Shown piece after piece: positions 1 through 56,257 of a stretch of 56,257 nucleotides of DNA (position 1 is the stretch's first letter; each line of letters opens with the position of its first letter). Origin of the DNA: Candidatus Hebobacterum abditum (GTDB taxonomy: Bacteria; Armatimonadota; Hebobacteria; Hebobacterales; Hebobacteraceae); contig JALGXW010000036.1 in the NCBI GenBank assembly GCA_029821875.1, positions 1-56,257 of the forward strand, read 5' to 3'. A program made the position numbers and the translations under genes. Under the pieces are notes generated by a model, which had not been told where the DNA came from, ran no database searches, and saw only the letters and a program-made list of their open reading frames with translations.

Positions 1-1
1 G

Positions 2-244
2 TGGCTCGACGTCAACGGGGTGAAGCTGGCTGACTGGGATGGCATCCAGAACGGCCCTCCCGGTGGCTGGCAGTGGGTCGGATCCAAGGAGAAGGGTCAG
101 CGTTGGACCTTGCGTTTCCTGTGGGCGGGGGGCATGCAGGGAACCCAGACGCACAACCTCTGGATCGGCGCGGACGAGAGCCCCATTCTCTGGTGGATCA
201 AGGTGACCGACCTCGAGGAGCACCTCGTCTACCCTCCGGAGTAG
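2..244 (+). CDS. C-terminal fragment of an unidentified protein (cut by window edge)
   Basis: The frame is open from the first base of the window to a TAG at 242-244, so only the last 80 residues are visible. The fragment is rich in tryptophan and glycine (W-D-G, G-G-W-Q-W-V-G, W-T-L-R-F-L-W) and ends in a charged tail. That composition suggests a beta-rich, possibly secreted or carbohydrate-related domain, but I do not recognise a family. A GTG at 20 exists, but coding evidently began upstream. A strong hairpin lies about 110 nt downstream and may end its transcript. Confidence 0.6.
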   Translation, partial: WLDVNGVKLADWDGIQNGPPGGWQWVGSKEKGQRWTLRFLWAGGMQGTQTHNLWIGADESPILWWIKVTDLEEHLVYPPE

Positions 245-3874
<3,630 letters not shown>

Positions 3875-3904
3875 ACAGCCACTTCTCTGAAGGGTGATAC
3901 TGCC

Positions 3905-4996
3905 ATGGCGAAGATTGGGCTTGGAGTCGTTGGGTGTGGTGACGTTGCGTTCCGGACGTACTTCCCCGCGATCGCAACGATGGGCGATAGGGCGGGCCTG
4001 GTCGCCGTCTGCGACACGCGCGCGGAGCGGGCCGAGAAGGCGCGGGAGCACTTCGGCGCCGCGCGAGCTTACGCCGATCTCGATGCTCTGCTCGACGACA
4101 AGGCCGTCGACGTCGTCGTGAATCTCACGAACGTAAGCAGCCACGCCAGCGTGGGGATGAGGGCACTTCAGGCGGGGAAACACCTATACCAGGAGAAGCC
4201 GATCGCCAGCGCCCTCAAGGACGCCGACGCGCTTATCGGCGAAGCGGAGCACAGAGATCTGCTGATCGTCTGTGCTCCGGGGGTGAGCTTGACTCCCGCC
4301 CGCCAGCGGGTCGCCGACATGATCCGGGGCGGCGAACTCGGCCGCCTGGCGCTCGCGCGGGCGGCCGGCCTCACTGACGGACCGGCCCGTTGGGATGACT
4401 ACTCCTCGGACCCGTCCTGGTTCTATGAGGACGACGTCGGGCCGCTGATCGACACTGGTGTGTATGCCGTCGACTACCTCGTGCACGTACTCGGTCCAGC
4501 CAGACGCGTGAGCGCCTTCGCCGGGCTCGTGCGGCCCGAGGTAACCGCGACTGCGAGAGGTGCTGCGGAGAAGCACGTCCGCGCGAAGACGCCGGACACA
4601 TACGACATCCTGCTGGAGTTCGACGGGCCTTCGTACGCGCAGCTTGCCTGCAGCTTCTGCGTGCCCGTGGCCCGCGGCCCCGCGGTCGAGTTCTTCGGGG
4701 ACAAAGGGACAATCGCGGTGTGGGAGGTGTGGGACACGCCGCAGGCCGAGATGATGCTCGCCGGTGACACGTCATGGCGGCCTCTCGACCCCGCTGAGGC
4801 CGCCTCGGTCGGCGTCGAGGCAAGCTACGTGATGGGCCTCTCCCATCTCGTCGACTGCATCCTCACCGGGGAGAAGCCGGTGCTCGATGGCCGCCGCGGC
4901 CGGCACGTGCTGGAGGTCATGCTGGCAGTGAGGGAGTCGGCCTCTACTGGGAGAAGCAGCGAACTGCAGCCATTTCCCGAAATGGCAGGGGGCTAG
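3905..4996 (+). CDS. Gfo/Idh/MocA-family NAD(P)-dependent oxidoreductase
   Basis: This 363-residue cytoplasmic enzyme begins with a Rossmann fold: G-V-V-G-C-G-D-V for the dinucleotide loop near residues 7-14, then V-A-V-C-D. The family signature E-K-P-I-A is near residue 99, with the conserved lysine. The C-terminal half is the usual alpha/beta oxidoreductase domain with a D-T-G-V-Y-A-V-D-Y-L-V-H segment. Members oxidise or reduce sugars, inositols and related polyols; the substrate here is not visible. It starts 30 nt after the beta-galactosidase, and its TAG abuts the ATG of the next gene, so the three are probably co-transcribed. A role in processing a sugar released by the hydrolase is inferred from this context. 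Confidence 0.88.
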   Translation: MAKIGLGVVGCGDVAFRTYFPAIATMGDRAGLVAVCDTRAERAEKAREHFGAARAYADLDALLDDKAVDVVVNLTNVSSHASVGMRALQAGKHLYQEKPIASALKDADALIGEAEHRDLLIVCAPGVSLTPARQRVADMIRGGELGRLALARAAGLTDGPARWDDYSSDPSWFYEDDVGPLIDTGVYAVDYLVHVLGPARRVSAFAGLVRPEVTATARGAAEKHVRAKTPDTYDILLEFDGPSYAQLACSFCVPVARGPAVEFFGDKGTIAVWEVWDTPQAEMMLAGDTSWRPLDPAEAASVGVEASYVMGLSHLVDCILTGEKPVLDGRRGRHVLEVMLAVRESASTGRSSELQPFPEMAGG

Positions 4997-5800
4997 ATGT
5001 ACCTCAGTTGCTCCACCTGCGTTCACGGTGACCTCGATCTGCGCGATGCACTGGACCGCATCGACGCCCTCGGCTTCAGCGCCTTCGACCTCTTCGCATT
5101 GGAGAACATGGGGCAGGTCTGGCCGTCACGGCTGGCTGCAGGCGATGTTGACTCAGCGGCGATAGCACGCACGATCCGCGATTCAGGGCTCCGGGTGTCG
5201 TCCTTCAACTGCGGCTTCAGTCGGGCGCTGAACGACCCCGATTCGTCTGCGCGCGATCAGGTGGAGGCGGAGTTCACCCCCCTGCTCGAGCTGGCGGCCT
5301 CGGCCGGGTGTTCGGTCTTCACAGTGCAGACCGGTGGCTACGACAACACGATCGGCCGGGTGGAGTCCTTTGACCGGTCGCTGGAGGGGTTGCAGCGCCT
5401 TGTGGCACTGGGGCAGGGCTCAGGGGTCCAACTCAGCTTCGAGCCTCACTGGGGCGCGGTCGTGGAGAAGCCGGCCGACGCCCTCTACATGGTTAAGCGA
5501 CTGTGGCCCGATGTCGGGATCACGTATGACCCCAGCCACTTCGTCATGCAGACCGACATCGGTCCGCTCGCAGACACGGAGCCACTGCTTGAGTACACAG
5601 TGCACGTCCATGTCCGCAATGCATCCCCGGGGAAGATGCAGGCCAGCATGGACGAAGGCGTGGTCGACTTCGCGTGGCTTGTCCGATCTCTGCAAGAACG
5701 GGGCTACGAGGGCGCGGTGGCAATAGAGTATCTGGAATCCGCCGAGGCAGACGCCATGAAGCTCCGGGATGAACTCGTCTCTCTTGGCGTCCCCGCATAG
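4997..5800 (+). CDS. Sugar phosphate isomerase/epimerase (xylose-isomerase-like TIM barrel)
   Basis: The 267-residue product has the AP-endonuclease-2/xylose-isomerase-like barrel. Likely divalent-metal ligands are the glutamate in S-F-E-P-H-W, the aspartate and histidine in T-Y-D-P-S-H-F, the histidines of V-H-V-H-V-R and the late glutamate in A-I-E-Y-L. Proteins of this group isomerise or epimerise sugars or inositol intermediates and are very often paired with Gfo/Idh/MocA dehydrogenases. Here the ATG directly follows the TAG of such a gene, so translation is likely coupled. The exact substrate cannot be read from sequence. A GC-rich hairpin (5820-5842) lies after the stop. Confidence 0.85.
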   Translation: MYLSCSTCVHGDLDLRDALDRIDALGFSAFDLFALENMGQVWPSRLAAGDVDSAAIARTIRDSGLRVSSFNCGFSRALNDPDSSARDQVEAEFTPLLELAASAGCSVFTVQTGGYDNTIGRVESFDRSLEGLQRLVALGQGSGVQLSFEPHWGAVVEKPADALYMVKRLWPDVGITYDPSHFVMQTDIGPLADTEPLLEYTVHVHVRNASPGKMQASMDEGVVDFAWLVRSLQERGYEGAVAIEYLESAEADAMKLRDELVSLGVPA

Positions 5801-5858
5801 GCGGCGCTACGCAATCGCAGCGGGGACGCCCCAGTTCCCCGCACTGGAGGGATGACAC

Positions 5859-6449
5859 ATGGCAGAAGCTAGTCTGAACCCCGCCGACGCGGTCATCGTG
5901 GTGGACGTGCAGAAGGACTTCTGTCCCGGCGGCGCGCTGCCGGTTGCCGGGGGGGACGAAGTCGTGCCCGTCCTGAACCAGTGGATCGGGGCGGCCCAAA
6001 AGGCGGGCGCGAAGATAGTCGTCTCCCGCGACTGGCACCCGCCGACACATTCGAGCTTCAAGGAGTACGGGGGTGTATGGCCGCCCCACTGTGTGCAGAA
6101 CACGGAGGGCGCCGACTTCCATCCGGACCTGAACGTGTCGACCGAGGCGATCATCGTTACTAAGGGCGACAAGGTCGACCACGACGAGTACTCGGACTTC
6201 GAGGGCACCGGACTCGGGGAGCGCCTCAAGGAGCAGGGAGTCAGGCGCGTGTGGGTCGGCGGGCTGGCACTGGATGTGTGCGTGCGCGCGACGGTCCTGG
6301 ATGCGCTCAAGCTCGGCTTCGAGGTGCATGTCATCAGAGACGGCACGCGCGCTGTAAACGTGCAGCCGGGCGACGGCGATCGCGCGCTCGAGGAGATGAG
6401 CGAGGCCGGCGCCATCATCGAAGAGGGAGAACTGGCGTCCGATGTCTGA
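5859..6449 (+). CDS. pncA: Nicotinamidase (isochorismatase-fold amidohydrolase)
   Basis: This 196-residue cysteine hydrolase should deamidate nicotinamide to nicotinate in the NAD salvage (Preiss-Handler) pathway. The catalytic triad is visible: D16 in V-V-D-V-Q-K-D-F, K102 in T-K-G-D-K and C141 in L-D-V-C-V-R-A-T. The metal-site sequence D-W-H-P-P-T-H is typical of PncA rather than other isochorismatase relatives. GGAGGG at 5846-5851 precedes the ATG by about 7 nt. Its last 8 nt overlap the start of the nicotinate phosphoribosyltransferase gene, which takes its product, so the pair is almost certainly translationally coupled. Confidence 0.92.
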   Translation: MAEASLNPADAVIVVDVQKDFCPGGALPVAGGDEVVPVLNQWIGAAQKAGAKIVVSRDWHPPTHSSFKEYGGVWPPHCVQNTEGADFHPDLNVSTEAIIVTKGDKVDHDEYSDFEGTGLGERLKEQGVRRVWVGGLALDVCVRATVLDALKLGFEVHVIRDGTRAVNVQPGDGDRALEEMSEAGAIIEEGELASDV

Positions 6450-7803
6450 CCCAGGACTGGAGAACCCGGCGCGATCCGCGCTCTTCACCGACCTCTACGA
6501 GCTCACGATGGCGGCCGCCTACCACGCAGAGGGGATGGCGGCCCTCGCCGTCTTCGAGCTGTTCTTCCGCGAGCTCCCCGACAACCGCAACTACGTCGTC
6601 GCGGCCGGCCTCGAGGACGTGCTCGACTACCTCGAGCACTGGCGCTTCACTGAAGAGGACATCACGTATCTCGCGGCCCAGATGCCCATGCCGGCCGGCT
6701 TCGCCGATGCCCTCCGGCGCCTTCGCTTTGCCGGCGACGTCCACGCGGTGCCCGAGGGCACGGTCGTCTTCGAGAACGAGCCGCTTGTCCAAGTCATCGC
6801 GCCCATCATCCAAGGCCAGATCGTGGAGACCTCCGTACTCAACCAGATTCACTTCCAGAGCGTCATCGCCACGAAGGCCGCTCGGGTGATCTCTGCAGCC
6901 GCAGGGCGTCAAGTCGTCGACTTCGGCTCGCGCCGCGCCCATGGCACGGACGCGGCACTGAAGGTCGCTCGCGCCAGCTACCTCGCCGGGGCCGCCGGGA
7001 CATCGAATGTCCTGGCCGGCAAGAGGTACGGGATACGGATCTTTGGGACAATGGCGCACAGCTACATCCAGGCGCACGACGACGAGGCAGAGGCATTTGA
7101 GGCCTTCGCCCGCCTCAACCCGCGGACCACGCTGTTGGTCGACACGGCGGACACGCTCGCGGCGGTCAGGAAGATCGTCGAGCGCCGCCGCAAGCTCGGC
7201 GACAAGTTCGACATCGGGGCGATCCGGCTCGACTCCGGCGACCTCGGCCAGCTCGCGAAGGAGTCCCGCGCGCTGTTGGACGAGGCCGGCATGCGAGACG
7301 TTCGGATATTCGCGTCGGGCGGACTGGACGAATACGACATCGCGGCACTGATCGACGGTGGCGCACCCATCGACGGCTTCGGCGTTGGGACCAAGCTGGC
7401 TATATCTGCAGACGCGCCCTCTCTCGATATGGCCTACAAGCTCGTCGAATACGCCGGCGAACCGCGCACCAAGCTATCGGCCGGCAAGGTGATCTGTCCG
7501 GGTCGAAAGCAGGTATTCCGCGTATGCGCTGGAGAGTGTATGGAGCGCGACGTGATCGGACGTTACGACGAGGACGTGCCCGGCCGGCCGCTCCTCGAAC
7601 CCGTGATGACCGGTGGAAAGCGGCTTCCGGCAGCGCGCGTCCCGCTGGAAGCAGCGCGCAGTCACTGCCAAGCCCAGGTGGCTCTTCTTCCTGAGCCGTT
7701 GCGGGCATTGAAGCGGGCCGAAGAAGCCTACCTGGTGTCATTCAGCGACGCCCTCAAGAGAGATCTGGCACGGGTCACGCAGTCACCTCGCCCCGAGCAG
7801 TAG
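6442..7803 (+). CDS. pncB: Nicotinate phosphoribosyltransferase
   Basis: This 453-residue enzyme condenses nicotinate with PRPP to give nicotinate mononucleotide, the committed step of the Preiss-Handler route. Family landmarks are the N-terminal F-T-D-L-Y-E-L-T-M, the D-F-G-S-R-R-A-H substrate loop, the G-T-M-A-H-S segment with H206 at the position of the phosphorylated histidine, and R-L-D-S-G-D-L in the phosphate-binding region. A G-V-G-T segment follows. The length matches bacterial family members. The ATG lies inside the end of pncA (8-nt overlap). It ends 28 nt before a convergent gene. Adjacent sugar dehydrogenases may make NAD supply relevant, but that link is inference. Confidence 0.93.
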   Translation: MSDPGLENPARSALFTDLYELTMAAAYHAEGMAALAVFELFFRELPDNRNYVVAAGLEDVLDYLEHWRFTEEDITYLAAQMPMPAGFADALRRLRFAGDVHAVPEGTVVFENEPLVQVIAPIIQGQIVETSVLNQIHFQSVIATKAARVISAAAGRQVVDFGSRRAHGTDAALKVARASYLAGAAGTSNVLAGKRYGIRIFGTMAHSYIQAHDDEAEAFEAFARLNPRTTLLVDTADTLAAVRKIVERRRKLGDKFDIGAIRLDSGDLGQLAKESRALLDEAGMRDVRIFASGGLDEYDIAALIDGGAPIDGFGVGTKLAISADAPSLDMAYKLVEYAGEPRTKLSAGKVICPGRKQVFRVCAGECMERDVIGRYDEDVPGRPLLEPVMTGGKRLPAARVPLEAARSHCQAQVALLPEPLRALKRAEEAYLVSFSDALKRDLARVTQSPRPEQ

Positions 7804-7831
7804 CCTCACGCGATCTGTGTGACGTCGATCG

Positions 7832-9597
<1,766 letters not shown>

Positions 9598-9636
9598 GCC
9601 AGACAGCGCGCGACAACGCGGAGACTGGAGGAAGCG

Positions 9637-10623
9637 ATGAAGGACCTCAAGCACTCTGTGATGATCTCCTTGATGGGCCGGCAAGCTGACCGCTTCCACG
9701 AATATCAGCCTGCGCGGTCGCTGTCCGAGCGACTCGCACTGGTCAAACAGGTCCAAGGCGTCGAGGGCATAGAGGTTGTCTATCCGAACGACTTCGAGGA
9801 CACGGCCGAATCGGCAACGACGATCAAGCAGTGCGGCCTGCCGGTTTCAGCGGTCAACCTCAACGTGAAGGGGCAGAAGAAGTGGCAGGCCGGCTCCTTC
9901 ACCGCTCCCGATCCGCAGCGTCGCGCCGAAGCGCTGGCCGACTTGAAGACCGCGATGGATCTCGCGATCGAGCTCGACTCGGGAATGGTGACCTGCTGCC
10001 CGCTCATAGATGGGCACAACTACAGCTTCCAAGTGGACTATGAGAAGCAGTGGGCCTGGCTGGAGGAGGCCGTCGCCCAGGCCGCGCAGCACCGACCCGA
10101 GGTGAGGATCAGCCTTGAGTACAAGCTCAACGAATCCCGCAACTTCGCCATACTCGGCGACATGGGCCGCGCTCTCTACCTCTGCGAGCGCCTAGGGCTG
10201 CCGAATGTCGGGGTCACGGTAGACGTGGGCCACGCGCTGATGGCGAGGGAGACCCCGGCCGAGATGATCTGCCTGGCCGCCCGGTCCGGCCGGCTCTTCT
10301 ACGTGCACTTCAACGACAATGGCCGCGAGTGGGACTGGGACATGCTTCCAGGCTCTGTCAACTGCTGGGACCTGATCGAAACCCTCTTCTACCTCGACCG
10401 GCTCGACTGGCAGGGCTGGCTCTGCTACGACGTGCTCACCCGCAACGGTGACCCAGTCGAGCAGATGAACGCGACGATCGCCATCATGGAGATGGCTGAG
10501 CGGCTGCTGGAGAAGATCGGCCCCGAGAGCCTGGAGAGGCATATCCAGGGAGGCGTCCCGGCGCTGACCTTCCGCACGCTCTGGGAGAAGCTGATCTTGC
10601 GTCAGGGCTCTGCGTGCAGGTGA
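9637..10623 (+). CDS. Sugar isomerase-like TIM-barrel protein
   Basis: This 328-residue protein has the xylose-isomerase-like barrel. Candidate metal ligands are the glutamate of S-L-E-Y-K, the aspartate and histidine of T-V-D-V-G-H and the histidine of Y-V-H-F-N-D-N. This set recalls L-rhamnose isomerase-like and sugar epimerase proteins. GGAGG at 9627-9631 lies 5 nt before the ATG. It follows the lyxose-isomerase-like cupin on the same strand and probably belongs to the same transcript, suggesting a short ketose/aldose interconversion route. The specific reaction is not readable from the sequence. Confidence 0.75.
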   Translation: MKDLKHSVMISLMGRQADRFHEYQPARSLSERLALVKQVQGVEGIEVVYPNDFEDTAESATTIKQCGLPVSAVNLNVKGQKKWQAGSFTAPDPQRRAEALADLKTAMDLAIELDSGMVTCCPLIDGHNYSFQVDYEKQWAWLEEAVAQAAQHRPEVRISLEYKLNESRNFAILGDMGRALYLCERLGLPNVGVTVDVGHALMARETPAEMICLAARSGRLFYVHFNDNGREWDWDMLPGSVNCWDLIETLFYLDRLDWQGWLCYDVLTRNGDPVEQMNATIAIMEMAERLLEKIGPESLERHIQGGVPALTFRTLWEKLILRQGSACR

Positions 10624-10682
10624 TCGGCGGCGATGCGTGTAAACCTTTTTCTAAGCCACACGTTCTATTCACAGGGACTACC

Positions 10683-10745
10683 GCGGGCAGCACCCGCTGA
10701 GATCTCCCCACCTGTGCCCGAAGCTGGTCCTCACAGATCGTGGGG
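10683..10745 (+). other. Two stacked hairpins ahead of the giant surface protein
   Basis: In the 171-nt gap, gcggg/cccgc (683-687 and 693-697 of 10 kb) forms one small hairpin. Then ccccac-ctgtg (10706-10716) pairs with cacag and gtgggg (10732-10736, 10740-10745), leaving a 3-nt bulge and a 15-nt loop. They may be a terminator of the isomerase transcript or a structured leader of the next gene. I recognise no known riboswitch. Confidence 0.35.
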
Positions 10746-10794
10746 CCGACTAGTCAACGTGCTCGGCCCGCCGTGAGGTGGAAGGAGGCCTAGG

Positions 10795-13700
10795 ATGCGA
10801 GCGGCATGCTGCGCGCTGCTGTTGCTGGTCACCTCTCTGAGCCTATCGCCGGCCATCGCTGAAGTCGTCCCCGGGCGCGGGCTCGGTGCGCGCCCCCCGA
10901 CCCCGGCCGAGCAGGCCTACATCGATGCGGTCTACACCCAGACCACGGACGTGGCGCCGAACAGGCTGGCCCGCGCGCGGGAGGATCTGGAGAGGCGGGC
11001 GGCCGTGCAGCGCGGCGAGCTGCTGCCGACGGCCGACGGCCTGCCCTCGGCGGTCGACAACAGCACACTGCAGTACTTCCCGCCGATTCGAAGTCAGGGG
11101 AGCCAGGGCTCGTGCACGGCCTGGGCGTCGTGCTACTACTATGACACGTTCACACAGGCGTTCGATGAGGGCTACGACGTTTCGGGCGGGGACAACAACC
11201 ATATCTGCAGCCCCGCCTTCCTGTACCCGCTGATCAATGGCGGGGTCGACTACGGAGCATCGACCCAGTACGCCATGGCCCGCCTGAACGACCTCGGCTC
11301 CTCGAGCTGGGCGCTCAAGCCCTACTCGGCGAGCGATTGGACGTCGTGGCCATCGGAGGCAGCCTGGGTGCAGGCTCTCAACAACCGGACGCAAGAGCCG
11401 CATTGGATTGATGGCTCCACGGCGTCTGGCCTCGACGAGATCAAGCAGCACCTGGCGAACGGCAACCTGGCCGTGACCGACTTCTGGGTCTACGGCACGT
11501 GGTATGACTACTATCCCGCCGATAGGCCGGGCATTCACAGCGACGTCTACTATGCTTCCGATGGTGATGTGTTGGGCGGCCATGCGGTGACCATCGTCGG
11601 GTACGACGACAACAGGAGCTACGTGGATCACCGGGATGAAGAGACGCACTACGGGGCCTTCCTGGTCGCGAACTCGTGGGGCACGTGGTGGGGTGTGCCC
11701 AACAGCACCGGCGCCGGAGACGGCGGGTTCTTCTGGGTCGCGTACGACATGTTCCTCGAGGGGACATTCGGCCCATTGGTCTGCTACAACGATGACCGGC
11801 CGGACTACCGGCCGCGTCTCTACGCCGTCGTCGGCGTGAACCACCCGGAGCGGTGGGACCTGCGGCTCCGCGGGAGTGTCGAGGAGTGGCACTCCCACGA
11901 TGTCATCTACTACGCTGGCGGCGACCTCGCCGTGGCCGACGACAAGCGAATTGCGGTCGATCTGACCGACGGGATCCCACACCTGCCAGGCGACGGCAGC
12001 GGGCTGCTTTCCGCAGACCTCTATGTGTGGAGCGGCTCATACTATGACGCCACGCTGACGAGCGCGGACTTCTTCGCAGATCTGGACGAGGACGGAAGCT
12101 ACGACGAGCACTCCTCGGCCGACCCAACGCTCACAATCCAGCAGGGACAATGGGGCTACGCCTACGCCGGCCTCGGCCACAGCTTCTCCCTCACGGCTGC
12201 TGAGCCGGACCCCTCGGCCGTCGCCTCCCGAGGCATAGCCGATCTGTCTGCGGAGTACGTCGACAACCAGGGACACGGGGTGGCGCTGTGGGAGTGGAGC
12301 GACGGTGGTGCAGGTGGGCTGTTTGCCCCATCGCGGTACGTGCAGAGCCCAAGCTACACCGCGCCACCCAATGACGGCTACTCGGACATCATCGTCACTC
12401 TTGCCGTGACCGCGACCTGCGACGGCGAGGAGGCGCTGCTCGCCGGCGATTCGACGGCCCTGACCGTCCTCGCATCGCGCGTCAGGTTCGAGGATATCGG
12501 CACGGCCCTGAATCTTCCAGCCACGATCGGCGCGGCCTGGGGCGACTATGACGACGATGGCTATCCCGACCTGTACATCGGTGGGCTGTGGGGTGCGCAC
12601 CGCGCCTATCTGCTGCACAATAACGGGGACGGGACGTTCACCGATGTCACAGTCGCGATGGGCCTGCGCATCGCCTCCTCCGACTGGGAGGACTGGGGTG
12701 CTGCCTGGGGGGACTTCAACAACGATGGTGCGCTGGACCTGGTGGTGGTCGGCGGCAATCACCTTCCCTTCCTCTACCGCAACGACGGCGACCACTTCAC
12801 CGACATCGGGGGGGAGGCGGCCGGGTTCAGCAGTGTCTGGTACACTGGGCGCGGCGCTGCCTGGGGCGACTACGATGGTGACAACTGGCTCGACCTCTAT
12901 GTTGCCAACGACTACTGGGGCGCGCCTTCCTACCTCTATCGGAACAACAGGGATGGGACGTTCACCGAGGTAACTAGCGCGGCAGGAATGGACCTGGCGC
13001 CAGCCACCTATGGGCAAGGTTGCGCCTGGGGCGACTACAACAACGACGGGCTGCTGGATCTGATCGTCACTCGGACCCAGGAGGCAACCGGCAGCCAACA
13101 GGCCGCGCGCCTGTACCTGAATGACGGCGACGGCACGTTCACCGACATGGGAGTGGCGGCCGGCCTGCCCGCAAGTAGCCTGGAGGGAGTCGCCTGGGGC
13201 GACTACGATAACGACGGCTGGCTCGATGTCTACCTCGGGGGCAATCAGAACCGCAGCACACTTCTCTGCCACAATAACGGCGACGGCACCTTCACCAACG
13301 TTAACGACGAGGCGATGGATGCCGGCGCCAACTCGCTCGGAGTGGCCTGGGGCGACTACGACAATGACGGGTTCCTCGACCTAGCCCAGGGCAACGGCGT
13401 GCTGCCCCAGTACAACGAGTCCGGCCCCAGCAATCCGTTCCTCTTCCACAACAACAGGGACGGGACGCTCACCCAAGTCGCTGCCTCGGAGGGCGTAACA
13501 GCTCAGCGACGCTACCGCGCCGCCAGTTGGGCCGACTTCAACCTGGACGGGCACATCGATTTGCTCATGGCCGGTGAGGAGGGCTACTCGTGCCTCTACG
13601 AGAACTCCGGCACGCCGGCAGACGGAGACTGGCTCCGGGTCCGCGCCCTCACGAGCGTGACCGGCGATGCCACCGATGGCAGCCCCGTCCGCGACGCCCT

Positions 13701-15264
13701 GGGAGCGCGGGTGGATGTGAACCTGGACAACGACTCCACCTTCCCGCCCTATCGGACACTGATGCGGACCATCGACGGCGGCTCGGGCTTCATGAGCCAG
13801 AACGAGCAGATCGCACACTTCGGTGTAGGATCCGCGAGCACCGTGGCCGTGCGGGTCGCCTTTCCCGATGGGAGCATCGTGGCCGAGACCGACGTCGCGG
13901 TGAACCAACAGATCGTCGTGCGAGACGAGACGCATTGGCTCGGCGCGGTGGAAGGCGTGGTGACGGAACACGTGTCCGGGGAGCCGGTGCCTGGGGCCTT
14001 CGTGACTTGCGCCCATCTGACGGCTATCACGGATTTCGACGGCGCGTACTACGTCGACCGTGTGCCGATAGTCGCCGACCTGGCCGTGCGCGCCTGGGCC
14101 GCCGAGTACGAGTACCGGACGATCACCGGAGTCTCGGTATCGGCGGTGACGACCGTCGACCTCGGGGTCATACCGGCCGGGTATGGGGTGATTCAGGGCC
14201 TAGTGACGGACGCGCAGACCTCCGACCCTATTGAGGGCGCCACGGTGAGCTGCGGCGAGCCGGTGACGACCAACGCGGCTGGCGAGTACGTCTTCTACGT
14301 GGCGGCGGGAAGCGGCTACCTGGTCAGCGCCAGCGCACCCGGATATACGACGCAGAAGATCCCTGTGGCGCCAGTTGCGACGGGGGAGATAGTCCTGCTC
14401 GACATCGAGCTGGATACGGTGCAATATGGCTCGATCGGCGGCGTTGTGACAGATGCAGATTCTGGATCTCCCCTCGCCGGAGGCATGGTGAGGGCCTGCC
14501 GCGTACCAGATCCCGCGACGCAGATCGAGGTCTGCTACGAGACCACAGCTGCCGGCGACGGCACCTATCTCCTATCTGACGTGCCGGCCGCCAGCGGCTA
14601 CACCGTGACGGCTTCGGCGGACGGCTACTACTCAAGCTCTCAGGAGGATGTCTCGGTTGCAGCGGAGACCCTCACGGAGGTCGACCTCGGCCTCGCGTCG
14701 GAGTTCGAGGACGTGCCTGCAGGATACTGGGCCTTCGAGTCTGTGGGAGCATGTGTCGAGGCCGGCGTCGTTGCTGGCTACGCCGACGGTACGTATCATC
14801 CGGAGTCTGATGTCTCGCGCGATCAGATGGCGGTCTACATCTCCCGCGCCCTCGCCGGCGGAGACGCCAGCGTGCCCGAGTTCACCGGGAGCCCGAGCTT
14901 CCCCGATGTTCCGGCGGGGCACTGGGCCCTGAAGTACATCGAATACGCGGTGGGCGCCGGCGTTGTCGCCGGATACGGGGACGGCACCTACCATCCCGAG
15001 TACTCGGTGGACCGAGGGCAGATGGCGGTCTACATCGCACGCGGGATAGCCGGCGGAGATGACAACGTTCCATCCTTCTCCGGCGAGCCCACGTTCGACG
15101 ATGTGCCCGTCGGGTTCTGGGCCGTCGACTACGTGGAGTACATCGCCGACCCGCGGCGGGCCGTGACTGAGGGCTATCCGGATGGGCTCTACCACCCGGA
15201 GGTTGTAGTCAGCAGAGACCAGATGGCCGTGTACGTGGCGAGGGCATTTGGGCTGACCAGCTAG
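10795..15264 (+). CDS. SLH-anchored surface protein with papain-like protease, FG-GAP propeller and UnbV domain
   Basis: This 1489-residue exported protein starts with a signal peptide (cleavage probably after A-I-A, residue 22 or 23). A papain-family (C1) protease follows, with catalytic C107 in G-S-C-T-A-W, H263 in G-H-A-V-T-I-V-G-Y and N293 in N-S-W-G-T-W-W-G. Residues about 563-935 hold seven FG-GAP-like blades, each with a W-G-D-Y-D-x-D-G-x-x-D-L calcium-loop motif. Residues about 940-1045 are an ASPIC/UnbV domain, 1051-1302 three carboxypeptidase-regulatory-like beta domains and 1303-1489 three SLH repeats for cell-wall attachment. AAGGAGG precedes the ATG by about 6 nt. It probably sits on the S-layer and cleaves external or neighbouring proteins; the protease target is unknown. 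The downstream gene is a paralogue without the protease. Confidence 0.85.
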   Translation: MRAACCALLLLVTSLSLSPAIAEVVPGRGLGARPPTPAEQAYIDAVYTQTTDVAPNRLARAREDLERRAAVQRGELLPTADGLPSAVDNSTLQYFPPIRSQGSQGSCTAWASCYYYDTFTQAFDEGYDVSGGDNNHICSPAFLYPLINGGVDYGASTQYAMARLNDLGSSSWALKPYSASDWTSWPSEAAWVQALNNRTQEPHWIDGSTASGLDEIKQHLANGNLAVTDFWVYGTWYDYYPADRPGIHSDVYYASDGDVLGGHAVTIVGYDDNRSYVDHRDEETHYGAFLVANSWGTWWGVPNSTGAGDGGFFWVAYDMFLEGTFGPLVCYNDDRPDYRPRLYAVVGVNHPERWDLRLRGSVEEWHSHDVIYYAGGDLAVADDKRIAVDLTDGIPHLPGDGSGLLSADLYVWSGSYYDATLTSADFFADLDEDGSYDEHSSADPTLTIQQGQWGYAYAGLGHSFSLTAAEPDPSAVASRGIADLSAEYVDNQGHGVALWEWSDGGAGGLFAPSRYVQSPSYTAPPNDGYSDIIVTLAVTATCDGEEALLAGDSTALTVLASRVRFEDIGTALNLPATIGAAWGDYDDDGYPDLYIGGLWGAHRAYLLHNNGDGTFTDVTVAMGLRIASSDWEDWGAAWGDFNNDGALDLVVVGGNHLPFLYRNDGDHFTDIGGEAAGFSSVWYTGRGAAWGDYDGDNWLDLYVANDYWGAPSYLYRNNRDGTFTEVTSAAGMDLAPATYGQGCAWGDYNNDGLLDLIVTRTQEATGSQQAARLYLNDGDGTFTDMGVAAGLPASSLEGVAWGDYDNDGWLDVYLGGNQNRSTLLCHNNGDGTFTNVNDEAMDAGANSLGVAWGDYDNDGFLDLAQGNGVLPQYNESGPSNPFLFHNNRDGTLTQVAASEGVTAQRRYRAASWADFNLDGHIDLLMAGEEGYSCLYENSGTPADGDWLRVRALTSVTGDATDGSPVRDALGARVDVNLDNDSTFPPYRTLMRTIDGGSGFMSQNEQIAHFGVGSASTVAVRVAFPDGSIVAETDVAVNQQIVVRDETHWLGAVEGVVTEHVSGEPVPGAFVTCAHLTAITDFDGAYYVDRVPIVADLAVRAWAAEYEYRTITGVSVSAVTTVDLGVIPAGYGVIQGLVTDAQTSDPIEGATVSCGEPVTTNAAGEYVFYVAAGSGYLVSASAPGYTTQKIPVAPVATGEIVLLDIELDTVQYGSIGGVVTDADSGSPLAGGMVRACRVPDPATQIEVCYETTAAGDGTYLLSDVPAASGYTVTASADGYYSSSQEDVSVAAETLTEVDLGLASEFEDVPAGYWAFESVGACVEAGVVAGYADGTYHPESDVSRDQMAVYISRALAGGDASVPEFTGSPSFPDVPAGHWALKYIEYAVGAGVVAGYGDGTYHPEYSVDRGQMAVYIARGIAGGDDNVPSFSGEPTFDDVPVGFWAVDYVEYIADPRRAVTEGYPDGLYHPEVVVSRDQMAVYVARAFGLTS

Positions 15265-15417
15265 CGGAGAGAACGGAAGAAGCAAGCAAAAGAAGGGCGG
15301 TCAAGCGAGCACGTCGGTGGAACTCGCGGTCGGTCAGCGGTGCCGAATATGTGGGGACATCCTCGGCGGGTTCATGCTGGGTCCCGCTGTCCGTGCTCCG
15401 CAGGGGAGGCAACCGGG

Positions 15418-17481
15418 ATGAGATGCGGATTGGCAGGGCTGTTGGCTCTTTCCCTGATGTGCTGCGCGTCGGTCCCGGCCAAGGCGCAGCAGTTCTTGGA
15501 GCTCACGGATACGGCAGGCCTGCCGAATGCCGCGGGGCTCGGCTGGGGCGACTATGATGGGGATGGGTTTGCGGACCTGTTCGTCGCCGGCCACAATCAG
15601 GGATACACAGAGCTCCACCACGGGCCGTTCCTCTTTCGCAACACGGGGGTCGGCAGCTTACTGGACGTGAGCGAGTCGATGGGCATTCGCTCCGATGTCA
15701 TCATCGAGCAGGACGGGGTGGCCTGGGGAGACTATGACAACGACGGCGACTTGGATCTACTGGTCGGCTCGGGCGCGGGCTATCCCATGCTGTACCGGCG
15801 CGACGAAACACAGTTCGTCGAGGTCGGCGAGGTAGCCGGGTTCCATGTGTCCTTCAGCGCGGGCAGAGGCGTAACATGGTGTGACTACGATGGCGACAAC
15901 CTGCTGGAAGCCTTCTGCTCCAACATCTTCGGCCCGGGCTACCTGATGGAGAATGACGGCGATGGCACTTTCACCGAAGTGTCCGTCGCATCGGGCATGG
16001 ACCCGAGCAACGCCGGCCAGTCCGCCTCTTGGGGCGACTTCAGCAACGACGGCTGGCCCGACCTCGTGATCGCGCGGCTGGCCCAGCCGATGCTGCTCTT
16101 TGAGAGCAACGGCGACGGGACGTTCACGGACGTGAGCGACGCCTCCGGAATGAGCGCTTACATCGATGCCTACAGCGCGGTATGGGGAGACTACGACAAC
16201 GACGGTTGGCTTGACTGCTACGTGACGTCGGGGAACTATATCGAGCCGCAACTGCGACGGGACGCGCTCTTCCACAACGACGGTGATGGGACGTTCACTG
16301 ATGTCAGTGACATAGCTGGCATGGCGGGGGATGCCGCCAACGGCATCGGTGCGGCCTGGGCCGACTACGACAACGACGGCAACTTAGACATCTTCGTCGG
16401 GAACTTCGGCCAGCCGTCTTTCCTCTATCGCAACAACGGGAATGGGACGTTCACGGATATGTTCGCCGGGTCGGGACTCGACGGCGACTCGCATAGCGGG
16501 GCGGTGGCGTGGGCGGACATGGACCGCGACGGTCGTCTCGACCTGGCCCAGGGCACCTACAACGAGGCGACTCGTCTCTTCGGCAACATCAGCTATGGCG
16601 GCAACTGGCTCCGCCTGCGTGCCCTCACCAACGCGACCGGCGCCGCTACGATCGCCGAGCTCCCCGCCCGCGACGCCATCGGCGCTCGCGTCGACCTCAA
16701 CCTCGACAATGACGATGCGTTCCCGTCCGGCCGTACGCTGACTCGCATGATCGACGGCGGCTCGGGCTGGTGCGCCCAGAACGAGCAGGTCGCGCACTTC
16801 GGGGTCGCGACGTCAAGTGTCGTTTGCGTCCGCGTGCGCTTCCCCGACGGCAGTGTGGTCACCCACCGCAGCGTGCCGGTCAACCGGCAGATCACGATCA
16901 GAGATGTCCCCGCCGACCGCACCGAGGAGGTCTTCGACGATATCCCCCTCGACTTCTGGGCCTATGAGGAGACCAAGGGATGTGCGGAGGCCGGCATCGT
17001 GGCCGGCTATCCCGACGGCCTCTATCACGGCGCGAACCCTGTCACCCGCGATCAGATGGCCGTTTACGTCGCCCGCGCGCTGGCGGGCGGAGATGACAAC
17101 GTTCCCGACTTCACGGACACGCCGACCTTCCCCGATGTCGGGTCAGAGCACTGGGCGCTGAAGTATGTCGAGCACGCGGTCGATCAGTCGGTCGTGGGCG
17201 GCTATGAGGACGGCACCTACCATCCCGAGTACGACGTGGATCGAGGTCAGATGGCGGTCTACATCGCTCGCGCCCTGGCCGGCGGGGCCGGGAACGTGCC
17301 GGACCCGTCGGGTGGCGCCAGCTTCCCCGACGTTGGCTCCGACTTCTGGGCCTATCGCCACATCGAGTACTGCGTCGAGAATGGCGTGGTGCAGGGCTAC
17401 CTGGACGGCAACTACTACCCCGACAACGTCGTCACTCGCGATCAGATGGCGGTATACGTAGCCCGGGCGTTTGAGCTGTAG
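15418..17481 (+). CDS. SLH-anchored FG-GAP/UnbV surface protein
   Basis: The 687-residue product has a signal peptide (M-R-C-G-L-A-G-L-L-A-L, cleavage near A-K-A). Seven FG-GAP-like blades follow, with W-G-D-Y-D-x-D-G-type loops, although the third is degenerate (T-W-C-D-Y-D-G-D-N). An ASPIC/UnbV domain (residues about 425-500) and three C-terminal SLH repeats complete it. It is a paralogue of the 3' part of the preceding gene, with closely matching UnbV segments (I-D-G-G-S-G, Q-N-E-Q, A-H-F-G-V). GGGGAGG at 15403-15409 fixes the ATG at 15418; an upstream in-frame start at 15340 lacks this support and a signal sequence. It probably serves as an adhesive or structural cell-surface component. 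Confidence 0.85.
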   Translation: MRCGLAGLLALSLMCCASVPAKAQQFLELTDTAGLPNAAGLGWGDYDGDGFADLFVAGHNQGYTELHHGPFLFRNTGVGSLLDVSESMGIRSDVIIEQDGVAWGDYDNDGDLDLLVGSGAGYPMLYRRDETQFVEVGEVAGFHVSFSAGRGVTWCDYDGDNLLEAFCSNIFGPGYLMENDGDGTFTEVSVASGMDPSNAGQSASWGDFSNDGWPDLVIARLAQPMLLFESNGDGTFTDVSDASGMSAYIDAYSAVWGDYDNDGWLDCYVTSGNYIEPQLRRDALFHNDGDGTFTDVSDIAGMAGDAANGIGAAWADYDNDGNLDIFVGNFGQPSFLYRNNGNGTFTDMFAGSGLDGDSHSGAVAWADMDRDGRLDLAQGTYNEATRLFGNISYGGNWLRLRALTNATGAATIAELPARDAIGARVDLNLDNDDAFPSGRTLTRMIDGGSGWCAQNEQVAHFGVATSSVVCVRVRFPDGSVVTHRSVPVNRQITIRDVPADRTEEVFDDIPLDFWAYEETKGCAEAGIVAGYPDGLYHGANPVTRDQMAVYVARALAGGDDNVPDFTDTPTFPDVGSEHWALKYVEHAVDQSVVGGYEDGTYHPEYDVDRGQMAVYIARALAGGAGNVPDPSGGASFPDVGSDFWAYRHIEYCVENGVVQGYLDGNYYPDNVVTRDQMAVYVARAFEL

Positions 17482-17490
17482 CTCGGAAGC

Positions 17491-17519
17491 GCGAGCCCCG
17501 GCAGGGGCAACGATCTCGC
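17491..17519 (+). terminator. Possible nested hairpin after the surface-protein gene
   Basis: Ten bases after the TAG, gcccc (17495-17499) and ggggc (17504-17508) form a tight hairpin. The flanking gcgag (17491-17495) can also pair with ctcgc (17515-17519). There is no T-run. It may end transcription of the SLH genes ahead of a convergent gene. Confidence 0.35.
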
Positions 17520-17541
17520 GTCTGGCGGCCGGCGGCCCTGT

Positions 17542-17772
17542 CTACCATACGGCCGGGGCGCGGCCGAGCACGACCCGCAACGACCGCTCTCCCTGAGAGG
17601 CGTTGTCCTCAGACGCCTGGATGCTCATGTCGGGATTCGCCGCGGCAATCGCCTCCGTTTCCCTCCCAGTCTCGAATTCGTACAATGTCATGTCACGCGC
17701 GGCCATAGCCTGACACCTCAAGCAGGCGGGGATTGATCCGAGCACAAAGACGAGCAACAGGCCCAAGCTCAT
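17542..17772 (-). CDS. Short secreted or lipoprotein-like product, probably a truncated gene
   Basis: The frame encodes 76 residues from the ATG at 17772: a hydrophobic signal-like segment (M-S-L-G-L-L-L-V-F-V-L-G) and a cysteine in I-P-A-C that could be an imperfect lipobox. Then comes a segment (Y-E-F-E-T-G, S-E-D-N-A-S-Q-G-E-R-S-L-R-V) that looks like the opening strands of a beta-sandwich carbohydrate-binding domain. It stops within that domain, so I suspect a remnant of a larger secreted protein. An in-frame start at 17832 would overlap the upstream deacetylase-like gene by 14 nt. Function unknown. Confidence 0.4.
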   Translation of the reverse strand: MSLGLLLVFVLGSIPACLRCQAMAARDMTLYEFETGRETEAIAAANPDMSIQASEDNASQGERSLRVVLGRAPAVW

Positions 17773-17818
17773 GCGCGAGGGCCCGCCTACTGCGGGCCCC
17801 GAGCCAGACCTAATGCGG

Positions 17819-20317
17819 TCACGAGCTGACATCTTGCTCAACATCACCCGATGTCCGCCTCAGCGAAGCGCTTCCCGACATGAGCAGCTCACCCGTAGTT
17901 TGATCTACTGTCTCCAAGCTGGCCCGGACACGGTCTGGCCTGACCTCGACCAGCCGGGCTTTGCCCACCACAGGACGGTCCTGCTTGACCGACCTGCGAA
18001 ACCTAACACGCACGTGCTCCACTTGCCACGCGCGTGGTGACAAGGGCTCAGGATCCCCACACGCGGCCGCGGCTGCACACGCGGCGACGGCGATGGGGAA
18101 GCCTCCCATCGGGTGGATTCCGCGGCCGAGCGGCTCTGCGCCCGCCGCCACGGGGTTCATCAAGAGCCTCAGCAGCCCTGCTGGCAGAACGACTGCAGCG
18201 GAGTCCCCGGGGCTAGGTTCCGTCCCCGCCCTGCGTGTCTCGACCACTTGCGGGCAGGGGATCTCAAGGATCGGCTCGGCCGTTGGTGCAGACGGCGGCA
18301 TTGATTCTGGCGGGAGTCGGGCCGGGAGCTCGGACGGTTCAACGCGGGCATCTTCACCTCCCCTTCCAGCAGGGCGGTGCATGTGAAGCAGCAGTTCATA
18401 GACGGCATCGCGTCGCTCGACCGCGAAGGCAAGGGAGGCACTGGGCGAGGAGATGCCCGAGCAGGCCGCGATCTCTCGCCCGTCGCTCAGCACCTGCGCC
18501 ATCCCCACCTCTCCGGGAGGCAGCCAGGCCGGGAGCGTGATCGTAACCAGGTGGCGGCGCGCGGCCGAGACGGGAATGGTCGAGCCCAGAAGACGGATGC
18601 GGAATCGCAGCAGCCCGCCCTCCCCCTCAGCACGCTCGGCTCTCGGCTCGACCACCGCGGCCAACGCCGGAGTGTAGTAGTCGAGGAACTCCAGGGCAAC
18701 TTCCGACATGGTGCCGAACAACACTTCCGGGTGTCTCGCGGTGACGTACTGCAGATGCTTGTCGAGCTTGGCGAAGTCGCCGCCTTCCACGTCCTCCATG
18801 CGGCCGGATCCGCCCTTCATGTTCATGGCATGCGCAGAAGCAACTATGGCGTGCACGCCAGGAGCTATGCTGCCGTCGGGCAGGAGAAGGGACTCTCGCT
18901 GTGCCTCAAACCACGCCGTGAGCTGATCGAGGGTGACGGCATCGAACGTCGCAGTGGGCGCCTTGAACTGCACGAGCCCGGCCTGAGAAAGATCGGGTAT
19001 CTCCCTCTCGATGTCATCCGGGCAGCAAAAGTAGGCCTGCCTTCCCCTTGGATATGCCCCGATCGACTCATGGTAGCCAGCATCGGCGTCAGCGATCAGG
19101 CCGTTGCGTAGATGGGCGAGAGTGCTGATGCGCTGATCGTCTGGGCTCACGCCGAAATCGCAGGCGCCCGCGCGCGCGCAGTGCGGCTGGCGATGCCCGC
19201 GCTGCAGCCGAGAAAGAAAGGAGCAGGCTCTGTGCAACGAGCCCGTCTTACTGTCGCCCTCCGAGAAGCTGCCAAGGGCCTTCACATAGGAGAAGCCCTT
19301 TCGGCCTCCGTCCCAGCCATGGTAGCGGTGGTTCGGGTTTGTCTCAGGGTCATAGAACTGGTTCGGTATTATCCCGTCGGTCTCGGGGTCGTATCTCAGG
19401 CGGGGCTGAGGGAGCATGGCCGAATCCGGCTCGAAGCCGAAGTGAATGTGGGGCGCATACTCATGGTGCACGCAGCCGCGCTGAATACTCTCATCCAGCA
19501 GCGCGATGACCTCCTGCCAGCGCCCTGTCGACGACTGGCGCGCCGCCCACTCCGCCGCGAAGCGCTGCGAAGTGCACCAGAAGTGCGTCCACTTCGCCCC
19601 ATGCTTGTCGGCGATGTGATTCATGGCGTTGGGCTTCTCGACCATCTGCCACCTGTACTCATCTGGGTCCATGAAGTTGTTTCGGTTGTGCATCGACAGC
19701 AGCTCAGGCGAGGCGCTGTAGTCGCCAGTCAGCTCGCCGCCGTCGAAGGTCTCGCAGTCCTCGGTGAGCACGTAGTAGATGCGCCCCGGCTCCGGGTCCG
19801 TCACCTCGACCGAAACGCGTTCCTGTCGGTACTCCTCGGACTCGCCGTGGAGGATGAAGATGAGCGACCAAGGGCGGCCGAGGTTCACCTCGCTTGGTCG
19901 CTGGGCCGTGATCTCCCACTCCACTTGCTGCTGCTCATCATGCGCCAGGTGGAAGGGCATGGGCGTAACGAGTTCGGCGAGGACCCCGAAGCCGACGGGT
20001 TCTGTCGCCACTGCGCACAAGTTCAGCGCGCTCGGCCCACCGTTGTGCACGCTGATGCTGAACGAGACTCGCTCGCCAACTACGAGCGAAAGGGTCTTAG
20101 CCGGCAGATCGAGTCGCAGCCCACCTTCTGCGGGACCGGCCTCGGTGATCCGTGGCTGGCCCCCCCCGGGGCCAGCCCTCTGGGTGCGTGCGAGTTCCCT
20201 GATCTCGTGGCCGAGGCGGGAGTGCTCGGCCTTCATCCGCTCAAGCTCAGGCTGCAGGTAACGGGAGACGAAGTAACCGAAGAACCGATCTATCATCCGC
20301 TTCGCGATCGCCTTCAT
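17819..20317 (-). CDS. Polysaccharide-deacetylase-like protein with C-terminal hotdog domain
   Basis: The 832-residue product is a mosaic. Residues 1-45 are helical and charged, perhaps coiled coil. About 70-175 look like a CARDB-type beta-sandwich (E-R-V-S-F-S-I-S-V-H-N-G-G). About 180-540 resemble a NodB/polysaccharide-deacetylase barrel beginning Y-Y-V-L-T-E-D-C-E-T-F-D, where the acidic residues could bind metal; several histidines follow. After a proline-rich linker, residues about 705-825 resemble a hotdog thioesterase/dehydratase fold (V-R-F-R-R-S-V, then V-V-G-K-A-R-L-V-E-V). No signal peptide is seen. The same hotdog segment recurs in the upstream gene, 120 bp away. Deacetylase activity is inferred, and the metal triad is not the textbook D-D-H-H. 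I know of no described protein with this fusion. Confidence 0.6.
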   Translation of the reverse strand: MKAIAKRMIDRFFGYFVSRYLQPELERMKAEHSRLGHEIRELARTQRAGPGGGQPRITEAGPAEGGLRLDLPAKTLSLVVGERVSFSISVHNGGPSALNLCAVATEPVGFGVLAELVTPMPFHLAHDEQQQVEWEITAQRPSEVNLGRPWSLIFILHGESEEYRQERVSVEVTDPEPGRIYYVLTEDCETFDGGELTGDYSASPELLSMHNRNNFMDPDEYRWQMVEKPNAMNHIADKHGAKWTHFWCTSQRFAAEWAARQSSTGRWQEVIALLDESIQRGCVHHEYAPHIHFGFEPDSAMLPQPRLRYDPETDGIIPNQFYDPETNPNHRYHGWDGGRKGFSYVKALGSFSEGDSKTGSLHRACSFLSRLQRGHRQPHCARAGACDFGVSPDDQRISTLAHLRNGLIADADAGYHESIGAYPRGRQAYFCCPDDIEREIPDLSQAGLVQFKAPTATFDAVTLDQLTAWFEAQRESLLLPDGSIAPGVHAIVASAHAMNMKGGSGRMEDVEGGDFAKLDKHLQYVTARHPEVLFGTMSEVALEFLDYYTPALAAVVEPRAERAEGEGGLLRFRIRLLGSTIPVSAARRHLVTITLPAWLPPGEVGMAQVLSDGREIAACSGISSPSASLAFAVERRDAVYELLLHMHRPAGRGGEDARVEPSELPARLPPESMPPSAPTAEPILEIPCPQVVETRRAGTEPSPGDSAAVVLPAGLLRLLMNPVAAGAEPLGRGIHPMGGFPIAVAACAAAAACGDPEPLSPRAWQVEHVRVRFRRSVKQDRPVVGKARLVEVRPDRVRASLETVDQTTGELLMSGSASLRRTSGDVEQDVSS

Positions 20318-20437
20318 GCCGAGTCTCTCGATCCTGTGTTCCTTGTGTGCAGCGCGCGAACTGCTGCGGCTGTGGGCTAAGTCGTAAGATGGCGAGGCGC
20401 AGCATCCACCGCTGGAGAGCCTGCCTGGATACGGCGG

Positions 20438-21061
20438 CTAGAGGGCCCGCGCTCCCGGCGCGGACCTCGAACAGAGCCGATGCAGTGCTCCACGCAGAGC
20501 GAGCAGAAGGCGTGCGACGCGCCCACCAGTATGTGCGGAGAAGCAGGTACGGGCGGCCTCCGGAGAGGGTCCCTCGAACGCCAACATGCCGTCGCTGAGG
20601 CGGAGGGCTCGTCCCTCCCGGACGGGGACGAACTCTAGCTCCCCCGTCATGAGCACTTCGCCGGTAGCGGCCGCAGAAGTCTCAACAGCCAAGTGGAGTG
20701 TGGACCGCCGCACATCTCTCAACCGCGCGCGGCCGATGAGCACCTCGCCCCGGCGGACGGGGCGGCGCCAACTAAGGGCCAGCCCGGCTGCAAGCCAGTC
20801 GAATGTATCGTTATCCCTGTCGTGATGACCGAGCACGAGGTAGGCCGCCGTCCCCGCAGCGGACAGGGCCAGTATGATCTCCGGAAGAACGCCAGCACCC
20901 AGTGGAAGACTGCTGCCGGCCACTGGCGAACTCAGCAGGTCCAGCATGCCCGACTCGATCTGCGCCTCGGCGCTGTCGCCCGCTGTCACGCGGCCGGGCT
21001 CCCGGCGTGAGACTCTCGTCGTCGTCGGCTTGAGTATCCGCAGAAGGTAGCCAGTGCTCAC
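20438..21061 (-). CDS. Hotdog-fold-like protein, paralogue of the downstream fusion's C-terminus
   Basis: The 207-residue product starts at a GTG (21061) about 50 nt inside a transcript from a strong promoter. Its core (residues about 25-155) matches the last 120 residues of the next gene: G-D-S-A, a G-(L/M)-L-x-L-L and P-V-A segment, a small-residue-rich helix, then W-R-R-P-V-R-R-G and a closing strand E-V-L-M-T-G-E-L. This order is that of hotdog thioesterases or dehydratases, which act as dimers, so the two proteins might pair. No catalytic residue is obvious. The tail (after about 160) is low in recognisable structure. Shine-Dalgarno is weak (GGAG about 16 nt upstream), so the exact start is uncertain. 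Confidence 0.55.
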   Translation of the reverse strand: MSTGYLLRILKPTTTRVSRREPGRVTAGDSAEAQIESGMLDLLSSPVAGSSLPLGAGVLPEIILALSAAGTAAYLVLGHHDRDNDTFDWLAAGLALSWRRPVRRGEVLIGRARLRDVRRSTLHLAVETSAAATGEVLMTGELEFVPVREGRALRLSDGMLAFEGPSPEAARTCFSAHTGGRVARLLLALRGALHRLCSRSAPGARAL

Positions 21062-21569
21062 GGCGCGAGCTTACTCCGATTTCTGCGCAACACGCCTCTG
21101 CTGCGCTGTGTCGAGTGATCATATCGCACCCCCCTCCCCCTGTCAAACCGGAGGTGCGCGCGGCTATCTCGGCCTTGCCCAACGGCGGGCCCCGCCATCA
21201 CAGACACGTCCCGGGCTCCGCCGGGCGAGTAGTGATGTGAGACGCGACCGCCCGGCCTCGCTGCGCGCGAGACTGAGGTAAGACCATCTGCAGATCGCCG
21301 CACCTGAGCGGGGCCGACGGCTAGCATAGCGTGCCGGAAGGACGGGCTCGACAGCCCTGCTGAATGCGTCCTCCACACCCCCGGGCCGGACCCCTGCAGC
21401 CACAGGGCCGTCCTGCTTTCGCACGCGCACCACCGTGGTGGCGATGCAGGAGCTACCCACTCCCATGTCAAAGCGAGAGGGTGCATGTGAACAGGTTCCC
21501 TGGGCGACACTTCGCTGCCCAGGACTCGATGCCGCCGGGCGGCCGCAGCCGCTCGGCTTAAGACGGCCC
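21062..21569. other. Divergent intergenic region, 508 bp
   Basis: The region separates the leftward hotdog/deacetylase genes from the rightward propeller-ABC operon. It contains the leftward promoter at 21118-21146 and small GC-rich hairpins (ggcgg/ccgcc near 21184, cccgg/ccggg near 21210). No rightward promoter is convincing. Open frames here, including one on the minus strand at 21164-21640, have no protein-like features. An in-frame ATG at 21465 with AGGAG about 14 nt before it is an alternative start for the next gene. Confidence 0.5.
21118..21146 (-). promoter_or_regulatory. Strong sigma-70-like promoter for the hotdog/deacetylase genes
   Basis: Read on the minus strand, TTGACA (21146-21141, 6/6) and TATGAT (21123-21118, 5/6) are separated by exactly 17 bp, a spacer made almost wholly of G. 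A start near 21110 leaves a leader of about 50 nt before the GTG at 21061. This is one of the best promoter matches in the window. Confidence 0.75.
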
Positions 21570-22652
21570 ATGGCTCTGAAGAAGCTAGCATTGACTCTGC
21601 TGCTCATACTCATTGTGGCACTAGCCGGGCTCGCGTTCATCCACTCGGGTCAACTCAGGTATGTGGCTGCAGTTGGAGGCGATGTAGCCTCCGTCGCGAC
21701 AGGCGACGGTCGCTGGATCGCCTGGGTGGAGCGCGAGAGTGACAAGGCCCGGCTGGTTGCAGTTCGGCACCGCGGCGATCGCGCGCGCGTCTTCCTCACG
21801 GCCGACCATCTCTCCGGGCTTGCCGTTGCGCACGATGGCGTATTTGTCACGCGCTCACACCAGGTCGAAGGTGGGCGGACGGCCGCGGAGCTCCTCCACG
21901 TGGACCTGCTCAGCGGCCGCGCCGACCGCGTCGCAGCGCTGCCATCAGTTGCCGAAGAGATCGTCGCGGGAGATGGCTTCGTCTGTTGGAGGGAGCGCCG
22001 GGGGCCTGCACTCCAAAACGTCCACTTCGTCGCCGCCGCGGCGCCGCTCGACGTGCTCCGAACGTACGACGCCCGCTCCGAGAGAACCCGCGCGCTTGCG
22101 GTCATCGCTGGGCGCACAGCCGCGCCTGCCGACGGTGTCAGCCTTGTGGCGGTGGCGGGCGAACACATATACTGGTTCGAGCGCCGCGAGAGCGCGGCCG
22201 GCCGAGAGACCCTGATCAGACGCGCGGCGCTTCCGGACGGCGGAGCTGAGACTCTGGCACGAGAACCTGGCTTCCGGCACGCGGCCCTCGCGCACGACTC
22301 TATCCTGTGGACCGCTCCCTCCCTAGAGGCGCCAAGGGAGCGTTCCCGCTCTGCCGTCAAGCGTCTGTTCTTCCGTGACTCGGTACCGCACACCATTGCC
22401 GACTGGCTTGGCTCGGATGGCGAGTTGCAGGTCTCCAGGGACAGAATCTACTTCCGCGAGCGGGCGAGGCTCTGGCGCCTTGGAGATGTGCGCGGCGAGC
22501 AGCGTGCGCGCTCGTGGGGGCTGCCGGGCACGGTCAATGCCCGCATAGTCGACGGTGAGGAGTACGTGTTCGTGCGCACAGGCTCGGGCCTGGCCGTGGC
22601 AACCAGGCCTCTGAGCTTGTCTGCCCGTCTCCTGCGGATGCTGGGAGGATGA
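21570..22652 (+). CDS. Membrane-anchored beta-propeller-like protein
   Basis: The 360-residue product has a lysine-flanked N-terminal membrane helix (A-L-K-K-L, then a run of L/I/V/A to about residue 25) and an extracytoplasmic beta-rich region. Repeating motifs such as D-G-R-W-I-A-W-V, D-G-V-F-V-T-R, E-H-I-Y-W-F-E and D-R-I-Y-F-R-E recur about every 45 residues, as in a beta-propeller. It is the first of five tightly spaced genes; the next begins 10 nt after its stop. The start is uncertain because no good Shine-Dalgarno precedes 21570. I chose it because the signal-anchor begins there. A sensor or substrate-binding role for the ABC system is inferred. Confidence 0.6.
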   Translation: MALKKLALTLLLILIVALAGLAFIHSGQLRYVAAVGGDVASVATGDGRWIAWVERESDKARLVAVRHRGDRARVFLTADHLSGLAVAHDGVFVTRSHQVEGGRTAAELLHVDLLSGRADRVAALPSVAEEIVAGDGFVCWRERRGPALQNVHFVAAAAPLDVLRTYDARSERTRALAVIAGRTAAPADGVSLVAVAGEHIYWFERRESAAGRETLIRRAALPDGGAETLAREPGFRHAALAHDSILWTAPSLEAPRERSRSAVKRLFFRDSVPHTIADWLGSDGELQVSRDRIYFRERARLWRLGDVRGEQRARSWGLPGTVNARIVDGEEYVFVRTGSGLAVATRPLSLSARLLRMLGG

Positions 22653-22662
22653 AGGCGCGCTC

Positions 22663-23832
22663 ATGAGTCACACGAGGAGGGATGTCAATCCGATAGTCGC
22701 TCTCCTAGGGATCGTAATCACCCTTGCGGTCGTGCAGCTCCTGTACTGGCGCGGGCTCCGCGCAGTGCCGCCTGAGGAGCTGAGCGGGCCGCGGGAGCGA
22801 AGAGGTCCGAGCAGTCGCTTCGAGGCCCCCGCGGGACGTTCCGACGTGCGTGTAGGAACGCTGGCAGGCTCTCCCGCGTCGGGCCACCAGGACGGCCCTG
22901 CCGGCGAAGCCCTCTTCGACGGGCCGGCATCTGTCGCTTCCGACAGCAGCGGGTCCGTCTATGTCGCCGACAGCCGGAACCACTGTCTCCGTCGCATCTC
23001 CCCCGACGGGCTCGTTAGCACGCTCGCGGGAGTGGCCGGAGAAGCCGGTTTGGCCGATGGCTCCCCCACCGAGGCGCGGTTCTCAGGCCCTGCAGGCCTC
23101 GCGGTTGCGCGCGACAAGACTCTGCTCGTGGCCGACACCGGGAACCATATGATCCGCCGCGTGTCGCGCGCCGGCGACGTTACTACGGTCGCAGGAGCAG
23201 AGACCGCTCGCGATGATCTCGGCCGCCCGCTCGGCGGCCACCAGGACGGGCCCGCCCACGGCGCCCAGTTCCGTTACCCCGTCGGCCTCGCCGTATCCGA
23301 CGACCGCGCGATCTATGTGGCCGACGCGGGGAATCACTGTGTGCGGCGGATCGACGAGAACGGCGAGGTCACGACTCTCTCGACCGAGGGGGAGGGTCAA
23401 CTCGAAGCCCCGACACACCTCGCATTCGCCGAGGACGGCCGCCTATGGGTGGCCGACCCCGCTGGCGGCGCGCTCTGGGTGGGCCCTGCCTCCGGACCGC
23501 TGCAACCGTGGGAGCCCCCTGAAGACATGGCCGACTTGAGTTCGCCGGCCGGGCTCGCGTTTGTCCGAGACGATGGATCGGAGCCGCGTCTCGTCGTCGC
23601 CGACAGCGGGGCCAATTGCCTGTGGGAGGTCGGCGACGGCCGGGCCGCGATCCTGGCTGGTGTAGGCAGCGGCGAGCCCCCGGGCTGGCGAGATGGTCCG
23701 GGCGACCGGGCGCAGTTCTCGTGTCCGGCCGGGGTCGCAACGGGCCCGCGCGCGGGTCTGCTCGTCGCCGACTTCGGCAACAATTGCGTTCGCCAGGTGC
23801 TGTCCCGAGCCGATGCTGAGGAGGTTGAGTAG
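22663..23832 (+). CDS. NHL-repeat protein with N-terminal membrane anchor
   Basis: This 389-residue protein has one N-terminal membrane helix (I-V-A-L-L-G-I-V-I-T-L-A, residues about 10-28) and then NHL propeller repeats with the typical V-A-D-(S/T/A)-x-N-H-x-(L/I/V)-R-R-(I/V) consensus near residues 104, 157 and 223, and degenerate copies later. NHL domains bind proteins, RNA or glycans and are often regulatory or adhesive. The fold should face the periplasm or exterior. It ends directly against the start of the ABC ATPase gene, so it is probably a component of that system, perhaps recognising its cargo. Start 22663 follows GGAGGATGAAGG closely. Confidence 0.8.
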   Translation: MSHTRRDVNPIVALLGIVITLAVVQLLYWRGLRAVPPEELSGPRERRGPSSRFEAPAGRSDVRVGTLAGSPASGHQDGPAGEALFDGPASVASDSSGSVYVADSRNHCLRRISPDGLVSTLAGVAGEAGLADGSPTEARFSGPAGLAVARDKTLLVADTGNHMIRRVSRAGDVTTVAGAETARDDLGRPLGGHQDGPAHGAQFRYPVGLAVSDDRAIYVADAGNHCVRRIDENGEVTTLSTEGEGQLEAPTHLAFAEDGRLWVADPAGGALWVGPASGPLQPWEPPEDMADLSSPAGLAFVRDDGSEPRLVVADSGANCLWEVGDGRAAILAGVGSGEPPGWRDGPGDRAQFSCPAGVATGPRAGLLVADFGNNCVRQVLSRADAEEVE

Positions 23833-24723
23833 GTGCAGATAGAGATTCGAGGGTTGCGCAAGGTCTATCCCGGCGGCATCGTGGCCATCGACAACTTGGA
23901 CCTGACAATCCCTCCCGGCGTCTTCGGGCTCGTGGGCCCCAACGGGTCCGGGAAGACCACCCTGATGCGCATCCTCGCCACTCTCCTCGATCCGACCGAG
24001 GGCGAGGTCACCGTCGACGGGCTCGACCTGCGGCGCGGCCGGGCCGCCATCCGCAGCATGCTCGGGTACATGCCGCAGGAGTTCGGGTTCTACCCGACGC
24101 TCACGGCCTACGAGACTCTGGACTACTTCGCCCTGCTGTGTCGCATGACTGTGCCGACACAGCGCCGCGAGCGTATCGACGAATCGCTTCAACAGGTGAA
24201 CCTGAGCCAGTACGCGGACCGCCGCGTCGGGACCTTCTCCGGCGGGATGAAGCAGCGGCTCGGCATCGCTCAGGCGCTGCTCAACGATCCCCGTGTGCTC
24301 ATCGTGGACGAGCCCACCTCCGGACTGGACCCGGAGGAGCGGATTCGCCTTCGGAGCCTCATCGCCGAGCTGGGGGCCGGCCGCATCGTGATCCTGTCTA
24401 CCCACATCGTCAGCGATGTCGAGATGGCGGCGGAGCGCCTTGCCATTCTGCGCGGCGGGAAGCTGCTGTTTGCCGGGCACACATCGCAGATACTCGCGCC
24501 GCTCTCCGGAAGGACCTGGATCATCGACATCGAGGATGACGAGCTGTCCCAGGTGAGGGAGGAGCACTTCGTGACCGGGGTGTTTCGCTCCGCCACGGGT
24601 CTGCAGGTTCGGGTCATCGCGGACGACGTGGCTCACCCCCGGGCCCGGAAGGCGACACCGACACTCGACGACGCATACGTATCGGCAATGCAGCAGACGG
24701 TGACTCTCGTTGACGCAGAGTAA
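23833..24723 (+). CDS. ABC transporter ATP-binding protein (ABC-2 type)
   Basis: The 296-residue protein is a complete nucleotide-binding subunit: Walker A G35-T42 (G-P-N-G-S-G-K-T), Q-loop Q82, signature S-G-G-M-K-Q-R (136-142), Walker B ending D159-E160 and switch histidine H191 in S-T-H-I-V. A C-terminal extension of about 60 residues is usual for ABC-2 exporters of the NatA/CcmA group. It should energise export with the two permease-like proteins encoded after it. The GTG at 23833 follows the preceding TAG with no gap, and its own end overlaps the next gene by 14 nt. The substrate is unknown. Confidence 0.9.
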   Translation: MQIEIRGLRKVYPGGIVAIDNLDLTIPPGVFGLVGPNGSGKTTLMRILATLLDPTEGEVTVDGLDLRRGRAAIRSMLGYMPQEFGFYPTLTAYETLDYFALLCRMTVPTQRRERIDESLQQVNLSQYADRRVGTFSGGMKQRLGIAQALLNDPRVLIVDEPTSGLDPEERIRLRSLIAELGAGRIVILSTHIVSDVEMAAERLAILRGGKLLFAGHTSQILAPLSGRTWIIDIEDDELSQVREEHFVTGVFRSATGLQVRVIADDVAHPRARKATPTLDDAYVSAMQQTVTLVDAE

Positions 24724-25981
24724 CGCCCAGGCGATCATCTCCCTCATCCTGCGGGAGTACCAGCTCTCCAGGCGCTCGGCCAGCTTCTGGGCCGTGGCCG
24801 CGCTGGGATCGGTGCTGGCGATCTGGCGCGGCAGCTCGCCCGGCACGCTCGCGGCTGCGGCGGCCTATCAGACCTCGCAGATCATCGTCCTCGGCGTGGG
24901 GGTGATGGCGATTGTGCTGGCCGGATCGGCCGCCGTCCGCGACCGCAGACGAGCAGCAGAGGAGTTCGTGCTGGTCAAGCCTGTGGGCACCTCTCCGGCG
25001 CTGGTGCTTGCCCGGTTCGCGGCCTCCGCCCTGTCGCTGCTGACCGTGGCTGCCATAATGCTGGTCGCCGCCGCGGCCGCTCAGGGGGTGCTGGCCGGCA
25101 CTCCCGTCCGCTTCGCGCCCTACGCGGCCGGGCTCCATCGCTCCCTGGCTCCGCTTGCAGTGGCCACCGCGCTCGGATTCTCGCTCACCAGCCTGTTCGG
25201 AACGCAGCTCGCGGCCGGTGTGGCCGCGGTCTATTGGGTCGCGGTCCCGCTCGCCCGCCCCCACACCCCGATAGTGCTCGACCTGACGCTCTCCCAGCAC
25301 TGGCCCCACTCTGCGTTGCTCGCCTGCGCGCTCGTGGCCCTTACGGCCTCCCTCCATGCCCGCGCGCTCCGGACCGATCCTCGCTGGGGACAGTGGATGG
25401 GAGCGGCCTCCCTGCTGTTGCTCGTCGCCGCCGCTTTCGCTGTCCTCGGCGCGCTGCGCAGCGGAGACGACGCCTTGATCGAGCCAGATCCCATACTCGC
25501 CGCCATCGCAACTCAGGCGGTCAGTGAAGGAGATCCCGCGCCCGGCTTCTGGCTCTCGGACGCAGGCGGGAACCTGGTGGGGCTCAGCGACTTCGATGGC
25601 AGACCCGTCGTGCTCGCATTCTGGGGGCCTGGCGCCCCGAACTCCGTGCGCCTTCTGCCCGCGCTGGACGCGCTTGCCGGGCGGCACTCCGGTGCCGGCC
25701 TTGCCACAGTTGCCGTCTGCCTGGATCGCGATGCCGCCGCGATACGGCCTTTCGCAGGCGAACTCCGAAACGACGTGGTCCTCCTGTGGGACCGCGGACG
25801 CCACTTCGGCGATGGCCTGGAGTGGTCCGACTCCCCCCTCACGGTGGCCTATGATGTGCGCAGCGTGCCCACCGTGGTCGTTCTCGATCGCCAGCGGCGC
25901 ATTGTCGCCGTCCTTACCGAGAAGGGTGCCTTGGAGCAGCGGCTCGAGTCTGTCGTGTCGCGACTTGTGGAAGAGCGATGA
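24710..25981 (+). CDS. ABC-2-type permease fused to a cysteine-less thioredoxin-like domain
   Basis: The 423-residue product has about six membrane helices in its first 255 residues, then a TlpA/AhpC-TSA-like domain (about 283-423) with the expected order: P-A-P-G-F-W-L-S-D, L-S-D-F-D-G-R-P-V-V-L-A-F-W and a cis-proline loop V-P-T-V-V-V-L-D. The redox centre is changed: A309-P310-N311-S312 replaces the usual C-P-x-C, so thiol chemistry is not expected. A binding or assembly role is inferred. It starts at a TTG overlapping the ATPase gene by 14 nt and ends in an ATGA overlap with the next gene. Such permease-thioredoxin fusions are unfamiliar to me. Confidence 0.75.
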   Translation: MTQSNAQAIISLILREYQLSRRSASFWAVAALGSVLAIWRGSSPGTLAAAAAYQTSQIIVLGVGVMAIVLAGSAAVRDRRRAAEEFVLVKPVGTSPALVLARFAASALSLLTVAAIMLVAAAAAQGVLAGTPVRFAPYAAGLHRSLAPLAVATALGFSLTSLFGTQLAAGVAAVYWVAVPLARPHTPIVLDLTLSQHWPHSALLACALVALTASLHARALRTDPRWGQWMGAASLLLLVAAAFAVLGALRSGDDALIEPDPILAAIATQAVSEGDPAPGFWLSDAGGNLVGLSDFDGRPVVLAFWGPGAPNSVRLLPALDALAGRHSGAGLATVAVCLDRDAAAIRPFAGELRNDVVLLWDRGRHFGDGLEWSDSPLTVAYDVRSVPTVVVLDRQRRIVAVLTEKGALEQRLESVVSRLVEER

Positions 25982-28122
25982 CCGCCAACACCCCAGCAAG
26001 ACAGAAGAGGAAGCAGTCCAGCCTCTGGGCCTACAACGCCCGGGTGCTCGTCGGCAGTAGCTACTGGCTGGTCGTCGCTCCCGTGGCCGCAACGCAGCTG
26101 GTCTTGTTCTGGAGCATGGCAACGGCCGTGCTTGCCTCCGCCGCCAGAGCGACGCGGACGATCGAGCTCCTCGCGCCCATCCTCTGCGCCTTCCTCTGCT
26201 CCCACGCTCTCGCCTCGGAGGAGGACGGCGTGGGCGAACTCGTCTTCGTCCGGCCCGTCTCGATCGAGAAGGTGCTGCTGCTCCGCCTGTGCATCATCTT
26301 CGCTTTTGTGCTCGCCGTTCTCACACCCGTCTTCGTCATCTTTGCCGCCAAGGCGCCCGACTTCTCGCCCGGCCTCACCACCCTCGCCGCCGTTCCGTCT
26401 GTCCTCGCCCTCGCCGCGCTCGCTATGGTGGTGGCCAGCGTCGCACGGAACGCAATGCTTGGCTTCGCCGCGGCTGGCGCGTTCTGGGGGCTCGACCTCT
26501 TGATCGGTCAGTACTTCAACCCGCTTGTGACCCTCCACGGATACGCCGGCTATGTAGCCGGTGCCGAGATGTCCGAACTGTGGAGGCTCAACAAGGCTGT
26601 CCTGCTGCTCGCCGCCGGGCTCCTCTACCTGTGGCATCGTCGCATACTCACGCGCCCCGCCTCGCCTCGCCGCTGGACGGCCGTGCTTCGATCCGCTGCT
26701 GTCGTGCTCCTGATAGTCGCGGTCTATGTCGCCTCCGGCGCGGTCTACAAAGTAACCTATGGCATGAGCCACGAGCGCGAGCTCGCACACCGAACGAGAA
26801 TCTGGTACCAGCAGCAGTTCCGAGGCTACGGGCCCATCCCGGTCGCCTGGATGTTCGGTCCGGCGTTCGTCCAGTACGTCCAGGCGGAGCTGAGACGCGG
26901 TGTGCCTCTCGCCGAACGAGGAGAACAGGCCTTGCTGACCCGCGTCGACATCGCCAGCATGCAGCAGATCGTCGATCAGTACCCGGACAGCGCGTGGGCA
27001 GACAACGCGTTGTTCGAGATCGCCACCTACACCGGCCGTCGGCGACTGCAGGAGCCGTGGATCGTTACCACCTATCACCAGAGCGGGCGGACACCGAGAA
27101 GGATCGTAGTCACCGAGGACGTCGAGGGGGCGGCTCGCCACTACATGGTCCTCGCGGACCGATACCCGGACAGCCCGCTTGCGCCGGCCGCCCTCGAAGA
27201 GCGGGCCGCGATCGGCCTTCGCCTCCTCGACTTCGATGGCGCCCGTGCCGCCTACCAGCGTCTCGTCACCGACCACCCGGATGTGCCTCAGAGCTGCGAG
27301 GCAGGTCTCCAGGTCGCCGCGGTCCACCTTCGCAGCGGCGACGCCGGCGAGGCCCTCCGCGCGGCCGACGTCGCCGCCGCGGTCGCCCCCTGGGATCGAA
27401 GGGCGGAGGCCCTGATATTGGCCGCGCGAGCCGCGCACCAAGGCGGAAACGACGAAGCTACCCGGGACCGCTACGAGCGCGCGCTCGCCGCCGCGCGCGA
27501 CGCCATCGAACGGGCCACCCGCGGTGAGAAGACCCCGAGTCGGATCCCGAAGGGCGCTCTCTTCCCCGCGCACAACGCCATCCTCTCGGAGGCAGAATCC
27601 GCGCTGGCCGGTCGCGTCGGGCCGCCCGCCGCGCCGCCAATGGAGGCGCGGATCGTCGGCCGGGTGGTGGTGGAGGGGGACGGCGGGAGCCCGACGCGTG
27701 TGGCCATAGGGGCCACGCCGAGCATTGAGGGGCCGCCGTCGCCGTTCCGGGAAGGCCCCGCTGCCTGCGCGGCGGTAGACGCCAACGGCCGCTTCGAGCT
27801 GTCGGCCGTGCCCTTGGGCCAGTACGGCGTGCTCGCCTTCGCCCTTCGCGTCACGGACGAAGATCTCGACTGGCGGTTGTCAGGGCCGCTCCTGCCGATC
27901 GACGTGGGGCAAGCGAAGGTCGAGCTTCCCACATTGATCCTCGTACCGGTGCGAGAAGTGGCGGCTGCGCCTGTCCCTCGAATTGACTCCGGGTCACCTG
28001 GCTTCCGGACCGGCACGCGAGGCAATCGCCGAGGCACAACACGCCGCGGCGGCCAGGGTCAAAGGCCGGCCCGAACGTCGGGCACCCGCGGGCGTGGGCG
28101 CTTCGGTAGAATCGCCGAGTAG
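25978..28122 (+). CDS. ABC-2-type permease with TPR-like and Ig-like extracytoplasmic domains
   Basis: The 714-residue product has about six to seven membrane helices in residues 20-265, matching ABC-2 exporters, with a conserved-looking S-E-E-D-G-V-G-E-L-V-F-V-R-P segment near 80. The long remainder has TPR-like helical pairs (Q-Y-P-D-S-A-W-A-D-N-A and R-Y-P-D-S-P-L-A-P-A-A near residues 335-410), then a carboxypeptidase-regulatory-like beta domain (about 560-650) and a basic R/G-rich tail. The tail may be a frame artefact: the neighbouring frame after about 27,960 looks more protein-like. It completes the five-gene operon, with an ATGA overlap at its start. It probably pairs with the preceding permease as a heterodimer. 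Confidence 0.7.
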   Translation: MTANTPARQKRKQSSLWAYNARVLVGSSYWLVVAPVAATQLVLFWSMATAVLASAARATRTIELLAPILCAFLCSHALASEEDGVGELVFVRPVSIEKVLLLRLCIIFAFVLAVLTPVFVIFAAKAPDFSPGLTTLAAVPSVLALAALAMVVASVARNAMLGFAAAGAFWGLDLLIGQYFNPLVTLHGYAGYVAGAEMSELWRLNKAVLLLAAGLLYLWHRRILTRPASPRRWTAVLRSAAVVLLIVAVYVASGAVYKVTYGMSHERELAHRTRIWYQQQFRGYGPIPVAWMFGPAFVQYVQAELRRGVPLAERGEQALLTRVDIASMQQIVDQYPDSAWADNALFEIATYTGRRRLQEPWIVTTYHQSGRTPRRIVVTEDVEGAARHYMVLADRYPDSPLAPAALEERAAIGLRLLDFDGARAAYQRLVTDHPDVPQSCEAGLQVAAVHLRSGDAGEALRAADVAAAVAPWDRRAEALILAARAAHQGGNDEATRDRYERALAAARDAIERATRGEKTPSRIPKGALFPAHNAILSEAESALAGRVGPPAAPPMEARIVGRVVVEGDGGSPTRVAIGATPSIEGPPSPFREGPAACAAVDANGRFELSAVPLGQYGVLAFALRVTDEDLDWRLSGPLLPIDVGQAKVELPTLILVPVREVAAAPVPRIDSGSPGFRTGTRGNRRGTTRRGGQGQRPARTSGTRGRGRFGRIAE

Positions 28123-28360
28123 TCGTCGGGCCGTCACGCGGCGGCGGCTCAGAACTCGCCTCTTGGAGACGAGCGCGACGGGCTATGCCTCCTTCAATAC
28201 TGCCCCTTGCTGATTCCGACCGGCCGAAGCGCAGCCGGGATTCGTCGGACAAGACCTTGCAGGACTCCCGACCTCGGCAGACCAATGTTCCACGCAGGCG
28301 AGGCGCGAGGCCCGTGGGGCCCCTGTTCTCGTTGCCGCTTGGCCGCGGGAGTCCACTCTT

Positions 28361-30295
28361 ATGCTCACGCTGCGCGCAGTCCTAGTCGGCCTGCCCGCGA
28401 TTGCGGCCATCTGCTTCATTGTGTCGTGGGCGGAGTTGGTCACGGGCCGCATCATGATCGGCTTCCTCCAGCTCCCGCCCGTGGCCTTGGCCGGTCTCTT
28501 TGTCCTGGTGCTCGCCAACCGCGTCGTCGGGCGCCTCTCCCCCGCCGTCCGGCTTCGCCCTCCCGAGATCGGCGCGATCTACCTCATGATGCTCGTCGCG
28601 GCCATCATCTCATCTCGGGGGCTCATGGAGGACGTCATCCCAACACTTGTCGGGGTGAACTACTACGCCAACCCCGGCAACCAGTGGGCCGAAGTCTTCT
28701 TTCCCCACATCCCCACACATCTCGTGCCCTGGGATCCGGGGGCAGGGCCGCTCCAGCCAGCCGCCGTCGCCTTCTACGAGGGCCTCCGACACGGCGACAC
28801 GGTTCCCTGGTCGGCCTGGCTCTTGCCGCTCGCCCACTGGCTCGTCCCAGTGGTGGCGATGTTCTCCGCCTTCCTCTGCCTGGCCGCCATCCTCCGCCGC
28901 CAGTGGAGCGATAACGAACGCCTCAGCTTCCCGCTCGTGCAGCTACCCGTTGAGATGATGCGAGAGCAGCCCGGCCGCTCCTTCTTCAGCAACCCCCTCA
29001 CCTGGATCGGGTTCGCCCTCCCGACGATCATCTTCGCGATCAACGGGCTCCACAACATCTACCCCGCGCTCCCCCCCATCAATGTCGACATCAACGTCAA
29101 CGCCTTCTTCCCCGAGCGGCCGTGGGCCGACATGAGCTTCTTCCACGCCTACGTGTCCTTGGGATCCGTTGGCTTCTTCTACCTCCTGCCGACGGAGCTG
29201 CTGCTGAGCTTCTGGTTCTTCCATCTCCTCGCGAAGATGCAAGACGTGATCGTCTCGGCGCTGGCCTTTCCCGAGATCACGAGTCCCCACGGTTCCGGCA
29301 ACGGCTATGTCGACTATCAGACCGCGGGCGCCTTCTTCGTGCTCGTCGGGTCGCTGACGCTCACCGCCCTGCCCCACCTCAGGGCCGTCTTCCGGCGCGC
29401 CGTCGGCCGGCCCGGCCCGAGAGGAGAGGATGAGATCCTGCCCTACGCCGCGGCCGTCTGGGGCTTGGCGATCTCGCTGGGGATCGTCGTCGTGTGGTTC
29501 AGCAGAGCCGGAATGGCGCCGGGTTTCGCCGCCTTCGCGGTGGCCGTTTACGTCTTCGTCCAGGCGATCATCATGTCCCGGGGCACGGCGGAGGCAGGGC
29601 TCCCCATGGCCGAGGGATCGTTCACCCCTCTCGACGTCAGCGCGCTCGTCGTGCGGCCCCATCTGCTCGGCGTCCGCACGCTCACCGCGAACGCCTTCTT
29701 CGATGCGCTCTTCTCCCGCGACCTTCGCGGCATCACGCTAACCGCTTTCCTCGACGGGCAGAAGCTCGCCGCCGATGTCGGCCTTCGCCGTCGCCGGCTG
29801 CTCTACGTCTTCATCATCGCCATCGCCGCGGCCATCCCCATCGCGGCCGCAATCCATCTCTGGATTCCCTATCGCGAGGGCGCGCTCGGGCTCTACTCCT
29901 TCGTCTATCGCGGCAACTGCATTCAGTTCTTCCGCGAGAACGGCGCCATTCTCCAGAGGGAACACCGGCACACCCACGGCGCGGCCGTCGCCTTCGTCGG
30001 GGGCGGGGCGATGACGGCCGTGCTCGCGGCGATGCGCGTGCGCTATGTTGGCTGGCCCTTCCACCCGCTGGGCTACGCGCTCTCCGCCTCCTGGACCTCC
30101 ATGGTCTTCTGGTTCCCGATGTTCATCGCCTGGGTGGTGAAGTCTCTCGTGGTGCGCTATGGAGGCATGAGGCTCTTCGCCAAGCTGCGCCCGCTCTTCC
30201 TCGGCATGATCTTCGGCGAGTTCACCTCCGCCGTCCTCTGGACCCTCGCCGCCGCCGCCTGGGACATCATGCCGCCGTTCTTCCCGTGGCCGTGA
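28361..30295 (+). CDS. DUF6784/DUF6785-type polytopic membrane protein, copy 1
   Basis: This 644-residue protein has a dozen or more hydrophobic helices. It shares with three other genes in this window a block R-R-Q-W-S-D-N-E-R-L-S-F-P, a late W-P-F-H-P-L-G-Y and a C-terminal R-Y-G-G-M-R-L-F. Those shared blocks are why I assign the DUF6784/DUF6785 group. GGGAG lies about 10 nt before the ATG. Transport is plausible because the organisation recalls OPT-like carriers, but no function is established as far as I know. It is the most divergent of the four copies at its C-terminus (G-E-F-T-S instead of G-D-L-x-N). It is preceded by 238 bp without genes and followed by a bidirectional terminator. 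Confidence 0.7.
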   Translation: MLTLRAVLVGLPAIAAICFIVSWAELVTGRIMIGFLQLPPVALAGLFVLVLANRVVGRLSPAVRLRPPEIGAIYLMMLVAAIISSRGLMEDVIPTLVGVNYYANPGNQWAEVFFPHIPTHLVPWDPGAGPLQPAAVAFYEGLRHGDTVPWSAWLLPLAHWLVPVVAMFSAFLCLAAILRRQWSDNERLSFPLVQLPVEMMREQPGRSFFSNPLTWIGFALPTIIFAINGLHNIYPALPPINVDINVNAFFPERPWADMSFFHAYVSLGSVGFFYLLPTELLLSFWFFHLLAKMQDVIVSALAFPEITSPHGSGNGYVDYQTAGAFFVLVGSLTLTALPHLRAVFRRAVGRPGPRGEDEILPYAAAVWGLAISLGIVVVWFSRAGMAPGFAAFAVAVYVFVQAIIMSRGTAEAGLPMAEGSFTPLDVSALVVRPHLLGVRTLTANAFFDALFSRDLRGITLTAFLDGQKLAADVGLRRRRLLYVFIIAIAAAIPIAAAIHLWIPYREGALGLYSFVYRGNCIQFFRENGAILQREHRHTHGAAVAFVGGGAMTAVLAAMRVRYVGWPFHPLGYALSASWTSMVFWFPMFIAWVVKSLVVRYGGMRLFAKLRPLFLGMIFGEFTSAVLWTLAAAAWDIMPPFFPWP

Positions 30296-30453
30296 GTACA
30301 TAGAGCACCGATGTGCTCGTCCGAGCAGTGTCGGCAAGTCTCCTGTCCGACGGGGTCTGACTTGACCAAATGCTCTCTTGCTGCCGGGAGTCGGGTGGGA
30401 TATGGACTCGAGGCCCGCGCGGTCGTGTGCGCGGAGACGCCAGAGGGCCAATG

Positions 30454-30485
30454 AAAAGAGCTCCGGCAAGAGCCGGAGCTCTTTC
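30454..30485. terminator. Bidirectional intrinsic terminator between two convergent genes
   Basis: A perfect 13-bp stem, aaagagctccggc (30455-30467) with gccggagctcttt (30472-30484), has a 4-nt loop (aaga). It carries A residues on its left and T residues on its right, so it can work in both directions. It lies 21 nt after the leftward cold-shock gene's stop and 160 nt after the rightward membrane-protein gene. Confidence 0.85.
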
Positions 30486-30505
30486 GCTCTACCTAGCAGG
30501 TTGAA

Positions 30506-30703
30506 CTACAGCGGGCGGACCTTGATGGCCCTCGGCCCCTTGTCGCCTTGGCCGATCTCGAGTTCGACTTCCTGGCCTTCGCGCAGGGAGCGGAATCCCT
30601 GGCCCTCGATGGCCGAGTGATGCACGAAGACATCGCCCTCGGAGGTCTCGATGAACCCGAAGCCCTTGCTGTCGTTAAACCACTTGACTGTACCCTTGGT
30701 CAT
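30506..30703 (-). CDS. csp: Cold-shock domain protein
   Basis: The 65-residue product is a complete single cold-shock (OB-fold) domain that binds single-stranded RNA and DNA, acting as an RNA chaperone. RNP1 is K-G-F-G-F-I (13-18), RNP2 is V-F-V-H-H-S (25-30), and the N-terminal G-T-V-K-W-F-N is typical. An AAAGGAGAT Shine-Dalgarno lies about 7 nt upstream of the ATG. A consensus promoter about 120 nt upstream leaves a long leader, as is usual for cold-shock genes, where the leader RNA often regulates translation. A strong terminator follows. Confidence 0.97.
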
Positions 30704-31037
30704 CTGCCGATCTCCTTTCCGAAAGCAGCGCGGAGACGGAGATCGGCTGACGCACCTAACAGTCCCCTCACTCCGACGTCCTACGGCCTTCTGGATTCGC
30801 TTGCCCTTGCGGGCATACTGGCCGACATTATACCCGAACTTGGCCGAAAAGCAAGGGAGATTGAGCCCGCGCTGATAGGGCCTGCCTCGCCAGAGCCTTG
30901 CCTCGGGCGGGAATGCGCCCACACACCTCGCGCCGCCCCTGTGGCCTCCAGCCGCTCTTCGACTGCTCTGTCGGGGCGCGTGACACAGGGACAGCAGGAG
31001 AGCTGCCGTGCAGCGGATCGCGCTCCCGCCCTTGGTG
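30704..31037. other. Cold-shock gene leader and upstream spacer
   Basis: This 334-bp stretch holds the presumed leader (about 117 nt, to near 30820) and the promoter at 30827-30854. Beyond it lies featureless spacer to the stop codon of the upstream membrane-protein gene on the same strand. The open frame upstream of the cold-shock start is continuous but has no cold-shock similarity. Confidence 0.6.
30827..30854 (-). promoter_or_regulatory. Sigma-70-like promoter of the cold-shock gene
   Basis: On the minus strand, TTGCTT (30854-30849) and a perfect TATAAT (30832-30827) are 16 bp apart. Transcription would start near 30820, giving a leader of about 117 nt before the ATG at 30703. Confidence 0.7.
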
Positions 31038-33026
31038 CTACAGCGATCCCCGGGCGAGCACCTGGACGAAGGCCCACACCATTCCGTTGAGCAGGTCGCC
31101 CACGATGAGGCCGACGGCGAAGGGGATGGTGCTGCGATAGAGCCGCAGGCCACCGTACCGCGTCACCACCACCTTCGCCACCCACCCGATGAAGAAGGGG
31201 ATGAACCACCACTGCGCGCCCCAGGTGTTGGAGGCCAGGTAACCGACCGGGTGCAGCGGCCACCACCAGAAGCGCAGCCGCATCACGCCGAGCCCGATGG
31301 TGACGGCCGCGCCAGAGAGCACGCCGATGACGGCGTTGTAGTCGGGCTTGCTCGGGTCGAGGCGCGTGACGATGTAGCTGCCGTCATTGATGGCCATCGG
31401 GCCCAGCCATCCACCGCTGCTGCAGGAGAGGCCGAACCAGCCATAGCGATACATGCCGGTGAGGACGATGACGACACCCGTCACCCAGGCGAAGGCGAAG
31501 CCGAGCAGCACGGCCTTGGCGAGCCGGCGCGAGTCGAGTCGGGCTGAATCGGCGATCTTGAACGCCTCCAGCGCGCTCCCCGGAAAGATCTCGGAGGAGA
31601 CGCTGAAGCCAGGTCGGTAGACCCAGCGCAGAGTGATCATGCCGACAGTCTCGATGGGCCGGAAAGTGCTGTTGCCGAGTTGGATGCCAAGCATGTGGTC
31701 GATATCGCAGGGGAAGCAGATGAAGGCCATGCCGTTCTCGGCGCGCAGCCGGGCCCACACGGCGAAGTAGCCGATGGTGAGTAGCACCAGCAGAAGGCCC
31801 ACCCACACGCGCAGCCCGCTCACCCACAGGAAGTAGACGAGGTAGCCGGTGGCGAGGAGCAGGCCGAGGAAGGCGAAGCGGTAGGTGAGCGGCTCGGCCG
31901 CGTCCGCTCGCCCGGACTGGCGGCTCACGGCGATGCGGGCGGCGCGGCCCAGGTGCTTTCGTGCGACCCACAGCACCCAGAGGGCCAGCGCGAGCACGGC
32001 TCCCGTGCCCTGAAACACGGGAGCCGGGAAGGAGGAGCCGTACCAGTCCTCCGGGCGCTGCGGAGTAGCGCCGGCCGCGATGGCGGCGACCGTCAGCAGC
32101 AGCCGGATGACAGTGAACACCCAGAGCGAAAACGAGAGGTCGGCCGGGATGAGATAGGCGAGCGCGATCATCCACGTCCAGAACACCAGCGTGAGTCCGC
32201 CGAGGCCGGCCAGCGGGCCGACCCGCTGCCAGGGGATGACGTCGTAGAGGAAGAGCGAGATGCTGGGAAGCGCGGGGATCTTGGTCGAGAGGGTGCTGAG
32301 GAAGGCCAGCGAGAACGCGATGAGCGCGCCGAGCCAGAAGACCGGGGCGATGGGGAACCGGCCGGCGCGGCGCCCGCCCCCTTCCGGGTCGCGCACCATC
32401 TCCAATGGGACCGCGGCGAGCGGGAAGGTGAGGCGTTCGTGAGTGACCCACTGGCGCTGGAGGAGGGACATGAGACAGAAGGTGGCGAGAAACACTCCGA
32501 AGGCAAAGGAGGTCCAGGCCGCCAGCGGGCCGAGCCACTCGCCCCATGGCACTGAGGCATGGCCCTGGAAGAAGTTCTCCACCGTGTCGAGGTTGCTCGG
32601 GGACCACCACGTCGGGACGAGGTGGAGGAAGTGTGTCTGCCAGTGCGGCTGTGCCTGCGCGCCGTAGTGGAAAGCGATCACCCGGACGAGCAGCCAGGCG
32701 AGCACCGCGTGGCTGACGGTGGGGACGCCGACCAGCAGCATACAGTAGACGACCAGCAGCTCGCGGCGGGAGAGGCCACGGCGGCGCAGCCAGGGGAGGG
32801 CCATGAGCATGGTGAGGAGGAAGAGGGTGGCCGCCGGCACGACGGCGGGGGCTCCCGAGGCGAACGACCACCCGCCGCCGGCCCAGCTCTTGCCCCAGGC
32901 CATTTCCACATAGAAGCTGAGGACGCCGATCAGCAGCAGCAGGACCAGCGCGACAATCACCGCGCGGCGAGTCACCCCGCCGCGCCGTTCCCCCCGATCG
33001 CCGCCTTCATGAGGAGTGAGCTGCAT
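31038..33026 (-). CDS. DUF6784/DUF6785-type polytopic membrane protein, copy 2
   Basis: The 662-residue protein has a short polar N-terminus, then a dozen or more membrane helices. It carries the shared blocks [27 protein letters not shown] and R-Y-G-G-L-R-L-Y, and ends in [10 protein letters not shown] chose the ATG at 33026, where the N-terminal length matches the copy at 40.9-42.9 kb; an open frame continues upstream to 33179 without similarity. No clear Shine-Dalgarno is seen. It is closest to the copy at 40.9-42.9 kb. Membrane transport or polymer export is possible; function is unknown. Confidence 0.7.
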
Positions 33027-33186
33027 CGAGGCCCGTCGTGGACGCCAAGCAGAATCGCAAGCCGCCCGGGGTCCAGCCATTCTGTCGCGAAGTTGAGTTC
33101 GTAGGACAGGAGCTTGCCTCCTGCCCGCAAGGCGTGCCCTCCGGCTCCGCTCAGGGCCAGTAGCAGACTGCCGAGACAACTAAGCA

Positions 33187-33214
33187 CGCGGGGCGGGAAA
33201 AACGCCGCCCCGCG
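33187..33214 (-). terminator. GC-rich hairpin after the metallo-hydrolase gene
   Basis: A perfect 10-bp stem, cgcggggcgg (33187-33196) with ccgccccgcg (33205-33214), has an 8-nt loop containing five A. It lies 51 nt after the stop of the leftward metallo-beta-lactamase-fold gene. In the RNA the T-run falls in the loop rather than after the stem, so termination is inferred from position and stability. Confidence 0.5.
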
Positions 33215-33265
33215 CGATGCAGTGACGATCGTCGGCAGCCCGACAAGTCGGAGGCCTGCTCGACC

Positions 33266-34027
33266 CTACTCCATTTGCCGGATGCGCACCTCGATGTCGG
33301 CCTCGTCCGCGAGGAGCTGCACGAGCTCGGCCGTGTCGGTCTTCCCGAAGTGATATGGATAGAGCACCTTCGGCCGAAAGGCCCGCGCCGCCGCCGCCAG
33401 CATCTCCGGTGTCATCGTGTAGGGCAGGTTCATCGGCAGGAAGGCGATGTCGATGTCCTTGAGGGCCTTCATCTCCGCGATGTTCTCGGTGTCGCCCGCG
33501 ACGTAGACCCGCGTGTCGCTGAACGTAATGACATACCCGTTGCCCTCGCCCTGCGGATGGAAGGGCTGGCCCGGGCTGCGCATGTGAACGATGTTGTAGG
33601 CCGGCACGGCTTCGATCTTCAGCCCGGCCACAGTCTCCACGTCGCCGTTGGCCATCACGGTCGCGCCAGGGACCGCTTCGGCACACTTCTGCGTCAGAAC
33701 AACAATCGTCCCCTCCTGGCGCACGGCGGCTATGGCGGCGGGATCGAGATGGTCGCCGTGGTCGTGGGTGACCAGGATCAGGTCGGCTTTTGGCATCCCG
33801 CTGTAGTCGGCTTCGCGCGATACTGGATCCACATGGATGACTGTATCCCCAAACGTGAACATCAGCGTGCCATGCCCCACAAACGTGATCTTCAACTCCC
33901 CCTCCGAGGTCGTGAAGGTATCGGTCTCGAACATGGCCGTCCTCTCATTCGCATGATCGGCGCCCGCCGCGCTCACCAGCGCGACCAGTAGCGCCGCACA
34001 CACACCCACCAATCTCATTGCGCTCAT
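33266..34027 (-). CDS. Secreted metallo-beta-lactamase-fold hydrolase
   Basis: The 253-residue protein has a signal peptide (M-S-A-M-R-L-V-G-V-C-A-A-L-L-V-A, cleavage near A-G-A). A metallo-beta-lactamase fold follows, with the metal motif T-H88-D-H90-G-D92-H93, then V-A-G-D-T and a late P-Y-H. The compact layout resembles the UPF0173 group, which is normally cytoplasmic, so export is a difference. GGGGAGA precedes the chosen ATG; upstream in-frame starts would bury the signal peptide. It is a predicted two-zinc hydrolase. The substrate is not readable. Confidence 0.8.
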   Translation of the reverse strand: MSAMRLVGVCAALLVALVSAAGADHANERTAMFETDTFTTSEGELKITFVGHGTLMFTFGDTVIHVDPVSREADYSGMPKADLILVTHDHGDHLDPAAIAAVRQEGTIVVLTQKCAEAVPGATVMANGDVETVAGLKIEAVPAYNIVHMRSPGQPFHPQGEGNGYVITFSDTRVYVAGDTENIAEMKALKDIDIAFLPMNLPYTMTPEMLAAAARAFRPKVLYPYHFGKTDTAELVQLLADEADIEVRIRQME

Positions 34028-34201
34028 CGTCTCTCCCCCTGGCGGTGCGTTCTCCGATGCGGGTACTTTTCCTGTCGCCACCGGCGCGCCTTCCCCACCA
34101 CGCAGGAGAAGCACGCGGTCGGCCGCGGTCGCGTTCGCTTAGGAAACGACCTCACTGTGAGCAGCGGGATTGGAGGATGCGCCGCGCTGCTCGCCGCGGG
34201 T

Positions 34202-35026
34202 CTAGCGCTGGTCGTGGAGGGGCTCGCGCTCCCTCTTCACCGAGTCATAGGCGGCGGCCAGCGCCGCGATGCCGATGGGCACCGTGACGACGACGCCAAT
34301 GTACATGCACATCACGCCGGCTTCCATCACCACCATCACCAGCAGCGTGTACACCAGCATCAGCCAGAGGCGGTCGCGCATCACGCCCCAGGCAAACGAG
34401 AGCGCCTCCATCCCACCTCTCCCCGTGTCCACGATCCGGAACAGCGCCAGCCATAGGAGACTGACAATCCCCACCGCGATCGGAATCCCTACGAGTATGA
34501 ACATCAGAGGCAGGCAGAGAAGGACCACCGACCAGAGCGTCCCGCTCACCCACGTGCATGCCCACCAGTTGCGGAAGCCGGCCCACACCTTGTCGGGCGA
34601 CAACCTGCCGGTCCGAATCCCCTCCAGGAAGCATGCATACACCCCTGCCTGAAGCGCAGGAACTGCCACGGACATGCCCACCACGAGGAGCGCCAGGATC
34701 GCGCCCAGGAGTAGCGCGAGCGCTCTCGGCGCGTCGGTTCCCGCATCGGCCAATATCGCCACGCCAAACGTGCCGAAGTAGCCGAAGACAACAAAGACTA
34801 TCACGGGAACGACCCACAGCAGCGAGACCCCGATGGCCATCGGCAGGTCGCGGAGGAAGAGCGCCCAACCGGCCTTCACCCACTCCGTAATGTCCCACTC
34901 CGGCGCGGCCGGCGTCAGCGGCCTCCCACACTGCGGGCAGTACCGCGCCGACGCGTCCGAAAGGTGGCCGCAGGCCGGGCGCGGGTCTCCCATGGCTGGC
35001 TGTTGAGGCCCGGATTCGTCCGTCAT
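34202..35026 (-). CDS. Zinc-ribbon integral membrane protein
   Basis: The 274-residue product starts with a short zinc-ribbon-like segment (C-G-H, then C-P-Q-C-G-R-P-L, residues about 19-40). Several membrane helices follow (residues about 60-260), with glycine- and valine-rich helices like those of the YciC/DUF975 or glycerophosphodiester-phosphodiesterase membrane families. AGGGGA lies about 8 nt before the ATG. I cannot assign a function. The helix packing suggests a small transport or membrane-homeostasis protein. Confidence 0.6.
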   Translation of the reverse strand: MTDESGPQQPAMGDPRPACGHLSDASARYCPQCGRPLTPAAPEWDITEWVKAGWALFLRDLPMAIGVSLLWVVPVIVFVVFGYFGTFGVAILADAGTDAPRALALLLGAILALLVVGMSVAVPALQAGVYACFLEGIRTGRLSPDKVWAGFRNWWACTWVSGTLWSVVLLCLPLMFILVGIPIAVGIVSLLWLALFRIVDTGRGGMEALSFAWGVMRDRLWLMLVYTLLVMVVMEAGVMCMYIGVVVTVPIGIAALAAAYDSVKREREPLHDQR

Positions 35027-35135
35027 CGGAGCTGTCCCCTCCTGCGCGTACTGCGCGGAGGCGGCGCGGCGCGCCACCCCGCCTCCGGGTGGACACCGGA
35101 CCGCGCCCGCCCGACTTCTCTTGCCTCGCCTCCGC

Positions 35136-35876
35136 TTACAATTTCAACAGGAGCAAGTACTGCCTGGCGGCGTCGTCTTCGGAAAGGTCGGCGAAGGGCT
35201 CCCACATCGCTTTGATCGCCTCGCCGTGGTGGCCCTGGCGTTGACTGATGACTCCCTCCTTGAAGCTCTCGTTGCATCTCTCGCTCGTCACCTCAAACCC
35301 CAGTCTCAGGTACGAGTCCACGCCCAGGCACCCGATCCACGACATGAGAGGCGGTATGCTGCGGCTCGCGCTGGAATGGATCTCCTCCCATCCCTCCGCT
35401 CGCGCCCATTCGATCAGCGTCTTCAGCATCCCGGTAGCGATCCCCCGGCCGCGGTAGGCCGACGTCCCGGCTTCGGCCGCCTCCTCGTGACCGTCGGCCA
35501 CCTGATAGCAGAAGGTGCGCAGCGCCTTGGGCGAGAGCGACTCCTTCGGCACCAGCGACTCCGTATCGACGGCGGCGATCGCCCGCACCTGCGGGACCTG
35601 CTGGAGACACGGGTCCTCGTTGAGCTCTTCGAAGACGGGCTTTGGGTAGAATCGCACTTTGCCGACCACCTTGTCTCCGTCGATGGCCAGCACCGCGCAG
35701 GAGCCATACACACGGCAGAGAGCGCCGAGGAACTTCGCCACCGACCCCGGCGCCACGCCGGCCTCCGACTCGATGCCGACAGGCGCGTCGCCCCGCAGCT
35801 CCTCCATAGCGACGGGCCCGCCATGCACACACCAACAAAGGAGACTCGTCTCGTCCATCATTCGATACTCGATCAT
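35136..35876 (-). CDS. GNAT-family N-acetyltransferase
   Basis: The 246-residue protein has a GNAT fold with the acetyl-CoA motif A segment R-G-R-G-I-A-T-G (142-149) followed by a helix (M-L-K-T-L-I-E-W-A). An upstream beta-strand region contains A-V-L-A-I-D-G-D-K-V-V-G-K-V. GGAGGAG sits about 6 nt before the ATG at 35876, the start I prefer over a longer frame from 35933. The acceptor could be a protein, amine or antibiotic and is unknown. Confidence 0.75.
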   Translation of the reverse strand: MIEYRMMDETSLLCWCVHGGPVAMEELRGDAPVGIESEAGVAPGSVAKFLGALCRVYGSCAVLAIDGDKVVGKVRFYPKPVFEELNEDPCLQQVPQVRAIAAVDTESLVPKESLSPKALRTFCYQVADGHEEAAEAGTSAYRGRGIATGMLKTLIEWARAEGWEEIHSSASRSIPPLMSWIGCLGVDSYLRLGFEVTSERCNESFKEGVISQRQGHHGEAIKAMWEPFADLSEDDAARQYLLLLKL

Positions 35877-36484
35877 CTCGTCTCCTCCGTGTCTGTTGGG
35901 AGCGCGGGGCCCCGCCTCGGACCTCCATCCCATGGTGCCCTCGCGCCTCTCCTCGTTGTTTCGGCATCAGGGCGGCCGCAGCATCCTGGGGGATGCGAGG
36001 GCATCCGCGGGGCGGGGGCCGTCCGAGCCGCCTTCACGGATCAGTCTCCGCGCCGGCGCCTAGGCAAACTCGAAGCTGAACGCGCGGGCAGCTCGAAGCT
36101 CAAAGACGAGCTGTACTTCCTTTCCCACCAGAGCGCGGAGGTTCCCTTTCTTCCAGCGGCAGGGACCGGAGAGAACATCTGCTTGGATTGGCACGGCCTG
36201 ATCGAGGGAGAGCGGGCCTGAGCCTCCTCCGGATTCGAAGACGCCCACCCGCAGCTGACCGCCGCGTGCATCGGCGTTGACCCGGAGATCTGCGGAGGCC
36301 ACTTTCACCGGGCGTGTCACCACGACACCGGGCACGCCGTCCGAGGAGGGATGGAAGGCCGCGAATCCGTCGGGCCGCAGCCGGGCGAGGCACAAGAACC
36401 CATCGCGCCAGCCGGTATGCGGGCCGTTGCTGCCGCCATAGTAGAGGCGGATTTCGTCGTCCTCGAAGACGGGCGCGGCGGCGT

Positions 36485-36558
36485 AGGCGCAGCCGCTGTC
36501 CGGCGCGCCCGCCGGGCCCCGAGGCGCAGCCGCTGTCCGGCGCGCCCGCCGGGCCCCG
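36485..36558. repeat. Exact 37-bp tandem duplication causing a frameshift
   Basis: Copies occupy 36485-36521 and 36522-36558 and are identical, from aggcgcagcc to gggccccg. As 37 is not divisible by three, one extra copy shifts the frame of the surrounding gene. Both copies are GC-rich. Confidence 0.9.
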
Positions 36559-36709
36559 CGCGATGACGGGCGACCCCGCGTCTATGCGTTCCCAACGGAC
36601 CGTGTCAGGGCTCCAGGCCAGTTCGATCTGAACCGTGTCGGTGGGCACATGGAAGATGGCGACCAGCCCAAGGAAGACGCCTCCGTGCTCGAAGATCGGC
36701 ATGGAGTAG

Positions 36710-36799
36710 GTCTGGCTCTCCGGGCTGCGCGGGTCGGCGCGCATCACCTCCACGGTCTGGCTCTCCGGGCTGCGCGGGTCGGCGCGCATCACCTCCACG
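36710..36799. repeat. Exact 45-bp tandem duplication
   Basis: Two identical copies at 36710-36754 and 36755-36799 encode a 15-residue direct repeat in frame. A second tandem repeat occurs 150-310 bp away in the same gene, which is unusual for otherwise non-repetitive coding sequence. Confidence 0.9.
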
Positions 36800-37499
36800 G
36801 CTTTGCTCCAGTTCATGAAGTCGGAACTCTCGGTGCGGGCCACCAGACGCTGCCCCGAGCGGCGGTCCCACAGCCGGGTGATGCCCACGTACTTGCCGAG
36901 GGAGGAGACCCAGATGGCGTTGTTGTGCGTGTCGCCCTCGGCCTCGATTTCAGCAAAACGAACCGCTTCGCTCCATCGCTTTCCGTCGGGCGAGAACGCC
37001 CCGGAGATGTCGCGGTCTGCATAGAACATCTTGTAGCGACGGCCGGCCTCGGTGTCGCGCGGATCGAAGCAGACACCGGCCCCGTGCGGCCCGCGCGCCA
37101 CCAGGTTGCTGTTCTTCGAGCCTTCGAACTCCATCAGACCGAGGTCCGGCTTGGTCCACGTGATCCCATCGCGCGACTCCGCGTAGCACACGCCCATCTC
37201 GCGTCTTTCGGGAGCATACGTGGTCTTCGACCTGTCGGCGACGGGTGTGCTGCTCACGGCATCGTCGACGATGAACGGGCTATACCAGCACTGATAGAGC
37301 CCACTCGAGGGGTCGCGCCGAACGTTGGGATAGAGGTTGTCGTAGCGGACCTCCCAGGGCTGGTCCTCTCCGAACAGAGGATTGCGGACGTCCTTCTCCG
37401 CCTGGCAGACTCGGAGCGTGGCGTTCTCCACGCGCGCGACAAGCCGCCGATCGAGGAGAAGATAGCGGCCCCTCTGCCTGGCCGGCGATCCCATCGCCC

Positions 37500-38411
37500 T
37501 CACACCTCCACCCACTCCCTCTCCGCGACGGCGAGTTGTTGGGTGGCGATTTGGTGCTGCGCGGCGGGGTGGCCGAAGCACTCGGAGGCCGGGATCTCCG
37601 GGAAGAGGTCCTCCCCCACTCCCTCCCGCAGGAAGAAGGCGTTGAAGCAGAGCCGCTCGCACCCGACCAGCCGATAGCCCTTGCGCCGGCCGAGCTTCAC
37701 GAAGGCGGGCAGCGACGCGCCCGCATAGTCGAGCCCGCCGCCGACGTGCTCGCCCACGAAGTCCGGCCGGTAGGGAACTGTGACCGCGCGCTCCGCGCCC
37801 CAGACCGTGCGATACTCCAGCACCACCACCCGCGGGGAGATGCAGTCCAGGGCCTCCCACACCCAGTAGTCATTGCCATCGATATCGAGGGAGAGCAGGT
37901 CGATCTCGCCGCGGAAGCCCGCGCCCCCGACCACCTCGTTGACATTCTCCTTCTTCAGCCAGGCGTGGACGAAGGCCGGCGGGTGGCCCGCGGTATTCGG
38001 ATGCTCGCAGTAGAAGCGGCGGCCCTCCGCCACCTCCGCCTGGGAGCCGTCCACCAGCAGCCCTGCCCAGCCGTGGTTGATGATGAGGTTGGCCGTGTTG
38101 CAGCTCGTGCCATTGCTCGCGCCCAGCTCCACTGATCGCTTGTTGGTGGTCCCGAGCACGGAGAAGAGGAAGAGCAGGAGGCCGTCCTCGCCGTTCTGGG
38201 AGAAGGCGCGGAAGTGCACGTCTTCAAAGCTCGGCAGCGGGGCGCGCTCGTGGAGCAGGTGGCGGTAGTGCAGCGCCAGGAGGACCTGAGTCGCCTGGTC
38301 AACAGCCGAGATCTCGTCGAGCTTCCGAGGATCGAGGAAGCCGAACATATGCCGCCCGAGTCTTCCGAGGAACCTGCTCGCCGATTGCTTGATAGCGGAT
38401 TTCCAGCTCAT
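37500..38411 (-). CDS. FkbM-like SAM-dependent methyltransferase
   Basis: The 303-residue protein resembles FkbM-type methyltransferases, which O-methylate sugars or natural products. The order S-Q-N-G-E-D-G (71-77), V-E-L-G-A-S-N-G (94-101; SAM-binding loop) and D-L-L-S-L-D-I-D-G-N-D (about 171-181) is characteristic. It precedes the damaged propeller gene with a 5-nt gap, so both were probably co-transcribed. No signal peptide is present. Modification of an exported glycan is a reasonable inference. GAGGA lies just before the ATG. Confidence 0.75.
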   Translation of the reverse strand: MSWKSAIKQSASRFLGRLGRHMFGFLDPRKLDEISAVDQATQVLLALHYRHLLHERAPLPSFEDVHFRAFSQNGEDGLLLFLFSVLGTTNKRSVELGASNGTSCNTANLIINHGWAGLLVDGSQAEVAEGRRFYCEHPNTAGHPPAFVHAWLKKENVNEVVGGAGFRGEIDLLSLDIDGNDYWVWEALDCISPRVVVLEYRTVWGAERAVTVPYRPDFVGEHVGGGLDYAGASLPAFVKLGRRKGYRLVGCERLCFNAFFLREGVGEDLFPEIPASECFGHPAAQHQIATQQLAVAEREWVEV

Positions 38412-38557
38412 AGGTTCCTCACGCCTCCATTCCGGCAGGAGATAGACGACGCCCTCTCCGGCGCGCTCCGCCCGAGCTGCGCCGAGGGCCCTCCCAGCGC
38501 CGTCTCACTGTCTGACTGCTGCCCGGGCCGCTGTGCAGCCAAGATGTCGGCAATCCC

Positions 38558-40003
38558 TCAGCCGCCCCGGAGCCAGCCACCCTCAGGCGGCTCGGCTGGG
38601 TCCAGGGTCGCCTCCCAGTCGGCGAGCAGCCTCCGGTGTGCTTCGAGGACATCCGCGTGTTGCGAATCCGCGGCGAGATTGTTCATCTCCCAGGGATCGT
38701 TCGTCATGTCGAAGAGCTGCTCGACAGGGTCGCCCTTGTAGGTGATGTACTTGAACTGTGGTGTGCGGATCATTCGCCCCGCGATGAAGCACTCGGCTGC
38801 GATGAACTCCCGCCATTCGTCCGCGCGCCCTTCCAGCAGCGGCCGTAGACTGCGCCCGCGCTGGTCGGGCGGCGGCTCGATGCCCGCGAAGTCGCAGACC
38901 GTCGGCACTAGATCTACCCCCGACACGAGATGCGTGGTGTCCTGCTGATTCTCCGGCAGGCGGCCGGGGCAAGAGTAGATCAGCGGCACCCTGACGATCT
39001 CGTCGTACAGATACTCCTTCGCTATCCTCCGGTGACGGCCGTGCCCATCGCCATGGTCGGAAGCGAAGATGATGATGGTGTTGTCGGCGTAGCCCGAGTC
39101 CTCCAGCGCGTCCAGCATGTGCCCCACGACCGCGTCGACCATCTCTATGTCGCGGTAGTACGACCAGATGTAGTAGCGCCAAGTCTCCTCAGACCATTCC
39201 GCGATACGTGCCTTTCGCTTGACGCTCATCCGATGGGAGCCCTGCTGCTTTGCGAGTTCCGGCTCCGCCATGTCGTAGGTGAAGTTGGGCGGCAAAGGCG
39301 GGAGCCTGTCTATGATCTCGGGATAGGGCTGATTCGCAGGCGGCTTGGCGTGTGGCCCGGCCCAGTAGCAGCAGTCGTGGGGCTGCAGCAGGCCAACGAC
39401 GAGGAAGAAGGGGTCGCTGCTCGTGCGATTCCGCAGATAGGCCTCGGCAGCTCGGACCACCGACTCATCGGCGTACTCGCCGGACCAGTGCTCCCCGTAG
39501 ACGATGTCGAAGCTGTTCGGCAGCCATCTGCCCGGCACGTGCCACTTTCCGGAGTGCACGGTCTCATATCCGCGGTCGCGCAGCCACCGGCCCAGGTCGG
39601 GCAAGTCTTTCTTGATCGGCGTGTTGTTGAAAACGACCGCGTGCTCGGACGACATGCGGCCGGTGAACCAGCTCGCGCGGGCCGGGCAGCAGATGGGGTC
39701 GGCGCAGTGCGACTCGCGAAATGACACTCCCTGTCGGGCGAGGCGGTCGATGTTGGGTGTGTGTACGTGAGTGCTGCCGTGCGCCCCAATCGGCTCCATG
39801 CTCAGTTGGTCCACGTTGATGAACAGGATGTTCGGCCGCACCGGCTTCACGTGGGCCCCGGGCCGAACTCCGGCGGGGGCCGTCGAGTCGCAGGCCATTC
39901 CACTCGCCGCCAATCCCGCGGCGCCCGCCGCGCCGACGCGGAGGAAGTCGCGCCTCGTGAAGCCCTTCGGCTTGGATTGCTTCTTACTCGCAGGCCGTGC
40001 CAT
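38558..40003 (-). CDS. Tat-exported sulfatase
   Basis: The 481-residue protein has a Tat signal (T-R-R-D-F-L followed by an alanine-rich stretch, residues 16-35) and the type I sulfatase signature. C105 in C-C-P-A-R fits the C-x-P-x-R formylglycine motif. Metal ligands are seen in N-V-D and S-D-H-G-D. G-K-W-H-V-P-G is a typical active-site segment. It should remove sulfate from carbohydrate or aryl esters outside the membrane after its cysteine is matured by a formylglycine-generating enzyme (none seen here). A gene of unknown function starts upstream, 6 nt away, and is probably co-transcribed. Confidence 0.9.
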   Translation of the reverse strand: MARPASKKQSKPKGFTRRDFLRVGAAGAAGLAASGMACDSTAPAGVRPGAHVKPVRPNILFINVDQLSMEPIGAHGSTHVHTPNIDRLARQGVSFRESHCADPICCPARASWFTGRMSSEHAVVFNNTPIKKDLPDLGRWLRDRGYETVHSGKWHVPGRWLPNSFDIVYGEHWSGEYADESVVRAAEAYLRNRTSSDPFFLVVGLLQPHDCCYWAGPHAKPPANQPYPEIIDRLPPLPPNFTYDMAEPELAKQQGSHRMSVKRKARIAEWSEETWRYYIWSYYRDIEMVDAVVGHMLDALEDSGYADNTIIIFASDHGDGHGRHRRIAKEYLYDEIVRVPLIYSCPGRLPENQQDTTHLVSGVDLVPTVCDFAGIEPPPDQRGRSLRPLLEGRADEWREFIAAECFIAGRMIRTPQFKYITYKGDPVEQLFDMTNDPWEMNNLAADSQHADVLEAHRRLLADWEATLDPAEPPEGGWLRGG

Positions 40004-40009
40004 GGTTCC

Positions 40010-40804
40010 TCAGTCCGCCTCCGCGGTCGGCGCGACTGCACCCCGCCAGATGTAGGCTCGCATCTTGCCCAGCACCAGCAGCAATCGGCCCTGCTCGTCG
40101 AGCCAGTAGTGGGTGGGAGAGATCCCCGCGCCCAACTGCCGGAATCCGTACAGGTGGAGCGGTCCCGCGGCCGTTTCCACCACCGTCTCGTCTACGGGAG
40201 CGAGACTCTGCTTCTCCCGGCGCAGGCGGAGGTCTTCGAGCATGTCGAATTCCACGTCGGGAGCTGCATCTCGCGCAAGGCGCTGAAGCGCGTCGAACAG
40301 AGACCAGTTGCTGGTGACGTGGTCGGCGACTCCGAACGTGCGACGACCTCCCTCGAACGTAAGCTCGACCGTCCTGTTGTTGAGCGCGCCAGACTCGCGC
40401 ATTTCCGACAACGGCACCGGACTCCCATCCTCTGCGGCCAACGCCACAGACTCCAGCTCCCACGAGCTGGGAGTGGCCAGCGCATCGGCCGAGCACGTGA
40501 TGTTGGCCGTGGTCCGCTGGGTGCGGGTCGGCACCCAGTCGAGGAAGGTCACCTCGGATACGACCTCGAGCGTGACCTCCTTGCCGCCCCGCGACGGTCG
40601 GCGGTTGAGGCCCAGCACGCCCTTCTGCTTCTCGCTCCACGCGCTTCCGGTTACATCGAGGTGTGCGTAGATGGGGTAGACGACATAGGTGTGCTCCCAC
40701 TCCCCCTCTGGGTCGAACGGCCCCTCGGGGGGAGAGAAGCCGCGCAAGTACTCCAGGTACAGGTCCAGGGACCAGTGCGGCCTTGCCGCGTCGAGATCGT
40801 CCAT
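40010..40804 (-). CDS. Conserved-looking protein of unknown function in the sulfatase operon
   Basis: The 264-residue protein is soluble and beta-rich (E-V-T-L-E-V-V-S-E-V-T-F, V-E-L-T-F-E-G-G). I recognise no motif or family. Its stop is 6 nt before the sulfatase ATG, so the two are very likely co-transcribed and may act together. The ATG at 40804 is preferred because GAGG lies about 9 nt upstream; an earlier in-frame start at 40837 adds 11 residues without support. No signal peptide is seen. Confidence 0.6.
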   Translation of the reverse strand: MDDLDAARPHWSLDLYLEYLRGFSPPEGPFDPEGEWEHTYVVYPIYAHLDVTGSAWSEKQKGVLGLNRRPSRGGKEVTLEVVSEVTFLDWVPTRTQRTTANITCSADALATPSSWELESVALAAEDGSPVPLSEMRESGALNNRTVELTFEGGRRTFGVADHVTSNWSLFDALQRLARDAAPDVEFDMLEDLRLRREKQSLAPVDETVVETAAGPLHLYGFRQLGAGISPTHYWLDEQGRLLLVLGKMRAYIWRGAVAPTAEAD

Positions 40805-40932
40805 TCCACTTACCTCGGCGCCCGTTGCGGGAGGCACGCGCCGCCGGCGATACCGCCTGTTTATCGCATCATAGCTTCGTCGCGATGCCGCGCTGTCCCT
40901 CCGGCCGGCGAGTTCGCAGCACGTGCATCAGA

Positions 40933-42936
40933 TCACCACAGCCGCCCGGGGATGAAGCGGTTCCCCGTCACGAGTGTGACGATGCCCCACAGCACCTCGT
41001 TGAGCAGGTCACCCGCGATGAAACCGATGGCGAGCGGGACGGTCTGACGATAGAGCCGGAGGCCGCCGTAACGAACCACCAGAGTCTTGGCGAGCCAGCC
41101 GAACAGGAAGGGCGTGTAGTAGAGGTACATCAGCCAGGTGTTGGACGCAAGGTAGCCGATGGGGTGGAAGGGCCACCACCAGAACCGCAGCCGCATAGCG
41201 CCGAGGAAGAAGGTCACGAGGGCCCCCGCGCCCATCGCGATCGTGCCGCCTACATCCACACCTCCGGGGTTGAGGAAGTGAGAGTGAATGCTGGTGCTGT
41301 ACACGTTCAGCTCGTGCTCTATTGACCTGCTCCCGGTGTTGAGGAAGCCGTACCGGTACATGCCCGTGAGGGTGACGTAGGCCCCCACTACGACGACGAG
41401 CAAGAGGCCGATCCCCATCCCGAACACCAGCCGGCGCTTCCCGATGCCTGCGGAGTCCGCGATCTTCATCGAGGCGAGCGCGTTCCCTGGGACGATCTCG
41501 AAGCTATTGCCCCCGCCGTGGTAGGCCCAGTGGGGCGCGTGGATGACGATGACCTCCCGCGGCGTGAACACGCCTCCGCCCAACGGGACGCCGATGGACT
41601 GGTGGAGGAAGAGCGGGTACGGCAGGAACCCCAGGCCTGTCTCTGCCCGCAGACGCGTCCATGTCACGTAGTAGACGAGCATGTAGGCGATGAGGCCGAT
41701 CCCGACCACAAGGCGCGCCTCCGACAGCCAGCAGATGTAGACCATCCAGGCGAAGGACAACACGAACCCGGCCAGACTCCATCGATAGGGGATCGGCTCC
41801 TCCGCGTCGGCGCGGCCGGAGTCGCGGCTGAAGGCAATGCGGATCGCTCGCGCAAGATGCCGGCGCGCCGACCAGATGGCCAGGGCGGAGATGGCGAGCA
41901 GCGCGCCCGTGCCCTGGAAGAGGGGCGCCGGGAACTCACTCACCCAGTGCCAGGCGGGGCGCTGCGGCGTGGCCCCGGCCGCGATGGCGATGACATGGAG
42001 GCTGAGCCGCACGAGCCAGAAGAACCAGCATGAGAACGAGAGATCCTTGGGAATGAGGTAGGCGACCGCGATGAGCCAGGGGAAGAACAGCAGGTTGATC
42101 TCGTCCAGGCCGGCGAGCGGCCCCACCCGCTGGTAGTCCATCACCCGCACCGGGCCCAGCGGTATCGCGGGCACCGCTGGGAAGTAGTCGGCCAGTGTGT
42201 GCAGCGCCGTCAGCCCGAACGAGACGACCAGTCCCAGCCAGAAGACCGAGGCGGCCGTCAGCCTGCCCGCCGGCCGGCCGTCGGCGGCCTGTGATTCGAC
42301 CACCATCTCGAGCGGGATCTGCGCCAGCGGGAAGGTCAGCCGCTCGTGGTTGATCCACTGCCGTTGAAGTAGCAGCATAAGGCATATCGAGCAGACGGCG
42401 AGCGCGATCGTAAACGAGCACCACACGGTGAGAGGGGTCCACCACACGTCCCAGGGCACTTCGCTCACGCCATGGTAGAAGGCCTCGACGGCCTCCCAGT
42501 CGGTGGGAGCAAGCAGCGTCGGGATCAGGTTGAGATAGGTGTCCTGCCAGTGCGACTGGCTGGTCATGCCCAGGTACCGCTGGATGGTCGTATGGACCAG
42601 CATGCTGGTCATGACCTTGTATGAGATGATAGGCGCGCCGACCAGGACGATGGTGTAGACGGCGAGCAACTGCCGGCGTGTGGGCCGGAGTCGGCGCCCG
42701 AGTGGGAGCCAGGTGGCCGCGACCGCGAGCAGGAACAGGAGCGCGAAGGGGCCGGACGCCGGAACGCCCGCTCCAAATCGGTTTGACACCCGGTAGTAGA
42801 CGTCGAGCCAGAACCCCAGCAGGCCAAGGACAAGCAGAAGGACGACGGCCACCAGCACGAGGCCCCAGCTCACCTCCTCGCCCCGGCCGTCGTGGCCGTC
42901 AGTACTCGACTGCGTGGCTCGCCCTTCTGATGTCAT
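40933..42936 (-). CDS. DUF6784/DUF6785-type polytopic membrane protein, copy 3
   Basis: The 667-residue product has about twelve or more membrane helices and the shared blocks [27 protein letters not shown] and R-Y-G-G-L-R-L-Y, with G-D-L-L-N at the end. It is closest to the copy at 31.0-33.0 kb. A 14-bp hairpin separates it from the upstream pilin-like gene, and a 128-bp gap separates it from the next gene. No Shine-Dalgarno is obvious before the ATG. Its function is unknown. Location just upstream of a sulfatase operon suggests, but does not show, a role in moving sulfated or carboxylated sugars. Confidence 0.7.
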   Translation of the reverse strand: MTSEGRATQSSTDGHDGRGEEVSWGLVLVAVVLLLVLGLLGFWLDVYYRVSNRFGAGVPASGPFALLFLLAVAATWLPLGRRLRPTRRQLLAVYTIVLVGAPIISYKVMTSMLVHTTIQRYLGMTSQSHWQDTYLNLIPTLLAPTDWEAVEAFYHGVSEVPWDVWWTPLTVWCSFTIALAVCSICLMLLLQRQWINHERLTFPLAQIPLEMVVESQAADGRPAGRLTAASVFWLGLVVSFGLTALHTLADYFPAVPAIPLGPVRVMDYQRVGPLAGLDEINLLFFPWLIAVAYLIPKDLSFSCWFFWLVRLSLHVIAIAAGATPQRPAWHWVSEFPAPLFQGTGALLAISALAIWSARRHLARAIRIAFSRDSGRADAEEPIPYRWSLAGFVLSFAWMVYICWLSEARLVVGIGLIAYMLVYYVTWTRLRAETGLGFLPYPLFLHQSIGVPLGGGVFTPREVIVIHAPHWAYHGGGNSFEIVPGNALASMKIADSAGIGKRRLVFGMGIGLLLVVVVGAYVTLTGMYRYGFLNTGSRSIEHELNVYSTSIHSHFLNPGGVDVGGTIAMGAGALVTFFLGAMRLRFWWWPFHPIGYLASNTWLMYLYYTPFLFGWLAKTLVVRYGGLRLYRQTVPLAIGFIAGDLLNEVLWGIVTLVTGNRFIPGRLW

Positions 42937-43085
42937 ACGTGTGGGTCTAGAGTTAGGTGCTCGGCCCGCGCCCCCTGCATCTGCCCACTTCGACCGTCGT
43001 CGCCGCTCCCTTCTTCACGAGCAGTGGCGACTTGCTCACCGAGTCGTCGGCAGACAACACCGGGCAGAGATGCACCCCCATCGCG

Positions 43086-43118
43086 ACGGCGGAGCGCCCG
43101 GAGTGGGCGCTCCGCCGT
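43086..43118 (-). terminator. Strong 14-bp hairpin after the pilin-like gene
   Basis: A perfect 14-bp stem, acggcggagcgccc (43086-43099) with gggcgctccgccgt (43105-43118), encloses a 5-nt loop. It lies 48 nt beyond the stop of the broken pilin-like gene and upstream of the leftward membrane-protein gene. There is no T-run. Confidence 0.6.
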
Positions 43119-43166
43119 TGGTCATAGACTCAACTCGACGACACCGCCGAACTGAACGGCTTGTCG

Positions 43167-44326
43167 CTACTTGCCGTACCAGTCCCTGTGCACGTTGAAG
43201 TGGAAGTGGGCGCCTGCCGGGGGCTCTCCGCAGTTCGCTCGATACCCCTCCACCGTCGTGCCGTCTGGGCAGACCAGGCCGACGCCCTCGATGTCTCCGT
43301 CATCGCTCATGGCGCACAGCCTCTGGGCCGCGATCCAGCTGGCGTGCCCGTCAGCCCATCCGATGTTGCTGCCGCCGAGGTGGCGGGTGGAGGCCTTCAT
43401 CGCCTCATCGTCGAAGCCATTGCTGTCGTACCAGACGTTGGGCGCGTGCATGTTCATACAATCCGCGCACCAGTCGCCGTTGGGGCAGTCGTTTATCCCG
43501 GCTGCAAAGCCGCCCCAGGTCCAGGCCCAGGGAGCAATGCCCGCGCACTCCGGACAGCAGATATCGGGATAGGCCATGTTGGCGACGCTCAGGAAGTTCT
43601 CGGACATACCGCTGTCCGCACAGACCGGTACATGGGCCACATCCTGGAACTGCACCAGCTTCATGTCGTAGAAGTTCTCGACGCCCATTCCGATGTTGCA
43701 GACGAACGTCTTATGGCTTCCCTCTCCCGTTCCATGACGGGAGTCAAGAACAGCAAGCCGCTGCTGGAGGACGGAGTCGGTGACATCGCCCCCCATCCGC
43801 GCGGGTAGTTCAGGTAGCCTTCGCACGGGCCGATTCCGCTCGCATCTCCCCAGTTCCCTTCGTTGACCATGAGATAGATCACCCAGTCCTGCTCCCCGTA
43901 GATGAAGGCCGCTGACTGGTCCACCTTGGCGCTGGGGCAGCGGTAGACGTCGCGGTTCTTCACGTACTCGTCGAGGATGACTGGCTATCTCAGATACGGA
44001 TTGGACAGGCGGGCCTTCCACTCATAGCGGGGGTTGTCCGTGTCGGCCTTGCACGGATTCCCGTTGCCGCCCCCAGGCCATGTCGACCAGTAGTCAACTA
44101 CCTCCTGGCGGTGCTCCGTCGGCGGGAACGTGTCGTTGTTGTCCGCCAGGTACATCTGAATGGCCAGGGCGATGTTCTTCACATTGGACAGACACACCGC
44201 CTTGCGCGCGGACTCGCGCGCCCTCGCGAACACCGGGAACACCATCGCCGCCAGAATCCCGATGATCGCGATAACCACCAGCAGCTCAATCAGAGTGAAG
44301 CCCTTCCTCCCTCTGATCGACGTCAC
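43167..44326 (-). pseudogene. Type IV-pilin-like H-X9-DG protein, interrupted by a stop and a frameshift
   Basis: The leader K-G-F-T-L-I-E-L-L-V-V-I-A-I-I-G is a classic prepilin peptidase site, followed by F-P-V-F-A-R-A-R-E-S-A-R-K. The H-X9-DG motif (H-L-G-G-S-N-I-G-W-A-D-G) is near the end. A TAG at 43985-43987 stops the first part in frame, and coding resumes in the same frame (E-Y-V-K-N-R-D-V-Y-R-C-P-S). At a six-G tract near 43787-43794 the frame shifts once more; one inserted G would restore a 387-codon gene. The only start in the frame is a GTG touching GAGGAG; the codon at the ideal distance is ATC. A consensus promoter remains. It is probably a decaying pseudo-pilin, though base-calling errors could explain each break. 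Confidence 0.65.
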
Positions 44327-44727
44327 CTCCTCAGTGATGATCTTCCTCGCGCATCTCGGGTGTTCGGCGTGGGAGTCACTGATCGTCTGTCGTCCCCTCC
44401 TTTCCCGTGGCTCCCCCCAGTTCAGTGCCGCCGAGAGGCCCGCCTCTTCCGGCAGTCACCTCGGCTGCGCCGTGTCGGCAGGCGCGGCACGCCGCGAGCG
44501 GGGCCCCGCCGATCACGTCCAGGGAAGACTATAGCATTCGGGTCCAGAATTGTCAGTGTAGGGAAGGCCGACTCTCTTGGGCAATCTGACCGAATGCTGC
44601 TAGCGCCATCAATCGCTGCGAAGTCTGCTGGCGGGGTCGGAGTCGCCGGGGAGTGGCGGTGTTGGCCCGCGACAGCGGGCGAGACCCGCACGATAGATCA
44701 GTGGACTCGAGAACGGACAGGCACGAG
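44327..44727. other. Divergent region with pilin promoter, 401 bp
   Basis: It lies between the leftward pilin-like gene and the rightward UroD-like gene. It holds the leftward promoter (44528-44556) and its leader of about 195 nt. No rightward promoter is convincing. An upstream in-frame ATG at 44653 for the UroD-like gene lacks family similarity. Confidence 0.5.
44528..44556 (-). promoter_or_regulatory. Sigma-70-like promoter of the pilin-like gene
   Basis: On the minus strand, CTGACA (44556-44551, 5/6) and TATAGT (44533-44528, 5/6) are 17 bp apart. A start near 44521 gives a leader of about 195 nt. The intact promoter contrasts with the damaged coding sequence. Confidence 0.65.
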
Positions 44728-45837
44728 ATGACACCGAAAGACATGAATTCTGCCGTCTTCCGGCGTGAGCCACTTCCACACGTCTTCTTCCAGCCCCGGT
44801 TCGAACCATGGTACGCCTGGCACAAGCAGTTCGACAGCCTGCCCGAAGAGCTGCGTGGCCTCGAACTGCGTCAGGTCTACGATCGCGTGGGCGCCTCCAT
44901 GCGCTATGTCGGGTATTACACGGACGCTCCCTACCCGATCGAGATCGAGTATGGCGACGAAGTGAAGGTCACCTCCGTCACCGAGGGCGACCACATGGAG
45001 AGCCACTTCGAGACGCCGCACGGAACGCTCTCTGAATCGTGGCGGTTCACGGTCGACAGAACGTGGCGCTTGGTCGAGTTCGCGGCCAAATCTCCCGACG
45101 ACCTGCCTGCTCTCCGCTGGCTCATTGAGCGCAGGAAACTCACGTTCGACCCCGAGCTATTCCGGCAGGGCATCGAGTACTTGGGCGACCGGGGCGAGCC
45201 CCAGTTCTTCCTGCCCAAGAGCCCCTACTTTGCGCTCGCCCAGCAGTGGATGAAGTACCCTGACTTCGTCTTTGCACTCGCCGATCGCCCGCGCGATGCC
45301 GAGGACATCATGAAGGCGATCGACGAATCGTACGATCACCTCTGGGAGCAGGTCGTCTCCTCGGGCCTCGTCAGGATCGTGAACTTCGGCGAGAACGTCG
45401 CCATGGCATATCTCTCCACGCGCTACTTCGAGGAGTATTGCATTCCGTGGTACGAGAAACGCGCCGGTCAGCTCCGCCACGCCGGCATCTTCAGCCACAT
45501 CCACATCGACGGCTACTTCGAGCCCCTCCTCCCCTATCTCGCCGACTTGCCCTTCGATGGTCTCGAGGCGCTCACCCCGCTCCCCCAGGGCGATGTCTCA
45601 CTGGAGGAGATCCACGAGCACATCGGCGACAAGATCCTGTTGGACGGGATTCCGGCGGTCATGTTCCTGCGGCACCACCCGCGAGACGAACTCCAGGCCT
45701 GTGTCGAGCGAATCGTCGAGCTGTTCCACCCGCGCCTGATCCTGGGCATCTCGGACGAGCTGCCCCAGGGCGGCGATGACGAGAGCTTCGAGCGCCTGAA
45801 GTGGGTGGCCGACTATAGCCGCACGCACGGGGCCTAG
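44728..45837 (+). CDS. Uroporphyrinogen decarboxylase-like (UroD/MtaA superfamily) protein
   Basis: The 369-residue protein has a UroD/MtaA-like TIM-barrel organisation: H-I-H-I-D-G-Y (residues about 255-261), P-F-D-G-L-E-A-L-T-P-L near 275 and a closing L-I-L-G-I-S-D-E-L-P segment. These recur in methyltransferase-type UroD relatives. It lacks the strongly conserved N-terminal R-P-P-V-W-x-M-R-Q motif of true HemE, so haem synthesis is unlikely. Many such proteins in Planctomycetota- or Armatimonadota-like genomes are of unknown function. It is followed by a DUF6785-type gene 101 bp downstream. Start 44728 was chosen for spacing to upstream sequence and similarity; Shine-Dalgarno is weak. Confidence 0.7.
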   Translation: MTPKDMNSAVFRREPLPHVFFQPRFEPWYAWHKQFDSLPEELRGLELRQVYDRVGASMRYVGYYTDAPYPIEIEYGDEVKVTSVTEGDHMESHFETPHGTLSESWRFTVDRTWRLVEFAAKSPDDLPALRWLIERRKLTFDPELFRQGIEYLGDRGEPQFFLPKSPYFALAQQWMKYPDFVFALADRPRDAEDIMKAIDESYDHLWEQVVSSGLVRIVNFGENVAMAYLSTRYFEEYCIPWYEKRAGQLRHAGIFSHIHIDGYFEPLLPYLADLPFDGLEALTPLPQGDVSLEEIHEHIGDKILLDGIPAVMFLRHHPRDELQACVERIVELFHPRLILGISDELPQGGDDESFERLKWVADYSRTHGA

Positions 45838-45938
45838 ACTTGCTGTATGGAGCAGAGTAACCAGCGCGCACCAAGATAGCGTCTCTCAGCAAGGCTAGGG
45901 TGGCCTTGCGGTGAAGCAGCCGACTGACAGGGCACGAC

Positions 45939-47879
45939 ATGAGCGGTGGCGGCAAGGGCAGAGCGATCAGCGTCAGAGCACTCGCCATCGGCCTGCTGGG
46001 ATCGGCCGTGGTCACCCTCTGGATTCACCAGGCCGAGCTGATCCTTGGCGCGACCAGGGGGCACACCGCCCTCGCCAACACCTCCATCCCGGTGGGCGCG
46101 TTCGCCGGGCTCTTCGTGCTCGTCGGGGTGAACGCCGCGATCCGCAGTATTCGCCCGTCGGCCGCCTTGTCTCAGGGCGAGATGATCACCGCCTACGTGA
46201 TGATGACGACCTCCACCGTCCTCGCGTCGAGCGGAGGGATTCACTTCCTCGTCCCGACCCTGGCAGCGGCCTTCCACTTCGCCAGCCCGGCCAACCGCTG
46301 GGCGGAGTTCCACCAACATATCCCAATCTGGTTTGCGCCCCGCGACACGGCCGCGCTGGCGGACTTCTACGTCGGCGGCTCGCCAGTGCCGGTCGACGTA
46401 TGGATCACGCCCTTCTTGGCCTGGGGCGGCTTCTTCCTCGCGCTGGCCCTGGCCACGCTGTGCCTCTCCTCGCTGCTGCGCCGGGAGTGGGTGGACCACG
46501 AGCGCCTGACGTTCCCAACCGTGGTAGTTCCGCTCGAACTGACCGACCAGCAGCAGCCTCTGCTGCGCAGCAGAGCGATGTGGATCGGTTTCGGGGTCGC
46601 CTTCGCGATCGGCACCATCAACAACCTCCACCTCAACTTCCCGGATGTTCCAGGGCTGTACGTACGCAATGTCGATGTCTCGCCCTACCTTCCGACCTTC
46701 CCCTGGAACTGTGTTGAGTACTTCCCGGTGGGCTTCTATCCATTCGTGGTGGGGATCGCCTACATGCTCTCGCTCGAGGTGACCTTCAGCTACTGGTTCT
46801 TCTACCTGCTCACCAAGGTTCAGCTGATCGCCTTCGGCGCGGCCGGCTGGCGGCTGCCCGGCAGCCCAATGGACGCAGCCGTTCCCTACCTTCCCTACCA
46901 AGGCGCGGGAGCGTTCCTCGCGATCCCGCTGATCTCCCTATGGATAGGGCGCAGGCACCTTAAGCAGGTCGTCAGAAGCGCGCTGGGGCTCACCGCCCGC
47001 CTCCGTGGAGAAGCACAAGAGCCGCTGCCCTATCGCTGGGCCGCCATTGGGCTGCTCGTGTCCCTTGCAGCGATGGTCTACATGTGCTGGGCGGCCGGGA
47101 TGAATGTCTCCTTTGCCGTCCTGCTGCTGGGCACAGCGCTCCTCTACATCCTGGCCGCCACTCGCATCAGGGCGGAGGCGGGGAACGCGTGGCTCTTCGG
47201 CCCGCAGGTGGACCCGAACACCCTCATAACACGGACCTTCGGGGCCAGCCTGTTGAGGCCGGCCGACCTGACGATCATGGCCTACCTGCGGTTCATGAGC
47301 ACATTCGACCTGCGCTGCCTCTCCATGCCTCACCAACTGGACGGCTTCCGCATGGCTGGCACGGCCCGCATCCCGATGCGGCCCCTGGCGGCCGCGATGC
47401 TCGCCGCGATCGCGGTGGTCATCGTCCTCGGCTTCTGGAGCGGCCTCGCTATCTGGTACCGGCTCGGCGCGGCATCGAAGACGGACTGGTGGCGTACCTA
47501 CATGGGACAAGTGCCCTTCATCAGCCTCCACAGCTATCTGCAGTCGCCCCCCCGGCCGAACTACGCGGGCGCCGCCTTCACTGGCCTCGGCTTTGCGGTG
47601 ACATGTCTGCTCGCATTCTTGCGGGCCCGCTACGTGTGGTGGCCGTTCCATCCCGTGGGCTATGCGATGGTCAACACCGGCCTCTGGGGACAGCTGCCAG
47701 TCCCGTTCTTCATCGCCTGGGCGATCAAGTCACTGACACTGCGCTACGGCGGCATGCGGCTCTACCGGCGATCGCTCCCCTTCTTCCTCGGGCTAATCAT
47801 GGGGGACTTGGTGAATGGCGCGTTCTACACCCTCCTGGGCGGCCTAATCCACATGAACGTCTATCCAGTCAACTGGTGA
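45939..47879 (+). CDS. DUF6784/DUF6785-type polytopic membrane protein, copy 4
   Basis: The 646-residue product has a dozen or more membrane helices. It carries R-R-E-W-V-D-H-E-R-L-T-F-P, W-W-P-F-H-P-V-G-Y and R-Y-G-G-M-R-L-Y with G-D-L-V-N, plus a H-Q-A-E-L-I-L-G segment near the N-terminus like copy 1 (W-A-E-L-V-T-G). It follows a UroD-like gene and precedes an Fe-S protein gene, both on the same strand with gaps over 100 bp. No clear Shine-Dalgarno is present. It probably shares a transport-like function with the other three, but substrate and mechanism are unknown. Confidence 0.7.
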   Translation: MSGGGKGRAISVRALAIGLLGSAVVTLWIHQAELILGATRGHTALANTSIPVGAFAGLFVLVGVNAAIRSIRPSAALSQGEMITAYVMMTTSTVLASSGGIHFLVPTLAAAFHFASPANRWAEFHQHIPIWFAPRDTAALADFYVGGSPVPVDVWITPFLAWGGFFLALALATLCLSSLLRREWVDHERLTFPTVVVPLELTDQQQPLLRSRAMWIGFGVAFAIGTINNLHLNFPDVPGLYVRNVDVSPYLPTFPWNCVEYFPVGFYPFVVGIAYMLSLEVTFSYWFFYLLTKVQLIAFGAAGWRLPGSPMDAAVPYLPYQGAGAFLAIPLISLWIGRRHLKQVVRSALGLTARLRGEAQEPLPYRWAAIGLLVSLAAMVYMCWAAGMNVSFAVLLLGTALLYILAATRIRAEAGNAWLFGPQVDPNTLITRTFGASLLRPADLTIMAYLRFMSTFDLRCLSMPHQLDGFRMAGTARIPMRPLAAAMLAAIAVVIVLGFWSGLAIWYRLGAASKTDWWRTYMGQVPFISLHSYLQSPPRPNYAGAAFTGLGFAVTCLLAFLRARYVWWPFHPVGYAMVNTGLWGQLPVPFFIAWAIKSLTLRYGGMRLYRRSLPFFLGLIMGDLVNGAFYTLLGGLIHMNVYPVNW

Positions 47880-48064
47880 GCACCCCAGCAGCTTTGGGCA
47901 TCTGTCGCCGAGCGCAAAGGACGGGTCGTATCAGGCGGCGCAGACCGGCCGAGCATGCGAATCCCTGACAGGAACAGGCATCGCCGCCGCCAAACTTCAG
48001 CGTTGTCCATCCAGTTGACCGGCGCCAACCGCGATCAGCCTGTCGCTGGCGCGCCCCGAAACCG

Positions 48065-49045
48065 ATGCCAGAGCCACCATACCTGATAGATCCCAAGACC
48101 ATCGAACGCTTCGACGCGCGCTGCACTGCATTCGCGCGTGCGGGGCGAGGCCGTCCCACCGACGGCCGTACCCGCGCGCGCGGCGCCGATCATCAGATCG
48201 CCGCGCCGACCGTCGGCCTGGGTGATGACGAGCCGGCCCTGGCGGAGGCGCGCGCGTCCCGGCGCGTCGACCACTTGCTCCGATCCTCCCTCTCCGAGGC
48301 AGGCGATGCCCGGCCGTCCGTTGAGGATCGAGAAGCCAGATCTCCCTATGAGTTCGCCAGCCCTGAGGATGCCAGCGCCAACATCAAGGCAGTTGCGAGA
48401 CGCTTCGGGGCCTGCCTGGTCGGCATCACCCGTGTCAACGCCCTGTGGGTCTACTCCCACGACGCCGGCGGAGCCCCCGTGTCGCTGCCCGAAGGCCTTG
48501 AGTTCGCGGTTGTGATGGCCGTGGAAATGGACCGCGGGCAGATCCGTCAGTCGCCGGGGCCGCCTGCATCAGCGGAGACCGGTCGAGGCTACTCGGCGAT
48601 GGCAGCGCTGACCGTCAGCCTGTCCGAGTATCTCGCACTGCTCGGCTACCGGTCACTACCCAGCGGCAACGACACGGCGCTCAGCATTCCGCTGGCGATC
48701 GACGCCGGGCTCGGCGCGATGGGCCGCAACGGTCTGCTGCTCACCTCGGACTTCGGGCCCTGTGTCCGACTGTGCAAGGTGTTCACCGACCTGCCCCTGA
48801 AGCCCGACGTCTCCGCGGCCGACCATGTAGAGGAGTACTGCGCGGCCTGCGGTCAGTGCGCGGCGGCCTGCCCTGCGAAGGCGATCTCCGACGCGCCGCA
48901 GCCGAGCTTCGACACGGTCGGTCCCTACAACCGACGCGGGGTCCGCCGATGGGCTGTGGACGCCGAACGCTGCCTCGCCTTCTGGGAGGAGAACGGAACG
49001 AGCTGCTCGACCTGTGTCGCGGCGTGCCCCTACGGTCTCGACTGA
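48065..49045 (+). CDS. Reductive-dehalogenase-like Fe-S protein (soluble, short)
   Basis: The 326-residue protein resembles the RdhA/QueG-related family. It has a long conserved-looking N-terminus (Y-L-I-D-P, F-A-R-A-G), S-G-N-D-T-A-L-S-I-P, G-L-G-A-M-G-R-N-G-L-L and K-V-F-T-D-L-P-L. Eight cysteines for two [4Fe-4S] clusters are present: C259, C262, C265, C269 and C303, C314, C317, C321. There is no Tat signal, so it should be cytoplasmic, unlike respiratory dehalogenases. It ends five residues after the last cysteine, shorter than most relatives, which may mean truncation. A cobalamin-dependent reductive reaction is plausible; the substrate is unknown. No Shine-Dalgarno is obvious at the ATG. 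Confidence 0.7.
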   Translation: MPEPPYLIDPKTIERFDARCTAFARAGRGRPTDGRTRARGADHQIAAPTVGLGDDEPALAEARASRRVDHLLRSSLSEAGDARPSVEDREARSPYEFASPEDASANIKAVARRFGACLVGITRVNALWVYSHDAGGAPVSLPEGLEFAVVMAVEMDRGQIRQSPGPPASAETGRGYSAMAALTVSLSEYLALLGYRSLPSGNDTALSIPLAIDAGLGAMGRNGLLLTSDFGPCVRLCKVFTDLPLKPDVSAADHVEEYCAACGQCAAACPAKAISDAPQPSFDTVGPYNRRGVRRWAVDAERCLAFWEENGTSCSTCVAACPYGLD

Positions 49046-49088
49046 CAGGACGCCGGGCGAGCGCGGCCTGCGCGACGACGCGCCCATT

Positions 49089-49126
49089 GTGAACTGCGCG
49101 CAGAGCGCGCTTCACCGAACGGTGAA
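49089..49126. terminator. Overlapping hairpins between convergent genes
   Basis: Between the rightward Fe-S gene and a leftward secreted-protein gene, gcgcgc/gcgcgc (49096-49101 and 49105-49110) forms one hairpin, extended by gtgaa/ttcac. ttcaccg/cggtgaa (49111-49117 and 49120-49126) forms another, and the shared ttcac makes them mutually exclusive. Bidirectional termination is the simplest reading; there is no T-run. Confidence 0.4.
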
Positions 49127-49231
49127 CTTCGCTTCCCTCTCCAACTTCCCACCGAGGGGTCCTACATCTATGCTCGCCTTAGCTGTGTAAGTACCTCTCC
49201 TGGCTACTCGCACGGAGTAGCAAGGGCCGCC

Positions 49232-49960
49232 TCAGGTGTAGCCGAACTTGCTCAGATCCCCCGTTTCCTGCTTGATCACCTTGCCCTTGCCGTCCAGAAC
49301 GCGCAGAGCGACGGTCTGGCTCGCCCCATCTCTCTTGACATCGCTGAGGGACGATTCTCCGCTCATCACCTGCGCCGCGATCCCGGTCTCTCGGGCCTCC
49401 TTTTCCTGAGGGGCCACCTTCAGAGTCAGGCGACTCGCGTGCGGAATTCCCATCGCGGGAGCTGTGCGAGGTCTGCTGCCGGTGTCACATCCGGTCCACA
49501 GCCAGTAGCTCCACTCCACGCCGGCCTCGTCGCGGACGCAGAGCCCGATGTTGGCCTGGACGTACTGGGTACCGACCCATCGGCCCCTGGACTTCCACCC
49601 GTGGAAGGTGAGGTCCAGCTTAAGCCCATCCGCTCCGGCCGGCAGGTGCTCCTTCGGGACACTGAGGGCGATCTCCGGATACGCATACGTGTAGTGCGAC
49701 TCGTAGGGTTCGTAGTCCCCAACCTCGGTGTTGGTCGGCTTGATAGGTGGCACGGCCGAGAGCATCTCGGGCGAGACCGATATTCGCAGCTCGTTCTCCC
49801 AGATAAGCCCATAGAGGGTGTACTCCGAGGAGACTTGGATCCGGAAGTAGGAGGACTGGCTCGCCGCAACCGCCTCGACGGGGATACCCAGTGAGAAAGA
49901 CAGGACGCCTATGACGAGTAAGGCGACCCACAGCCGATTACCGCGCGGAAGCGAGATCAT
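49232..49960 (-). CDS. Secreted protein of unknown function
   Basis: The 242-residue protein has a signal peptide (residues about 1-33, cleavage near A-V-A-A-S). The mature part is beta-rich with aromatic repeats (Y-E-P-Y-E-S-H-Y-T-Y-A-Y-P) and a W-V-G-T-Q-Y stretch. I recognise no family. AAGGAC lies about 9 nt upstream of the ATG. It is convergent with the Fe-S protein gene and separated from the glycosylase gene by 138 bp. An extracellular structural or binding role is inferred. Confidence 0.6.
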   Translation of the reverse strand: MISLPRGNRLWVALLVIGVLSFSLGIPVEAVAASQSSYFRIQVSSEYTLYGLIWENELRISVSPEMLSAVPPIKPTNTEVGDYEPYESHYTYAYPEIALSVPKEHLPAGADGLKLDLTFHGWKSRGRWVGTQYVQANIGLCVRDEAGVEWSYWLWTGCDTGSRPRTAPAMGIPHASRLTLKVAPQEKEARETGIAAQVMSGESSLSDVKRDGASQTVALRVLDGKGKVIKQETGDLSKFGYT

Positions 49961-50098
49961 GGACTCTGTCCTTGCGCCCGATGTTGGTTATCTACTTAGA
50001 CGCACAAGCCGGGCGATTAGTTCCGAGTGGTTTCATTGCCGGTCCGACATGCACGTAGTACTGTCTGAATTCGCGGCCCGGGTCCAGGTGCGGCGCCC

Positions 50099-51328
50099 TC
50101 AGCCGAGCAGTTTCTGCAGCCTGGATCGGAGTGCTGCGGGCCGGGCCGTCTGCACGACGACCTCCTCGCAGCCGTTGAAGGCGGCGAATGAGCGCAGTGC
50201 CGCGGCAAGCCGCGGCAGCAGCACGTCATAGTGGCTGAACTCCGGCTCGAACAGGACGCTGCGGAGCAGCAGCGCCTTGCGCTTTCTGTCAGCCTTGGGG
50301 TCGATTCGCCCGACGAAGCGGTCTCCCCAGAGCAGGGGCAGACAGAAGTATCCGTAGCGACGCTTGGGCGCAGGGAAGTAGCACTCGAGCTTGCAGTCGA
50401 ACTCGAACAAGGCACGCAGGCGCCGCCGGTCGATGACAAGGCTGTCGAAGGGAGAGAGGATGCGGACCTCTCGCAGACGTCTCCGCGTCTTGAGGGCGGC
50501 CTCGAGCGCCTCCGTCCACGCGTATTGAGGCTGCACGTCGAGCCCAACGACTCGCACCGGTATGATCTCTCCCGACCTGACGAAGTCCTCCAGTGCCCCG
50601 AGTATTGCAGCACCATCCACGAGTCTTCCCCACCCCGATTGGCCTGCCGAGACGATGCCGTGTGAGCTGACGGCCCGTTGCACGGCGAAGTCCGCGAGCT
50701 CCTCCGAGGACGGCATCGCCGTGCGAACCGACGCCGGCAGGACGCGCTCAGTGAGGTCGTAGACTCGCTGGAAGTTCTTCCTCTCAGCCACCATGAGCTC
50801 GCCCGTTGAGAAGAGTGTCTCGAGCGCCTGCTTCGCCGGCTTCCAGTCCCACCAGGACCCGCGCTTGCGTCCCTCGGGGGCAGAGAAGTCTGCCGATGTG
50901 AGAGGGCCTTCGCGGCGAATGCGGTCGACGACATGCTCGGCGAGCTTGCCGTTTGCGTTCAGCCACTCACGCACTCTCTCCGAATCGGTGTATGCCCGCA
51001 TCCGCGGCAGGTAGTAACGGTAGTCGTCGATGGGAAGATAGGAGGCCCCGTGACACCAGTACTCGAAGACACGACGGTCGCTCCCCTGGAGTTCGTGCAG
51101 CATGTCGGGATCGTAGTCCGGCTGTCGGCTCCAGAGGGTGTGGTGATGAGCGCGCTCGACCACGGAGATCGTGTCGATCTGCACGTAGCCCAGGCGCTCG
51201 ACGCACCGGGCCGCGCCCTCCTTCCCGGCAGGCAGCCCCCAGCCGCCATCCAATCCCTGCGCACGGATGGCCGCTCGCCTGGCGGTGGCGAGGGAGATCC
51301 TGCGCGGCCCCCTGTCGCTAGCGGGCAT
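50099..51328 (-). CDS. AlkZ/YcaQ-type winged-helix DNA glycosylase
   Basis: The 409-residue protein matches the HTH_42/AlkZ family of DNA glycosylases. These excise bulky alkylated bases or unhook interstrand crosslinks using a Q-phi-D motif; here it is Q50-I51-D52 in Y-V-Q-I-D-T-I, followed by a basic H-H-H-T-L-W segment. Tandem winged-helix modules are expected across its length. A late R-R-R-L-R-A-L-F-E-F-D segment fits the family. It overlaps the upstream helicase gene by 11 nt, so expression is coupled. It is closer to the YcaQ (crosslink) motif than to AlkZ proper, but substrate needs testing. Confidence 0.8.
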   Translation of the reverse strand: MPASDRGPRRISLATARRAAIRAQGLDGGWGLPAGKEGAARCVERLGYVQIDTISVVERAHHHTLWSRQPDYDPDMLHELQGSDRRVFEYWCHGASYLPIDDYRYYLPRMRAYTDSERVREWLNANGKLAEHVVDRIRREGPLTSADFSAPEGRKRGSWWDWKPAKQALETLFSTGELMVAERKNFQRVYDLTERVLPASVRTAMPSSEELADFAVQRAVSSHGIVSAGQSGWGRLVDGAAILGALEDFVRSGEIIPVRVVGLDVQPQYAWTEALEAALKTRRRLREVRILSPFDSLVIDRRRLRALFEFDCKLECYFPAPKRRYGYFCLPLLWGDRFVGRIDPKADRKRKALLLRSVLFEPEFSHYDVLLPRLAAALRSFAAFNGCEEVVVQTARPAALRSRLQKLLG

Positions 51329-54300
51329 CCAGTTCGACCCCCTCGGCGGCGAGGCGTGCCATCGCTTCGGCGCGCTCCTCGTCAGTCATAGCCTCGAGCA
51401 GCTCGAAGAAGACCTGTATCCAGTCGCGAGTCCAGTACTGGTTCCCACCGCGCAGACGGGGCCCGCTCGGGTCCGGCAGGATCGAGAACTCTAGGCTAGC
51501 AAGCTCTCTTGCCATTCGCATCACTTCGCCGTAGCGACCGTGCGTGAACGTGGTGATCACCTTGTATCGATCGTGCCATCGTCGCAGGTAGGCGGCCATG
51601 CGCTCGGCGAGGATAGGACGAGCGAGGTGGTAGTCCTGCGGCGACATGTGCTTGACGCCGCCGCCGCGCTCGTCCGCCGGATACGTAGTTTCCAGCTCGT
51701 ACGGAACAGGTCCGATGAAACTGCTCAGCACGACCACGTGGCACCGGCAGTCCTCGAAGTCGGCCTTCGGGTCCTTGCCGGTGGCCAGGCGGACGGCCTT
51801 CCGCATTGAGCCGTGACTGGGCGACTTGGAGAAGGGCCGGCTCACCGAGCACTGGAAGACGACGAGCATGTCCTTGTCCGGCGGCGGCTCGTACTCGTTG
51901 ATGATGTACTCGTGGAAGTCGAGGACGGCCTTGCTGGTGAGGTGGATATCCTCCTTCCGCTGTTCCTCCGTTCGCACGACGCGGCGCATGCCGGCAGCGG
52001 CAGCCGCGCGGACGCGCCTGCGAAGCCGGTACACCATCTCGTCGCGGACGAGCCGGAAGCCCTGGCCCGTGAAGACCTGCAACGCGTCGTCCTGCCGCCA
52101 CACAGGGCGCGCGTCTACCCGAGCGACGCGGACTGCCTCCCATGCGCCCCAGCGAACCGCGTACTCGAGCAATGCCTTCGCCACTTCCTCCAGCAGTTTC
52201 ACTCGTCTCCGAGAAGAGGCATCCGCATGGACCAGGCGGAGGTCGCGCACCCGCAGGAAGCGACCCTCCCCCGGATGCCTGTCCACGACGGCGAGCAGTT
52301 CTCCTCGACGGAGAACCAGATAGCGGGTCGCCAGGGCACGGTCGATGGAGGCCGCAGACTTCACGACGCTCAGATGAATGGCCGCGGGATCGAGGCTGTT
52401 GATCATGACGGCAGGGCCCGAGCGGCCCGGCTTCTCCGCGCGCAGTCGTTCCAGGGCCTCTGGGAGGGCGAACTGGTCTCCCGACAGCTCCCTCACGAAG
52501 AAGCCCCGGAGCAACTGCCCCCGGAGGAACAGCTCTCGCAGGCCGCGGGCGAGATCTCGTGTAGACATGCCCGACTTGGCCAGGAGCACCTCGCGTGCCG
52601 CTACGCCGTATCGCTGCATCAGGGCGAGGACCCGGGCCCGACACCGTCTGCCCACGCTCGCGTCATCGACCGCGGGATCAGCGGCCTCGTGCACCGCATA
52701 CCAGCGCCCGCGATCGGCATGCAGACCTGCTCGTCGCAGGGCCGCAACGGCCGTCCTCTCCTCGCCAGGTCGGGCTCGTCCTGCGTCATCTCCCGCGACG
52801 GAGAGCAATGGCCGCACGGACTGCGGAGTGCTGGTCCAGCGGCAGCGGGAGATCGATGAGTAGTCTGTGTTCGAGGCCAGGCCTCTGCTGAAGAGACGCC
52901 AGAGGATGATCTCCGTCGTGTCGGCAGGGAGGCCAGCGGCCGACGCGAGGTCGGTCAGGAATCCGCCTCCGCCTTCTCTCAGGTAGTGGAGGAGGCGGAG
53001 TTCCTCGGAGGAGCACGTCTCCGTCGCCGACACCCCGATCAGATCACGCGCGCGCTCACGCGGCACGAAGGTCAGCCCGGCGAGCACTGGGCGGGGGCCG
53101 GCCCCGCCCACGTCAAGCTGGCCCATGAGCATCTCCCCCGCCGACACAGCATTGGCGAGAAGTGACGCCGCGTCTTCGTGCGTGCGAGCGCCGAGCACCT
53201 CGCGTTCCCAGATGGTCGGGTAGGCTCGATGGCCGGCCAGCTGTTGCAGTATGACTTCGGGTGACACCGGACTCCGGGCACGGGGAGAATGGCGGACGTG
53301 CTGCCACCGGAGGAGGAAGTGAGCGTATTGGCTGAGGTCCACCGGCTCGACCTCTCGGCGGAGCGCCGCCAGGGCCATGCGGTGGAGTTCCTCCAGGTTG
53401 GCACGGGTACACACCTGCGGCGCGGACCGGCCGGCGACGAAGTCCCCCTGCTGAAGCTCCCCCGTCTCGAGCAGTGGGCGCAGAAGCGAAAGCGTGCTCC
53501 TCTCTGTCAGACCGTATCTCGAGGCGAGGTCGGCGATGGATACTGGCCCCGAAGACCGGAGCGCCCTCATGACCACCTGCCTCCTCGCCGCAACACGGCC
53601 TGGCTTCCTCGCCTGTTGGCCCAGGGCTGGGTGCTTGGGAGCCGCCTTGGTGTCGGCAAGTATGCCTTCGCCGAAGGCGCGGACATAGCTGGGCACGTCC
53701 TCGGCCGCGATCCATCGTCGCGGCTCCTCGGCCTTTGGTAACGCCATCGCGACCGCTCGGCCCCGCGCCGACATTTCGCGCAGCCAACTCCGCCATCCGT
53801 CGGGCGCGCGGTTGCCGATGAACAGGTCGCTGCCGGGCTCCTCGGACAGCTCTCCGCAGCGCCGCATCAGTCGCAGCAGCTCGTCGCCGTCTCGAGCGCG
53901 AGAGCGACCGTGTGTTCCCTGCCGTCGGGCCTCGAACTCCTTGACGACCCTGGGGCTGAGCAGCCCTCGAATGCTCTCCTCATCGAGGATCTGCTGCAGG
54001 ATCTCCCGGTGGAGCGAGAGGAGTTCGGCCCGTCGCTCCCGCCGCGCGGCCTCCCCAATGGGTCCAAACTGCCCGGCCAGGAGCAGTTCGTGACCGAAGG
54101 GACTGGGCACCTGTGTCTCCGAGCATATGAGTCTCAGCCGGCCCGATTCCAGTCCGCCCAGCACCTCGCGCAGGCCGTCCAGGTCGAGGTGGTCCTCCAG
54201 ACACTCCCTCACAGTCTCGGCGATCAGGGGAAAACGATGGAAGCCTCCCACCTCGCGCTCCAGCCCGCGGGCCGCCGCCTCTTGCTGCCAGACAGGTCGC

Positions 54301-56257
54301 CGCTGCCCCCGGACCATGCGGGAGACGGCCAGGGCGCGCACGGCGACGTGCCGGAACCGGATGGTGAACAGCGCTGACGCCCTGACGTACGACTCCACCC
54401 ACCGCCGCAAACTGGCGGCGGTGATGGAGGATATTATCTCCTCTGCGGAGACCGTACAATCCCGAGGCAGGTGCAGGGCGAAGGCGTCGTCGTCATAGGT
54501 GGCCTGGACCTCGAGGTCCATCTCCCTCCTCGCTGCTTCAGCGAGGGCCTCGGCCCAGGCCTCGTTCACGGCTGCGCCGTGGGGCGAGTGGCACACGAGC
54601 TGGCGGTGACCCAGGGGGCTGCGGGAGTCCTCAACAACAATGTTGTCCGCGCCCGGCCACGTGTCGAGAGAGTGTGCCTCTTCCACGAAGTACTCGATGA
54701 CCTGCTGCGCGCCGGATTCATCAAGCTGGCACCCTCGCGTCAGCCAGCCGCGGAGCGCTGCAGGCCGCTGGAAGAGCCTGCCAAACACGGCCGAACGGAA
54801 GGCCGCGACGCGCCTCCCAAGGTGGTACGACCGCGGAATGTAGTCCGGACCGGACCACCGCGGGATGGTCGGGCTGCGTCCGCGCCCGTCCCGAACGTAG
54901 ACGCGGTTGCGGTCTACCCGGAGGAACTCCCAGGTCCGCGTTCCGAGTACGAACACCCGGCCGGGGCCGAGGCGCTGGACGAATCGCTCGTCGAGTGTGC
55001 CGAGCTTCTTGCCGTAGTCCTCGGCGTGGACGGCGTACTCCGCGTACTCCGGGATCGTGCCCACGTTCTGTCGGACTACGCCGGCCGCACCTCGAGTCGG
55101 CGAAACCGGGCCGTCGCTCTCATCCCAATGAACGCGCGCGGGGGCCTCGAAGAGCTCCTGATCCTCGAACCGGCCGGAGAGCTGCCGAAGCACTGCCGCG
55201 AAGTCGTCATCGTCGAGCTGATGCAAGTTGTACGCGCGGCGGAGCACCCGGAGGATGTGGGCGGGCGAGTCAGTCTCGACCGCAGCCATCGCCGCGGCCT
55301 GCTGCGCGGCGACGTCGAGGCAGTTGCAGGGGATGCGGACTGGATCGAGGCGGCCGCTCAGCATCTCGCGCGCGATCACAGCCATCTCGACGAGATCGTC
55401 TCGACTGGTCGCGAAGAGCCGGCCTTTGCTGGTCAGCCCAAGGAGGTGGCCCGCGCGCCCAACTCGCTGGAGGCCGGCAGCGACGCTCTTCGGGCTCTCG
55501 ACCTGGCACACGAGGTCGAGGTGGCCGATGTCGATGCCGAGCTCCAGAGAGGAAGTGGCGACGATGGCGCGGAGCCCACCTCCCTTGAGTCGCTCCTCCA
55601 TCTCGAGGCGCAGAGCGCGCGACATGCTGCCGTGGTGAGCGCCAATACGCACCTCCGTCGCGCGTTCTTCTGCCAGCATGTTGAGCTTCGCGGCGACTCG
55701 CTCCGTCAAGTGCCTCGTGTTACAGAAGATCAGTGTGGTGCGATGGCTCAGGACAAGATCGAGAAGCTGTTCGTGGATGGCCTGCCAGATCTCCTCCGGC
55801 TTCGCCTCCGCGAGGTTGGGGACCGGCGCGATCACCCGTAGGTCGATGTTCCGCCGCACGCCGAGGTCCACGATGGTGCAGTCGCGCGTCTCACCCTCAT
55901 CGTCTGATCCCACAAGAAAGCGAGCAATCTCCTTCACGGGTGACTGTGTCGCGGAGAGGCCGATGCGCACCAGCGGAGAGGCCTGAGTGCCTGGCCTGGC
56001 CTGCGCTGCCCCCTCCTGTCTGAGCAACTCCTCCAGGCGTTCGAGCGTCACCGCGAGGTGCGCGCCGCGCTTGTCCCCGCAGAGGTAGTGGATCTCGTCA
56101 ACAATCACATAGCGGACGCTGGCGAGATGGTCTCGGAACGAACTGGTCAACAGCAGATACAGCGACTCCGGGGTGGTGATCACTATCTGCGGGGGATGGC
56201 GCAGCATCCGCTGTCGATCCTGCACCAGCGTGTCCCCCGTGCGCACCCCGACCCGGA
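51318..56257 (-). CDS. Lhr-family DEAD/DEAH helicase with C-terminal DUF5591-like domain (N-terminus cut)
   Basis: About 1645 residues are visible; the frame runs off the right edge, so the N-terminus and Walker A are missing. Helicase motifs are clear: T-P-E-S-L-Y-L-L-L, V-D-E-I-H-Y (motif II), S-A-T-Q, I-F-C-N-T-R, A-T-S-S-L-E-L-G-I-D-I-G and Q-R-V-G-R-A-G-H (motif VI). The long middle matches Lhr-type winged-helix and C-terminal regions. The last 200 or so residues (51318 to about 51950) carry C-S-V-S-R-P-F-S-K-S-P-S-H and I-G-P-V-P-Y-E-L-E-T-T-Y-P, resembling the DUF5591 domain of archaeosine synthase ArcS. Lhr helicases act in DNA repair. The glycosylase gene begins inside its end. The added domain's role is unknown. 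Confidence 0.8.
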   Translation of the reverse strand, partial: RVGVRTGDTLVQDRQRMLRHPPQIVITTPESLYLLLTSSFRDHLASVRYVIVDEIHYLCGDKRGAHLAVTLERLEELLRQEGAAQARPGTQASPLVRIGLSATQSPVKEIARFLVGSDDEGETRDCTIVDLGVRRNIDLRVIAPVPNLAEAKPEEIWQAIHEQLLDLVLSHRTTLIFCNTRHLTERVAAKLNMLAEERATEVRIGAHHGSMSRALRLEMEERLKGGGLRAIVATSSLELGIDIGHLDLVCQVESPKSVAAGLQRVGRAGHLLGLTSKGRLFATSRDDLVEMAVIAREMLSGRLDPVRIPCNCLDVAAQQAAAMAAVETDSPAHILRVLRRAYNLHQLDDDDFAAVLRQLSGRFEDQELFEAPARVHWDESDGPVSPTRGAAGVVRQNVGTIPEYAEYAVHAEDYGKKLGTLDERFVQRLGPGRVFVLGTRTWEFLRVDRNRVYVRDGRGRSPTIPRWSGPDYIPRSYHLGRRVAAFRSAVFGRLFQRPAALRGWLTRGCQLDESGAQQVIEYFVEEAHSLDTWPGADNIVVEDSRSPLGHRQLVCHSPHGAAVNEAWAEALAEAARREMDLEVQATYDDDAFALHLPRDCTVSAEEIISSITAASLRRWVESYVRASALFTIRFRHVAVRALAVSRMVRGQRRPVWQQEAAARGLEREVGGFHRFPLIAETVRECLEDHLDLDGLREVLGGLESGRLRLICSETQVPSPFGHELLLAGQFGPIGEAARRERRAELLSLHREILQQILDEESIRGLLSPRVVKEFEARRQGTHGRSRARDGDELLRLMRRCGELSEEPGSDLFIGNRAPDGWRSWLREMSARGRAVAMALPKAEEPRRWIAAEDVPSYVRAFGEGILADTKAAPKHPALGQQARKPGRVAARRQVVMRALRSSGPVSIADLASRYGLTERSTLSLLRPLLETGELQQGDFVAGRSAPQVCTRANLEELHRMALAALRREVEPVDLSQYAHFLLRWQHVRHSPRARSPVSPEVILQQLAGHRAYPTIWEREVLGARTHEDAASLLANAVSAGEMLMGQLDVGGAGPRPVLAGLTFVPRERARDLIGVSATETCSSEELRLLHYLREGGGGFLTDLASAAGLPADTTEIILWRLFSRGLASNTDYSSISRCRWTSTPQSVRPLLSVAGDDAGRARPGEERTAVAALRRAGLHADRGRWYAVHEAADPAVDDASVGRRCRARVLALMQRYGVAAREVLLAKSGMSTRDLARGLRELFLRGQLLRGFFVRELSGDQFALPEALERLRAEKPGRSGPAVMINSLDPAAIHLSVVKSAASIDRALATRYLVLRRGELLAVVDRHPGEGRFLRVRDLRLVHADASSRRRVKLLEEVAKALLEYAVRWGAWEAVRVARVDARPVWRQDDALQVFTGQGFRLVRDEMVYRLRRRVRAAAAAGMRRVVRTEEQRKEDIHLTSKAVLDFHEYIINEYEPPPDKDMLVVFQCSVSRPFSKSPSHGSMRKAVRLATGKDPKADFEDCRCHVVVLSSFIGPVPYELETTYPADERGGGVKHMSPQDYHLARPILAERMAAYLRRWHDRYKVITTFTHGRYGEVMRMARELASLEFSILPDPSGPRLRGGNQYWTRDWIQVFFELLEAMTDEERAEAMARLAAEGVELDAR

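Follow-up and report, generated by a model that had tools for sequence, protein, structure and literature searches.

Two adjacent genes of Candidatus Hebobacterum abditum raise the question of why a hotdog domain is encoded twice, once as a stand-alone protein and once at the end of a much larger protein with a putative deacetylase-like core, and whether the two copies might act together. We analyzed these genes within a 56,257-nucleotide stretch of DNA (the window), where both open reading frames were confirmed on the minus strand, with the P0002 gene first and the P0001 gene second. P0002, the stand-alone hotdog protein (207 aa), is read from a GTG start at positions 20438-21061, and the multidomain P0001 (832 aa) from an ATG start at 17819-20317. 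The intergenic spacer between them is 120 nt long (20318-20437, minus strand; 142 nt in G012, a genome from another family of the class) and contains no promoter-like site; the two genes are likely co-transcribed. Hydropathy revealed no apparent signal peptide or transmembrane segment in either protein, which makes a cytosolic site likely; for function, polysaccharide deacetylases that are exported are therefore not the nearest comparison. Our best explanation, offered tentatively, is a lineage-restricted cytosolic protein of two subunits in which a hotdog heterodimer would bind an acyl-thioester and would be tied to a divergent NodB-like barrel.

A hotdog domain shared by two adjacent genes

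Residues 683-815 of P0001 align with residues 6-140 of P0002 at 32% identity (BLASTP, E=9e-15), which delimits a shared domain of about 135 aa. The Smith-Waterman score of the two domains is 157, whereas 2000 shuffles averaged 33 and peaked at 69 (z=21.7), and in the whole 4.3-Mb genome each hotdog copy matches solely the other. On the strength of these three results, we regard the paralogy of the two copies as real. The first-pass annotation had aligned the end of P0001 with the core of P0002 by eye as one domain, and the pairwise comparison is significant and bears this out: the GDSA start, the helix of small residues, and the GKAR/GRAR strand noted there line up between both copies.

The AlphaFold model of P0002, built on a four-row alignment (A2), places the hotdog domain at residues ~13-147 (20621-21025, minus strand), with strands at 13-18 and 30-35, a central helix at 60-77, and further strands at 89-98, 108-117, 122-130, and 136-146. 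Most strands have a pLDDT of about 77-92, and the loops have lower values. Compared with the hotdogs of PaaI, FabZ, and FapR, the model gave VIA Z scores of 11-13 at an rmsd of about 3 over about 115 residues (Foldseek, VIA-align), and its best structural match was PaaI of Thermus thermophilus (Z 13.3, rmsd 2.9, 113 residues). The model thus supports a hotdog fold for P0002, in which an antiparallel sheet wraps around a long central helix. The C-terminal tail of ~60 aa is modeled as disordered and is less conserved (51% identity, dN 0.43).

The fused copy follows a proline-rich linker in P0001 (residues ~690-823; 17849-18250, minus strand) and is homologous to P0002 by sequence; alone, it matches 4HBT at E=1.1e-3. 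Its model has the same order of strands and helix as that of P0002, at a pLDDT of about 45-67, and its assignment as a hotdog and an ancient paralogue of P0002 is supported. The earlier hotdog assignment accordingly holds for P0002 through the modeled fold and the structural matches, and for the fused copy through homology and the shared order of elements. Against the Pfam 4HBT family (PF03061), the two copies score 19.2 and 19.7 bits, below the gathering cut-off of 20.6. The fold search also returned TesB double-hotdog matches for the whole P0001 model, which we set aside (rmsd above 20, TM about 0.1).

The core of P0001 and the deacetylase question

Four further segments of P0001, all on the minus strand, lie before its hotdog. 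The model shows an N-terminal amphipathic helix or coiled coil (residues 2-47; 20177-20314) and an Ig-like beta-sandwich (residues ~65-175; 19793-20125; pLDDT mostly 64-84), for which VIA gave Z scores of about 10-11.6 to the beta-sandwiches of GH123 enzymes, sialidase, complement, and S-layer proteins. Its secondary structure also indicates, at moderate to low confidence, a beta-rich domain at residues ~553-646 (18380-18661). The central segment is an unclassified core of ~370-386 aa (residues ~178-550; 18668-19786), which had been described as deacetylase-like. This is a large domain that has no family in the profile libraries: it had no match in Pfam or NCBIfam up to E=10 (the NCBIfam rows were at chance level) and none in the PDB. 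The PF01522 profile did not match the core up to E=10, while the same model was clear in 19 of 21 relatives. Nor was there similarity to ten NodB proteins of relatives (phmmer without filters; hhalign), the hhalign comparison of the core with NodB reaching an E of 0.15 by pairing non-equivalent segments. The canonical motifs MT1, MT2, MT3, and MT4, as defined in PMC10967932, are absent as patterns from the core.

What the core does contain is a series of loose NodB landmarks in order: YYVLTEDCE (TEDCE at 185-189), KWTHFW, HEYAPHIH (285-292), RAG (382-384), H496, and FGTMSEV (534-540). When three landmarks were joined into one pattern, it occurred in 0 of 20,000 shuffles and, among the 581 ORFs of 200 aa or longer in the DNA analyzed, only in P0001 (three overlapping copies) and in three genuine NodB ORFs, counts that are suggestive but no test, because the pattern was composed after the core was read. 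Divergent NodB1.2 members likewise retain the motifs just marginally (PMC10967932). For residues 175-567, the AlphaFold pLDDT is mostly 20-45 and the fold is not readable from the model, so that the lack of NodB structures among the listed fold matches of P0001 is uninformative. Set beside NodB/CE4 proteins (PF01522), the core is alike in the loose order of an acidic loop, HE..xH, RAG, a late His, and a terminal T-x-SE strand. It differs in having no Pfam match, TFDDG, H[ST]xxH, RxPxG, or export signal, and in its length of about 370 aa, as against about 200 aa for the NodB/CE4 core.

For the deacetylase-like description, the ordered NodB-type landmarks are suggestive, whereas profiles, the PDB, and the worthless core model lend it nothing. 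We consider a divergent NodB-like domain plausible from these landmarks. The competing view, that the core is unrelated to NodB and is instead an orphan enzyme or scaffold domain with a spurious link to glycans, draws on the missing matches in Pfam, NCBIfam, the PDB, and the NodB proteins of the phylum, and on motifs that are loose only. The ordered arrangement of TEDCE, HEYAPHIH, and FGTMSEV tells against it, as does a divergent glycosyltransferase gene that adjoins the pair in G012, and we regard it as unlikely, if only somewhat so.

Hotdog residues and the acyl-thioester question

PaaI/4HBT single-hotdog thioesterases provide the best structural matches of P0002 and the near-cut-off 4HBT scores, but they carry a mid-helix acid that P0001 and P0002 lack, and the paralogue pair and the fusion set our proteins further apart from them. 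Read from the sequences, without superposition, neither hotdog type has an Asp or Glu at the mid-helix PaaI/4HBT position, no acid follows Glu61 in P0002 or in its G012 counterpart P0003, and the aligned helix of the fused copies contains none. The HGG-type start combined with the mid-helix catalytic acid of PaaI/4HBT class II thioesterases is likewise absent, and the hotdog alignment contains no recognizable His/Asp or His/Glu dyad. Each type has a conserved pattern of its own, G-A-G-V-L-P-E61 in the stand-alone copy and R732-G733-x-H735-P in the fused copy, the latter also conserved in P0005, the homologue of P0001 in the genome G004.

Among solved structures, FapR is the closest to the hotdog profile in sequence (E=7e-4 over 57 residues of a common hotdog sheet; E=0.028 for the fused copy alone). 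FapR is described as the only well-characterized family with a non-catalytic use of the hotdog, and in SaFapR, Arg110-Gly111 hold malonate (PMC3536700). Its effector-binding domain, a malonyl-CoA sensor (PDB 2F41, 2F3X, and 4A0Y), is a non-enzymatic hotdog with an R-G before the helix, as in the fused copy. Aligned by eye, R732-G733 might be the counterpart of Arg110-Gly111, which we treat as a lead only. FapR is, on the other hand, a homodimeric repressor with an N-terminal HTH, whereas P0001 and P0002 have no HTH, and the Arg is missing from the stand-alone copy. No HTH family matched, and the first strand of P0002 comes after only about 12 residues. The FapR family of NCBIfam (NF003359) had no match in P0001, P0002, P0003, or P0006, and a FapR orthologue above the cut-off was found in 0 of 61 genomes of the lineage, its own genome included. 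Acyl-thioester binding by these hotdogs appears somewhat more likely than catalysis.

The MaoC-type systems HadAB/HadBC and ChsH1-ChsH2 resemble the present locus in having adjacent unlike hotdog paralogues. In HadAB and ChsH1-ChsH2, there is one active site per heterodimer and one partner is inert, and in ChsH2 an additional domain serves to tether a second enzyme (PMC11321319). These hydratases have a His/Asp dyad in one of their subunits, in contrast to P0001 and P0002, where no such dyad is recognizable; the extra domain of ChsH2 is DUF35, whereas the partner domain in P0001 is large and putatively barrel-like. Together with the co-conservation of the two genes, these known heteromeric hotdogs make a heterodimer plausible, and from the comparisons with FapR and with HadAB/ChsH1-ChsH2 we infer an acyl-thioester-binding heterodimer tied to a NodB-like domain. 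In the proposed arrangement, one subunit would be P0002 with its single hotdog domain, and the other would be P0001 with its coiled-coil helix, Ig-like domain, putative NodB/CE4-superfamily barrel, beta domain, and C-terminal hotdog. The unlike hotdogs of the two subunits would meet at the interface where hotdogs usually dimerize and would together build a single composite site for an acyl-thioester (acyl-CoA or acyl-ACP), which would mainly be bound and not hydrolyzed. The acyl-thioester pool would thereby be linked to the barrel's activity or position, and the barrel may act on an N-acylated sugar or a lipid-linked glycan precursor. A bolder version, in which the whole is a hitherto undescribed acyl-thioester-gated glycan-modifying complex, with one half of the heterodimer being a subunit of its own and the other a domain within the barrel enzyme, and in which acyl-CoA/ACP status directly controls or feeds a NodB-like amidohydrolase, seems to us rather improbable.

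Alternatively, the hotdog pair might itself be an enzyme, a thioesterase or hydratase with one working composite site, in which case it would make, trim, or remove an acyl group that a glycan or lipid receives, and the barrel would be its partner enzyme. Most hotdogs are thioesterases or dehydratases (PMC516016), PaaI and FabZ are the structural neighbors here, HadAB and ChsH1-ChsH2 are heteromeric precedents, and one conserved candidate lies near the helix start of each copy (Glu61 in the stand-alone copy, His735 in the fused one). Since this reading has to contend with the missing mid-helix Asp/Glu, the missing His/Asp or His/Glu dyad, and 4HBT scores under the Pfam gathering cut-off, we think it improbable. 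Still less probable is that the hotdogs are purely structural dimerization modules that assemble P0001 with P0002, or homodimers, and bind no acyl-thioester. Hotdogs dimerize as a rule, the central helix of the fused copy is alanine-rich, and there is no catalytic signature, all of which such a role would accommodate; yet the retention of R-G-x-H-P and G-A-G-V-L-P-E within their types at the helix's ligand end suggests a ligand site, and dN/dS there is as low as elsewhere.

Distribution, promoter and meaning of the pair

Among 291 genomes of the phylum, P0001 was found in three, namely the genome of the window (G000), G004, and G012, and both genes are visible in two of these three. In G004, from the same family, P0005 is 69% identical to P0001 over residues 422-829; the contig (DAOVEW010000121.1) begins inside this gene. 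G012 holds both genes in the same order as the window's genome, with P0003 61% identical to P0002, and P0004 63% identical to P0001 over residues 1-206, where a scaffold gap follows. The pair had no match in the sister species G001 (92% complete) or in the family members G002 and G003. The g21435-NHL-ABC-redoxin neighbors of the window are kept in G003 and G004, and the NHL-ABC-redoxin part in G001 and G002; we therefore regard the pair as an accessory unit that sits next to a conserved block. Its flanking genes differ between the window's genome and G012, and the two genes travel together. The glycosyltransferase gene beside the pair in G012, divergently oriented, is a weak hint of a glycan context, and there is none such in the window. 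A wider search of GTDB contigs returned none with P0001 and only the G004 contig again with A3, and viral contigs, plasmids, and phages yielded no relative. The core alone, searched against the phylum at E<=1, returned the three known genomes and chance-level pieces; several of the best pieces were read and rejected as relatives, as they lie in or opposite the frames of other genes (including a MurG-like one). Profile A2 likewise gave no further members across the phylum, its other matches being ordinary hotdogs (FabZ, YbgC-type).

Identity is 61-69% within each hotdog type and about 29% between the stand-alone and fused types, indicating that the two types split before these genomes did. Both genes are under purifying selection, as dN/dS is below 0.4 in every segment (NG86; dN and dS of 0.30/1.03 for P0002, 0.14/0.67 for the core, and 0.22/1.47 for the fused hotdog). 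NAPRTase was dropped as a divergence yardstick for G012, where its match looks non-orthologous.

A promoter dedicated to the pair had also been claimed, and its conservation supports this. A sigma-70-type site, TTGACA-17-TATGAT, lies at 21118-21146 on the minus strand (11 of 12 consensus matches) in the conserved block TTGACAGnGGGAGGnGnGTGCGATAnnATCAC; it is the single TTGACA-16..18-TANNNT site in the whole window, against 0.15 expected. Its counterpart in G012, the sole other genome showing both genes, is TTGACAGTGGGAGGCGTGTGCGATAATAT, at the same distance to the start codon. The block is more similar between the two genomes than the surrounding DNA, and their DNA similarity begins exactly at the -35 box. 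No further copy was found in G000, G001, or G004, and a use as a regulon signal was rejected, the one 3-mismatch site in G012 being judged chance. The hotdogs might also never meet, with P0002 an independent homodimer (e.g. a thioesterase) and the co-occurrence of the genes reflecting only a tandem duplication of long ago that was relocated in one piece. The 120-nt gap, the lack of overlap, and the unrelated neighborhoods of the pair would suit this reading, but we think it unlikely: both genes and their promoter have stayed together in two families between which no other synteny survives, with each type keeping its own residue pattern.

Rosetta-type hotdog fusions (PMC516016) are comparable in that a hotdog is joined to another enzyme domain while separate neighbors lie in the operon. 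The fusions listed by Dillon and Bateman in 2004 are to HAD, 3HCDH, AMP-binding, and acetyltransferase domains, and the word 'polysaccharide' is absent from that paper (PMC516016). In the one body of literature searched, we found no description of a layout with a hotdog, a polysaccharide deacetylase, and a fusion; the parts are ordinary, and their arrangement is unusual and rare. As a two-gene unit with its own promoter, the pair is small enough for direct expression and testing. Even if nothing beyond its ordinary parts proves correct, it offers a clean case of hotdog duplication, fusion, and co-retention. If the two hotdogs pair, the heterodimer would be physically part of a carbohydrate-type enzyme, would directly connect lipid (acyl-CoA/ACP) with glycan metabolism, and would possibly be another non-enzymatic use of the hotdog besides FapR.

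Genes beside the multidomain hotdog protein

The 3' end of the gene for P0001, the 832-residue multidomain protein with a C-terminal hotdog, is overlapped by a 101-codon ORF on the same, minus strand (17542-17847) that has no Pfam match. Translated from an internal ATG, this ORF opens with a sequence that resembles a signal peptide with a lipobox; next comes an FE...G..SLRV segment, similar to the way a carbohydrate-binding module begins, after which a stop codon ends the frame. The ORF is probably the remnant of a truncated gene. At lower coordinates in the window, two tandem plus-strand genes (10795-15264 and 15340-17481) each encode an FG-GAP/UnbV-ASPIC protein with three SLH domains; in the first protein, these domains are joined by a papain-like (C1) peptidase region and by carboxypeptidase-regulatory repeats. 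The DNA of their SLH parts occurs in dozens of copies across related genomes.

Assembly gaps and tandem duplications

Although listed as a single contig, G012, a genome from another family of the same class, is a gapped scaffold with 100-N gaps (3501-3600, 8263-8362 and 11498-11597 in the coordinates of L008, its locus with the hotdog pair), and gene order past these gaps is therefore unreliable. One such gap interrupts its P0001 orthologue. In the window, two perfect tandem duplications (37 bp twice at 36485-36562; 45 bp twice at 36709-36800), which could be recent or a matter of assembly, lie within a GC-rich ORF of 586 codons that matches no Pfam family.

DUF6785/DUF6784 genes and a conserved block

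Four DUF6785/DUF6784 proteins of unknown function are encoded within about 20 kb of the window, at 28361-30295 (+), 31038-33179 (-), 40933-42936 (-) and 45939-47879 (+). Five plus-strand genes (21435-28122), encoding an unknown protein, an NHL-repeat protein, an ABC ATPase, a redoxin-fused membrane protein and a further membrane/TPR-like protein, form a block that is conserved at the family level.
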